A DNA stretch of 64,000 nucleotides, taken from positions 20,939,754-21,003,753 of the forward strand of contig CAIIXF020000011.1 of NCBI GenBank assembly GCA_903813345.2. The letters are read 5' to 3'. The notes below the pieces were generated by a model, which ran no database searches, was not told where the DNA came from, and worked only from the letters and a program-made list of their open reading frames with translations. Shown in pieces: positions 1 through 64,000 of this stretch. This DNA is from Owenia fusiformis (taxonomy: Eukaryota > Annelida > Polychaeta > Sabellida > Oweniidae). Numbering within the stretch: the first letter of the stretch is position 1; each line of letters opens with the position of its first letter. A program made the position numbers and the translations under genes.

Positions 1-3000
1 ACATTAACTCACCAACTCTCCAATTATTTGATATTTTCCTGATATCTTAAATACTAGTTAATGTACCCTTCCCCAACAGCTTTTATTGCATCATCAAAAA
101 GTTAATTGTTTCGCATTTCTACTTCTTATAAAAAGTCTCACCACTATCCAATTATCTATATATTTAACCCTATCCACAAATTGGTTTGTAATAAACATAT
201 TACGTTGTCATCTTGCGCTCGACTGTTCTGCCAAATACGCTATTGAATTGCCATATTTCTAGGTCTTAAACGATACAATATAGCAATTTGGGACATTGAT
301 TCAGGTAATATATGTTATCAACGTAACTTTGAATGATAATCTGGATGCTGACTTTCTTTTCCTGAAACAATAATAGCGTAGGAATATAGTTTACACTATC
401 TTATTTATTTCGTGTTCGCGGCTGGACTGCGTTGCTTAGAATATCAATGGAGGCTGTGTTGCGTTGTTGAAATAGCTTTGTTTACTGGACTGCGTCCACT
501 ATGAATGCGCAGTTTGAATCTAATTTTTCTCCTCATGAACACATTCTATTATCAAATCATTTTCACGAATTATACTCGGAGCCTTAACTAACCTTTAGAT
601 ATCAGAAACGTGTTAAAACTCCTTTCAAATGTATAGTAAATTAAATAATATGCACATATTTTACAGGTAAAATCAGAACTTGGCTACTGTTTTAGCTTGA
701 TCTGGACAACTGCTTGTTTTCTTATCTACAGACCAACAGTAGATACAGAGTAATATTTTGGTCACCGATTAGACACTACGATAGCATTTAAAATAGCTGG
801 ATTTCTCTATTTTGTCGGAAGAAGCAGAAGGCACTGCCGGATGTCCCTCCATTTTGGCGCTGGGCTGCGGTGTAATGTTACGCGAGTCGCAGTCCGTGGC
901 TTCGCCCTCGTTTTGCTTATCCCCCGTGATAAGAGACCGACTTGGGCAAGGCTAGTTATTTAATAGGACCTTGGTCATTACCAAATGTAACTATATGAAG
1001 TTCTTAACAGTGTTTACAGTGCAATTCACGTCACCATGCGAAGAATGCTTCAAGTGCCATATTATTGACATTAATTATTAGGATAGAAATTTATTATTTA
1101 TAAAAAAAATTAAATTATAAAAAGAAACATGACATTTTGGCATGTATCAAACATGCCAGAATTATTGTTGCTACACGTCTGTGAATATTCAGATCACATG
1201 GTGTGACCCCCTTAAAAATAGATGCCACAGGGTGTAAATGAATTTTTTCTCCTCAGTTATAAAATTCAAAATATGAAATTCCAGATATAAAAATATTTTT
1301 GACAATTAATGACAACACAAATATTATACTGTATAGCTAAGATGGTTTTACTGAAATCATTTTTTTATTTATAATTTAATTTCTGAATCTGAGAATATCT
1401 TCGTAAACATTTTTTGAACTACAAATATAGGAGACTTTACCACACTCTACCAAATATATGGCACAAATTATGAATTATTTCAGATTAAAATTTTGTTTTG
1501 TTCACAAATTTTACCGCTAAAACATAGTGACCCTTTGCAAAATGGCTGGGGCAAGGGGTGCAACTCATGCATTTCTCATAGATTTTGATATTTTGGGTAT
1601 TAAAAAGTAACAAGTAAATTAGCATAATTATAGTTTATCTTTGTAGTAGTCTTGGTCCTTATTATAGTCAACATCAACAATTCTTGCTTTCCAATTATGA
1701 GTTATGGTAGAAATGTCAGAGCAAATAAATGATTTGTTTGATATCGTTTCTGAAAACAATGTTTATTTTAAAATGTGGTTACTTTAATCATATGTTCTTT
1801 TTCTGTAAAAAAGGTACTTTGACAAAGGTCTTGAGACAATTTTGATAATTTGATGTATTTGAGGGGGTTATGACAGGTTACAAGTGGCATGACTCGTATA
1901 CGTGACATGTAACTTAGTTTGTGTCTACAGTGCAGCGTATGCACTTTTAAACTGTCTTAATGAATGCCTGATGAAATAATCCTTGCACGAAAGTAAAATG
2001 AATTTATGATGTTTTTAAATTATCAAGATGAGATTATGCTAGCTATTGTTCAGAAATATTTGCATCATCGCAACATTGTGGCGTATCCTCTCGATCGTAC
2101 GCTAGAAAAGACACAAATGGTAGAGAACAATTAGAAAAACAAATCAGTTTCAAAAATGATGTAAACTTTGCAGTCTTCAGATTAAACATATATTCAATCA
2201 ATCATATCTAATACTTACAATGATGAGGTCCATTGCATTAAATCATTCAAAAAAACAATTACTCTGACGTCAATGCTACGTAAACCACTTAATTAAGAAC
2301 TTTGATTTTCATATATATTAAACTCATAATTGATAACGTTTATGAATTATGGTGCTGCCGGTCTGGGGATTAAAACAACATAGTTTGTATAAGTTGGACG
2401 TTTGAATGCAAACATAACATGGCACTACAAGTACATTGTTCTTGGTACATTCTACCTTCAAAATTATAATACTATTCAAACCTTTTTTGAAAATTGTTGC
2501 CAATAATCGAATTTGCATTTTGATTGTTTAGACATTGTAGCGTGCCTTGACGGGAACATGTTTTTTTAAACCTCGAAGTCGGTGTAAGATAAGTGCACCG
2601 CTGTCATTTGTGCCTTGTGACCAGAGTATGACTTATCGTAAATGAACATGCTTGATAGTGATGCAACAAATAGAGGTTATTCAATGGGAGAGATAGAATA
2701 TAATATTGACCAAGGAAAATATCAAACTGACCGAGGGCGACAGCCCGAGTGTCAATATAACATTTTCCGAGGCCAACATCATATTTTTCGAGGAACAAAT
2801 TCATATTCCATCACGACCATCAGTAACCTATTTATTCCATAATATTTTTCTGAAAATGTTTAGTATGTCGCCATCCAATTATGGTGACATTAAATGATAC
2901 AATTTAGTTTATCAAATGACATTTTCAATGTTTATTAACACGTTTGAAATAGAAATAATTTATAATACTAACATGGATCATGATATGCCATGATGACACA

Positions 3001-3517
3001 ATATTTAGTTTCGTGAAATTTTCTGATAGTTCTGATACGGGATCTGATACGGGATATTTTGAATATCTGTTTTATTCCCAGTTTATTTCCCAGGGAAAAC
3101 ATGTTATTATGGAATAATTAGAGATATACATGTATCATAGAACTCTCCGATATTGAAAGTTTTACCCTTTATACCTAGGTAACACAAAATAATTACATTG
3201 ACGAGCAATTCGCACTTATTAGATTGTAATCTAGTTGAAATTGAACTTTGTGTCACCAGATTGATCAATGGCTCTTGACGTCACGAGTGTATTCTTGATA
3301 ATCTTCTTCTTATCTAGACCAATGACAGAATCTAACAGATATGCTAATCGATCAATACATAAATATTTTTGAGAAATCATGATGTCAAAAATCCGATAAC
3401 CAATAATCGAACAGCAAAATATTTCACCATCCCTCAACACTGATGATAACGAACTCCCCAAGTAGGATGCTTGAATATTTGGAACAATAAATCACTTGGT
3501 ACCACTTGAGAAAGAAG
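1..3517. other. intergenic region without a confident gene
   Basis: No open frame here has splice context or recognisable protein similarity. The sequence is AT-rich. A more GC-rich patch at about 820-960 contains a short minus-strand frame (see separate entry). At 2700-2800 there is a hairpin-prone stretch with repeated short motifs (GGGC/GCCC stem and flanking TGAC/GTCA), probably repeat-derived. Full CRE-type palindromes TGACGTCA occur at 2265-2272 and 3276-3283, the second about 235 bases upstream of the TATA box of the next gene. Confidence 0.6.
769..852 (-). other. possible first exon/promoter patch of a leftward gene (weak)
   Basis: In a locally GC-rich patch, a minus-strand ATG at 852 in good context (AAAATGG) opens a 27-codon frame beginning MEGHPAVPSASS and ending at a TAA at 769-771. 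It could be the first coding exon of a gene running off the left edge, with a donor before the stop, or a chance frame. No donor stands out and no family is recognised. Confidence 0.15.
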
Positions 3518-3527
3518 TATATATAAG
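3518..3527 (+). promoter_or_regulatory. TATA box of the secreted PAN-domain gene
   Basis: TATATATAAG lies about 75-80 bases upstream of the ATG at 3600, which leaves room for a start site near 3550 and a short leader. A strong TATA box fits a tissue-restricted secreted protein. The only TATA-like match I trust in the window. Confidence 0.7.
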
Positions 3528-3599
3528 ACCCTGGTTCTTTCATCCTCATTAAGCAACTGAACGATTGGATAAAGACAACGATCATTTGAAAAATACAAA

Positions 3600-6500
3600 A
3601 TGATGTTTTATACGTCTGCAATTTTGGCAATTTTTGCTATTTGTTCTTCTTTTGGTTCGCCGATTCAGAAACAACCAGCAGGTGAGCTATACATTTTGCA
3701 TACGTTCGATTTTGCTTCTTAAAATAGAGCTTCGTCTTCATAACTAGACGCGCAGGGTAGGTAAGAGCTGTATCATGTTTTAAACTAGCTTGACAGTGGA
3801 CCTGAGAAGTTTTTCATGTGATGTAGTTGCATCTTTTTAAAGTTTTTAGGCAATGTCATAAAAACAGATGAAAAAATAGGTTGATCAAACTTTTGTTAAA
3901 CAATTGGTCCTTAAAAGAAAATGAGTATTCTAACTTCAAAAAATCGCAAGAAAAACATTTAAGTGACATTAAAGTGCATAGTTGCATTAGATACATTTAT
4001 ACATTCACAGGTACAATTGATATTGCTGCTGATGACGCTTACGACCTGTTTGTCGATGGTGCCCAAGTTGGTTCCGGTAGACAGATCCAATCTTAAATGT
4101 TGGCCATTTTTATAATCATGTTAAAATCAAAATACATACATATAGTAATTGAATGGTCTTTACTATTTTAGATGCAAACTGGGTGGATACACCAGGCGCA
4201 TGCATAAAGAACTTCAACAACCGCATTATAAAGCCTGTCAACACTATGGATGCTTGTAAAAAACGATGTGAAGACGAGACTGCTTTCCGGTGCCGGTCCA
4301 TTGATTACAATGCTGGAGCTGCAAAGTGCCAGCTATCGGAAAGGTACTCTGGAAATAACCCCATTAGTGACCCTTGCTATGCTGGACCCCAGTGGAGCTA
4401 TGCCGAGATTTCTATTGAAGGTAACTTTCTATGTTACGTTTTCTGGTGATAGCCATCAAAAAGAAATAAGCTGAACAAACTATTGTCAAACGGTTGACCC
4501 TCAAAAGACCCTCAAAACGATTTACCACATTAGAAGTTGAATTGAAAACCTAATATCATTAAAGTGCATAGTTGTATCAAATATATTTATACATCCACAG
4601 GTACAATTGATATTGCTGCTGATGACGCTTACGACCTGTTTGTCGATGGTGCCCAAGTTGGTTCGGCTAGAGGCTGGAAACAAGCACAACGATACTCGAT
4701 TTCTTACCCGGAGAATGTACAAGTGATTGCAGTAAAGGGTACGTATGCTTTGCTAGGTACACTCTCCCCAGTAAGCTTGGTAACAGGAAGCCACCTCGAT
4801 CCCCTGTTTAAGTTTATCGTCTTTATAGCAGGTCAAAGTCGTATTCAAAATTCAAACTCGTTAACTAAGTCATCTAACTAAGATAGCCGCGCCCCTTTGT
4901 CTTTATCCTTCTCTCGCAAACGGCAGATAAGATGGCCTCTGGCATACCAGAATGTAACTAAGTCATTATTACCTTATTATTCTATATCAGGAAAAACTTA
5001 AGGTTCAACATTGACAAACTTTAACATACGTTCAAATTATGGGGCCTTCTAGTTGCCAAACGAGGGGAGGGTACACCAGCGCTCATTGCTCTATTGTTCT
5101 AAGATAATGTATGATTTTCGAACGATTCCTGAAAAGTTGTCTCAATATCACAACGATTGGCTAGCTAAACTGTATAATTTTCGAAAGATTCTTTGGCCTG
5201 ATTCAATAGCACACATTTTTCAACGATTTGTCTCAATACCACGATGACTGGCTGTATATTAATCTACAATTAAATCTTACAAGGCACTTGCAATATAAGT
5301 TTACTCTTCACTCGAGATTTGAAATGTATAAATGATTGGTGTTTAAAAGAAAATGTTTGCATTAAACTATCGTATTTTTGTTTTGAAGGTAGCAAACATG
5401 TGATCGTTACATGTAACACAATATTTTGCATTTTAATGTTATTTGATTTGTATATTTCATATTGATGAAACATATACTGTAGGTACATACAGGGGACCAT
5501 ACAAAATGTCACACCTTCCATTTGTTACAGACGCCAACCGCCGAACGGCGAACACTGTCCACAAAAACGTTGGAGACTACGTGTGGTGGTGACATAAAGC
5601 AAATCTCTATTGGCCATGGGAGTTTTGAAAACTGATAATAAAACAACAATACAAAAACACAATCCCCAAACACAAATAACAAAAATAGCGAGCACTACGC
5701 ATATATTTGGATTGTTTGTATTTGAATAATTTCTTTACAGGGATGGACATAGGGAAAGTGGTATCAGGAATCATTCTTTCATTCCGTTTCGGCAATGTCC
5801 TCGTTAACACTGACAGTAGTTGGAAATGCTTCTATGGAACTGTTGACCCATCGTGGATTCAGCCTGGTTTTGATGATAGGTAAGGTTATACAAGTCATAA
5901 TTAGCCATGTCTTTTATCATTATTATATCTTTTTAGGGGCAATATGAAGGAAAACATTACATTTTAATTTTGGAATAACCTTCTTTTCTATATAAATTTT
6001 TTGTATAGCATTTTAAGTGCGTAAAGCCTGAATGAAATTTGCTCAACGGGGGTCGTACGGCGGCCGTAGTTTCACAAGATACGGTATAGAAAATCTACAT
6101 CGAACTGCTTTTCCCTATATTTCATGCTGCATATTTTTCTCGATTTTGGGATTGGGAAGCTACGGCCGCCGTACGGTGCCGTAGATCAAATGTGACGGAG
6201 GCATAATGTAGTTGTGTAAAGTTATTCCAAAATTGTGTTAGTCACTAAGTGTAAACCTGTACATCAAGCTAGTTTGCTGAAACAGTCATTGTAAGTTATT
6301 TAATTCTCCAGTGCTTGGCCCGCAGCAATAGAATTCAGCACAAACCGTGACGATTCCTATGTGAAGACCAACAATGGGAAACCTTGGTGGCCTCAAGTGG
6401 ACAAGGCAGCAAAGATGATTTGGACCAAAAACAGCTTCAGAGACACACCCGTATTTTGCAGAAAAAGTAAGTTAACAAATCACAATTGTTAGTCCCTCAT

Positions 6501-7439
6501 TTGAAGTTCTTGGTTGACGGATTTCAATTGGTTTTGACTGTGGACTGGGCAATGCATTGCCGGGCATTGTTATTGTTATCTTTTCACCCATATGAGAGTA
6601 AGCCATGTCACATACACCTGCAAAGAACGTGAATCAATATCTTTAAAAATTGAAACGCTCATTTTCCATTTTACTTTTCAGCTGTGAGAGTACCACCTAC
6701 ACCAAGACCAACACCTGCAGCAACTACACCAAAACCAACACCTGCAGCAACTACACCAAAAGCAAAACCAACCCCTGCACCAATTCCAACAAAATCAGTA
6801 CCAGGTAAACACTTTATTAATTATAGCCAATGAATGTAAATATTAAATACATACGTCTTCATGATGAACCCATCCCACATTCCCATTACTTTAAGTGAAT
6901 TGAGAATGTAGAGCTTATAATCAAATCTCAATCCGAACCATAATTTTATGTAAAATGTATGGTTGATCGAAAAGAAGTACAATGAAACCTGTATTTCTAA
7001 ATACATCTTAAGACATCCCAACGTGAACCATTTTGCCCATTTCTTGAAGCTGCTGTATATTTCTAAAAAAACGCGTGAAACCTCAAAAGATCAAGATCGG
7101 TCTTCATTGCTGTAGCAGTTATAGAAAGAATTGAAATAACCTCGTGGACAAAGGATGATCCGAATAATTTTGGACGGTTCTGTTGGCGTTCAGATTAGAC
7201 AGGTTTTACAGTAATACAATGTGTATTTTATTCCAGTTTGCCAGTACATTGGTCAGTTACTTGCTGATAAAGCAGACCCATGCAGATTCTACCAATGTGC
7301 CTATGCCGACAACGACCTGAACCTTAAGGCAGTCAGCATGCCATGTGCTCCAGGGACTAGTGTACTGCCCTCCTACGTTGCAGGCAATCCGTGTATTGGA
7401 CCAGCTCTGAAGCAGTGCCCCAAGGGAAAAGGAGAATAG
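3600..7439 (+). CDS. secreted PAN/apple-domain protein with Pro/Thr linker and Cys-rich chitin-binding-like C-terminus
   Basis: Seven exons: 3600-3681, 4172-4420, 4601-4738, 5741-5879, 6312-6466, 6682-6804, 7237-7439. All have GT-AG introns and the phases close to 363 codons including the stop. Residues 1-20 are a signal peptide (MMFYTSAILAIFAICSSFGS). Residues 28-110 form a PAN/apple-like module with regularly spaced Cys (CIKNF, CKKRC, FRCRSIDY, KCQLS). Residues 111-254 read as a beta-sandwich seen in many marine invertebrate secreted proteins, with VIAVKG, SSWKC and PGFDDSAW motifs split over exons 3-5. Residues 255-295 are a Pro/Thr/Ala linker. The last exon carries six Cys and aromatic residues like a divergent peritrophin-type chitin-binding domain. 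Likely an extracellular matrix, mucus or cuticle component; that role is inference. I cannot give it an established name. Confidence 0.85.
4011..4076 (+). repeat. partial copy of exon 3 placed upstream of exon 2
   Basis: The first 64 or so bases match 4601-4664 almost exactly, and the flanking intron (AAAGTGCATAGTTG before the acceptor) is also copied. The copy starts at an intact acceptor and could end at a GTAGAC donor. That gives a 66-base segment whose phase fits between exons 1 and 2, adding 22 residues (TIDIAADDAYDLF onward). It could be an optional exon or a silent recent duplication. Confidence 0.75.
5966..6234. mobile_element. MITE-like inverted-repeat element in intron 4 of the secreted-protein gene
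   Basis: Perfect 14-base outer inverted repeats (AATTTTGGAATAAC at 5966-5979, complement at 6221-6234) enclose a second perfect 16-base pair (CGTACGGCGGCCGTAG at 6054-6069, complement at 6160-6175). No coding capacity. The nested arms would fold into one long hairpin. Family unknown. Confidence 0.7.
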
Positions 7440-7693
7440 AATATATTGGTTCAGTTCCCAAAGGGAAATGCATATAGAATATATTTCGGACTTAAAGTTA
7501 GTAATCAGAAGAAACAGCTGGTCTGAGAATCTAAATAATGCAATAGCAATTTTTTTAAATCTCAAAATATTTTTCAAACAAATTACTGTTGTGTGGAAGG
7601 TGTCAGTACGATTTTTGGAAAAATAACAAATATGCAAGATGTATATATGGTTTCTTTGTATGTATCATGTATTTTTGTACACATATTTAAATC

Positions 7694-7699
7694 AATAAA
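7694..7699 (+). terminator. poly(A) signal of the secreted-protein gene
   Basis: AATAAA about 255 bases after the TAG at 7437-7439. No other canonical hexamer is nearer in an AT-rich 3' region. Confidence 0.65.
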
Positions 7700-7719
7700 T
7701 TGTTTGATAGTAACACTAT

Positions 7720-8682
7720 AGGTATATTTATTTTGAAATGTCTGAATGTGGCTACATTTGTATTGTATTGACTAACTGATCAAATGTTGGGGATGATTAT
7801 TGCTTATGCATTTTATCCACGCATATGATTTCATCAAAGACACTACTTTTCGAATTCCAAGAGAGAGTCTGGTATAGAAACTGCGGCAGGGAAATCCTCA
7901 TCTAATTTCCTATTAACCTGCTCGATTTTCCGTTATACAATGAGCTTTGAATTCTTTGTTTTACTCAATATTAGAAAATAAATCCACGAAGAAGAAATTT
8001 TGAGTAAAAGTTTTGTTGATAATAGTTTGTGGCATATGGATTAATCCATCAATTCACGCAATGAAACCCGGAATGAAACCAATCAAGTTCTAAGGGTTTC
8101 TCAAAGACATAATTTAATTCAGCCATCTTATGCTCTGCCTACTGTAGTTATATGCTAGCACTACCACGAGAGTTCGAAACGTTCAAAGTCTTGCTTCATC
8201 CTTGAATGAGGGAGAGGGTAAACCCCCGGGGGGTAAACTAGACTTCATGTAAGACTAGTAAGTAAATGAATAAACAATTATATTATTTTCATTCTATAAT
8301 ATATATCACATATATTTAAACATTAATTTATACATACAAAACGTTGTGCATAATAAATATAAGATATAGACTAACATTTAAGGATGAGAAGATAGAAACC
8401 AGTATTCCTGGATGGACGGATGCAAAATTTTCTCACCTTACTAATTTACTCTTAACAATGAAAACGAATGTCTCTGTGGCATCTTTGAACTGTGTACACA
8501 TATTCTTCATTTCCCACACTTTGTTCAATGTACTACATCTACATTTAAATTAACAGCAATGGCTCCTTAAAATGTTCTTGTAATGATCAAATATTTTCAG
8601 TTGTACTTGTACATTGTAAACTGACATGAATGATTGATGAACATGCCAAAGACAGTCAAACAAAATAGTCCAAATACAGCAT
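7720..8682. other. convergent intergenic spacer
   Basis: Lies between the 3' ends of the secreted-protein gene (+) and IFT88 (-). I see no coding exon. It must contain the 3' untranslated region of IFT88, but I could not find a clear AATAAA on the minus strand near the stop. A C-run/G-run palindrome (CCCCCGGGGGG) sits near 8226. Confidence 0.5.
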
Positions 8683-11600
8683 TTATTCGGGTAGTAAGTC
8701 ATCTCCCAATTCCTCATCATCAAACTCATCCTTCACTTCATTTGGTCGCCTAGCAGCTGTCTTGGGTCGTTCAGCCATTGAGCCGAGAGGATCTGAATAG
8801 GAGGCATCTGGAAATGAAAGGGTTAAACATGTTTTATCAAATAATTATTTGAAACATAGAATGAGTATGAGTAACTTTTCTTGCTCTTGTTTATAAATTA
8901 TGGTTCAGCAGAATCTTTTATAAATGTATTTCAAATAAAACAGTTATAGGAATTTTCACCAAAGTTCAAAATAAGTTTTAGAAACTAGAATGCCCTTGTA
9001 TTAAAATTGGTTGACTTTTCAAAGAATACTAAATGGACTGACATTAAACAGGTGAAAGTGAAATAGAAATCAAAGATATGAACAACAATCAGAATTCTCA
9101 GATCTTAAACTCAAGGGAATATAGTTCTACTCATAAGATTAACATAATACAAGAGTAGTAAAACAAGTCAAAGAACACTACATACCGACTTCCTTCTTTC
9201 CAAATGCGTCTTCATCATCATCAAAGTTTGGCCTGGTCCTTCTTGCGGCACTTCCTGCAGATCGTTCACCCCTTGCACTAGATCTTAGACTAGTTCCACT
9301 TCCAGCCCTGCTTCCTGAATCTAAACAGAAAACATGCATGCAAACATTAAATGGTTAGCAATAGAGAAATACCAGTAGGAGTAGGTTGGGTACTGCCTGA
9401 ATCTAAACAGAAAACATGCATGCAAACATTAAATGGTTAGCAATAGAGAAATACCAGTAGGAGTAGGTTGGGTACTGCCTGAATCTAAACAGAAAACATG
9501 CATGCAAACATTAAATGGTTAACAATAGAGAAATACCAGTAGGAGTAGGTTGGGTACTGCCTGAATCTATAGAGAAAACATACATATTAATAACAGATTT
9601 TTCCTATGTAACGAGTTATATTTATTTTTTGTATTCTTCAGATGAGTGTAGTTTAAATCTTGCAAATGAAATCATGATTGCTTTATTTGGAGGCTATTTT
9701 AGTTGATATTTGAGAATATCTCCATTGCAAAAAATATGCAACAAAAATTACATTATACTGATTCTCTATATTGCACTTGTTTACTGGATACACATAACTA
9801 CACACTTTCAACAAAATCACAAACAAACAAACCCTCATCTCACCACCCCTCCCTGTATGTCATAGTTATATGCATTTTTATATATATCATCTAATAGCTG
9901 ATTAAACAATCTAGCTATACAGAATATCAATCATTTTGGGTGATATCATTTTTATCTATGCATTGATATCAAATATCAACACGAATGAGTAAAGCGAATG
10001 AGTGTACTGTTGATATTTGATATCTACGAAGCAATAAAATGATATCATGAGAAATGATCTGATATAGGGTTTATCCCATTTCAAAAAATTTGAATAAAAA
10101 AATTTCATTGCATGATATCAACCATTCAATCGCATATGAGTTTGATAAATGTTTTTCTAAATATCACAAGGATTTCAATAATATCAAGAGTATCACAAGT
10201 TGTTATTGTAAATAACACATTAATCGTGGGATAAACATTATAAGTGTATGTAAGACCTAATTATCTTCAAACAAATGTACCAAAATGGATAGACCAACAA
10301 ATATAAAAAAATTGGATATAAAAATGACATAATAGATTTATGCTTTCTACAAAACTGAAAGCAAAATCAAGTCTATAATCTGCAAACTGTCAGATGGCTA
10401 GACCAGAGAAAACTAATATCGCATGGTCTGCCTTCTTGGGATAGTCTCGCTTCAAGACTGTGTGGCCCCGCTCCATGTACTACCTTCCCTACACAACAAG
10501 GGAAGTAGGGGAGGGGAGGGGGTACACAGTCTTGAACCAAAACTATTAGCTGGATTCCAGTTGAAATGATCTAAACATTTCAGATTCAATCCAGTGAAAA
10601 TCTTTATGGAAGGAAAACCTTCCAGTGCAGAATAAACAATTCTTGGGAAAGGGAGACAACCTGTTTGACACATGACCTTTATGAAATAAAATCATCCCAG
10701 GAATTGTGGGAGTTAAAATCCTCCTGTGCATGAACATTTCATACATGTGAAAACAACATACAAAAGCACACCAAACATTTACCTGCTAAGCCTAATTCAG
10801 GAAGGAATAAAAAAAATATGACATCAATTTGCATGCTATAACATTATGGTGAAACACAAAGACAATTCTATATCAAGTATATGCTTTCCCCATTCTCCAC
10901 TGTACCAAAGAGCTTATGGAGGTATTTATTTAGACTAATAACATAAATATAATATTCATTGAATTTTCTTGTTTATTCTCACTGACATTTTGCATGTTTT
11001 ACTGAAAAATATGACAACTGTGAAATCACACGGTCTTAACTTCAACCGTTAATTTGAATTATTGACCTACCGGATGTTTGAAAATCAAGGATTGCGACTC
11101 TCATACTGCGCCGTTTTTGGAAGTAGGGACTCTGTTTAAGAGAATAATGTACCATCAGACTCTAAACTCAAAATAGCGGTCAAAGTTAGGACCGCGTGGA
11201 AATGTGAGTGAGCAGGGAACATCATGCTTCATTATAACACGGTGTAATATGTAAAATGAACATACCACTTCCTGCACTGTTTTCCCTTCCCTCTCTCTTT
11301 CTGCCACTGCCTCTTCTACCACTGCCGCTATTTACTCTCTGAAAGATAACACACAGGGTTTTGAATAAGGTGTGACATAAGTGCCAGCCCAAGGCCTGGA
11401 GTCATTTACTCCTGATCTGGACCATCCAATTTTTCACCTTGCTTTGGAAAATAACATTGAATCTCAAATTTGAACACCTCTCAAATTTTTTTTACAATCG
11501 GCACACTTTTGGCCAGTAGTGTTTTGATTACAGGTAGGTTCAGGCCCGTAGCCAGGGGGTTCAGAGGATGTGAGTGAAGCCCCCCAGCAAAAGATTCTTA

Positions 11601-11931
11601 CAAAATCTTGCAGACTTTGGGCCAATATGGTCAAATGTGAACACCCTGGAATTTTCAAAAAGTGAACCATCCTTGGCAAAAGTTGGCTTTGGCCCTGGGG
11701 TTTTACTATATTTTCAAGAGTTTATGGTTTTTTAAACTAAAAATATAGCAAACAGCAGGAATAAACTATATGATATCTATAGATTAGTAGAACATGTATA
11801 GTTAATTAAAATAAATAGTTGTACCTGTTCTCTGAGTTCTTTAGACTTCTCCGCTTTCTTGAGTTTTGTAGCGAAATCATTTGCATCTTTCAGGCCCATG
11901 TCTGTTGACAGTCGTACCAGGAATCTCAAAC
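8683..11931 (-). CDS. IFT88: IFT88 exons 18-22, C-terminal tail
   Basis: Exons 11825-11931, 11266-11338, three 30-base microexons, 9186-9320 and 8683-8807. They encode LRFLVRLSTDMGLKDAND, a basic Gly/Ser/Arg stretch (SGSGRRGSGRKREG), then an acidic tail with DASYSDPLGS and ERPKTAARR, which match the vertebrate C-terminus. The stop TAA is at 8683-8685. The tail is predicted disordered and is the least conserved part of the family, so extra repeats here could be tolerated. Confidence 0.93.
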
Positions 11932-14900
11932 CTTAAACATGTTAATCATTTATAGATTTAACAATGCATCGAGTCAATTAGGATCGGCCATATAAGTATT
12001 AATATTTAAGCAATAGGTAAACCAATGAAATTGCTTAACCTACAGTCTACACTCCCGGGCCCCTCTAAACAATGTCATTATACTTTCTTCCATCAAACCT
12101 GACTTTCATTTACTTATTTATTCATTTATCTATTTATTTATATCAAACAATATAGGATCAAGTTAAAGTATCAAAGGATGAGTCTGGATATATGCCCTTT
12201 TGGTCTCTCAGTTAAATGTATGTAAAATATGATTTTTATAAATGTCCTAGTTATATTTGACAAGTGCATGTAGTTTTTCATGAGTTTTGATGCATAATTA
12301 ACCCCCTGCTGAGAGTCAAAATAAGTATCCTAACAAAAAAAAACAAGTAATCATTATCATAGAAAAAGACACCAATGGCAACATGTATGGCATATAACAT
12401 AGAAATAACTTTAAGACATATGGATAATTAAAAAGAAAATCATTTTTTTAAATATATTTTAGGATTTAAATTTTTTCAAATTTTTGAATTTCCCGCCAGT
12501 TTAATTTGAAGGGGGAAAAACAAGATGGCTGCCATTTTTTGTAAGAAATGTCAGAAAAAAAGTAGCTTCACTTTTAATTTTCACCATGAGCACAGTTTTC
12601 CGGTTTAGGTTTTTTGGTAGAATCTAACTTTGAGTGATTATAATCCCTTGATTACCCAGATTAACACCAATTCACTTATCAAGAAATACCATTCAATGTC
12701 TATACAAAGAAAGTAAGCAATGTTTTGGAGGATATATTTCAAACTTTTTGTATAAATTATTCATTTAGTATTTGTACTTGATTTTTTTCAATTTTGGCAT
12801 ACTGGTAGGCGTTCTCTTTGATGCCAATATTCTTCATTAATTGTGATACAAATTGGTATTTTTGTACTCTTGGGAAAAGGATAAGATATTGAGGTTTAAT
12901 AATATGTGTGATTGAGTTGTTTTTTCAGACATTACAATTTCCAATATTTTCTAAGTCGATATCCAGACTCATCCTTTTCTAATGAAGTTAAATAAACCAT
13001 CCCTCTCCCTAAACTACCCAAAACACACATTGAGTTTTATGCTATTCTTTCTCCATCAAACCAAGCTTTCAACCTGTTTCCATTGTATAATGTTTTTTTA
13101 TCAATGTACTTACATTCAATGTTTTCAGGGAATCTCTTATTTATACTTTTATATGTGTCAAGGGCCTTCTGGTAGTTCCCACTGCGCCTGTGACAGCTAG
13201 CTATCATCATGTACCACTTTACTTGGTTGGGCCTAAAACACAAGTAATGCAGGATTTTTGCAACAACACATAATATGGACCATAGAAAATTATTTTATAT
13301 ATTTTTGACTTAAACACATTCCAATACAGCCCCAAAAACTTGAACAATCAGATATTTAGTCATGTACAGTACATTAATTTTTGGTTTATGTCAAGTTTGT
13401 TGAGTCTGCACCAAACTGGACTGTAACTTACTGTATCAAGGCTGCTCTCTCAAAGTATTGTATAGCCTTCTCACAAAACTGAGAGTCAATGTAGTAGGCC
13501 CCTAGCCATTCTATGATCTCAATGTTTGATGGGAAATACTTGAATGACTGAAAATACAATTAGAAAATGTAAAGCGTATAAGGTGAAAATAAACATTTCA
13601 CTTGAATGTTTAATATATAAATAAAAACATAATGAATTATTATTTTGTGTGGTTATAATGTTAATTTCTCAAAACTGCACATTTGTGTTTAAATAACAGT
13701 ATAAATTTCATTTGGCTACAATAAAATTATTGACAAACAAAATGAAATGTGAAAATGAATTCAACAATTTTTCAATGACTGAATTACTTACATCATAATG
13801 GTACTGGAAAGCTTGTGACTTATCCCCCTCATTATCAAATATTTCCCCTAGTCTAGCCAAGAGGGTAGCATCAGTGGGCACGATGCCTATAAGCTGCATG
13901 AACCATTCTGTAGCCTGTGCCGTATCTTCTAGCTGGTCATATATATCAGCAATGTGATATATCACCTGAACATAAAAATATATTGTTTATGTTAGGAATG
14001 AAAAATGTTCATGAATGTTTGGTGTGAAAAATAAGGTTCATATAAAATGAAATGTTAATATGCGGAATTACCTTGTATCTTCTTCACATTAAATCATTAT
14101 TAACTCCCTCCCCCCAATAAAGTAAACTTCAAGAACACAATTTTGTTCCATATATTAGATGTACAGAAATCATTATACTGTACTACTTAAGTCAGTTTTT
14201 TAGTTTTTATGGTTTCTTTATTTTACTTTACAAAATTATCTACAAATGACAGGGCCGAGGCTGAAATCAGCATTATTGGCCCTGTTAATACAAAGTTTAT
14301 TCAAATTTACAAAATAGCATCAAAATGACTACCAACATATATGTATGCATGGCAGGAATGTGTTAAAACTATATAATTATATCAATGCATTCACACAAAA
14401 AGGATGTAAAATGCTTCAATATTGAAGAATTGCATGTTATGCTAACTCCATCTCTGCTATACATTAAGATATTCAGCTTTTGCTCTATAGAGCATCCTGT
14501 AAAGAAAATGTTCATTTCTGGCATGTTCCTGAGTTCCCCCCAAAGTTTCTCTCTTATAACATTCAACAGAGGGCATTTGAAGATTAGATGCTTTGTAGTT
14601 TGTTGTTTAAAACCACAGATGCATTTGGGACTGTCAATACCTTGAAAATTATGTTGAAAAAGATGACCAGTAAAAATGAAATCACATCTTGTTCTATTCA
14701 GTAAAATTTCTTCTTTTCTTGTAAGATCCAGGTTTGTGGTTGTTAAATGCTTCATTGTCCCTGAATATTTACGTAAATTGGTTTTGAAAGTGACTCTTGA
14801 TGGTGCACTTTTTAGATAATTTGGAATGGCTTCCCATTCTCTTATGGCATTTATTATTGGTGACTTTTGTGAACGTGCAGTTAACTTTGGAATAGTGTAT

Positions 14901-17900
14901 TCTCTTGATTTTCTCAAGTTAATATTATGTTGCTTATTTTGATAACTATCAAAAATTTTTTGAACATAAGTTGGGACCAATTTCTGTCTAACATCATACA
15001 TTAAACGTAAACGTTTCTCCTTTCTCCGCTCAGACAGGGTATTCCAATTTAGACATTTCAAAACCTTTACAGTAGATGTTCCATGAATGCAGCCACTTAC
15101 TAATAATGCTGCCCTATAATGAACTTGGTCTAGTTTCATAATATTATACTTGGTAGATTTTTCAAATAATATACTTCCATACTCTAAGTTTGGGAGAATA
15201 AATGATAGATACATCTTCTCTAGGTGTTTAGCTCGAATCTTGGTCTTAAGAACTTTCAATGGATTTAACATTATATTACATGCTTTTATGATATCCTGTA
15301 AATGGGCTTCAAAATTCAAATGCTCATCTAGAATGACTCCTAAGTGTTTATGAGTTCTGGTTCTATTAATGACCTCATTTCCTAGGTAGAGGGGAGGGTA
15401 TAAGAGATTGCACCTCCTTGAGCCTTTAAAAATCATATCTTGACTTTTAGAAGGTTTAAATTTAAGCTTCCATTTCTGTGACCATTCCCATAAATTATTT
15501 AAGTCAGCTTGTAAATGCTGGTTCTGTTCAATGATATTAGCTTTCCTATTAAATGGCATAAAGATTGAACTATCATCTGCATAAAGGTAAAGTTGACTAT
15601 GATTTATGACTTCATGAAGGTCATTTATATATAACAGGAAGCAAAACGGCCCAATTATGGATCCCTGCGGCACGGAACTATTTATGAAGTATTCATTTGA
15701 GATTGCTGATAATTCTCCATTAGCTTTAACTTGAAGTCTACGATTGAAAAGATACGACTGCAAAAGTTGAGTAATAGTATCTGAAAAGCCATATGATTTA
15801 AGTTTTTTTATCAAAAGGAAATGCGGAACGGAATCAAACGCAGATTCTATATCAAGAAACACTCCTCTGACATCATGATTTTTGTCAATGTAATTGTCAA
15901 TAAGATCAACAATCGTTAACAGTTGTTTTTCCGTACTATGTCCTGGAAGAAAACCAGACTGATTTTGATACATTAAGTTGTTGTCTTTAACATATTTAAA
16001 CATGTTATTATAAATAATACGTTCTAGCAATTTAGAAACATTACTTAACAAGGTAACTGGTCTATAATTTTTTGAATCACCCTTTGATCCTTTGTTTTTA
16101 TATAAAGGTACTACAGTTCCCAATTTCCAACAGGTGGGAAAAACTTGTTTGTCTATTATTATCTTAAATAAATCAAAAAGAGGTTGATCAATACTATCAC
16201 AGCACATTTTTAACATTTTATTTGAAATGCCATCTGGCCCCCCTTGTTTTGAGACATCAAGACTTTGAATAAGTTTATTTATGTCTCCCTTAGTGAATTC
16301 AATTTTATCAAAAATCATGTCAGTTTTCAAAGGTATTTCTGGTGATTGAGTTTCATCATAGTCATGATGGAATTTAGATAAAAATTGATTAAGCAAAAAG
16401 TTTGCATTTTCTGAGCTGTTTTCAGCCACAATACCATTGTCAAAAGAGAGAAATGGTATGTCAGAACAGAATTTTTTCCCAAGTAACTTTTTAATGGCAA
16501 TCCAGTAAAATTTGTTATTAGATGTATGTGTTTCTAAATTATTGCAAACAGAATCTTGATAAGATTTCTTGGCTTTCTCAATAACCTCCTTAACAACAGA
16601 CTCTTGTCTTTTGTATTGATCATAAATTACTGAATTTTTTTCAACCTTAAATTTCCTGTATAACTTGTCCCGTTTGTTTATTGAGCTTTTGACTTCCCGT
16701 GTCAACCATGGCAAATCTTTAGAACGGATTATTTTAACTTTATTCGGAATATGAGTATTAAATATTGATAAAATTGCCCTAGTAAAATTATCAACCATCT
16801 CATTTATGTCTGAACAAGACATGATTTGTTCCCAGTCGTACTGTGAAATTGCTCTATTCAAGTGAAAAACATTACAATCGCTATACTGCCAGATTATTCT
16901 TTCTGAAGTTAATTTTTCATTATGCCTACATATGTTCAATTTGCCAAATAAGCAACAATGATCTGACCCAATTGGTGGTTTAACAGATGCTTCAAGTACA
17001 TATCCAGGTGAATCACAGAAAAATAAATCTATGCATGAGCGGCTGTTTCGAACACACCTAGTTGGCTCATCGATCAATTGTGAATAAGAATGTTGTACTG
17101 AAATATCATACAATTTATTACCTTCGACCGAATTAACATCATCTGCCCACCAATTTTTGCTTCGTGCGTTAAAGTCCCCTGTAAACATCACCAGGTCGAT
17201 TTTTTGGGAGTTTGACACTTTTTTAAGATTTTCACTCAAGCAATTTAGATAATGTTCACGCGTTATAGGATTCTGAGAAGGTGAACGGTAAAAAGTACCA
17301 AATAAAATATTTTTCTGTTCAATACGAGCTTCAATCCAGAGACAATTTGTATCATTAGCATTTAAGTCATCCAGAACTTTAAATTTAATGGAATCTTTGA
17401 CATAAATTATGATACCACGCCCAGATTTGTTATAAAGAGAGTCGTTTAATATATGAAAACCATCTATGTTATATTTTGAAATGTCTAAATCAGTACCTGT
17501 CTCACAAAGGCCAGCAATAGATATGTTTTCTCTCTTAATAAATAGCTTTAAATTTTCGAATCGAATACCATTGTCAGCAGATAAACTATTTATATTTGTA
17601 AACATTATATTCACATTCTCAAGCTGACTAAATGGACCTGGATTAGGTTTGACATCAAAAGCCACCAATAGCAAACTCCTAAGTACATCTTGCTGAAATG
17701 CAAGATTTATATATAATGAACTTCCAGGAATAACTACTTAAGTAGTACTGTAATATCAAAAATCAGAAAGCTTATGCTTCTGACTGCCAAAATTGCACAC
17801 AATTGAAATATGTCTTTCCATCACAAATGGAATAAAAGAACATTAAATGGTTGTTGACTCCATAAAAAAAATATAAAATCCAATTAAATGAATGATTGAT

Positions 17901-20900
17901 CACTAGATCTTGTTTCATAACATTATCGCAAAAAGGTAAAAATATTAAACAGCAATAAATTAATAATTAGTTGCACTTAGGTAATGTCTGCCTAATCACA
18001 TGTTCTCATATGTTTCATATTAAAAGCTGATACTCCATAAATCAAAATGTACAGGTAAATTGAATAGAAGTTTAGATTACTATTGGAAGTGAAATTGTGG
18101 CTTATACATTATGTTATTTGGAACATAAAGTGAATTCAATGTTTAGGATACAACAAAAAGTGACAACAGCTCTGGAGCAATGATCAATTATTGACGTCAG
18201 AATTATTTACTAAGGCAACTTTTCGATATCTTATTCAAGTGTGTTAGCTTGTGGTCACACAAAAGATGTTTTTTAAATACACTAAAATGTGGAAAAGGAG
18301 GTACAATTACAATAAACAAACACAACAGTTTTTTTAATACAATAACTAAGATTAAAATATTGTAGTAATGGATTGGAACACTACCACGAAGACACTGATA
18401 AACTTTAAAGTAAGCACATTAGTTACATACGAAGAAAAGATACTCTATAGCGTTATAGCCACCATAGGATTCATTGGGAATCTTTTCGTTATATTTATCT
18501 TCTTTAAATCTGTAAAATTTCGAAGAAAACTTAACAACATGTTGATTATAAATCAAAGCTGTGTTGACATGTTGGCTTCATTGGTCATATTATTGACTAA
18601 AATATTTTATGATATGGACTGGATAAAGGAAGAAGGGCTATTGGCAAATTTCTTCTGCAGTTTTTGGCTGTCGGAGTATATCCCTTGGGCACTAGCCGCA
18701 ATTTCAACATTCAACCTCGAAGCAATTACCATCGAGAGATACATTTCTCTTATACACCCAATATTTTACAGGAAACACATCTCAAGGAAGCTAATTTGTA
18801 GAGTCATAGTCCTTCTATGGTTGATAGGCTTTGTACATGAAAGCTACGAAATTGGGAGTTCTGTCTTAACAGGAAGAACATGTTCCTTGTGGACGAAATG
18901 GCCAAGTAAACAATTCCTAAACGTATTCGGCATATACATATTTGTTGTTGAATTTTTCATGCCAATTAGTATCATGGTATATTGCTACATCAGAATTGTC
19001 TATATGATTCACAACGGATCAAAATTTAAAATTGGATCATCTCGACGTGAGCAACAAATGTCTAAAAGTAGAAATATTGTTGTACGTACACTGATTTTTG
19101 TGTCGTTTGGATTTTTCATTTGCTGGGGACCAATTATTATATATTCACTGTTAAAACGTCTAAGTATCATTGCAGACTACAGTGGAACACCATTCCAGAT
19201 CACATCCTGCATGGCATTTGTAAATTGTAGCATCAATCCAATCATTTATTCATTTAGCCACACTTTATTTCGAAGGGAGTTGAAGAAGATTTTCACAAAA
19301 GAGACAGTTTTACAATGACAAGTAAAAGGAGGTCAATAAATAGACAACAATAAAATAATAGCAATTTCAAGAAAAGTGAGTTGAGTCCATTCTGGTTTAT
19401 CAGTCCCGTAGGCCCGAAGTCAGGATTTGCCAAGCGGGGTTCAGTTTTCAAAAATTTCCAGGGGGGTTCACATTTGACAATTTTGGCCCAAATATGGCTA
19501 AAAACACTTGTGAAGTGCTCAAAATGGTGAAAAACTGCATGATTTTGAAAGAATTTTTGGCCGGGGGAGGGGGGGGGGGGGTGTTTGCCCGAACCCTGCG
19601 AACGCACCCTGGTTACGGGCCTGATGTTTGAGCCTGTAATCCAAGAGATAGTACAGGCTGTGAAACTCATAATGAGTTGGGCCTTTCGAAAATGCTATAT
19701 CATGGCCAATTAGAGAGTGGTGCAATTCTTCAAAACAATATGTTAAAATGATCTACTCTACGCTTGATTAAATTGACATTTACTAATCGATCACGATAAT
19801 GATCACAATAACACCGTCTTCATGACGACTATATCCCACCAATGGTGTGATAAAAATAGTATTATGAAAGATAACTGACCTGCGCATTGTTTCTTAAAAT
19901 AGCATGTAGCTTGTAGAATGTCTCCAATGCATCCTCAAGTCGTGCCAATTTCTTGTTGCTCAACCCTAGATATAAGTAATAATTACACAAAATAGTGTCA
20001 CATTTAATTTATGAGTCAAGGTCATCTTAATCAAGGTTAATGTCATCTTTGTTTACTCGTCTCCCATGGGTTAAAGTGAAGACCGAGTGTGTGAAGATGA
20101 TGTAAGGTTACGAAGGTCAGGTTTTGCAGCTATTTTTGTTAGTTAGTCACTCAAATGATAAAATTTTCAAGAATTGCTAAAATTAGAATTAAAACCACTT
20201 TATCATAAAAAGGAGAGATAAATCTTTCAATCAAAAAAGCTCCATAAATAAGACATTTTTCAGTCCCATGATCCATCTATCTAATGTTAAATTAACTCAT
20301 GTGTATAAACTGTATATCATGTACTATATGCATATTTTATGTATTAGTAATAAGCCTTTTAAAGGGCCTACTTAGATGATTAAGGACCTAAATGTACAGT
20401 AGATCATAAAGGACCTACCTAGATTATAAAGCGCCTCAACACAGGAGAGATCATTTTCAAGAGCTTCCTTATAGAACTGTTTTGCTTTCTCATAGTCTTT
20501 CTGCATGTACCAAACATTGCCACGGTTCACCAATGCAGCAGGGTTGTAGCGATCTGCCTGCATTGCAACCTCTGCATACTTAGCTGCTTGACTCAGATCA
20601 TTCTCCTGGAATTGAATCGTAGAATATATACATGTACAGGGGTTTCACTAGGATTTCTCACAACAGGCTTAAATGAAAACGACAGGCAAAATTAATGGAA
20701 ATCATAAATTTAACATGGAAAAGTTGAAAAGTCCCTAAAAACAACAGGCGATTTTGTGAAAACAAATGGTGAAAATCGCCTGTTGCCTGCTGCTAATGAA
20801 ACCCCTGCAAGTATGTATCACTCATCTGACACCATGTAAAAGTTTGTATGTTAGTTGGGCTTTTTCAATACACTTTCTAGTATTGTTCTTTTAACTTCAG

Positions 20901-23900
20901 CTAAAGTTCATATTATAAGGGTTTTAAAACATTGAAAATTATTTAAGAAATATTTTGAATGAGTTCACTTCAGAGAAATACTGTAATCACCATTCACAAA
21001 CACAGGGTTAACTGTACATGTAATGGCTTTGTATACTAATAAAAAGTGAAGTACATGTATCTTTATCTTATTACTTTATTTGCTTGTACATACCAGAAAG
21101 TAGAGGAAGGAGAGATTTGTAGCAGCTGTGCTTGCAACCTTGGTGTCCTTCTTCTCAAATGACTTCAGTGTTTCAATTGCCTATAACATCAAAACACATT
21201 TTATTTTAGGTATATATCCATGTGTATATCTCAGACCCCAAAAAATTTTAATAATATAATCTTTCCTGCTTCTTATCTGGGTGAGAATAAAGAATAAATG
21301 TACAATGTAATCTACATGCAACAATATATATGGACTTAATACTGAACAAATATCTCATTCAGAGTGAAAACTTATTTATATTGATGTCTCCATTTCCTAG
21401 GTATTTCCTAGGGATTAATTTAGATTTCACATCATGCAAAATGGGGTAAATGTATCTTCCCAGGAAAATAAAAAAACTGTATTGAATCATGTTCATTGAA
21501 AAAATGACCTTCCATTAATGAAATATTATTCTTTAATAGGATATTGTCCATATGAAAAACCATATCCAATCCCCTCACTAAAATAATCTATATTTATTTC
21601 ATTCCTGAAGTGGATAGATTATTGATGTACAGTTGTATTAGGATTAAAACAGTTACCATATATACATTATCTAGAACAAATACTATAATACCCCATGCAT
21701 GCTTTTGGAGTATACCTGCATAATTGTTTTTAGTTTATGAATTCAATTTGATACTTTAGACTCGGTTTAGAGGCTGGTTGTTTGAGGCATATGTTTCTTA
21801 TAATTTCCCAAATCAAGACGTTCTTGGTTTTTAGGAGTAAAGCAGCAAAGGTAAGTCTAACATGGCCCAAAATCTTGAATATATCTGAATCATGAAGATG
21901 TATGAATGATGCGAATTGCATCCTAGATGAGAGTCATCTTGAAAAATGTATGTTTTTATCTGAGCTGGATGGTATGACTGTTGCAAATGTTTGAATGAAT
22001 GGCGGTAGTGTGAAAAATAGATGGCCTGTTTTTCTTTATTGTACATGTACTTGTGTCATGTTTGAAAAAAAGAAAAAAAATGAAATCTCTTTCAGTGATG
22101 TAAAACTTTTTGTAAATAGTAGCTTAAAAAGTCCTTGTCAAATGACAAAAGTATGAGAGGGGCTGCAGTCCACGTAACTTTTAAAAGGCATCTTATTCAT
22201 TTACTACTCAAAGCAATTTTTTAAAGCAGCAAGTTATAAGTTGAATGAATTTTTGTGTATTTTATGATAAGTGATACAGACTGAACACCTTTTACTTTGC
22301 CATCAAACAAACATTGATATTTCATGTGTATGATTCTTGTTAAGATTACTGAAATAAAAAAGCTATATTACTTAAAAATAATATCATGCAGTAAAATTAG
22401 CATGCAATACCTCACACTGTAAAACTTGATATTCTAAAACCAATTTCTTGAAAATATCGTCAATTGGATTTAACTCCATATTTTCAATTGTCTTTCACAG
22501 TGTAAAAATGAAAAAACACTGTAGTGATTGAATTTTGACAATATTTTGAAAAATAGGTCCATTGTTCATCATTAAGGGGTTAAAGCCTTAATGTGAAAAG
22601 AGTAAAGGGTTGTGGGAGTAACCTGAATGACTCCAGGGTTAGGCATTGTCTTTGTATTACCATAATATGCCAAAATAGGGTTAAATTACACACATAACTA
22701 GAAACTAGTAAACATGCACACATTGTGAACAAACATACCATTTTGGAATATTTCATCTAAAGCAGAATAAATACACAATCATTAATATAACAACATTTCA
22801 AATAAAAAGCTCACTATATGTTATTCAAGAACAAACTTCAGACAACAAAATGAAACAAGCATTATATTTACAGAATTCACAAAACAACCAATTTCATCTA
22901 ACATCAAAGAGTAAAACTTGCAAAGGAATTCTTACAGATATACAAAGTTATATAAAGGACACAACATGGTGATGCATGTATGACTTGTACTGAACAATAA
23001 AATATATCGAATCAAGATTTCAAATCACAAAAGCAGCTGTGTAACATATCAGTGGAAGTAATAATCAAGAGACAATAACGAATACAAGCAAATACATGTA
23101 CATTACAAGCAAATATTAGTAGCTGGGAAGCATATAGAAGCAACAATATTAATATTGATGTGATCACAGTTTTTCTCATAAAATTTAAACTGGCTGAAGA
23201 ATACAGCAGCTTCAGACAGTCAATTTAGCTCCAATCATTATCTTGATTAATTCATAAGCTAATTGAGCTATTTTAATGCATCAAGAGAAGCTGATGGTCG
23301 TAGGAAGCCATTTTAAAGGCGCATAATTTGGTCATACTCTTCCCTAGCTTTGAGTAGATTTGTCCACAAAACATAGAATGGGGTGTCCAGTATAATTTTC
23401 TGAGATCTATGTGACCACATTGAAATACATATATGTAGAATGTAACATGTATACCTGTTGGAAATCCTTCTGTTTAAGGTACATCAGTGCTTTATCAATC
23501 TCAAGATCATGTGCCAGTTCAACATAGGATGAACCCTTCACCTGTTCAACACACCTGAATACAGAGACACGTACAATGTACTTTTTTTCATTATAATATT
23601 ACACTCAATGCTTAATAGGGTTTAACAAAGCAGACATGGGAAGTAGTACTTTAATCTAAATTATTTTATCAAAAAACGATCTTACCAATCATATCCCTCA
23701 GCAAATGTGTTCTCGATGGCTGGTGAAATAATCTTTGCTGCGCTCTTGATGCATCGCTCGGCTTCAGTTTTACTACGTAACAGAAAATCACATTTTAAGC
23801 TTACATGTTTATCATGTGTCAGTACTATGCACCCTTGGATCATAGTCAGTGGACTATGCATTTACTTGTCTAATGTACTGGTAGATTATTGCAAATGGCA

Positions 23901-26900
23901 ACAAAACAGATGGACGCTAAATGCTGTTGGATTCAAACAATGGTAACCATAACAATTAAATGTAATAATGACTTCTTAGTGGTGACATATGTATACATTT
24001 GGTTATAATGTAAATACTGCAAGGTTGAATGTGATGGAACAACTTACGCCTTTCTCTCTATCTTCCTGAGATCATCATTCTTGATAACTTCTAGGATGAG
24101 ATTGTATTGTTTGTCATCCTGCAAGACATACTTTGGTCAGTTAAATAATATATAACTTTTAATGTCCAAGTAAGCAGTCAATTCAGAGTATATGTGACTA
24201 AATTGAAACAAAGTTTCTTAATCACTTAGCTGTAAATAAAGATTTTACTGGTTTGCAATGTATGAGGAAAAACGAATTAAACATACATATTGTGGCAAAT
24301 AATCATTAATTGAAATTATGTGGCAAATATTATGGATCAAACTTACATTATGCGGCAAATATTTATCCTCATCTTCCATTTTCAAATCTACCATTAGAAG
24401 TTTCTGGAATGCTCTTTTCATTTTTTCTCGGTCTCCCAGTGCGAAGTAACAAAGAACAAGATTGAAGCCTGTTGCGATGGTGGGCTGCTCCATCATGATG
24501 TGTTCAAAGGAGGTGATAGCATCGTTGTATTGATTCATCTTCACAAATGCAATTCCGATGTTGGACATGATTTTAATCCTAGTGGAAAGCAAATATAAAA
24601 TGAAACAATTTTAAAACATTTAGAATAACTGAAACATAAATTCACAAAATGAGTAAAATTATGAAATTGAAAAACTTTGAGGATTTATATCTCAGATCAT
24701 AATACCTGAAAGTTTTAAAATATTTTTAGAATCTTCAATTGAAAAATATTGTAAAGAAATTTTTAAGCAGGTTGGAGAAAAATATCTGAAAGCCTTATAT
24801 TCATACAATAGAAACACTATGACTTGTTGAAAGTGAAATCCGAAATCTTCAAATTATATTTCTTATTAGACCTAGTGAGTGAAACAAAGAGTTATAACTG
24901 TTAAATTAATTATTCTTTTACAAAACATACCTCATGTTTTTGTGAGTATTTGGGACCTGATCAAGAGCCATCCTGTACATCTTGACTGATTTCTGCCATT
25001 GTTTCTGTTTGAAGTAAATGTTGCCCATGTTCACCTTCAGCCGCCCTAAAAGAATTCAACAACATATGGTTATGAACATATCGTTTTATAATTATAGTTG
25101 TTTTCTGTTAAGAAACAATTGCCCATTCGGTCTTCAGTATGACACCAACCATCAGACACGCTGGTAATGTTAATTAATCTATTAACCTTGGCAATTCTAT
25201 CTGTTGATTGTTTGAAACCTTGAAAATTGGAAAAAACATACATGACAAGTACAAATCATGGCAACATCGATTATATGGCTACGATCGTAAATGTGACAAT
25301 GAGTTAAGTTACCTGCATTGCTAAACATCTTGTTCTTCACAATGACTTGGTATGTGTTAATTGCCTCTCCGTACATCTCATTTGCTGCATACTGGTTTGC
25401 CAGGTTGAATAAAACCTGTAGAAAACAACAAACAATCATGAACCTGTAGAAAGCAACAATCATGAACCTGTAGAAAACAACAAACAATCATGAACCTGTA
25501 GAAAACAACATACAGTCATGAAACATTGGTCTACACTTGAGTCTTCATTGCAAGTTAATGCCTAATTTTAATTGTATTCTGTATACACTGTATTATAGAT
25601 TTGGTATATACGGTATATTCGTAGATGTTGGCCTTTGATCTTAACATGTGGAATTTTTAATATGTACATGTATAATCATGCTAATGTACTGCAACAAGTA
25701 AACGGGAGTCAATCTTAATTAATCAATCAATATGATAACATTCAACATATGAACCAACAATGGTATGGTACATATAAAACCACATTTTCTCATTTAAATC
25801 ATCAATCATGTATGAGATTTGTATATAGGGTTGCAAATAAGTACCCCATCTACATCCAAAACCAAAACATATGATACCAAGTCCAATTGTATATCACACT
25901 AGGTACCATTTATTAAGGTTTTAGCTGTAGCAGGGGATTTGACATCCTATAGAAACCCATTTAACAGCACTATGATGCAAATATACATATATAATATCAT
26001 CTCATAAACAGGTTCATGATTTCTTTATTATTTTTCAATTTTAAGAGAAAGTGCGACCAGACTGCTGTATGATTATTACATGTATTATTAAGGTGCATTA
26101 TTATTTATTTTTGTACATTCATAGGCATGTATTACTATAAGGCAAAACAAATTCTTGACTAAAATTATAAAAATGAAGTCCCATATAAAAGTATAATATC
26201 TAAATTGGTTTACTTACTTTTTCCTCACCTATATAAATTTGCCTAACCCATTTAAATTTGCCTCACCCATTTAAATTTGCCTCAGCCATTTATTGTACAA
26301 ATATCACCCTTGGCATTTGCCCACATACACTCAATTATAGGCTTCCTCTTGAAAGCTAATAACTCAATAAGTGATAATGCATCTTAATAAAACGCAAAAT
26401 GTTACAGTCAGGTTGTAATTATTGTTAGTAACAGAACATATTGGAAATATTTGTTAACCTGGAAAAACAGGATAGGGTTGATTTTTCTTGAATCCTCTTC
26501 CTAGATATTGAAACATAGAAAATGATTCATGGATATGAAATATTTTTTACATTACTTTAATGAAAACATAAGAGATTATTTTATTTCATGGAAGTCTACA
26601 TATTTCAAAGGTTTTTCAATTTCATAGATCCATTTAGACATATTTCTTTATTTCAAGAATTGCAACAGATTTATGAGCAAATAATAGCCCTTAATTAATA
26701 AAAAATGAAATCCCAATTTTTATATCATTCATGTAGAATCAGAAATGATCAAACTATTTTACAAGTACATGTACAATGAAATAGAATTATTCTTAATTTT
26801 CTGTCAAATACAAGTCTGAATATTCATGGACTTATTTCTTCTTTACTTTATTACACAAAACATCTCCCTCAATGCAAAAAGGCAATATTGCAAGTTCTCC

Positions 26901-28525
26901 CATTTTTGTTCGATTCATTTTATAGAACTTCCTATAATGCCACTACAAAAAAAACTTACTGAGTATGTGAGATCTAGATTTATCTGATCATTCGCTGACA
27001 TCTGCTCTCTCTGACGTACCAACTGTCTCTCTTTGCGACCAGCTTCTTTTGCTTTCTCAAGAGCCTGCAAATGAATGCATGTTTTGAGAAAATGTGTGGC
27101 ATACAAAGATGATTGTCAGTCACAAAATATGATGTCTAGGTCTATAATGATATGTAACCATTTCTTGGTCCAAGTCCTAGATATGTGAATAATGCTAAAG
27201 TAAAGTGTGTAACTTACAAGTTGAAACTCTCTCCGATCATTTGCAAAACAGCTTTCTTCTATCAGCTCATTGACTTTCTTCTCAATTTGCTTGATCTTCT
27301 CTTCTGGGCTGAATTTATAAATCAGGAATACAATATAATACGATGCAATTCAATACAATAAAATAAGTACATGTTCTTGAGGCAATGGCACAAGATTTCA
27401 GCTTTCAAAGAACCTATATATATCTGAAAACAGATTCTCACGACTGTATTAATTTTTTCTAAAGCATCCTCGAATAAAAGAGTAATGCATTTGAGATAAG
27501 AAAATTGAGGTCGAGGTTTAACATTACAAATACACATACCTATCTTCAGGTTTAGTTTCCAGGGGTGGGGCTGGACCTTTTGACTGATTCATGGGGTCAA
27601 ACTGTGCCCCACTCCCTCTATAGCCAGCACCTTTTACTGCAGTCATAGGGCGTGCCTGCCCATCCTGGCCAACCTATGTGAAGAATATATGTGACATGTT
27701 ATAAAACAAATCTTCATTTACAAAATGTATTTTTCTCATTATTGGAAGTTAAGAAAACTTTTTATTATTCATGCATTCTGTCTTGTAACTTCAGGAAATC
27801 ATCAATTTATATACAGGATACAGGATTTGTAGGATTTAATTATTTTTCCAAGTGATCTCTGATGCAAAATTTGTAAACAAATACAACACAAGCAAAATAC
27901 AAATAGAATAATTGATATTGATTCAATGCATGTACTTATAACATCAACAACATACACATTGCTCATTAATATTAAATGACATATGATGTTAAAATCCTAC
28001 TTGAGCTCCTGTGATAGGACGTGCTCCCATGGAAGAAGGAGGCATGCGACCTTTACCCATTGTGCCCATCCTGGCTGCTGTAGGCTACAAAGAAGCGATG
28101 TTTAGACAGTTGTATATTTCTAACATTTTTAAAGCATACATTTTTTATATTTATTCATTTCATATTATTTTCTCTTTATAGTACTGGACATGCATATTTC
28201 TGATTATTATCATTCTGGTTGAAAAAAATATGTTACTCTAGAGTTAATCATTCATTGTTAGATATATTAAATGGAACTGTTACCATAAGTTGAACCAAAA
28301 GCACGATTTGGAATTTTACTTCTTAGCATAAATAATACCTAATGCATGTAATTGAGTAAATGGATAAAAACTCACAGGTGGACGTCGTCCGTGACTAGTT
28401 CTAACAGCATGTTGGAAGGCTGGGTCATTCTCTAAATCTCCTGTATCTAATGTAGCATTGTAATCATTGAATCCTCCATACAAATCATCCTCATCTTCAT
28501 TTGCCAAATGAACCTGATCCATCAT
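8683..28525 (-). CDS. IFT88: intraflagellar transport protein 88 (TPR protein)
   Basis: Core subunit of the IFT-B complex, which carries cargo along ciliary axonemes; needed for ciliogenesis. Exons in order: 28376-28525, 28001-28084, 27540-27673, 27218-27308, 26960-27064, 25313-25415, 24931-25045, 24347-24578, 24048-24118, 23686-23772, 23455-23554, 21094-21180, 20419-20605, 19880-19965, 13792-13965, 13432-13547, 13114-13232, 11825-11931, 11266-11338, microexons 9537-9566/9455-9484/9373-9402, 9186-9320, 8683-8807. Every junction phase closes: 856 residues with all microexons, 826 without, close to the vertebrate length of roughly 830. Conserved blocks include DEDDLYGGFNDYN at the N-terminus, FQHAVRTSHGRRPP, tandem TPRs over about residues 189-690 (QADRYNPAALVNRGN, EGDKSQAFQYHYD, RRSGNYQKALDTYK), and the acidic end EELGDDLLPE. 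The start is MMDQVHLA at 28525, matching the family N-terminus. Confidence 0.97.
9373..9566 (-). repeat. IFT88: tandem triplicated 30-nt microexon of IFT88 (82-bp unit)
   Basis: An 82-base unit is repeated so that acceptors CTGTTTAG/CTCTATAG and donors GTATTT flank three identical 30-base segments at 9537-9566, 9455-9484 and 9373-9402. Each is phase 1-1 and encodes ten residues (SGSTQPTPTD), so any number of copies keeps the frame. The acceptor before exon 9186-9320 has the same sequence, and that exon begins with the same seven bases (ATTCAGG). Exon use is inferred from splice sites and phase only. Confidence 0.8.
9941..10047. repeat. long imperfect palindrome in an IFT88 intron
   Basis: Arms of about 40 bases (TGATATCATTTTT... 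and its complement ending AAAATGATATCA) flank a 25-base spacer. They share the core GATATCAAATATCAACA. Could be a hairpin-forming satellite unit or a foldback element. No coding content. Confidence 0.7.
10451..10543. repeat. foldback repeat with purine/pyrimidine-rich arms
   Basis: TTCAAGACTGTGT at the left is mirrored by ACACAGTCTTGAA at the right. Between them a CT-rich stretch pairs imperfectly with GGGAAGTAGGGGAGGGG. Non-coding; probably a small inverted-repeat element. Confidence 0.55.
11027..11198. mobile_element. short TIR element (MITE-like) in IFT88 intron
   Basis: Imperfect inverted repeats of about 22 bases (CACACGGTCTTAACTTCAAC against CACGCGGTCCTAACTTTGAC on the other strand) bound a 170-base non-coding stretch. 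No clear target-site duplication was found. Confidence 0.5.
11541..11690. mobile_element. dispersed repeat, GGCCCGTAGCCAGGGGG family, copy 1
   Basis: Contains CAGGCCCGTAGCCAGGGGG and CAAATGTGAACACCCTGGAA, shared in inverted orientation with 19401-19625. Repeats with this start are widespread in invertebrate genomes (recalled, not searched). Boundaries are approximate. Confidence 0.55.
13114..25415 (-). CDS. IFT88: IFT88 exons 6-17, TPR array
   Basis: Exons 6-17 encode residues 189-680, tandem tetratricopeptide repeats that form the IFT-B binding superhelix. Typical TPR signatures are visible: YGEAINTYQVIV, GNIYFKQKQWQKSVKMY, IGIAFVKMNQYNDAITSFEHI, DYEKAKQFYKEAL, LGEIFDNEGDKSQAF, QFCEKAIQYFERA. 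The intron between exons 14 and 15 (13966-19879) is the longest in the gene because it holds a LINE and a GPCR gene. The acceptor of exon 6 is preceded by three tandem copies of itself. Confidence 0.95.
14193..17732 (-). mobile_element. non-LTR retrotransposon insertion (Jockey/CR1-like), 3.5 kb, 11-bp TSD
   Basis: A LINE inserted in the IFT88 intron, in the same orientation as IFT88. The 11-base sequence ACTACTTAAGT occurs at 14182-14192 and again at 17733-17743, exactly flanking the element, and reads as a target-site duplication. The element has one long ORF and a 3' untranslated region of about 175 bases containing a CAGGGCC/GGCCCTG stem and an A-rich tail. No separate ORF1 lies upstream, so it is 5' truncated or a single-ORF lineage. 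Confidence 0.85.
14369..17674 (-). CDS. LINE ORF2: endonuclease / reverse transcriptase polyprotein
   Basis: An uninterrupted frame of about 1,100 codons. AP endonuclease at about residues 20-245: catalytic LCETG (about 57), GDFNAR (166-171), SDH near 237. Reverse transcriptase at about 520-780: NYRPVTLLS, FLDIESAFDSVP, SVPQGSIIGP, YADD at 698-701. A CIC...H...C zinc-knuckle-like motif lies near the C-terminus, as in Jockey and CR1 elements. The frame has no ATG at its start: it runs open in the minus direction to a stop near 17740, so 17674 is only a conventional start (TTG). The N-terminus FDVKPNPGP resembles the 2A-like motif of some LINEs. No stops or frameshifts, so the insertion looks young. 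Confidence 0.92.
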   Translation of the reverse strand: MLLVAFDVKPNPGPFSQLENVNIMFTNINSLSADNGIRFENLKLFIKRENISIAGLCETGTDLDISKYNIDGFHILNDSLYNKSGRGIIIYVKDSIKFKVLDDLNANDTNCLWIEARIEQKNILFGTFYRSPSQNPITREHYLNCLSENLKKVSNSQKIDLVMFTGDFNARSKNWWADDVNSVEGNKLYDISVQHSYSQLIDEPTRCVRNSRSCIDLFFCDSPGYVLEASVKPPIGSDHCCLFGKLNICRHNEKLTSERIIWQYSDCNVFHLNRAISQYDWEQIMSCSDINEMVDNFTRAILSIFNTHIPNKVKIIRSKDLPWLTREVKSSINKRDKLYRKFKVEKNSVIYDQYKRQESVVKEVIEKAKKSYQDSVCNNLETHTSNNKFYWIAIKKLLGKKFCSDIPFLSFDNGIVAENSSENANFLLNQFLSKFHHDYDETQSPEIPLKTDMIFDKIEFTKGDINKLIQSLDVSKQGGPDGISNKMLKMCCDSIDQPLFDLFKIIIDKQVFPTCWKLGTVVPLYKNKGSKGDSKNYRPVTLLSNVSKLLERIIYNNMFKYVKDNNLMYQNQSGFLPGHSTEKQLLTIVDLIDNYIDKNHDVRGVFLDIESAFDSVPHFLLIKKLKSYGFSDTITQLLQSYLFNRRLQVKANGELSAISNEYFINSSVPQGSIIGPFCFLLYINDLHEVINHSQLYLYADDSSIFMPFNRKANIIEQNQHLQADLNNLWEWSQKWKLKFKPSKSQDMIFKGSRRCNLLYPPLYLGNEVINRTRTHKHLGVILDEHLNFEAHLQDIIKACNIMLNPLKVLKTKIRAKHLEKMYLSFILPNLEYGSILFEKSTKYNIMKLDQVHYRAALLVSGCIHGTSTVKVLKCLNWNTLSERRKEKRLRLMYDVRQKLVPTYVQKIFDSYQNKQHNINLRKSREYTIPKLTARSQKSPIINAIREWEAIPNYLKSAPSRVTFKTNLRKYSGTMKHLTTTNLDLTRKEEILLNRTRCDFIFTGHLFQHNFQGIDSPKCICGFKQQTTKHLIFKCPLLNVIREKLWGELRNMPEMNIFFTGCSIEQKLNILMYSRDGVSITCNSSILKHFTSFLCECIDIII
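18192..18199. promoter_or_regulatory. CRE-type palindrome upstream of the GPCR
   Basis: TGACGTCA, 169 bases before the GPCR start codon. It matches the CREB/ATF consensus. Function is inference; three other exact copies occur in the window (2265, 3276, 60661), so chance cannot be excluded. Confidence 0.35.
18368..19318 (+). CDS. intronless class A (rhodopsin-like) G protein-coupled receptor, orphan
   Basis: 316 residues in a single exon, with seven hydrophobic segments beginning near residues 26, 58, 98, 142, 188, 238 and 276. Class A hallmarks: GN in TM1 (36-38), SCVDMLAS with D67 (2.50), C97 and C172 for the extracellular disulfide, ERY at 123-125 in place of DRY, CWGP at 252-255 in TM6, NPIIY at 290-294 in TM7. 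One N-glycosylation sequon (NTT, 4-6). Intracellular loop 3 and the C-tail are short and basic. Probably a peptide or amine receptor; the ligand cannot be assigned. It sits inside an IFT88 intron on the opposite strand. Poly(A) signals follow at 19335 and 19349. The intact frame argues for a functional gene; the lack of introns may reflect retroposition. Confidence 0.9.
   Translation: MDWNTTTKTLINFKVSTLVTYEEKILYSVIATIGFIGNLFVIFIFFKSVKFRRKLNNMLIINQSCVDMLASLVILLTKIFYDMDWIKEEGLLANFFCSFWLSEYIPWALAAISTFNLEAITIERYISLIHPIFYRKHISRKLICRVIVLLWLIGFVHESYEIGSSVLTGRTCSLWTKWPSKQFLNVFGIYIFVVEFFMPISIMVYCYIRIVYMIHNGSKFKIGSSRREQQMSKSRNIVVRTLIFVSFGFFICWGPIIIYSLLKRLSIIADYSGTPFQITSCMAFVNCSINPIIYSFSHTLFRRELKKIFTKETVLQ
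19335..19354 (+). terminator. poly(A) signals of the GPCR gene
   Basis: Two AATAAA hexamers at 19335-19340 and 19349-19354, 17-31 bases after the stop codon, which is very close. They support an independent transcription unit with a short 3' end. Confidence 0.5.
19401..19625. mobile_element. dispersed repeat, GGCCCGTAGCCAGG family, copy 2
   Basis: Opposite orientation to 11541-11690, sharing the GTTCACATTTGAC and GGGCCTGA ends. Right end TACGGGCCTGA. Contains a G-rich run at about 19563-19581. Abuts the GPCR 3' region. Confidence 0.55.
20638..20807. mobile_element. short TIR element (CAGGGGTTTCA ends)
   Basis: CAGGGGTTTCACTAG at the left and CTAATGAAACCCCTG at the right are near-perfect inverted repeats. 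Internally ACAGGC/GCCTGT motifs pair. 170 bases, non-coding, in an IFT88 intron. The ends resemble hAT-type MITEs, but no clear 8-base duplication is visible. Confidence 0.65.
21181..23454. other. IFT88 intron without other recognisable content
   Basis: About 2.3 kb of AT-rich sequence. Short frames on both strands have no family resemblance. Nothing else seen. Confidence 0.5.
25416..25520 (-). repeat. IFT88: tandem copies of the IFT88 exon 6 splice acceptor
   Basis: Units of 28, 24 and 28 bases repeat the pyrimidine-rich tract and CTACAG|GTT of the true acceptor. Read on the minus strand, pseudo-acceptors lie 80, 52 and 28 bases upstream of the exon at 25415. None of these offsets is a multiple of three, so use of an upstream copy would break the frame. 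Confidence 0.8.
26231..26290. repeat. short tandem repeat (ATTTGCCTCACCCATTTAA type)
   Basis: About three degenerate copies of an 18-base unit in an IFT88 intron. Non-coding. Confidence 0.55.
26960..28525 (-). CDS. IFT88: IFT88 exons 1-5, N-terminal region
   Basis: Exons 28376-28525, 28001-28084, 27540-27673, 27218-27308 and 26960-27064 encode residues 1-188. They hold the acidic N-terminus, a low-complexity Arg/Gly/Pro stretch with the conserved ARPMTAVKGAG motif, then a helical segment (PEEKIKQIEKKVNELIEESC, AGRKERQLVRQREQ) that leads to INLDLTYS before the first TPR. Donors are GTGAGT, GTAGGA, GTATGT, GTAAGT and GTAAGT. Confidence 0.95.
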
Positions 28526-29396
28526 GTCAAGTCTGTTCATATACAAATACCAGCGTTTTCTTTAATGGATGTATATTTTGAAGTTCTAGCAATTTCTAGG
28601 TTATATGAATTAAATCTAAAATTAAATGTCTTTGTTTGTTGATATATTCCTTGGTCTTAGTGATAGATCCAGTTTAACTTGTTCAACTTTCTTCTCCCGT
28701 TAATAACTTTTTCCTGTAATCATAAAAAAATGCTAATTGAACATGTAATGATCCTATATCAATCAAGATGGGTAATATTGATCACTTTAGTGTCACACAA
28801 AGCAATGTCAGGACTCAGAAGTCATGGCAGGAGCAGGAGTGATATATTTTTTTTTTAACTTTAATATTTTTGTAATTTGTAGGAAAAAGTCAGTTTTAAC
28901 TTTTCTTGGTTATCAAATCAACTGAGGCCAAAAGTTAAGGTGAAATATACACTAAATTAATGAATATGACAAATAAAAACTTAGGTACAAACCAGGAGTC
29001 AAAAGAGTCACCACACATTCATTCAATAATGGTAAATGTATTTAGAACCGTTATATATTTGGTCACTATCTATAAACTGGCTGGGGTCCTAGGCTGAATA
29101 TTCAGATATCAGTATGTTCCGAGGCCAATCTGCCAAAGTTCAAAATGTTGCCATGCCAATCAATTTGTATAATATTGAAGGCGGCACATATCTTCCTTCT
29201 CATACCAGAAAGTGGGAAAACCAGATGATTGCCATAACTCAAAAGGCATATAAAGTGGGAAACAATAAACCTCAATCATCAAAAGTTGTCACAATGGGGT
29301 AATTTCTAAGTTTCATGTCTCAAACTCTCCAGAGCGGTAGAAAAATAATTCCCGTTCACTTTAAGTAGCACAATAAATGAATCCAAAGCTTCATAC

Positions 29397-29480
29397 CTGC
29401 AAATGACGGATCAATTCCTACCAAATCGAACGAATGTTTTCATGAATCGCCATGTTTGTGATCCAAGGAGGATTGACTCC
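29397..29480 (-). other. IFT88: candidate 5' leader exon of IFT88 with an 11-codon uORF
   Basis: A GTATG donor at 29392-29396 follows a non-coding stretch upstream of the first coding exon, whose acceptor (GAACAG) is at 28533-28538 with the start codon eight bases further on. The leader holds an ATG at 29453 in good context (AACATGGCG) that runs 11 codons to a TAG at 29418-29420. The 5' limit is approximate, and transcription is inferred. Confidence 0.5.
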
Positions 29481-29600
29481 AAGAATGCAACATCAGTTAA
29501 CATTATTTACTCGTGAGAGGTTTCAAAATGGCGGAACAGCATTTTGAAAGCTGGCAAGTGTCATGTTGCATTCTGGGAGCCAATCCTCGCTTGCGGCGTA
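29457..29600. promoter_or_regulatory. candidate IFT88 promoter with inverted repeat and YY1-like site
   Basis: An imperfect 25-base inverted repeat (GGATTGACTCCAAGAATGCA near 29468; complement near 29565) places two copies of a CTCCMARAATGCAACAT motif in opposite orientation. The right copy contains CCCAGAATGC, like the ZNF143/Staf core. AAAATGGCGG at 29525-29534 between them resembles a YY1 site. Together they suggest a housekeeping promoter just upstream of the IFT88 leader. Motif matches are from memory, not a scan. Confidence 0.35.
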
Positions 29601-29996
29601 ATCAGGCTTCGAAATCATCTCAACATTTGAAGAGTCTGCATTAACACACATTAACATGTGAATATACACTTCAAATTTTTAAGTTACTATTTGTCATTAT
29701 GGACACAAATTCCACTATATTTGGACTTACTAGGACGGAGAAAATAGAGCACTGAATAATACACTGAGGTAAGAATTTATTACATGTGCGACAGCATGTA
29801 TTTTTCATAGCAAGACTATAGTAATTCTTTATGTTCCCCACTGTAGTCTATTTGTGGCCATTCTCACCTCATACTTTAAAACATTAACATGTTAACATTT
29901 CAACATATGTTAAAAAGATACCTAACTAAACTGATCACCATTGAGGTTTAGATACGTGAATCCCCAGGATTAAGAATAGAGCCAATATTATTGAAT

Positions 29997-30547
29997 TCTA
30001 CGACCACTTTAATAGATTGTGGTCGTACGCGCGAACCGTTGGTCAGCCAATGATTTTACAAAGTTGGAGAAAATACTACGCATTGCACACCTAAATGACC
30101 TACCTCGATACATTCCTTAGTATTTTAGAATTCTTTTTATGTCATTGAATCGCCAATTGTATGGGTTTATCGGCAGAACGAAGAGGTTTTCGTTTTTGAT
30201 AGCAATAGGTTGCGTGTATTATTTAACTTCTTTTAATCGTCAAATTCCGCCATTTAGTTGTACATTCGGTCCCGGCATGCACCAGTCATAAGGGGAATCC
30301 CTCCCCGACGAGCTTACGTCATCTTGGAAAGTGCTTAATATTTCCGATTCAAAAACGAAAATCTCTTCGATCTGTCGATAAACCCATACAATTGGCGGTT
30401 CAACTACATAAAGAGGATTCATAAATACTCATGAATGTATCGAGGTGGGTCATTTAATTAAGCAATGCGTAGTATTTTCTCCAACTTTGTAAAAACATTG
30501 ACTGACCATTGATTCGCGTACCACAAACGTAGTGGGGTTCGTAGGAC
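29997..30547. mobile_element. long foldback (inverted-repeat) element between IFT88 and AFDN
   Basis: Two arms of about 200 bases at roughly 29997-30210 and 30340-30547 are imperfect reverse complements (shared cores TTACAAAGTTGGAGAAAATA, ACCTCGATACATTC, CGCCAATTGTATGGGTTTAT) around a spacer of about 130 bases. No coding capacity. Boundaries are approximate and no target-site duplication was identified. Confidence 0.75.
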
Positions 30548-31198
30548 GCGATAAGAGGCAATAGACATTTATGGCCTACCTCTATGATCAGTATGAGGAA
30601 TGATCTGTGGTGAACAATTCCAGCAATTATTTTTACAATTTTGGGTATACATATCTTGCTCAATGGGCGCAGTCAATTCTATGCACAGCTGCAACTGGCC
30701 TCATAAATGTCATAGCAACTCAACTGGAGTGAGAAAAATCTGAACTGAACAAACATTTTAGTGAAAATTTAGATGACATTGCAGCAGTTTTTGGAGTGAA
30801 ATACACAAATCTCTCCTGCAGTCTATATTCAAAGATATTAGAGTTTGGCTTAAGATCAAAAAAATATAACAATTACAGCTTAATAAATTAAAAATAAGCA
30901 TAAATACCTGGACTTCTTAAAAATTTACAAAATAAGTTTTGGTATGCATCCCACAATTCTCACTTCCGTTTAAAGATTGGTCATTTTCAATCACTTATCA
31001 AATGATCAAACATGTGCAAAGTACTTTGACCTCCTATGAGATACCCCGCAATTTAATCACATAATAGTTGCTATTTCATCCGTTTGTCGAATCTTTTTGT
31101 TTATTTGATTTTGAATGTCATGGTGAGAATAACATATCTAATTCTGATTTAATTTGAATGATCGGTAGATGACCTTTGACCCAAAGAATGCAGGTGCT

Positions 31199-31359
31199 TT
31201 GCGCATGCGTCATGACTTGGCTTCGCTGAAGGCCGTTGTGAACAAATTTTACTATTATTTCCGTGTTTTATCCAAGTTATCGTCAATGAAACTATACAAA
31301 ACTTGTTTTAAATGGATTTCTAATATCAACGAATTGGATTAATAAGACATATCTTCAGA
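31199..31359 (+). promoter_or_regulatory. AFDN: AFDN proximal promoter candidate with NRF1-like site
   Basis: TGCGCATGCGT at 31200-31210 matches the NRF1 palindrome and lies 150 bases before the AFDN start codon; no TATA box is seen. A more distant upstream leader exon cannot be excluded. Confidence 0.35.
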
Positions 31360-34300
31360 ATGACGGGTAAGGTGAGAGAGGAAGACTGGCAGAAGCTGAA
31401 CGAACAAATTCAAGAATGGAATGCGAACCGTTTGGATTTGTTCGAGTTGAGTCAGCCGAATCAGGTAATTTACCATTTATATCCGGCATGTTTAATAGCC
31501 CTTTATATCAAGCACTGTGTTTAGATATATGGAGCACCATATATGCACAGATTACCTCTATACTTTTCCAACGCTTGCCCCATTTTCATGCCAAGTGTTG
31601 ACCTACATATTCAATATGGCTGCCAAAATTTTGACACAGCTCTAATCAAAACAATGTGTTTCAAATTTATCAAGTAGGACCCTAGACGTTTTCCAGTACT
31701 TAGGCTATGGTCCTGGACGTATATGTTTACTTTTTCTGTATAATTACGATTTGGTAGTTAGGGGCACATCTTTTCACATTGAAATAACATACCTCATTAC
31801 ATTCTTGAACTCCTAAATTAATGCACGTCCTGATTTGGTTTCAAACCCAAATAAGTTTATCAGCAGAACGAGATATTTTAGTTTTAAGAATGGATTTAAA
31901 TATCATATCTACTATTTTTTCATGGCCTGAGTTCGTCGCTAACATGCTAAATATAGTTAGCTGACGTTTGGGAGTCTGACTTACCTTCTAAAGGTTAGAA
32001 CCCGAATCTTAATGAAACCATATCACCTTTATTGCGTCGATGATGATGCATAAACACAGCATTTGATAGAAATTAGTGTAAATGCTTTTCCGACTTTTTC
32101 ATTTTTCATCAATGTTGACTTCCGGGAAGGCGTGTTAGTTATCACGAAATAACGCATTGACCCTTGAACTTTACTTTGTTGATGTGTCAACCAAGCATGT
32201 CTGGTGTGAAAATTAAAAGAATACTAAGCAATGTTCTACATCCGCCAAGCTAAGTGAAGTAGCCAATATTTAAAATTACCAATTTCAAGTGAAGTACGCA
32301 ACGAACGAAACTGCGTGATCTGCACTCCCACTGTTGGTCTGAACGAAATGCTACTTACAAATATGAGCCATCTGCTGTATTAGTTGATTAATAGAGTAAG
32401 ACCTGTTGGTTGGTGATGCTTTATAATTTAGACCAAAACATTGGAGAACAAACGAACCTGTAAATCGTGAAAACAACGAACAAATATTCTGTTTTCACAT
32501 ATGTTCGGTAATTTTTCGTATTGAAACTTCCGGAACTTACAAGGAAATCATTCATTTTCACGGTCAATGATTTACCTCTTGGATGTTGTGGCAAATGCTC
32601 CATGGTTGACGGAACAAAGGTGATATGGTTTCATTAAGATTCGGGTTCTAACCTTTAGAAGGTAAGTCAGACTCCCAAACGTCAGCTAACTCTTATATTT
32701 AGCATGTTAGCGACGAACTCAGGCCATGAAAGAAATAGTAGTCAAGATAGTGATAGGCTGCAGTAGGGAATATTAACTATAGTGTTTTTTATCGAACCTA
32801 AAAAATAAGCTATCAAAGGAGTGCAATACAATATTATATGGAAAAATACATTTATATTTTAGATGCAAAACATAGAATATTTCAGATAAATTAGTGTTAT
32901 GTGCAGTTTAAACCTGTGTCCTCATATTCATATCCAGGAAATAAAAACTACATTGATGGAAAACATGTTCATAATGTCTCAAAGTAGCTAAAGTTATTCC
33001 TTCTTTTTGACATTCCCTGTTTTAAGAATTTTTTAAAAGCATCATCAGGAGTTTATTGTTTACTCTCATGTACTAGCTACATACCCAGCCAGAGCATTTG
33101 AAAATCAAGAACGAGCGATATAAGCATGTGTATCTCTGAAAATATGAAGTACATCTAGACCCAATTTGCTATGTTATGATCAATAATTTTCAATAAAAAG
33201 GCAGTTTTAGTGAACAATTCTCAGAAATATCTCTTTCTGAGTACTCAAGAGATAAATATTATTATTTTATTCACACAGTGGTATTATATAGACTAGACAG
33301 GGTATTTAAAATAAACTGCACTAATATAGTTATTTAAATAACTTGATGTAATCATTTAGTTGACTCACAGTATGTGATCATTATTTGCCTAGGGATAAAT
33401 AAGTTACTGACCAATTGTAGTTAGAATAGATAGGGTGGATATTGGTATAAACAATTTTGAGTAGTGATTCATTTGATAGCAAATTTTAATTTTTACTGTG
33501 AGCCTCATTAACCAAGATCTCAGTCCCTAAACAGTAATTTGAAAAAGGTGGGGGTATTAATAATCATAGGATTCTCAGTTTGTCCTCTCTCAATTTTGTC
33601 GTGTTTAAATAGAGTAGTTGCCACAACAACTTCAATGGTCTCCACAGGATTTTTTCTCAAGTGGGTGCAAAATTCTCATTTTTACAATGCAGACAAAAAT
33701 TGGTCAAAATATGCCTATTTACTTGTGATATTTCTTTTGTCAAGTGGGTGCAATAGGATTTTCAGGTGGGTACAAGTCTGTTATTAAAATCTCAGGTGGG
33801 TGCTGCCTGCTGGGGAGATCACTGAACCTAACTCTGTACTAATAACAATATATACCATCAATCTTTTATATTTATGTCTGGAAAGTATCAGCAGAATCAC
33901 AAAAGTAAACAAGCTACTTATACTTGTTCGTGATTGATGGAATGGCAGGCATGCCCTTATATACTGTAATTTGTATCGTTATTGTGAATTTGTTTAATAT
34001 TCAGAATCAGAATTGTTGTCTATTGAAGAATGTGTATTATTGATCAAAGTTACTTTTTTTGTTCTGGCATGCAACTCCTGTGTAAGACACTCCTGTTGCT
34101 TTTTGTGTTCTTAGTAAAAAAGGATTGGTTTCACATTCTTACTGTATCAGGATAAAAAAATTCCTACATATCTTGGATATGATATTGCTATCAGAGAGCA
34201 TGATAAGATGTATCACTGTTACTTTGGACCTGTATGGATCATTTTGTGTTTTTACCTTATTCTATTGAAAATGTAACTATTTTGTGATGGTATATTTAAT

Positions 34301-37300
34301 GATTTTTTTAAGATGTTATAATGTTTTCTCAAATCTGCTCTTCTTGGTATTATTTGAGAATTGGAAGGTTGGTATTTCATGAATGACAGTTTTATCAAGA
34401 TAGATGTGAGACAGTTCCATATATCATCAACTCATAAGTAGTATGACCCAAAGCCTCTCTGATTATGGGGGTCAACTTTCTGGAGAGGATCCAGGAAGGG
34501 GTCTATTCCCAACATTTCAAGGTACTGGTACCAAATTGATTACAAATGAATAGCTACAATTACTACAAATGAAGAGTGTGGTCTCTAGCATTAGAGCAAC
34601 CAGCTATTATACACACCCAGTGTAGAATTAGAAAATAATGTTTCACATAATTGAATAGAGAATCTTGAAACTTAGTTGAGATCATGGGAAACAGGAATGT
34701 TATCTATTCATGTATTTCTGTTCTAACCGGCAAACGCAGTGTCATTAGTAAAAAACTATAAACAAAATCACCATGTATGAGTTAATTAAGCTTATCTCCC
34801 AATATGCTGTAATCCTATTTGTTAATGTGTTAATTAGTGACATCTTCAACAAGTTTCCTAATCACTATGAAGTCAGTGTGTTCAAGTTCTTGAGTTGTAA
34901 CAGCTAGAATGTCTTCTACTTATTGTAGAAGTTCTTTCTATACGATGCTGAAGAGCAAGAGCAAAGCTTTGTTTTGACACTCTTCATAATTATTTGGTCT
35001 AGCTTATATGGAAAGAGAAATTTGTGACATTAATTTTGATTTTGTAAACTTGATAAATAGCAATAAAACTACATTTGAGAATATTAAGATGTTATCACAT
35101 TCAGGCTATTATAACCATGTAGTAATGTAGTATATACCGGATTTTCTCGCATATACGCCCCCCTAAATTTAGGCCCATGGGCCAAAAATCGAATGTAGTA
35201 CGCTTATACGCCCATGGGCCTATAAAAATGACTATTGATTTTTTCAATAAATTCAAGAGTATTTTGTCACTGGCAGATCGTTCTGTCGTTACTTTGTTTC
35301 AACATTAAGTTCAACGTTGTGCCTTAAGTGGCAGTGGTGGATCATTCTGTTGTTACTTGTTTCAACATTAAGTCCAAGGTTGTAGGTGACATTTCCATTA
35401 TAATTCTTACAAAACATGCGGTAGGACTACAACAGTAGGTACGGTAGTATATTGTATTCATCAGCTGTTCTCACCTTTACGCCCACTGGGCCAAAAATCG
35501 AAAGTAGTACACTTATACGCCCATGGGCGAAAAATAAGAGGTAAAATAACAGACGAAATTACCCCTTGTTTCAGTTATACGCCCAGGGCTTATATGCGAG
35601 AAAATCCGGTAATAAAAGGCAAGTTTGGAATAGTACCCTTCCATTCATTCAACTTTGCTTCTTCAAGAGAGCTTCATCATGTATTACATTGTAATGAAAG
35701 GCACATTTTGGCATATTCATCAAGTATTCCAATCAAGGAAGTTATCACAGGGAAAATACATGTATGCTCTTTAATTTCTGACCTGCCAATTCTTAATTTG
35801 TGAGTATCAGGAACATTGGAGATAATCACATTCCAATGGCTTTGTTATTGATAAGCTGTGTAAACAACACTAATTAATCCTATGCTACATAATCTCATTA
35901 ACCACTGTGTTAACTAGAGTATCATTAATTAATGTTTCATAATCCACTTCAATTCTATTATATCCTATTTATACATCGATTACTCTAAGGAAATGAACAC
36001 AAAGATCATTTATCTGGCACCAGAGAATTTTTTCCAAAAAACTTGTGCCAGGGGTATGCAAAAATAACAAAAGTTGCGCCAAAATATCCTTTGAATTTTT
36101 GATTGTATTCTTTGACTTGTCTTGGTAGAGGTGAGAGGCCTATGACCTGGATCCTTCTCGTGTTATTGGGTGCACAACAACACAATTTTCTCTGATGTCA
36201 TGTATTATTTTATCCAAAACAATACTCTTCATATTCTTATCTTAATCATATGGCCATGATAGACAAAGTTGAGCACTTCCCATAATTTCATTGGTTGTTT
36301 ATTTAGTCTTAGATGAGGGTCATTGAAGTAATTGGCAATCAGTCATGAATTAATAAAATTTAGTTTTTTTTTCAAGTTACAGATTCTAACTACTATAAGC
36401 AGGGTTTGAAATAAATATATATATATGGGCTGCTGTTGGTTATATAGTAAAGAAGGATGCATATCTATGTTGATTAGTAATGAAGTATTTAGTATACTGT
36501 AACTGATTGAGATTATGAGTGCCTTATTTGACATAATCTCCGTATAATCTATTTATTATCTTATAACTGTGGGAACTTTCTAATTAAATCGGTGCACTGT
36601 TGGCATAATCTCTATAATATCTCTCAACACCTGTGTTAACATATACATGTATCTAAAAGATGTTCTACTTGGTTTTCCACTTTACGGAGGTTCTGTAAAA
36701 ATTTATTTTTGTATCTTTAAAAAATGACATTATTTGTTTCTCTTTACAAGTTCAATTTTTAAGGTTTATAATAGATTGGTATTTTGATTGTCCATTTAGC
36801 CACCAATATTACAGAGGTTCATGAGACATTTAGTCAATTAGTCCTAGAACTCTGAAGTGGTCAACTCAGTCAAAGACATGTTCTACTTATAGAGGTGTTA
36901 TATTTTACATGTTTTTATGCAGTATCCCTTGAGAAATGTTTGGTTATAATGATAGTTTTATTAAGTAGACTTAGCATTGATCGGAAAGCTATTAACTCTC
37001 AAGAACTGTTTGTTTAAGGAATTTTCTTGAAGCTAACATAAATAGACTCCAAAGTTCCATATCTTATGGTATCAACAGCTACAATTACCGAGTTTTTAAA
37101 TCCAATGTTAACAGGAATGTTGCCTCCCTTAAGAATTTGAAATGTTGCTGACCGTAGATGTTATAATATAAAGTTTTGTTGATGTTATAAGATATATTTG
37201 AGAGACTAGAAATTTAACTAACCTTACATTCATCTGGGTACAAGCGCCTGTGACCCTCCCCCTCTCCCACTACTTGACTACACAGGTATGAAAGCTTAGA

Positions 37301-40300
37301 GGGGTGTGTAGTAGTGAGGAAACAAAGGCTTGTAGCTGGACTAACCTTGTAAATGAGTTGATGAGCTTTAGTAGCTATCAAAAGTATTAAACTACTTACA
37401 AAGGAACCAAGTGAACAAAACAGTTTAGTCTCACTTACTGAATGCACACCTCAAAATATACCTTAATCAAGACTGCATTCTTTATATCTGGGTTCATTCT
37501 ACCATTAGAATGCATTGTTCCCCGAACCTGCATTGTGGAATCTACAGTCTTTATATCCCTTGGAATACACAGCACAGCTCAAACACTAGATAAAAGAGGG
37601 ACTCAGATAAATTAAAATGCCAAACCTGTTTTGCACGAAGTTCTCTTTTGAAAACACAAAATCAGAGGTCAAAATCAAACTAACTCTCCTACTAGCATTC
37701 GATAAAGAAACTGACAAATTACCATGCATGAAATCTCTCTCACCCTAAGATTTCCTGTGTTGTTTATTTTCTTCTTATCTTCCTATATTTTTATTGCATA
37801 AGAAACAGCGAGGTACCATGACATTTTGCCATTTTGAACCTTCAGGGTACTCTGCCCTGTTTTGCCATGAAAGAAGTCTGTATATCAAGAAATCGTCTCA
37901 TATCAGAGAATTAGTGCAGATGTTATACAGGCCTTGTAGCAAACCACTCGGAAATGTCTAAAAGAAGATACCATACTACCTAAAAAAGAAACACTTGATG
38001 CGTCATCTCTATTTGAGATTATTGTTCATAAAGTACAGTTCTACAGTAATATATAAAACCTTCTTAAGTGATTGTCTAAAAGGGCTTACATAGAGAGGTG
38101 TTCAAAATAAAAGTAATGATGCCCCCCCCCCCCCCCCCCCCCTCTGCATTAGATCAACCGCTTGCTGCACCTTTTTGATATTTCAAAATGACATGTCATC
38201 TTGTTATAAACTCATATTGATGAACTATTTACATATTTTGACCATGTACAAAAACATGTAACCAGACATATTCTGTGGTATAAATGCTCTTATTCCCAAA
38301 TCTTTTTAAGTACAGTGAAATGCGAAACTAACTATAGAGATTAATTTTCACAAAATATCAATGAAATGATCTCCTGGATCCACCCTGGTGTCACTGAAGT
38401 GAAGATGATCCTGCTGTTATCTCTGCTTAGTCTCATCTTCACTTGATGTCTTTCAAGTGCTCTGGAGTCCCTGTCTGGTAGATTATCATATAGCACCATT
38501 CCATGCATTAGTAGTCTCTCTCTTCAGATCCAAGCAAGGTAGTCTAGCTACAAGATCTTGTGAGCCCCACCCCATCATCTCCTTCCACGACACACCTCCC
38601 CACAAGGTCTTGCCCTGGAAAGCTCAAAGGGTAAAATTTCAAGCATATAAAATTCATAACATCCATATTGACCACATGAAATATATGTTAAAATGATCTG
38701 TGTTATGGACATTACCCTAACCAGAAACCACCATAACAGAATCAGACATGAAATGGTTAAAAAAGCCTTTCACCATTGAATACTTGAAGCCTGCTTAGTC
38801 TGTGTTTTAGGAGATTCATTACGCAAATGTTGAATTAGATACCTGTTGATACTACATGCTATACCCTTGTATAAGGTCTGTATTTAGCTCTGGGGAATGT
38901 ATCACCATGACCGTATTTGCCACTGTGACATAGTGTTTACAAGATGCTTGTGTTTTAGATCTATCTCATTCTCAAGTGTTCTGGACTATCTACTGCCTGG
39001 CTTTAAAAGTTCATCCATAGAGAACATAGTAGTGGAATTTGCACTATTTGTTTGAGCAGAGTTGTCTGTGACCTTTGATTCTTTTATATGGGAACAGAAT
39101 GATTGCACCTTGATCATAACAAAACTTCTTCAAATATACCGGAATCTTACATTTTGTATATGTTTGCTCTTTCTTTGATGATCTTTTCGAAATATGCTTC
39201 AGATTTGGTCATAAATTGAGTATTTCAGCCCTTGGTCTCTTTAATTGGATATGAATATAAGTTCATCATTCAAATGTTTGCTGACTATGTGGAAAATGTT
39301 TAATCAACTGATAATCAACTGAATCTGTTGATGTTTTTGTAAAAAATACCAGGTAGATTAAGCTTCAAATACAGTCATCTATCATTGTCAAGATTTTATT
39401 TGAGCTGAAGCCTGATTGCAAATACAGATTCACAGAACACACATATTGTAAAGTACAAAGTGCTACACCAAGTTTTACATTGCCCTTGATTTTCAATTTG
39501 TCCCATTAGGTCTGGTTAAAATAAAACATCTGGTTTATAATGTTTTAATGAGAGGCCGTAGACAGATCTAAGGTACTATATGTAAACCATTTTGTATTTT
39601 GAAGTATACTATTGCATCTGTCCCATCTGTTGTCATCTTCTATTCTTTCTAGAATTTGAATAGTCAGATAGTGATGGAGGCTTTAAGCATTGTTTGCAGA
39701 TTTTCTTTTAACCACACTCAGAATTACCCTAAATGCATTAATTCGACTTCACTTCCTAAAAGAGAGCTTCGTCTTCAGTTTGTAACATGACTCTGCACAC
39801 AGGGTAGTTCAGAATTAAAAGGTGGTACAATTCTATCATTGCACTTTATTTTGGATGTGCATCATATTAAATCAGTTTTTTCTAATTTGTGGGCAGTGAA
39901 CTCACAACTCTGCAGTTGATGTTTTTTGGAAAACTTGATATGTTTTCATAACGCTGTTAAACTACAGTTGTTATGGCAACCATATCTTCCTCACCACTCC
40001 TCATGTAAATGTATGAATTGTAACCTCGAATTTTTTAGACAGATGAGAATCTTGTATGTTTGACAGACTCGGTTTCCTAGGTTTCCTATGGCTAATTAAA
40101 TGAAAACAAATTTGGTGACAACTGAATCTAGGAAATATGATCCAGATTGGCTACTGAAAAAATGTGGGAACCAAATTAAAAAAAGATTGTGTTTTTAGGA
40201 TAACCACATCATAGTGGATGTATGACAGTTCTTTGATGGATATTTTATGAAGATTAAATGTTCAGGATGTTTTTGGATATGCAATCAATAATCTCATCCT

Positions 40301-43300
40301 CCCCCTTCCCCCTGAATATTGCTAGTTTTTGTCTTGAATATATCATAGAAATTCAAACCCATGGTTATATGTCTCATTATATGCAAAAGTTTGCTGAACC
40401 AAAAATTCATCCAGCTTATTGAATTTGTTTCTGGAGTAATATCTACGAAACTGGTAGTAGAATATATTTAGCACAGTTTGAGTTTATCACAGCCTATCAA
40501 GCTTAAACTGGGTCAATAAAGTTAACAACGTTTTCTTATTGATAGGGTTGATGATTTTGACTGAGATTGGTTGATATTCTATAAGGTTGGAATGACTATG
40601 GAACTATGAATCTTGAGGGCGGATTGCTGTACAGTATCCTAGTATCTGTTTCACCTAGAATGCTTGGAGTGAAATATGGCATGATTTAGTCTGGTCATAA
40701 TTTAGTAAATATAAACCTCACCTCAGGATACTGGGATGGAAATAAAAATACTTTTTGGCATGGTTTACAAGTTCAAGCTTACTATGGAGTGTTCTTTATC
40801 GCTTTTGTTTTTTATGAACAAAACATTGAGAATCAAGCCTTCCTTGGCTATTGGAAAAACGAAAGTATAGTGGTGTGATCATCATGAAGATGAACATTAT
40901 ATCATGTGGTCTGGTCACCTGTTTCAAAAATTCTCAGCTGTCATTTCATATTCTCTAGCCATGGAAGTAAGCAGCACAAAATATTTAATAGCATCTTCAT
41001 TTCATATTTCTTCAGATATTTCTTAGATTTTACATTTTATCATGTGAAGTTCAAATGTTGTGGTTTTGGCCTATGAAAATGGAGGAGGTGTAAACTCATT
41101 ATTTACAGGAGTGTTGGTTAAGGATAGTTTTGGATATTGGGGTTTTGTTTTCCTTATTACCGACTACTGTCTTAGCTGTTTAAGAAGGTGTTTTACAATG
41201 CTTTTTGGTCTTTCCCCTTTCAGAACTTGTTCTTACATGTTCATACTCCTTAAACAATTCTTAATATTGCAACACTACAAATTATTTTACATTATAAAAT
41301 GAGAATTCCATATACCACAGGTGAATATGTACTAGGATTCAGAGTAATATAGAATGATGGTTGATGGCATATTTCTTGAGGTATTGTGGTTAACCTAAGA
41401 GGTATGCAGCATACAGATGAAAGACAAGATGATCTGTCAAATACTTCCTAAATGTATCACATCATCTGATCTGCAGTCAAGTGCACAGACCCTAGTCTGA
41501 CTTAGCTCAAACTTTTTGGAGCTATATAAGAGACTGTAACTGACAAACCATGTTTTTATATCTTAGAGAAACATTTTGAAAAACTTAATATGTTACAGTG
41601 TAGGTAGTCTTGTTTCGAATGTCATGTACACCCCCCCCCTAACCCTACAAAGGTGTGTAGCTAGACTATGTGTAGATGAAGCTGTTTCACTTGATTTTCA
41701 CTTTATTTTACTATAATACACAAATGTCTCTGATTGGACTCTTCTAGCTATTTTTGAAAACAATGCACTATAAAAATTGTCAGCATTCTTTTAATGTAAC
41801 CCCTGCTATTAATCTGACAAAGGCCTATTTCTGTCAAAATTATTTCTGACATTTAGGAGTTTCCCCCATAGGGTTATTGTAAATGCACATGCAGTGCTTT
41901 AGTATAGGTGTTTTTCATGACAGGCAGATTGTTGTTTCGGTGAACATTGCAAGCCTTTGTCAATTTGTCGAAAAAATAATAAGAACAAAAACCTCATGAA
42001 AGGCAGTGAAATAATATTAATAAAATAATTGGTTTGGTAGTTGATTAGTTTAAAATGAAATGTTTATTACAGTAAAAATTGTATATATCTGAACACGTCT
42101 TGTCTGATACTTCTCAATTTTTTCATATGTTCTATGTTCCATGTTAAAAAATCTCAAAATGTGAACACCTACTAAATCTATGTACTTTTGATTAGTCCTA
42201 CTAGCATTTGGATTAGGCAGGTTTAACTCTACATTCTGTGGGTATAGCTACCCTAAGAAGTTAAGTATTTGTTCCTGACCAAGATATTACAAGACTGATG
42301 CCAAATATTGACAAAATCTATCAAACATAAAGGTATGTAATGAGGATATGAACATCTTCTTAGGGGGTTCGATTATCATTAGCCAAGGGTACACATCATC
42401 TGAACAAATTTATATATGTTCTCAAGAAATCTTGGAAAGTGAGAGGTGGGGGAAAATGACTAATGCTGGTTATATCATGGGCTTTCTCTACTGGGCTTAC
42501 AACTTGCTAAGATCTACCCCCTTCTCCCTCCCCATTTTTCCCTTGTACATTGCCTTCATTTTGATGTAAGAGCCATAAAGGTTGAGGTGCTAATCTGAAT
42601 TGTCAACAGTATCAACTGGTCAAGGTCTGCACCTGATGCCAAGATAAGCCATGTCCAATGTCAATAGAACTATTTCATAGAATGGTATCAGTATGCTATG
42701 TTAGTAGATCTGAAGTAAAGGATCATAAACCCCTTTTGCTGATAAGTGATTATTTACATAATTTTGAGCAAGAGTATCATCATTTATGGTAGAGAGAGAT
42801 ACATGTGTTTGTCTATTTCACATACTTTTACATGAATATCATGTAATATAAAAAGCTTTTAATTATTTGACTGGAAATGCTTCATGACTTGGTGCTCCAT
42901 TCATGCTCTGTCTCTTCATTAAAGCTAAGTTTGAGAATAAGTTCAGGGAGATAGAAGATTGGCTTTATTAATTACCTCATCACCTAAAGTTTCTATTGGT
43001 CTGCTGTGTTTTTGGGTGCAGCATTCTCATACAGTTTCTTTTCATGAATCCTTTAACGCAGTTTAAACTGGGTGGTTTTCAAAATTCTTAAGAAAGAGCA
43101 GTGTCTTATTGGTTCAATTTTAGGTGACTTGGAGATTTTATCTTTTAGTTAGTTCATTATAGTATTATATATCATTAGAAAGCCACATCATTGCATTCTG
43201 AGGTAGGTGTGTCATAATGTGGTTTCTTGGCATACTTTGGTGTATGAGTTACTATCTCTACCTTGACCTTATATGTAAATATATGGAATCACTACATGTA

Positions 43301-46300
43301 TATGTAGGGATTAACCAGATACTAGGTAACATGTAGAAATATTCTAATATTTAAGAAGCTGTGAGATAACCATAACAAATATAATTTGTAACACTAGTTC
43401 TGATTGTAAATAAGAGCATCTTGACTTATCTTCGGAAAGTCATGCCTTCTAAGATCAATCTTTATGGCACACTACCACAGAACTAATTATCTACAGACAC
43501 TAGTATTATCTGTGGATGGACCATTTTTGTAAAGAAGTGAAAACAAATTTTGCCTTTTTCACATATGATCATGAATGAAAGGTTATTACTATGACATGAC
43601 ATAGTAGTACTAAAAGAGGCCAGTTTTTATTCCTGCTTTGGAATGCAGACACATACCATCTGGCTACATTCTGCAGAATACTCCTCTTTGATGGTAAAGA
43701 CAGCTTCACATAAATCAGGTCCACTTCATCCAAGCTCATGATATAAAACATCACAGCTTACATGAATGTCTTTGAAATATTTAAGATCTTAATAAAAATT
43801 ATGTGTGAATTATCCCGTTTCTCGAAAAAAAGATGAATTTCAAAAACTTTTGAAGTTTGATTATTAATAATTTGCAATTCATCAGACTACATGTATCTTG
43901 GAATTTCTGTTTTTATATTTTCGTTAGCCTAACTTAAGTCTTTTCCAGGACCCTAATACCTAACAATTCAGCATCTCTAACGTGTGTCCATGTGCATGGT
44001 TATGGGTATTCCAACGTACAATACTGGAATTGGCGTTATGCAGGGCTCTGTTCTCAGTACATATCTTTTCAACCATTTTTTGGATGACTTGAAAGATTTT
44101 CTTCCCTCAGAACATGGTATAGAGTTTGAAGGTGTTTCTTTAAACCATCTACTTTGGGCTGATGACTTAGTATTAATAGCTAGCTCTAAATCTGGGGCAC
44201 AATCTATGCTAGACTCTCTCTTTGATTTTTGCAGAAACTATCATCTTGTTGTCAACACTGTTAAAACAAAGGCTATTATTTTTAACTCTAAATCAGATGA
44301 AACTTTTAAATTCAATAATGAAGTGATTGCATGTGTAGAAGACTACAAATACCTAGGGTGTATCTTCAACAGTAAAAATAATTTTGATAAACAAATATGC
44401 TATCTTAAAGAACAATCTAGAAAAGCTTTATTCAAAATAAAGCAACAATATCACAAGTTTAATGACATTCCCATATCAGTTGCCTTACATTTATTTGATT
44501 CACTTGTCCAACCAATTTTGATGTATGGTTCAGAAATATGGTCAAGTAAAAAACATATTAAGTCACTTGAAACTATTCACCTGTCCTTTTTAAAAAGCAT
44601 TCTTGGTGTGAAAACATCAACTGCAACCCTAGCAGTCTATGGAGAGCTGGGTCGTTTCCCCCTTAGTTTGTGCTTTGATATTAATCTTATTAAATATTGG
44701 ATACGGCTTATACAACTTTGTCCAGATAACCTCCTTTATAAAGCATATCTATATGACTATGAAATGTACAGTTTAGGATTTAAAAATACTTGGTCAAGTA
44801 AGGTTCATAATATTTTAAAAGATTGTAATCTTGAAAGCACTTGGAATGAACAAGTTGTTGATGATGACTATGTATTCAAAAAGAATCTAACTGAAACATT
44901 GCACCAAAATTATAAGGAGAAATGGAAGTGTGATTTACAGTTATACCCAGTTTTAAGAACATACATTAAATTCAAAACAATTTTCGAAAGAGAACAATAT
45001 TTAAGCCTTCAAAACAAAAATCACAGGCAATCAATTTCACAACTGAGATTAAGTTCACATAAATTACAAATAGAACTGGGTAGACATGTAAAACCACGGC
45101 CAAAACCTGAGTATGAAAGATTGTGTAACTTTTGTGGGGAAATAGAAAATGAGGTTCATTTCATGATTAAATGCCAAATACATAGAGAAAATAGAAGAAT
45201 ATTGTTTGACAACATCTCTAGCAAAATTAATGTTGATCAACATGATCCTGAAAATACATTCATTATGTCAATTTCTTCAAAAGATAAATATCACTGCCCC
45301 CAGGATTCCGTGTTTGCAGAGCGCGGACGGAATTTGCCTCTGCCCGCGGAATTGTAGAATCAACTATTTTGGTCAATTTCCGCGGAATTTTCCGCAGAAT
45401 CCTTATATTTTCCAAAAGTTTAAAAAGTCAGTCTTACCTGTAACAATTTGACACGTTTTCAGTCAAATCCCTTGCAGAAATAACCCAAATTATGCGAAGT
45501 GAAAATTCTAAACGCCATCGTTTGATTTCTGCCGTTAGATGGCAGCATGTATGTAGTGACTGACTACCTGACTATCACGATATTTTCCCGTTTACTGGTT
45601 CGAAAACCATTAGTTTTTCTTTCGGTTCTCGTCAGAAAGTTAAACAAAGACATAAATTAATAACAGTTATTTATATTATATAAAAAAATGCCGCGAATAT
45701 CCGCGGAATTTCTGCAGAATTAGCCATTTCTTCTTGCAGAATTCACTAATTTCACTTGCAGAATTGAGCATTTTAACTTGCAGAAAACTGGGGGGAGTGA
45801 AATATGTGCAAAAGCAAGTTGGAAGTTTTATTACAAAATCATTCAAAAACTTAAACTTGCCTGGGGATTAACATTTTGGATGCATCACACCTAAAGTATA
45901 TTATAACATATGTAAATAACAAGTTTTTTTTGTATAAATTGTATATATTAGTGTAGTGTAGTGTAGTGTAGTTTTGTAAAATTTCATTTTGTAATGACTA
46001 ATATGTCAGGTCATGACATCTAAAGAGTCAATAAAAGATATATATATATATTACTGGGGTTTTATACAAGACTATAGTTTCATTAATTCACACTGTTTAA
46101 TCTGTTTTAATTATATACTTTCAGGAGTTGGAATTCCATGGTGTGATGCGTTTCTTCCACCATGATGATGGAGCTAAGGTTGTCACAAAATGCATTAGGG
46201 TTTCTAGCACAGCAAGCACTAAAGATATCCTTAATACACTCATAGAGAAATTCAGGCCAGATATGAGGATGTTGTCCATGCCCAACTATTCACTCTATGA

Positions 46301-49300
46301 GGTCCACGTTAATGGAGGTAAGCTGAGATTCAAATTACAGGGTGACGCAAAAAATTCCACCCACCCACATTATGTTACATAACCTTTTTGTCTGCATGAT
46401 ATATGACTTGTTTTGATCACATTAAAACTAGGCTCCATAGATCAACTCCTCAAGAAGTTTCAGATGACTAGCTTTACTAGATGCACCTTTATAAGCATTA
46501 TAAGATTGTTTGGATGGGATTTTTGTGTCGCCCTGTATGAATTTTAGATTCATACAGTGCTTGAAGAAATTAAATATAGCCTATATAATACATATAACAA
46601 AATAGATGCAATATCATACATATTTTAGCACAGTTAGTGTTGAATGTCCATATGTCCATGTAGATTAGGGAATTGATGAGAAACTGTTTATTGATCTATA
46701 TTCTCAGTAGGAAATACAGATAATCTGTAGACTTGAACCTCATCTTCCCAGTATTTTCACCTTACATTTTTAAAGTCTCTAGTATTGTTACTTCAGTATC
46801 TTTGTTATATATACATGTTTGCTACTTCAATATTATAAACATAAAATGCTTTAAGTACAGTTAAAATATTACAAATTGTTTAAAATAAAATGTTATGTTT
46901 ATGATGTTTGCTTGGCTATCTCAGTTTTGAAACTAAGTAAAATTACTGTTAGGATTTATTGAAGGTTGTTGCCCTGGTTCAATGTTTCCCACTTGCAAAC
47001 ATCAAAACATCAAGTCAGTCAAGTTTGTTTGGAACTTTGATACACCTGGCCTCATTCGGCCATTTTGGGAGTAGTGTTAACTAAACATTCATTCATTCAT
47101 GAAACTAAGAAATTCTTTACTCCATTGTTTTTGTTACTATGGAAATGGTGATGTCATAAGAGAGATATATATTTTGTTACCTTTGAACATTTGGTACTTT
47201 TGAAAGAGCAAAATGAAATGATTGAACATGAAATTGAATGTAAGTCTAAGAAATACCCCCCTCACCTCCAACCTGCTCCCCTTTCAGATTTAGGAGATGT
47301 GTGTATTAAAATTAGTAGTCGAGGAAAGGTTTGAAAAACAATCTATGAAACCATAATAATCATTGCTATTAATCCTCCTAATACAACTAAATATAAATAT
47401 AACGTCATGTACATATCTATTCTCACAAGCTTACAGTTTTGAATCTTACTCCAGAATCTCCATTATTAAAATATGTAAATGTCTTGTATTTCCAGAAGAG
47501 CGTAGGCTACGAGAGGATGAGTACCCCCTTTATGTTCAGCTCAACTGGGGAAAAGATGATAGGGAGGGCCGGTTCCTTCTCAAGAATGAAAACCTAAAAA
47601 CAGCAAAGGTTTGTGGTGCTTTTAAGCCATCTCCCATGGCAATTATTTTAAAATTATCAACATTTGAGCTCAGTATTTTGGAGAATTTAGGAATGAAATG
47701 AATGATTTGTGGCACACAATGTCCTATTTGAACAGTTTTTAGTACAATTTGGAGACCCTTAATTCACATCCTAATCCACAATCTATCTGTTCTATATAAT
47801 TTTTGAAGACTTTTGTAGACTCTGCTAATGTATGCATCATTGAATTAGTTAAAACATGCTTCAGGAGTTCACAATCAGCATGCTTACAAAGTATATGTGA
47901 AATATGCAAATATGTGTAAATGCATTCAATGAAGCGAGGAATTAATTCAAATATGATTGCTTTGGAGATTTGTTCTCAAATGAGCGATAATACCTGGATA
48001 AATACATCAAAGCCTGTGGTGCATTTTACTCCCATTATTTTAATGTAGATATACATTGTTTAACATGTGTTTCATACTGTTTCCAGTTGTCAGACTCGAT
48101 GCATGATGAGAGCTTAACCGGACCAGGCTTTAAACGAAAACTCTCAAAACGTGAAAAGAAAGAACAAAAGAAGAAAGAGAAGGAAGCGAGAGCAGCGGGT
48201 AAAGAAAATCTCGACACTAGCATGTCTAAAGACAGTGGAGTCGGAGAGCAGTTATATAACGAGCTTCCAGAAACTAGTTTTACAAGAACAATATCAAATC
48301 CCGAATCAGTCATGAGACGGAGAAGACAAATGAAACTCGAGAAAAAATTGCAGGAAATTAAAAGCAAAAATGGACCAGATTCTGGTAGGTTTTTTCACAG
48401 TTTTTATGTCACCACCTCACAGTTTTTATGTCACCACCATAAATGGTGAAGTATTGTTATAGTCACCAAGTTTTTTTTTTGGGATGGTGTTCAGCGGTTG
48501 GTGTTTGGCAGGAGGTGTTCAGCAGTTGGTGTTCAGTGTCTAACAAGTAGCAGGCTATGACATTTTTATGTTAATTCCTTGTTTTTCTATGCGTATCCAG
48601 GGAATTTGATGTTTTCCTAGATTCCAGGTCAGATTTTTAAGATTTCACCTTACCAGTTCATAATTAAGGCATATTTCAGATGTACAGATAGTGTTACCAT
48701 GAACTGAAATGCTCTCATAATAGCATCAGTGTATAATATAACCTAAATCTGGCTTTGGTTAGTTGCCTAGAGAGGATGGCTTTTTATAACTGAGAAAATG
48801 TAGATTCTGGGAGATATTATTTCAAAATCATTAGGACTCTGAAGGCCCTGTACCAAGTTTAAACCAAGTTTAGCTTTTTACCCACTGTTATGAGGCATGA
48901 TACCTTTGACATATTTGATGAGTTTTAATGTAGGAAAGTTACTCAACCTAAAAACTAAATAACTTTTTGGTGCTCAATAAAACAGAATATATGTAGGGTA
49001 TAGACTGGTCATAATTTATCATAACCATGAACATTCTACGATGAAAATAAACATAGAACATAGAAGATCTAGGAGTAAAACACTAAAAGATGGTCAGTGA
49101 CGGCTGTTCATTTGGCTTATATCCAGGTCCGTCTCCTTGAACCTTTAATGTACAAAACTCAGGTGGTCCAAGAATGGAGAATGAAGAATTATGGCTTTTA
49201 GGAAGGAATGTGTAATGTAACGAACCTGGTTTTTCTCTGCATATCAGTAATGCTGATGCTCATATTTTTGCCAACCATGAAATAAACTCCCGAATGTGAG

Positions 49301-52300
49301 CAAGTTAGTCTAAATTGAATGCATAATTAACATCTATTTTGTTTCAATTTGTCCCTCTTGTATTATATTAGTCTAAAGTGCTCATGTGCAGGAAATGGTG
49401 AAAAATTTGACAAAATGGTGAAAATGCAGAATGCTCCTATTTTTGCAAAGATATTCCCCAAGATATTACTCCAAAAAATGGGCAAAATTGTCCAAGTCAA
49501 ATATCTCATAAACTTCTCTTAGTCTGAACTGCTAATGTACAAGACACATTCCAAACTATAGTACCAGAGTTCTGACAACTGTTTTTGTAGTGAACAACAT
49601 ATTTCATTCTTAAATACCAGAAATATAAACAATGTGATGGTAGATTTTTCAAAAGTGGATATCTTTTAAAATATTTCATTTTGAAACTCCAGTGTTTACT
49701 TCCGTAAACAAACATATTTAGTTCATAGAATTATGATATTTATACGACATTGTACAAAGACGTGAAAGATATAGAAAGTGTCCGGGATGGATCTGGAAAC
49801 CAACCAAGGGGGTGGACACATTGAGGCTCATCCTATGTGGGGTGGACACATTGAGGCCCATCCTAAGTGGGGTGACACATTGAGGCCCATCCTAAGTGGG
49901 GTGGGCACATTGAGGCTCACCTAAGTGGGGTGGGCACATTGAGGCCCATCCTAAGTGGGGTGGGCATATTGAGGCCCATCCTAAGTGGGGTGGACACATT
50001 GAGGCCCATCCTGAGTGGGGTGGACACATTGAGGCCCATCCTAAGTGGGGTGGATACATTGAGGCCCATCCTAAGTGGGTTGTGGGGGAGGTTTGTCCCC
50101 CAGTGAGTGTAAATACAAGTAACCAAGTATCAGAGGCTGCTCTTTTCTCAAGAAGTAAAATCAGTCTATTGGAAAGAATAAGACTCAGAGTTTCTGATAG
50201 GTTGTTGGATGCATAACTCCTTACCGATTTTCTTAAGAGGTTTTATATCTTGTTATGTTAATGAAATTCAAAATGAAATGAAATGAAATTGAAAAGAATG
50301 AAATTCACCAATTGAAAATGTGTGGTTATTAAGATTTTTCAGAAATAGTTGGAAGTTGCCCTTCACATTTTTGCTGAATATTTTCCATCATTCACCAAGT
50401 ACCTATAAATTGTATTTTTTACATTTGTTCCTATTTTTTGTTTCCATTCTAAAGTAATTTACTTCAGATTGATGGTGAGGTTTCACCTTTGAAGCTCCCA
50501 GATGTCTGCAGTGTAAATAAACATACTATGCAACTTACAACTGATAAATTAATCACCCACAAATAATGTTGGTACCTTGGAATGAAAATGAGTACATTTG
50601 ATTGATTTAAATTAACCAGGGCATCATATCTTATAAATAATATGGAGTTATAAAAAGTTTGACATATCATTTATCAGAGAACATTTATGGAATATAACAA
50701 TTAGAAATATATATTAAGCAGGGGCAAATTTGTTATTTAATGAATATCATATCTCATGCTGAAAAATCTGTACAACACATTTTTGGTGAAAAAACACAGA
50801 AAAGGTAGAGTGAGATATTATTGAAATCTGTAAGAAATAAGAATATCTAGAAATTATATTCACAGACAGATCTCAGATATCTATCTACCAATGAATAAAA
50901 TCAGAACACTGATAAGAAATCAAAATAATATAGGAAAATATGTTATTATTTAGAGCTTTACAAAATGTTTAGTCAAAATTCTTGGTATGCTTGAAATTCT
51001 AAAGAAAAGTTACAAAGTGAAGAGATGGAGAGGAAATCATGGAATAAACATGGATAAATGGTATTTGGTGTTTTTTGCAGTGGCAATGTTTTGAATTTCT
51101 ACATCATCATGTTGATTTGTCATGCATCAGGTTTCTAAACTTCTACAGCTTATACATTGGGTGGAGTTATAGGTTAATCTCATGTACAGTATGCAGACAG
51201 CACATTCTATAATGAGTAAAAAATCCCCTCGATATTCTTAAAATTCCTGAAATATATACATGTATGTCTTTTATTGACTCTTTGATGGCATGTTGATGAC
51301 AATAATGTCTTTGGATCAGTAATTTGTGTTGACACTGAGATTTTTGGTTTGGTTTTCTAATCACTGTAACTTGTAAGATGATTGGCTCAATGTACTCTTG
51401 TGTCTCATCGATCCTATCTGTAATGAAAAGAAAAACTCTGTGTGGGCTCACTGTAAGGCACCATGTAAATCCTTTGGGGTAGACGGAAGGGCACAGATAC
51501 ACAATGGCCAAAACAAATGGCTTTACAGCAAGATATCCCCTCTCACACCAAATACAAAATTTTTTTTTAAAGAATTCATTCCCAAAATGAGTCCACATGG
51601 CCTAGAGTGACAGCTACTTTATGTGCATATGTGATATTAGATCAATTGCTGATTTTACCATATCCAAGAGAAACTCTGTCATACTATACCAGTTTTGTCA
51701 GCTGACATTCTGACATTCGACCTAGATGTCAGCACCTAATTTTTGTTATGACCTAGGTCTGATAAGCTCTTGACAAAATGTCACGATAATCACATTTGTT
51801 CCTATTGTGGTTATATGAAACGAGATTATATAGTGCACTTGAATTAGTTAAGTGCTTATAACCTGTTTAAAGCAATGTTTTGAAGAGTGTTTCCGGAAAT
51901 TGTCACGAGGAAAAGCTGAACAGTTTGACAACATAAACCTTTTTAATGCATTATAGAATGCAAATTGTATTGTATTATATTTCTTTTATTGGCATATGGT
52001 CATGTCACTGCCTATAGATAGAGGTGCAGAAGGGGAAAATACAACCAATCTTGCAGAATTAAATTCTAATATCCCAAAGAAATAAGCAAGAAGTCAAGAT
52101 AAATGAATAATGACCGAGATTTGTTACAAGATTATTCTTTACTTGCTGTTTTTCAATGATACATTTTGAACATTTCTTGGAGGAAAGTGCACAGACCCTT
52201 CTATACAGTCTGCAGACTAGTCATATTGCATGTGTTTTCACATGCATCTTGATAAAATACAATTTCTTATATTCATTTATACAACACTGAAACAAGACTA

Positions 52301-55300
52301 TATAAAGAATTCCAGCTTTGCCATTTATACTATTTTGATGTTGATTTATTGTAATGCATATAAACCAGGAGAGAGTTGTTTGACTTGGATATTATACAGT
52401 ACATGGATCTTGTTTAGTCTAAACTCACAAAATAGCCCCATCAAAATGTTATCTGAAATCTAACTATTGTATGTGTTGGACTATCTCTCTGGATCCGTTA
52501 ACTGTAGCAGCTGTTCTCAAATGTGTAGAATATGCTTCTATTTTCTCAAAAGCTGTGGACTGGTCATATAATCTCATGCAGGGAAGATCACTAGATTAGT
52601 GTATCATAATCAGTAATCTCTTTTATTTATCACATCATTTGGGAATATAGGGACTACAGTATAGAGAATGACTCCATCCCTCCTTATGTATGTTCTTTCG
52701 GGTCTGTAAGTGGCAATTTTCAAAAGTGAAAGCCATGTGTTATTTTACACTTTTTGCTACAACTGAAAAGTATTCAAGCAATTTTGTTGAAAATTTATAT
52801 ACAAATACTTTGATGAATATTGCACTGTCTAGTGACAATTCAGCATATAGGTGGCAATTTCCAAAAATGGCAGCCTTGACTGTTCTAAAGGATTTGCTAC
52901 ACCTTGGTGTAACTGCTATCTTGTTTGTAGAATTTGGTAGATTTAAAGAATACTTCAGTTAAATATTGTATTATAACTATCATAAAAAAACAGTATTTGA
53001 ATAAAAAAAAAACAGTTCTGCATTTGCAAACAGTTAAGTTTTCTTTTTTGATGACCCTTTTAATTGTTTTTTAGGTGGGACATTAAAGATCTATGGTGAG
53101 TCCATTGATACCAAAGTGCCTTATAAAACCCTCCTCCTTTCAAGTGCTGATGAGGCATCCTCTGTTGTCAAGGAAACACTCGACAAATATGGTATGGAGA
53201 AGGAAGACCCCCTTAGTTTCTGCTTAGTACAGGTAAGAAATAATGTCTTTCTCAGTAGTCTTTTTGAATATGAATCATCTTAATAAGATATTTTTCATCA
53301 TAAGCAATCCAAATTCGTTTCCTCTCTCTGTCTCTTAAAAGTGCTATATTGTTGTCAACTTGCTTTGATGGACATGCAGATAGGCTGACAAGATATCTTG
53401 TCATCAAGATAGCAAGAAATTTGAAATTTTTAGAGATGCAAGAGCAAAGAGCAGACTAGTGTCAAGATCTGATAAGGTTTTGGCTTAATGCTGGTTAATT
53501 TGCTTAACACGGTGGGTTTCTCTTCTCCTGCAATGTTTATCACAGGCTTGTTTCTCGTTTCTTAGGAATATTATTTATGAACAATGGGAAAGTTTCCCAA
53601 ATCCTGTGACACTTAAAGGGATAATTTTTTATTTTTGGAATTGTACAACTCAACCTTTAGCACATTATGTTTTTGTTTCCTATGTAGATGATTGTTCCCC
53701 ATCAAAGTAGTCCAGAATACAAGGGTCCTGGACAAGGGAAGGAGATTATGTTGGAAGATGATGAATGTCCCCTTGCAATCCTAATGCAACACTCACCAAA
53801 TGAAGGTAAGCCACGGGAAAAGTCATTTTCCGGTAGTCGTGTTTCGTTTTGTGAATGAGCTGCGCACGCACACAACTATCCAATATACTTGCTTTAGGCT
53901 AATTGTACACCGAGCTAAAGAGTACTGCATGAACCTGAAAAACCTGACTACTGAATGATACAAGCAAATATCCAGAATTTTAAGAGATAGTATACAAAAT
54001 TACAGACACTAAAGGATCTTGTTATTAAACCAGTAAATCCAGAAGTAAAGATCCAAAAAGATTTGAAATCACAGAGGTGAACAGGGTCAGATAATTTTAT
54101 TCATCAAGTGTAAATCACAAACTCTTTTTTTATTCACCTTGAACATTTGTATCCAAAGTGCAATATTATTTCAGGTTCTGTAATGTTCCACCTAAGGCGG
54201 AGACCCGAAGGTATGCCCAAGAGGAAGAAAAAGTCCCCAAATCAAGTCAATAGCCAGTCCTCCCTACCTCCTGGTCCTGAAAGTAGGGCCCAGGTACCAC
54301 TAGAGATTCTGCCTTACCTACTAGAGTTAGACCAAGGTAAGTCCAGTTTGAAGTTTGATTTTTTTTTTGGATAAAACCCTTTATGTATTAGGATCTATTT
54401 TAGCAAGCCAACTTAAACATACTACCTTATATTTTAAGAGCAATATTACACTAGCACAGGTTTGAAGTTTGATTTTTGGGATAAAACCCTTCATGTATTA
54501 GGATCTATTTTAGCAAGCCAACTTAAACATACTACCTTATATTTTAAGAGCAATGATTACTAGCACAGGTTATGTCATGATCTAAGGAAATATACCCATG
54601 TAAGATCACGTTCTTAACATAAACTTGCATTCTATGAAGAGACACATGCTAAAGTGTTCCAATAATGCCACCATTGCTTTTGATATACATTCTGAGTTGT
54701 CTCCATTCAGACACTTAATTAGAGCAATGAAGAATCCCAAATTGTCATTACCTCCATGGTCACCACGTGTCTTCATGGTTCATTAACATGGGTGCATAAT
54801 AATCTCATATTGTACCTTCAGAGGGTCGTGATTTACCTCGTGCACAGAGGTTCTACATCCACTACCAAGTGACTGAAGTCGGCAGTGAGAGGTCTATGAC
54901 CAACAACCAACAGTATTTGCAGGTAAGATAGCATGCTCAATGTGCATCTAAATCAAACAGAATTTATAAGTGCATATGTATATTATGTATTACACAAGGA
55001 AATGGTATTAAAGCAGTGCTGTACAGGTCTCTTAGATTAACAGAAGAAGGAGGATAGATGATATTAAAATCACAAATTATATTAAAGGTGAATCATAAAG
55101 AGAGAAAATTGATGAATAGATAATGTATAGCTATTATCATTTCGAACATTAAAAAATCATTTGATTTGTATTTTTCAGTTAATGGGCCCAGGTATAAGTC
55201 CAGTCCATTGCGTCATCACATACACTGATGGAATAGTGACAGTGACACCCACGAGTCCTGACGCCATCACATATGTTGATAATCGCCCTGTCAACATGAC

Positions 55301-58300
55301 AACTATGCTACAACATGGTATGGTGGTCAGGTTTGGTCAGGCAGTTTGTTTCCGATACTGCGACCCTGATGAGGTGAGTTCAGGAGATTATGTATTAATG
55401 TCAAAGCTGCAAAAATAGTGCAATTTAACAGTTAAGATATTTTGTGTTCTGTGATCTGTGTTCTGTGATATGACATATCTATCTATAATTAATAATAGTT
55501 AATTGGACAGATTCTTTTTCTCAGTCTTTCTTTATATTTCATCAATATCATCATATACATTTTGCATATCACAAATCAATATCAATCATATTACGATAAA
55601 TTAACCATATAAACCACATTTTACTAATCACATGTTTTTCCACCATTAATATAAGATTAATTTTTCTTTTTTACCAGAATAATTAAAATTACCAACCCAA
55701 AAAAGAACTGTATTTTTTGAAGTGTTTTGAATATCTTGCCATGTAAAAATGTCAAAATTCTTTAGAAATATGGACTTTGCAAAATTGTTTTTGATTTATC
55801 AATCTATTCTATTTAGACCCCCAAGAGATCACCAGGGGGAGGGGGTGACCCTAATGTACAGAAGGCAGGCCCCTACGGTCCAGATGACCAGGCAATATTC
55901 GAGACAACTTTTGACATGGCAGGTGACATACAAACAGAAGTGTCACCAGGGCCTGATGGGGGCAGAGGGTAAGTAGATAATGTGCATGTTAAGTCCTTTG
56001 AATGCATTTTCTATCTCATTTGTACTTTAACATACATTAATCGATAATACATATACAGTACATGTACATTGCAGAAGTGCCTAGTATATAAGTGTGACAT
56101 AGCATAGCAGGTTTCAGAATATAGAATTTAGATCTTTAGTAAATATGAAGAACTGATTTCTGAAATGAATAAGTTTGAGTTGATCATAATGTATAGTTTT
56201 GCAATTGATGTTTACAACTATCACCTTTTGTTCATTGTAGAGGAGTTCATTTCCCACCAGACCTGACTCTCCAAGCAACTCTAGAGTTCCAGGAACAGGG
56301 GGAGGATGCCTTCCTTGCATAGTTTTGTAATAACCAACACATTTTGTTCATTGTAGAGGAGTTCACTTCCCACCAGACCTGACTCTCCAAGCAACTCTAG
56401 AGTTCTAGGAACAGGGGGAGGATGCCTTCCTTGCATAGTTTTGTAATAACCAACACCTTTTGTTCATTGTAGAGGAGTTCACTTCCCACCAGACCTTACT
56501 CTCCCAGCAACCCTAGAGTTCCAGGAACAAGGAGAGGATGCCTTTCTTGCAGCCATAATAACTGAGGTCAATCCAGGGGCAGTGCAATTTAAACTAGCGC
56601 CAACTTACACACTTTACATGGCCACTAGGTATGCATTATAATACATTGTATGTGATATATGTAACTAAATGCAACCATAGAGAAGTGTTGCATTGCATAT
56701 GCAACTATATGCAACCATCGATCAGAAGTGTTCGATTTTTAAATTTTAATATATTGTTAAAGTCTCCAACTTTTTTGTTGATGACGTTCGCTGGTTGGTG
56801 TTAGTTGTCTGTAACAGATGGTAACAGTATGCATGTTCATGATTCAGTTCATGATTTCACTTATAAGTTCTCATTAATTTAATCTTAATAAAACATCTTA
56901 ATATAGACATCTCCATTTTTACTCATCCTCTGAACACAGTGATACAAAAAGTAATCATCATTGAAGATATTTTGGATCTAGGAGCGTTGCGGTCAGAGGT
57001 TGCATTTACTCTATTTTGAAATGGAGTTTTGTCCAAGGAAATAATTTAAGTAACTAAAATCTTATTCATATGAATTCTAGGTATAGAGTAGCCAGGACTC
57101 AACGGGCCAATATGTCCCCCTCAGAGAGAAACCACAGAATTATGTCCCTCGTAAACAAAATAGCTAGTATGATCAGACAGACTATACAGGTATGAATGAT
57201 GCTTACAAATGCTCTCTGCACTTACAACATAATATATTAACATCAAAACTATTGAGATTACAAATCAAATTTTCAATTTATTTCTAAATGTTCCCTAGGT
57301 ACCCAAGTTTACAAATGCATGTATGTGTAATTCAGGGTTCGAAATTAGCGTTGCGGAAGTAACGATTCGTTCCTTTATTTTCTCAAATCGTTACCTAGCA
57401 ACATGGCCAAGTAACGAAAACAGTTTCCTGGTTTATGGGAAGATCTCTACATGATCGTCAACTCAACTTCTCAATTGAAAAACTGATGAGAAAGAAATGC
57501 TGCCGTGATAAAACTTTTTTGAATTTTTTTCTTTGGCACTTTTCGTCCTCTTTCACTTCAGCTTTTAGACTATAACTTCTCAAAACATAAGATAAAGTGT
57601 TTACTTACCATACGGACTCTTATTTTTCTAAATTAAAGTCTTAAAAACCGGCAATTTTTAGGTAAAATCACCGTATTATTAAGATACTTTTTGAAGTTTG
57701 CACTTCCTGTTCTCAGATTAGAGTGGGAGAGGGAGACATCTATTGAGAAAAATACTAGTAATTGCTTTCAATAAGCATACCCCCTTCAATAAAGTTTGCA
57801 GTTCCCATTTCACCATGTAGATTTGAAATAAAAAATAAAATCTTGGGGAGGGAAAGTCTAAAACGCAACAGCTGCATAAATTAAGCAGGTTGACCTTTCA
57901 CTTAGAGCCACTTAGGAATGTTTATTATTGTGGGAAATTTAAATTTGAATGTTGAAACAACATGATTGGTCTATTATAATTTGGTCTGATCACATGACTA
58001 CCACTGTGTATGTTCTCATAAGACAACAAGTTTTCTCTGAATTGTTTGACTTGAAACATTCTTCTGAGGTCTTCTAAAGGTAATTCTGTTTACTTTTGAG
58101 TCAGAAAATACTATTTTTTGAGGCAAATATATCTATTATTCAGAAAATTTCCTGGTGTGATTAACCGTAGACATGATAGATACATGTTCTTAGTACTATC
58201 TCTGCAAACAAGGCATGAAGTTTCAAATGTTATCATTGAATAATAATTAATAGTAACTTGAGATCGAACAGATCGATAGACTTGTTTTTAGTGTCAAGGA

Positions 58301-61300
58301 AAATTGTGTCTATCGAAATTTTTTCAACCGGTAAAAACAACTACCTTACTTTGGAATTTAGTTACCTAGAAAAAATGTCAGGTAACTATTTTCACTACCA
58401 GCCTGAAAAGTTAAGTTCGAACCCTGTAATTGAGGAAATAAAAATATAACTTTTTACAAAACACGTCATGTCTAGTGAAGTATATTGAAAAGAATAATAT
58501 CAATTAACCCTCTGGCATAATTGAAGGAGATTGGCCATTTTGCATTAAGGTCACTGGAAGTGTGACTTAATGACGACTTTGGCAGCTATATTTGTAAATT
58601 GAATACAAATATTGCTTCACTTTCCATATAAATCACAATAACATACAAGTCATGTAGACACCAAAATGCCATACAATTATTTAAACCCAATACTAATTAT
58701 CTGTTACATTCCTTTCCAGGAAAATCGCAATAGTGCCCCAGTACTTGCATTCTGGATGGCGAATGCCAGTGAATTGCTACACTTCTACAAGATGGACAGA
58801 GATATTAGTCAGTATAGCATAGAGGCCCAGGACTTGCTGGCCGAGGCTGTGCAGATTACATTTAGACATCTGGTACACTGTATGCAGAATGAGCTGCGTA
58901 AAGTCATGCCTGGTTTTATACAGGATCATGATGAAGATTTGATAGAAGGTGAGTGATTTGTGATGAAATTTTAATATTATGTCACTGGAACTAAACCAGA
59001 CCTCATGTATCTGGGGGAATTATAGCTTAAGGCATTGAGCTTTATTTATTAGCGAACTCGGTGGTATGGCTTCATCAACACTGATCATAGAATGGTCATG
59101 GTTAGTACTTGTGGATATGCACAGGTGAACAAATTCAAAAAAAATTTTAGATCAATTTTGGTTTTGTCTGAGGAAGTGAAATGAGGATTTCTAATTTTAT
59201 GATAGACTGCTTCTTACTTTTTGTTTCCAGATGAAAATCAGAGGAACCCTAATTTCAACCCTCCCAGGCCAGACATGGAGGATGTTCTTCAAAACCTGTC
59301 AGCCGCTATGTCGTTACTTCGACGTTGCCGTGTCAATGCTGCTCTGACAATCCAGCTGTTTTCTCAGCTCTTCCATTATGTAAACATGTGGCTGTTCAAT
59401 CAATTGGTTGGTGACCCCAGGTTAGTCTTTTGTATTTTTATGTCACCACCACGTGTTGTCATTGTTACATTCTCCAACCCCTTTGTGGCGGTGGTTGGTG
59501 TTCCGAATTCAGCATTTGTAACAAATGAAAAATGGTGAAATTTTACATGTTAATGCCTTGTTTTAATAACTAATAAGTTTACACAGAATTCCATATTTTT
59601 GATCTTTTAGAGTTTACAAAACATATTTTTGATGGTTGGAGAATATACCATGTTATGTAATCCAAATAATGCTAAAGAGGATCATCCATGACATTCAAAA
59701 CTGTTAAATCTCCAGGTCAGGGCTGTGCAACAGAGTGTGCGGGAGACGTCTAAAATTGAGGCTATCAAGGGTTGAGATATGGGCTGAGAAGCAGGGCTTA
59801 GAACTAGCTGCTGATTGTCATCTTGCCAGGATTGTACAGGTATGCAGGTCTCACTCTCTTAGTTTATGAACTCTTTGTTACTTTCTTATGTATAGTATCC
59901 TATGATAAATGCCTCTGATGGTTTATGGTTCGGGTATAATTGAAAAACTGGTTATTTTATTAACCGAGAACCCTGTATAGCAAGTGAATTTATTGACTAA
60001 AAAGTATTGAGTATAACTTAATTGTAATTAATGGGGTTTTGTTAATGGGTTCGTGAATACATTAAGTGACTTTGGAAATATTTGAATTTTCGTGTTATTA
60101 ATTATAATTGAAAACATGAAAATAGTGGATTCAATTTATCCAAGTGAATTTGGAAATCCTAAGAATTGCATGTCATGAATTCCACATGAAAACATGAAAA
60201 TAATGAATTAGATATGTTTCAACTTCCAGGCTGCTGTGCTTCTTCAGACCCCTAAGTTAAACAGGGACGACACTGCTTATATCAGTAAGACTTGCTTCAA
60301 ACTGAACTCTATACAAATCAGAACATTGTTGGAGAACTATCAGCCCCTGCAGGGGGAGCCACCTGTTCCCCCAGAGATGGTTTATCAGGTAAGTGTTGAG
60401 TTCATGAGAGAAATAAATAAAAAAAATTGTTAATTAAGATTGAATTTTTTAAACATACTCTACAAATGAACTTTGAAACTATAAATGTGAAATGTATCTG
60501 TACAACTCTGAGCCTCATTTTGAAACAAGTACAGCATTGAATAAAAAAGCAAAATGATCGAGCATTTTGTAAATGCTATTTTGTGTACGCATATTTGCCT
60601 CACAGTAAGAATTTGAAATTAAGAAAAATCTAAACTCCACTGGTAGGTCTAACCAAACATTGACGTCAAGTTTGAAGTCTACCTATGGAGGTCTATGGCA
60701 AATTAAAAACTGATATTTAAAAAACATTCATAGATATACAGCATTTTCTCTAAAGCTCTATGTCCTACAATGGCCTGTTATTATTTTCTAGCTGATCCAA
60801 GTAGCTGAGGCAACAGCAGATGCTACAACAATGGCAGAGGGTAAACAAGTTCAGCTTGAGGAAGAACCTGATCTCCAACTTCCATTCTTACTCCCAGAGG
60901 ATGGTTACTCGTGTGATATTGTAGAAGGGGTCCCTACTGGGCTGGGAGAGTTCATAGACCCCTTGAGTCATACTGGTAAATAAGCATTCTGTTCTTAACT
61001 ACACTTTCATCTATTTAGAGGGATTAGAAGGGATAGAGACAAGTTGAGATGATGTTTTGAAGAGTTGTCACAGTTTACAATATTTTTACTTATTCTTATA
61101 GTCAAGCAGTCAAAAAGGTAACATCCTTTTCTCAGTTCTAATGAATTTGGACGATTCTCGTAAAATTGGTATCTTACAGTTGCTTACACTCTATATACCC
61201 CTTCAATTCCTTTAACTAACTTAATGTTAAGCTTAAAGATTATTATCTGAGAATATATGAGACTTGATTAATTATGATAATTTAAGAAAACATTATGCTG

Positions 61301-61695
61301 AATCAACATAGTCTAAATATCAGTCTTCTTGAAGTAGGAATTTTCCATTGATTAAATTTGAAAATGACTGCATTTAGTGCCTCTTCACACTGGTTGTACC
61401 AATTGATTGTTCCGATAGCCATTTTTCTGATATATCAAAAGATGGCAGAATTTATCAGAATGATCTGATATGTAAGGCTGTTGAATTCTTAAAGAACGAT
61501 GTTAAGTTAACATCTAAGAATGATAAATAGAAGTATATAAAGGAAAGGGTGGCAAATGGCTGCTTTTGAGATACACTTTGTGAAATCGTATTTGCTTCAT
61601 TTCTAGGTATATGTAGAGTGACCATGCACCCAGACTCCCCCCAGCTGTGGACCATATACATGGTAGGCCAGGAACCAACCAACTTATCAACTGAG
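31360..61695 (+). CDS. AFDN: afadin (adherens junction scaffold), 5' 18 coding exons; continues past window
   Basis: Afadin binds Ras-family GTPases, nectins and F-actin at adherens junctions. Exons: 31360-31464, 46125-46317, 47496-47608, 48087-48384, 53075-53232, 53688-53805, 54175-54336, 54822-54922, 55179-55373, 55817-55968, 56473-56628, 57081-57189, 58720-58948, 59231-59420, 59716-59839, 60230-60388, 60792-60975, 61607-61695. All phases close, giving 945 codons ending in phase 0. Family blocks: WNANRLDLFELSQP (N-terminus), RA1 (FHGVMRF, EKFRPDMRML, LNWGKDDREGRF), PETSFTRTISNPE, RA2 (exons 5-6), FHA-like (exons 8-10), DIL (exons 12-18: LAFWMANASELL, MSLLRRCRVNAALTIQLFSQLF, QLPFLLPEDGYSCD). 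The PDZ exons are not in the window. Confidence 0.97.
31901..32754. mobile_element. non-autonomous DNA transposon with ~110-bp terminal inverted repeats
   Basis: Nearly identical arms at about 31921-32034 and 32616-32728 (ends CATGGCCTGAGTTCGTCGCT and its complement) with one small indel; weaker similarity extends outward to 31901 and 32754. The 580-base interior has no long frame. Element class unknown. Confidence 0.8.
33650..33830. repeat. degenerate CARGTGGGTGCA repeats
   Basis: The motif CAAGTGGGTGCA or CAGGTGGGTRC recurs about four times (near 33658, 33739, 33765, 33796). Probably decayed repeat sequence. Confidence 0.45.
35137..35609. mobile_element. MITE with 19-bp perfect TIRs and TA duplication (pogo/Tc1-like)
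   Basis: CCGGATTTTCTCGCATATA at the left end and its exact complement at the right end, each flanked by TA (35135-35136 and 35610-35611), the target preferred by Tc1/mariner/pogo transposases. Interior subterminal regions repeat TACGCCCATGGGCC motifs on both sides. 473 bases, no transposase frame. Confidence 0.85.
38122..38142 (+). repeat. poly-C run (21 C)
   Basis: Uninterrupted homopolymer in AFDN intron 1. It could form G-tetrads on the minus strand; length is prone to sequencing error. Confidence 0.9.
43984..45291 (+). pseudogene. partial LINE reverse transcriptase (C-terminal part), interrupted
   Basis: About 436 codons remain open before the nested element. Visible: the GVMQGSVLSTYLFN block, WADDLVL catalytic box at residues 58-61, VNTVKTK, YKYLGCIF, and a C-terminal CNFCGE...H...C zinc-knuckle-like motif near 379-395. 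The endonuclease and N-terminal RT are missing, so it is a dead fragment. The frame continues after the insertion to a TAA at about 45871-45873. Distinct from the LINE at 14193-17732 (WADD instead of YADD). Confidence 0.85.
45292..45799. mobile_element. 508-bp TIR element inserted in a LINE ORF, 6-bp TSD
   Basis: Ends CACTGCCCCCAG and CTGGGGGGAGTG are 12-base inverted repeats with one mismatch. AAATAT flanks both sides (45286-45291 and 45800-45805), a target-site duplication. Taking out the element plus one AATAT-type repeat lets the LINE frame continue in phase. The interior is rich in CCGCGGAATT and TTGCAGAAT repeats and has no transposase frame. Confidence 0.85.
46125..48384 (+). CDS. AFDN: AFDN exons 2-4: first Ras-association domain and basic linker
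   Basis: Exons 46125-46317, 47496-47608, 48087-48384. Exons 2-3 encode RA1 (residues about 36-137) with TKCIRVSSTAST, DMRMLSMPNYSLYEVHVNG and VQLNWGKDDREGRFLLKNEN. Exon 4 encodes a highly charged Lys/Glu helix (KREKKEQKKKEKEARAAGK) and the conserved PETSFTRTISNPESVMRRRR. Exon 3 uses a weaker GTTTGT donor. Confidence 0.95.
46338..46535. mobile_element. MITE, CAGGGTGACGCAAAAA ends, TA duplication
   Basis: Inverted ends CAGGGTGACGCAAAAA and TTTTTGTGTCGCCCTG flanked by TA on both sides (46336-46337, 46536-46537), as in Tc1/mariner MITEs. It starts only 20 bases after the donor of AFDN exon 2. Confidence 0.8.
48385..53074. other. AFDN: AFDN intron 4
   Basis: 4.7 kb with a 30-base minisatellite (49811-50078), an AAATG run near 50270, and a GGTTGGTGTT repeat copy near 48480-48540. 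No other coding exon recognised. Confidence 0.6.
49811..50078. repeat. 30-bp minisatellite, 9 copies
   Basis: Nine near-identical units of 29-30 bases (core ACATTGAGGCCCATCCTAAG) in tandem. A minus-strand frame through it would encode a decapeptide repeat (MGLNVSTPLR), but that follows simply from the unit length being a multiple of three. Confidence 0.92.
53075..55968 (+). CDS. AFDN: AFDN exons 5-10: second Ras-association and FHA domains
   Basis: Exons 53075-53232, 53688-53805, 54175-54336, 54822-54922, 55179-55373, 55817-55968. RA2: GTLKIYGESIDTKVPYKTLL, then EIMLEDDECPLAIL and a FHLRRRPEG end. FHA: QVTEVGSER, LMGPGISPVHCVITYTDG, VTVTPTSPDAITYVDNRPV, HGMVVRFGQAVCFRYCDP. Exon 10 ends the domain with FETTFDMAGDIQ and a Gly/Pro-rich linker. 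Confidence 0.94.
54346..54568. repeat. 114-bp tandem duplication in AFDN intron 7
   Basis: 54346-54459 and 54460-54568 are nearly identical (GTTTGAAGTTTGATTTTT... to CTAGCACAG), differing by a poly-T length change and a few bases. It begins ten bases after the exon 7 donor. Confidence 0.9.
56241..56472 (+). repeat. AFDN: two truncated tandem copies of the AFDN exon 11 acceptor region
   Basis: A 116-base unit comprising the intron end (TTTTGTTCATTGTAG) plus the first 79 bases of exon 11 occurs at 56241 and 56357, before the full exon at 56473. Both copies hit an in-frame TAG right after the copied exon part (56320-56322 in the first); the second also has a TAG at 56406-56408 where exon 11 has CAG. 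They cannot replace exon 11; if spliced in they would end the protein. Confidence 0.88.
56473..61695 (+). CDS. AFDN: AFDN exons 11-18: DIL (dilute) domain
   Basis: Exons 56473-56628, 57081-57189, 58720-58948, 59231-59420, 59716-59839, 60230-60388, 60792-60975, 61607-61695. Exon 11 is preceded by two truncated copies. The DIL core includes MSLVNKIASMIRQTIQ, WMANASELLHFYKMDRD, VHCMQNELRKVMPGF, FHYVNMWLFNQLVGDP, WAEKQGLELAADCHLARIVQ, CFKLNSIQIRTLLENYQP and EEPDLQLPFLLPEDGYSCDIV. Exon 15 begins with SGLCNRVCGRRLKLRLSRVE, whose length matches the family exactly although the sequence diverges. Confidence 0.94.
57333..58426. mobile_element. non-autonomous DNA transposon (CAGGGTTCGAA ends), 1.1 kb
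   Basis: CAGGGTTCGAA at the left and TTCGAACCCTG at the right are perfect inverted repeats, with TAATT on both flanks (57328-57332, 58427-58431). Subterminal GTTACCTAG/GTAACGA motifs recur at both ends. No transposase frame. hAT-like by its ends; the flank duplication is shorter than the usual 8 bases. Lies in AFDN intron 12. Confidence 0.75.
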
Positions 61696-61816
61696 GTATG
61701 TCTCTCTTCTTATATATATATATATCAGACCCTTAATATTATAATGTTCAGCAATATCTTTACCTATTTTGAGAAAAACACTGTTAACATCTGGACAACA
61801 GCCCAGAAGTTATGCA

Positions 61817-61947
61817 CAGGGTGTCAAATAAATATGTTCTCCCCTCAATGTTTAACATCAACGCATAATGTTTCATAACTTTTTATCTGCATAATATCTG
61901 TATTTTTCTTTTGCGCATCAAAATTACGCTATTTATTTGACACCTTG
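61817..61947. mobile_element. short MITE, CAGGGTGTCAAATAAAT ends
   Basis: CAGGGTGTCAAATAAAT and its near-exact complement (ATTTATTTGACACCTTG) enclose about 100 bases. Right flank is TA, left flank CA, so the TA duplication may have mutated. Similar end type to 46338-46535. Confidence 0.7.
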
Positions 61948-62795
61948 TATATGTCCGGATGATCAAAATTCAAATATATGACCCAAATATGTCACTTCAT
62001 TAGTCAAGAGTAAATGTGGATAATATTTTGGGATAATAAAAAATAGGTAAAACAGCTCTGGAACAGTACTATATTAAGCAAACAGTGTCTGTATGAAATA
62101 CACTAAAACATGCTATATTTTGTACAAATAGGTAATAAAAAGGAATGTTTTTCCAAAAAAGTGTATCACTTACTTTGAGTTGAAAAGTTTTACATTACTA
62201 TTGTTCAAAATAGAAAATAACGAAATCTTGTATTAGAAAGAAACTGAATACCTAAGATGATTTGTTTAGGTGCAATTATACTGTATATGAGATATTTAAA
62301 TTGTTTGTAACATTTTCCTATATAGGGAAACTTGGAATTTGGTATATGTAGAATGTAGATATAGAGCACATTTCTGTAAAAAGATGGCGATATAGCTTGG
62401 TTCTAGCCATGCTGGCATATATTGGCAATTCATATACATCTGTACTATTTATTATTCAATAGTGGCATGATTACTTTTAAGTTTGTGTCACACTTAAGCT
62501 TGAAGGGGTGTCACAACAAGAATTGAAGGGGCGTTACACTAAAAATTGAAGGTGTAAAATTATTATTAATGCTTCATGCAGTGAAATGAGTGATACCTCA
62601 TCATTTTTATGATTCCACAAAGTTCCTATTTTATAACTAATTAGATATTTGAGACTTATTTGTCTCTTTATCGTCTAGTTTCATTTTTATTACTGATTTT
62701 AGTCAGGTATTGATAATGACAATATGACAGAATATATTGATTTATGTGAATGAAACATTTTAATAGCTGATTTGTATACTGAACTATTCTTGGTA

Positions 62796-63178
62796 CACAG
62801 GGAGATGCGCTGACGCTGAGTACTAAAATAGTACTCAGCGCATATTAGCGCTTATTGAGTACTCATTTCAGTAAATATTAGTACTAAATGAGCACTTATG
62901 ACATGAGTACTGATGTATTGCATGTTTTAGTACTAAATGAGTACTCATATGATGAATGATGAAATAGCAGTAATTTCATTGAATTAGCGCTAAATTGGTA
63001 CTTATATCATGAGTGATAAGATAGTACTAGTAAAATCGATTTTTCAGCACTAAATGAGTACTCATGAATTAGTACTAAATTAGCACTCGTGACATTAGTG
63101 CTCATGAGCGCGCTTTTGGCAGAGTGCTAATTTAGTACTAATTTTGTACTAATTGAGTAATCGGCATATCTCCCTGTG
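62796..63178. mobile_element. TIR element filled with TAGTACTAAATGAGTACTCAT repeats
   Basis: CACAGGGAGAT and ATCTCCCTGTG inverted ends, each flanked by TA. The 380-base interior is almost wholly built from degenerate, self-complementary repeats around TTAGTACTAAATGAGTACTC and GCGCTAA/TTAGCGC. Non-coding. Confidence 0.85.
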
Positions 63179-63334
63179 TATAATAGTTGTATTAAACATG
63201 TTAAACGAGTCTTAATTGGAACTGTTTTGCTCTTCTACATGTATATGTCTCATTTGCACATGCATGCTTTTTTTACAATGCTTTATGAAATATACTTTTT
63301 GTCTTATGTATACATTATACTATTACTAATTAAC

Positions 63335-63363
63335 AATCTGTTACTATAATATAGTAACAGATT
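63335..63363. repeat. perfect 14-bp-arm palindrome
   Basis: AATCTGTTACTATA, one spacer base, then its exact complement. Extrudable hairpin; no known function. Confidence 0.8.
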
Positions 63364-64000
63364 CATCATTGAAATGAATGACTTAATAAAAAAATAAAAA
63401 TAAATAAAAAAAAAATAAAAAAAAACTATAGTCTAGTAAGGTTATCCTGTTCTGCATATTAAATGTGGTTGTTTAATCCATGAATCCATGATGTATCAAA
63501 TGGTAGTTATTATAGAAATAAACGGAAGCTTTTTAATTATTTAGATCTAAAGCACTAATGTAATTGTTGCAAAGTAACATTGATCAATTAATATGTTCTC
63601 TAATACTCCCTCAACCTCTGGCATTTTATCTGAATGCTCTAGCATTTTATATGAATGCCCATTTTTCGACATGCAAGTTAAGTTGCATTTTTCACAGTTT
63701 ATTAACATGTATGATATTACAAATTACGATTTTTTTTTACTTTATTTCTTTTTTTGTTTTGTTTTTGGTTAAGGTAGTTATTAAATACTCCATGCTATAG
63801 CATAAGAGCAATGATTTGACCAGTGTTCTACTTCAGAACATTTGAATTGTTTTGATAAATGAGTTTTTTAGTTCATACATATAATAGTTTGGATGGATTT
63901 AATGAATTACACCTAATAATGGCATTTCATTTTAATGTCTTTTTGTATCATATCAGGTGAAAACACATTAACCTCTTGACTACCCAGAATGATGAGATTT

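Follow-up and report, generated by a model that had tools for sequence, protein, structure and literature searches.

A tandem triplication of a candidate in-frame microexon directly upstream of the penultimate exon of IFT88

Three head-to-tail 82-bp units lie on the minus strand directly before the penultimate exon of the ciliary gene IFT88, each made up of a 30-nt exon-like part and a 52-nt intron-like part. The locus raises the question of whether these units are exons that add residues to the protein, and in what number, or silent repeat copies that splicing passes over. We addressed this question in a single window, meaning the whole 64-kb stretch of DNA that was analysed. The repeat, its reading frame, the scores of its splice sites and a second, bracketing repeat are direct observations. 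We favour a genuine frame-neutral cassette microexon of IFT88 that was recently triplicated over silent repeat copies, and give this reading a slightly better than even chance.

The spliced genes of the window mark its DNA as eukaryotic. The host gene was modelled mostly by a simple chaining script that allowed introns of at least 50 nt; two edges (13792 and 11931), one exon (13547-13432) and the start at 9320 were set by hand. The model has a single open frame of 831 aa ending in EELGDDLLPE, and its 20 introns measure 131-5914 nt. The gene and the exons that flank the array are:

8683-28540, minus strand: IFT88 gene, 21 exons in the model without microexons, from exon chain and frame.
11266-11338, minus strand: IFT88 exon upstream of the array, ending in phase 1 (..AGT G, followed by gtatgttc), from the exon chain and the continuous 831-aa frame.
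9186-9320, minus strand: penultimate IFT88 exon, downstream of the array, beginning ATTCAGGAAGC; the chain program chose 9314, 6 nt further in.

The preliminary description of this DNA had named the gene IFT88, and protein comparison bore this out. Pieces of the model aligned with the IFT88 chain of PDB 8bd7 (E 6.2e-58 for the whole sequence), the significant stretches falling between residues 160 and 745, and TPR families of Pfam matched residues 1-521; the top rank among PDB entries went to an engineered TPR protein (5.3e-59). ELGDDLLP of the model pairs with the final residues of the 8bd7 chain, a weak match of -1.2 bits alone. The 5914-nt intron of the gene holds two further frames: a 1122-residue stop-free endonuclease and reverse transcriptase frame of the non-LTR type in sense orientation (14369-17737), and a 320-residue stop-free rhodopsin-family receptor frame on the opposite strand (18356-19318), which is either a nested gene or a retrocopy.

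Coordinates and repeat score both confirmed the three 82-bp units with identical 30-nt pieces in phase 1-1, each with an acceptor and a donor, that had been described before. Tandem Repeats Finder reported 9314-9585 with period 82, 3.3 copies and a score of 516, so that the pattern is not due to chance. The 30-mer, ATTCAGGCAGTACCCAACCTACTCCTACTG, occurs in three identical copies, each with ..TAG before it and GTATTT.. after it, and no copy was found on the plus strand of the window. The 52-nt part starts with GTATTT and ends in TTTTCTGTTTAG. In the order of transcription, the parts of the array are:

9537-9566, minus strand: candidate microexon copy 1, 30 nt, phase 1-1, SGSTQPTPTD.
9485-9536, minus strand: unit intron 1, 52 nt, with one base unlike the other two, TTAAC and TTAAT as branch-point candidates, and TGCATGCATG.
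9455-9484, minus strand: candidate microexon copy 2, identical 30-mer.
9403-9454, minus strand: unit intron 2, 52 nt.
9373-9402, minus strand: candidate microexon copy 3, identical 30-mer.
9321-9372, minus strand: unit intron 3, 52 nt, containing the acceptor of the downstream IFT88 exon.
9333-9342, 9415-9424 and 9497-9506, minus strand: TGCATGCATG, two overlapping RBFOX-type motifs (TGCATG) with a putative function.

Units 2 and 3 match at all 82 positions, while unit 1 has one differing base in its intron part. Such identity would also be expected of an assembly artefact, in which the true allele has another number of units, but the array spans 246 bp and fits one long read, and one base sets copy 1 apart; we therefore consider an artefact highly improbable. 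RNA structure over the array was unremarkable (z 0.68).

With none, one, two or three 30-mers inserted between the exons on either side, the joined frame encoded proteins of 831, 841, 851 or 861 aa with the terminal stop only, each copy contributing SGSTQPTPTD. Leaving the first 52-nt stretch unspliced led to a stop after GISLLLTI. As in symmetric microexons, the 30-mer is no longer than 51 nt, a multiple of three and free of stops, and has GT-AG sites. As in tandem-duplicated exons, homologous exon-like pieces of equal phase lie next to each other, here with a predicted role as exons.

Splice sites were scored with models trained on our own exon chains, from IFT88 and from a second gene of the window, afadin-like by an RA domain (Pfam), which carries exon 56473 and which we take to be afadin. 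Three IFT88-chain exons in the retrotransposon region, the donor near 13805 and 8 of the 21 afadin exons (coding score <8) were left out of training; among the sites kept, acceptor 11901 and donors 48445 and 58872 are probably wrong. A first acceptor model gave the array inflated scores because it had been trained on the array's own downstream acceptor, and the acceptor scores given here come from a model that excluded the array. In the array (9314-9566), every acceptor consists of two sites, TAG and ATTCAG, separated by 6 nt. The TAG sites scored 7.9 at copy 1 and 6.1 at copies 2 and 3 and the downstream exon, above 14-20 of the 31 modelled acceptors (14/31, a middling rank, for the latter three places). 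The ATTCAG sites scored 7.7 at copy 1, 10.6 at both copies 2 and 3 and 9.5 at the downstream exon, above 19-29 of the 31, and the best site of each pair exceeded 20-29. The second site thus outscores the first at three of the four places and about equals it at copy 1, making a 24-nt in-frame exon form at least as likely by score as the 30-nt form. The 24-nt form kept the frame when tested with one copy, and two residues (DS) may be optional at each array junction.

The donor is less convincing. With a score of 4.0 it lies above only 3 of the 31 modelled donors, and this weakness is one of the points in favour of a silent array. Under that explanation the locus would be a minisatellite-like tandem duplication across an intron-exon boundary, its upstream copies would be pseudo-exons or decoy acceptors, the spliceosome would use the last acceptor (9320/9314) only, and the protein would lack the segment. 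The exon chain behaved in this way, skipping all three microexon copies and joining 11266 to 9314 although introns of 50 nt were permitted, and 30 nt is short for exon definition. We hold a silent array to be a tenable explanation, if one that falls short of an even chance. What speaks against it is that every copy comes with a donor, continues the reading phase without a stop and specifies a peptide suited to the tail, a combination that is rare after other intronic AGs.

This rarity was put into numbers with several null tests. Of 557 other intronic AGs of IFT88, 24 were followed by a microexon of 12-60 nt that was in phase, lacked stops and had a donor of equal or higher score; this count used a mask with slightly wrong edges for two exons. 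When at least 50% GC was also required, 1 of the 557 remained. An acceptor score of at least 6.1 was reached by 51 intronic AGs, 6 of them in the array; after the 45 others, a microexon of this kind, whatever its GC content, was found twice. The GC content of the 30-mer is 50%, compared to 31% for the unit intron and 34% for the window. The residues F, I, L, M, V, W, Y and C are absent from SGSTQPTPTD and number 3 in the first 60 residues of the surrounding IFT88 tail. A 10-aa peptide lacking all of them was encoded after 2 of 580 intronic AGs (both among the 301 followed by a stop-free 30-mer); of 7007 intronic positions that were free of stops, 22 began such a peptide. All of these tests were devised with the array already known, they overlap, and GC content and hydrophilicity are correlated; jointly, they favour a coding past of the 30-mer over a random pseudo-exon.

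Two other arrays in the window also bear on the question, and they count for a silent array, as they duplicate acceptors without a sensible product. First, the acceptor of IFT88 exon 25415 (TTTCTACAG, followed by GTT) is repeated four times at 25413-25522 with spacings of 28, 24 and 28 bp, which places exon base 1 at 25495, 25467, 25443 and 25415. Starting the exon at an upstream acceptor adds 80, 52 or 28 nt and breaks the frame each time. The contrast with the 82-bp array is imperfect, since two of these upstream copies also give an in-phase stop-free stretch (24 and 51 nt) with a donor of equal score; after the 24-nt stretch only 28 nt of intron remain before the real acceptor, and the 51-nt stretch ends within the real exon. 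Second, in the afadin-like gene a 116-bp unit comprising the acceptor and ~79 nt of exon 56473 is present in 2.8 copies (56222-56551). Both upstream copies contain in-frame stops when read through, unlike the real exon, which is open; within 100 nt of these copies, no donor in phase reached an equal score. Both arrays look like silent duplications of acceptors. Overall, 3 of the 7 arrays with a Tandem Repeats Finder score of at least 100 span a modelled acceptor of IFT88 or the afadin-like gene, demonstrating that such duplications occur and are tolerated; they are weakly commoner than under random placement (P 0.025 for the whole window, 0.10 within the two genes). Extra acceptors may accordingly lie upstream of a real one without productive use, and the 82-bp array may be a third such case, in frame by chance.

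Other repeats were seen in the window. At 54363-54571, a 110-bp unit is present in 1.9 copies. Its first base is intron base 27, counted from a modelled afadin donor (54336), and the second copy begins near GGTTTGAAGTTTGA, which is similar to the sequence just past that donor. A 30-bp unit at 49809-50079 is present in 9.1 copies and is largely open in frames on both strands. On the plus strand, a PAN-domain exon is followed downstream by a modelled exon (6682-6804) that is rich in Pro and Thr and contains a 27-bp tandem repeat.

To trace the origin of the IFT88 array, we compared the acceptor regions at its two ends. The downstream exon had been noted to share its acceptor and first seven bases with the unit, which was taken as a hint of how the unit arose. 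The sharing was confirmed and extends to a 26-bp direct repeat that brackets the array, 23/26 identical and made up of 19 nt of 3' splice region and the first seven exon bases; this supports an origin by way of the shared acceptor. The block at the upstream end is:

9560-9585, minus strand: A-type acceptor block, 19 nt of 3' splice region and ATTCAGG, 23/26 identical to 9314-9339.

Among 6873 AG sites on both strands of the window, the A-type block ranked fourth, after three B-type (downstream-type) blocks of which one was the query, and the next best site matched at 18/27. The three mismatches between the bracketing blocks fall 4, 6 and 16 nt upstream of the exon, so that the 10 bp of TAGATTCAGG are the same in both. 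The A-type block is an older, diverged copy of the B-type block. With 3 changes in 26 bp, compared to 1 change among the units, the bracketing repeat is probably older than the triplication. The acceptors between the units are of the downstream (B) type, which, together with the identical TAGATTCAGG, is the pattern expected from exchange or slippage in the 10-bp stretch. No further ungapped match of at least 62% to the 30-mer or the 52-mer was found in the window that could represent another source. A candidate for a diverged fourth unit upstream was unconvincing, as the best local alignment outside the 26-bp block scored 22, a value equalled by 8 of 200 shuffles. Selection could not be read from the position of the differences either: one intronic difference among the units and three between the bracketing blocks are too few, and that all are intronic carries no weight.

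How many copies an mRNA could hold depends on intron length. Within the array, the possible introns are 52 nt (copy 1 to copy 2, copy 2 to copy 3, copy 3 to the downstream exon), 134 nt (copy 1 to copy 3, copy 2 to the downstream exon) and 216 nt (copy 1 to the downstream exon). If 52-nt introns can be spliced in this animal, 0-3 copies are possible; if they cannot, an mRNA holds at most one copy (copy 1 or copy 2), and the ancestral single copy cannot have been a coding exon. The preliminary description had held that any combination of copies, from none to three, could be used. Its frame part stands, the frame being open with 0-3 copies, whereas the joining of several copies does not fare as well, as it needs 52-nt introns in a gene whose modelled introns measure at least 131 nt. 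Introns near 50 nt are spliced in nematodes, insects and some human genes.

The proximity of splice sites within the unit gives rise to a more restricted version of the cassette reading, in which an mRNA holds 0 or 1 copy, with copy 1 spliced over 216 nt or copy 2 over 134 nt, and the triplication supplied intron length and not protein repeats. We think both parts of this version rather unlikely. The shortest of the 20 modelled IFT88 introns, at 131 nt, is far longer than the 52-nt unit intron, and in afadin the 7 introns that separate kept exons measure 369-1178 nt. The only branch-point-like motifs found in the unit are candidates, by sequence motif, at 18 and 26 nt from the donor, closer than two published limits: in the excerpts available, a donor-branch site distance of 35 nt abolished assembly on adenovirus E1A pre-mRNA (PMC6692369), and a steric threshold near 50 nt has been proposed (PMC7969005), both limits deriving from mammalian or viral pre-mRNAs and possibly not those of this host. 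The afadin chain also contains introns of 49 and 51 nt, which would weigh against the restriction to one copy, though we judged both to be false because their flanking exons have low coding scores and the second lies within a long open frame. A further point against this restriction is the 30-mer itself, whose coding-like appearance points to past splicing over 52 nt, in tension with the short-intron limits.

The unit introns also carry a possible regulatory element. TGCATGCATG lies at +31 to +40 of each unit intron, its presence in three introns being one observation triplicated and not three. Of the 52-nt stretches in the part of the gene that lies upstream of the array, 1.8% contain at least one TGCATG and 0.16% contain two; across the whole window the motif is common (63 compared to 44.9 expected, array included). 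The motif is present downstream of copy 1, and no GCATG was found in the 300 nt upstream of it. According to the excerpted text of PMC4317164, TGCATG, the RBFOX motif, is overrepresented downstream of alternative human micro-exons. One could go further and suppose that the triplication made the exon usable, converting a dead single-copy pseudo-exon into an RBFOX-controlled cassette through the added intron length (216 nt), with unit number, that is, spacing, setting the inclusion of the ten residues and possibly varying between individuals. We regard this extension as improbable.

Returning to the cassette microexon that we favour, its history and use would be as follows. A 30-nt IFT88 cassette microexon, or one of 24 nt with the second acceptor, would originally have occurred once, flanked by two acceptor blocks related to each other. 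Exchange or slippage in the 10-bp identical TAGATTCAGG at both ends would recently have triplicated the microexon together with its 52-nt downstream intron. The microexon would be included in some IFT88 mRNAs and skipped in others; where included, it would lengthen the hydrophilic linker that connects the TPR domain with the C-terminal end by the residues SGSTQPTPTD. Copy 1 would be expected to be the most used, because its acceptor is met first and its donor reaches the downstream exon over 216 nt. If the array is used, it represents a young multiplication of a microexon in a deeply conserved ciliary gene, with copies still identical and the recombination substrate visible; with introns of 52, 134 and 216 nt competing in one transcript, it would further serve as a natural experiment on how short an intron can be in its species. 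If it stays unused, the 64-kb window has three tandem duplications that span an acceptor, this one included, and the question becomes how splicing ignores duplicated acceptors.

The locus can be compared with several known kinds of systems. A minisatellite or VNTR that crosses a splice site resembles it in the head-to-tail, near-identical 82-bp units and the bracketing direct repeat, and differs in that each IFT88 unit has an acceptor, an in-frame exon-like piece and a donor. Tandem duplication is also known to give rise to introns. In the parts of the open-licence literature covered by our search, judged by titles and opening lines of abstracts, we found no IFT88 microexon array and no tandem microexon in a ciliary gene, and the same search gave no match for an intrinsically disordered, phosphorylated IFT88 C-terminal tail. 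The phosphorylation tuning of the tail raised in the preliminary description is a speculative idea.

Among published systems, the tandem duplicated exon substitution events of PMC9741552 share adjacent duplicated exons of equal phase. As excerpted, those exons are mostly ancient, mutually exclusive and different from each other, whereas the IFT88 copies are identical, so that swapping one for another changes nothing and only inclusion or number could matter. The schistosome MEGs have small symmetrical exons whose skipping would alter the protein by a few residues (PMC4350168, in part). Most of the coding region of a MEG, however, consists of such exons and the products are secreted, while in IFT88, an otherwise ordinary ciliary gene, they are confined to the array and the 21 other exons measure 71-232 nt. 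In the mutually exclusive exons of alpha-tropomyosin and OGDH, attributed to steric hindrance in the portions available of PMC6692369 and PMC7969005, the likeness is in branch-point candidates less than ~50 nt from the upstream donor; unlike in those genes, the branch points of IFT88 are predicted from geometry. Alternative micro-exons of at most 51 nt, as described in the excerpts of PMC4317164, are likewise similar in kind: the IFT88 piece has 30 nt, is frame-neutral and has TGCATG just downstream, and it departs from them in being known from its sequence and in coming as three copies with 52-nt introns.
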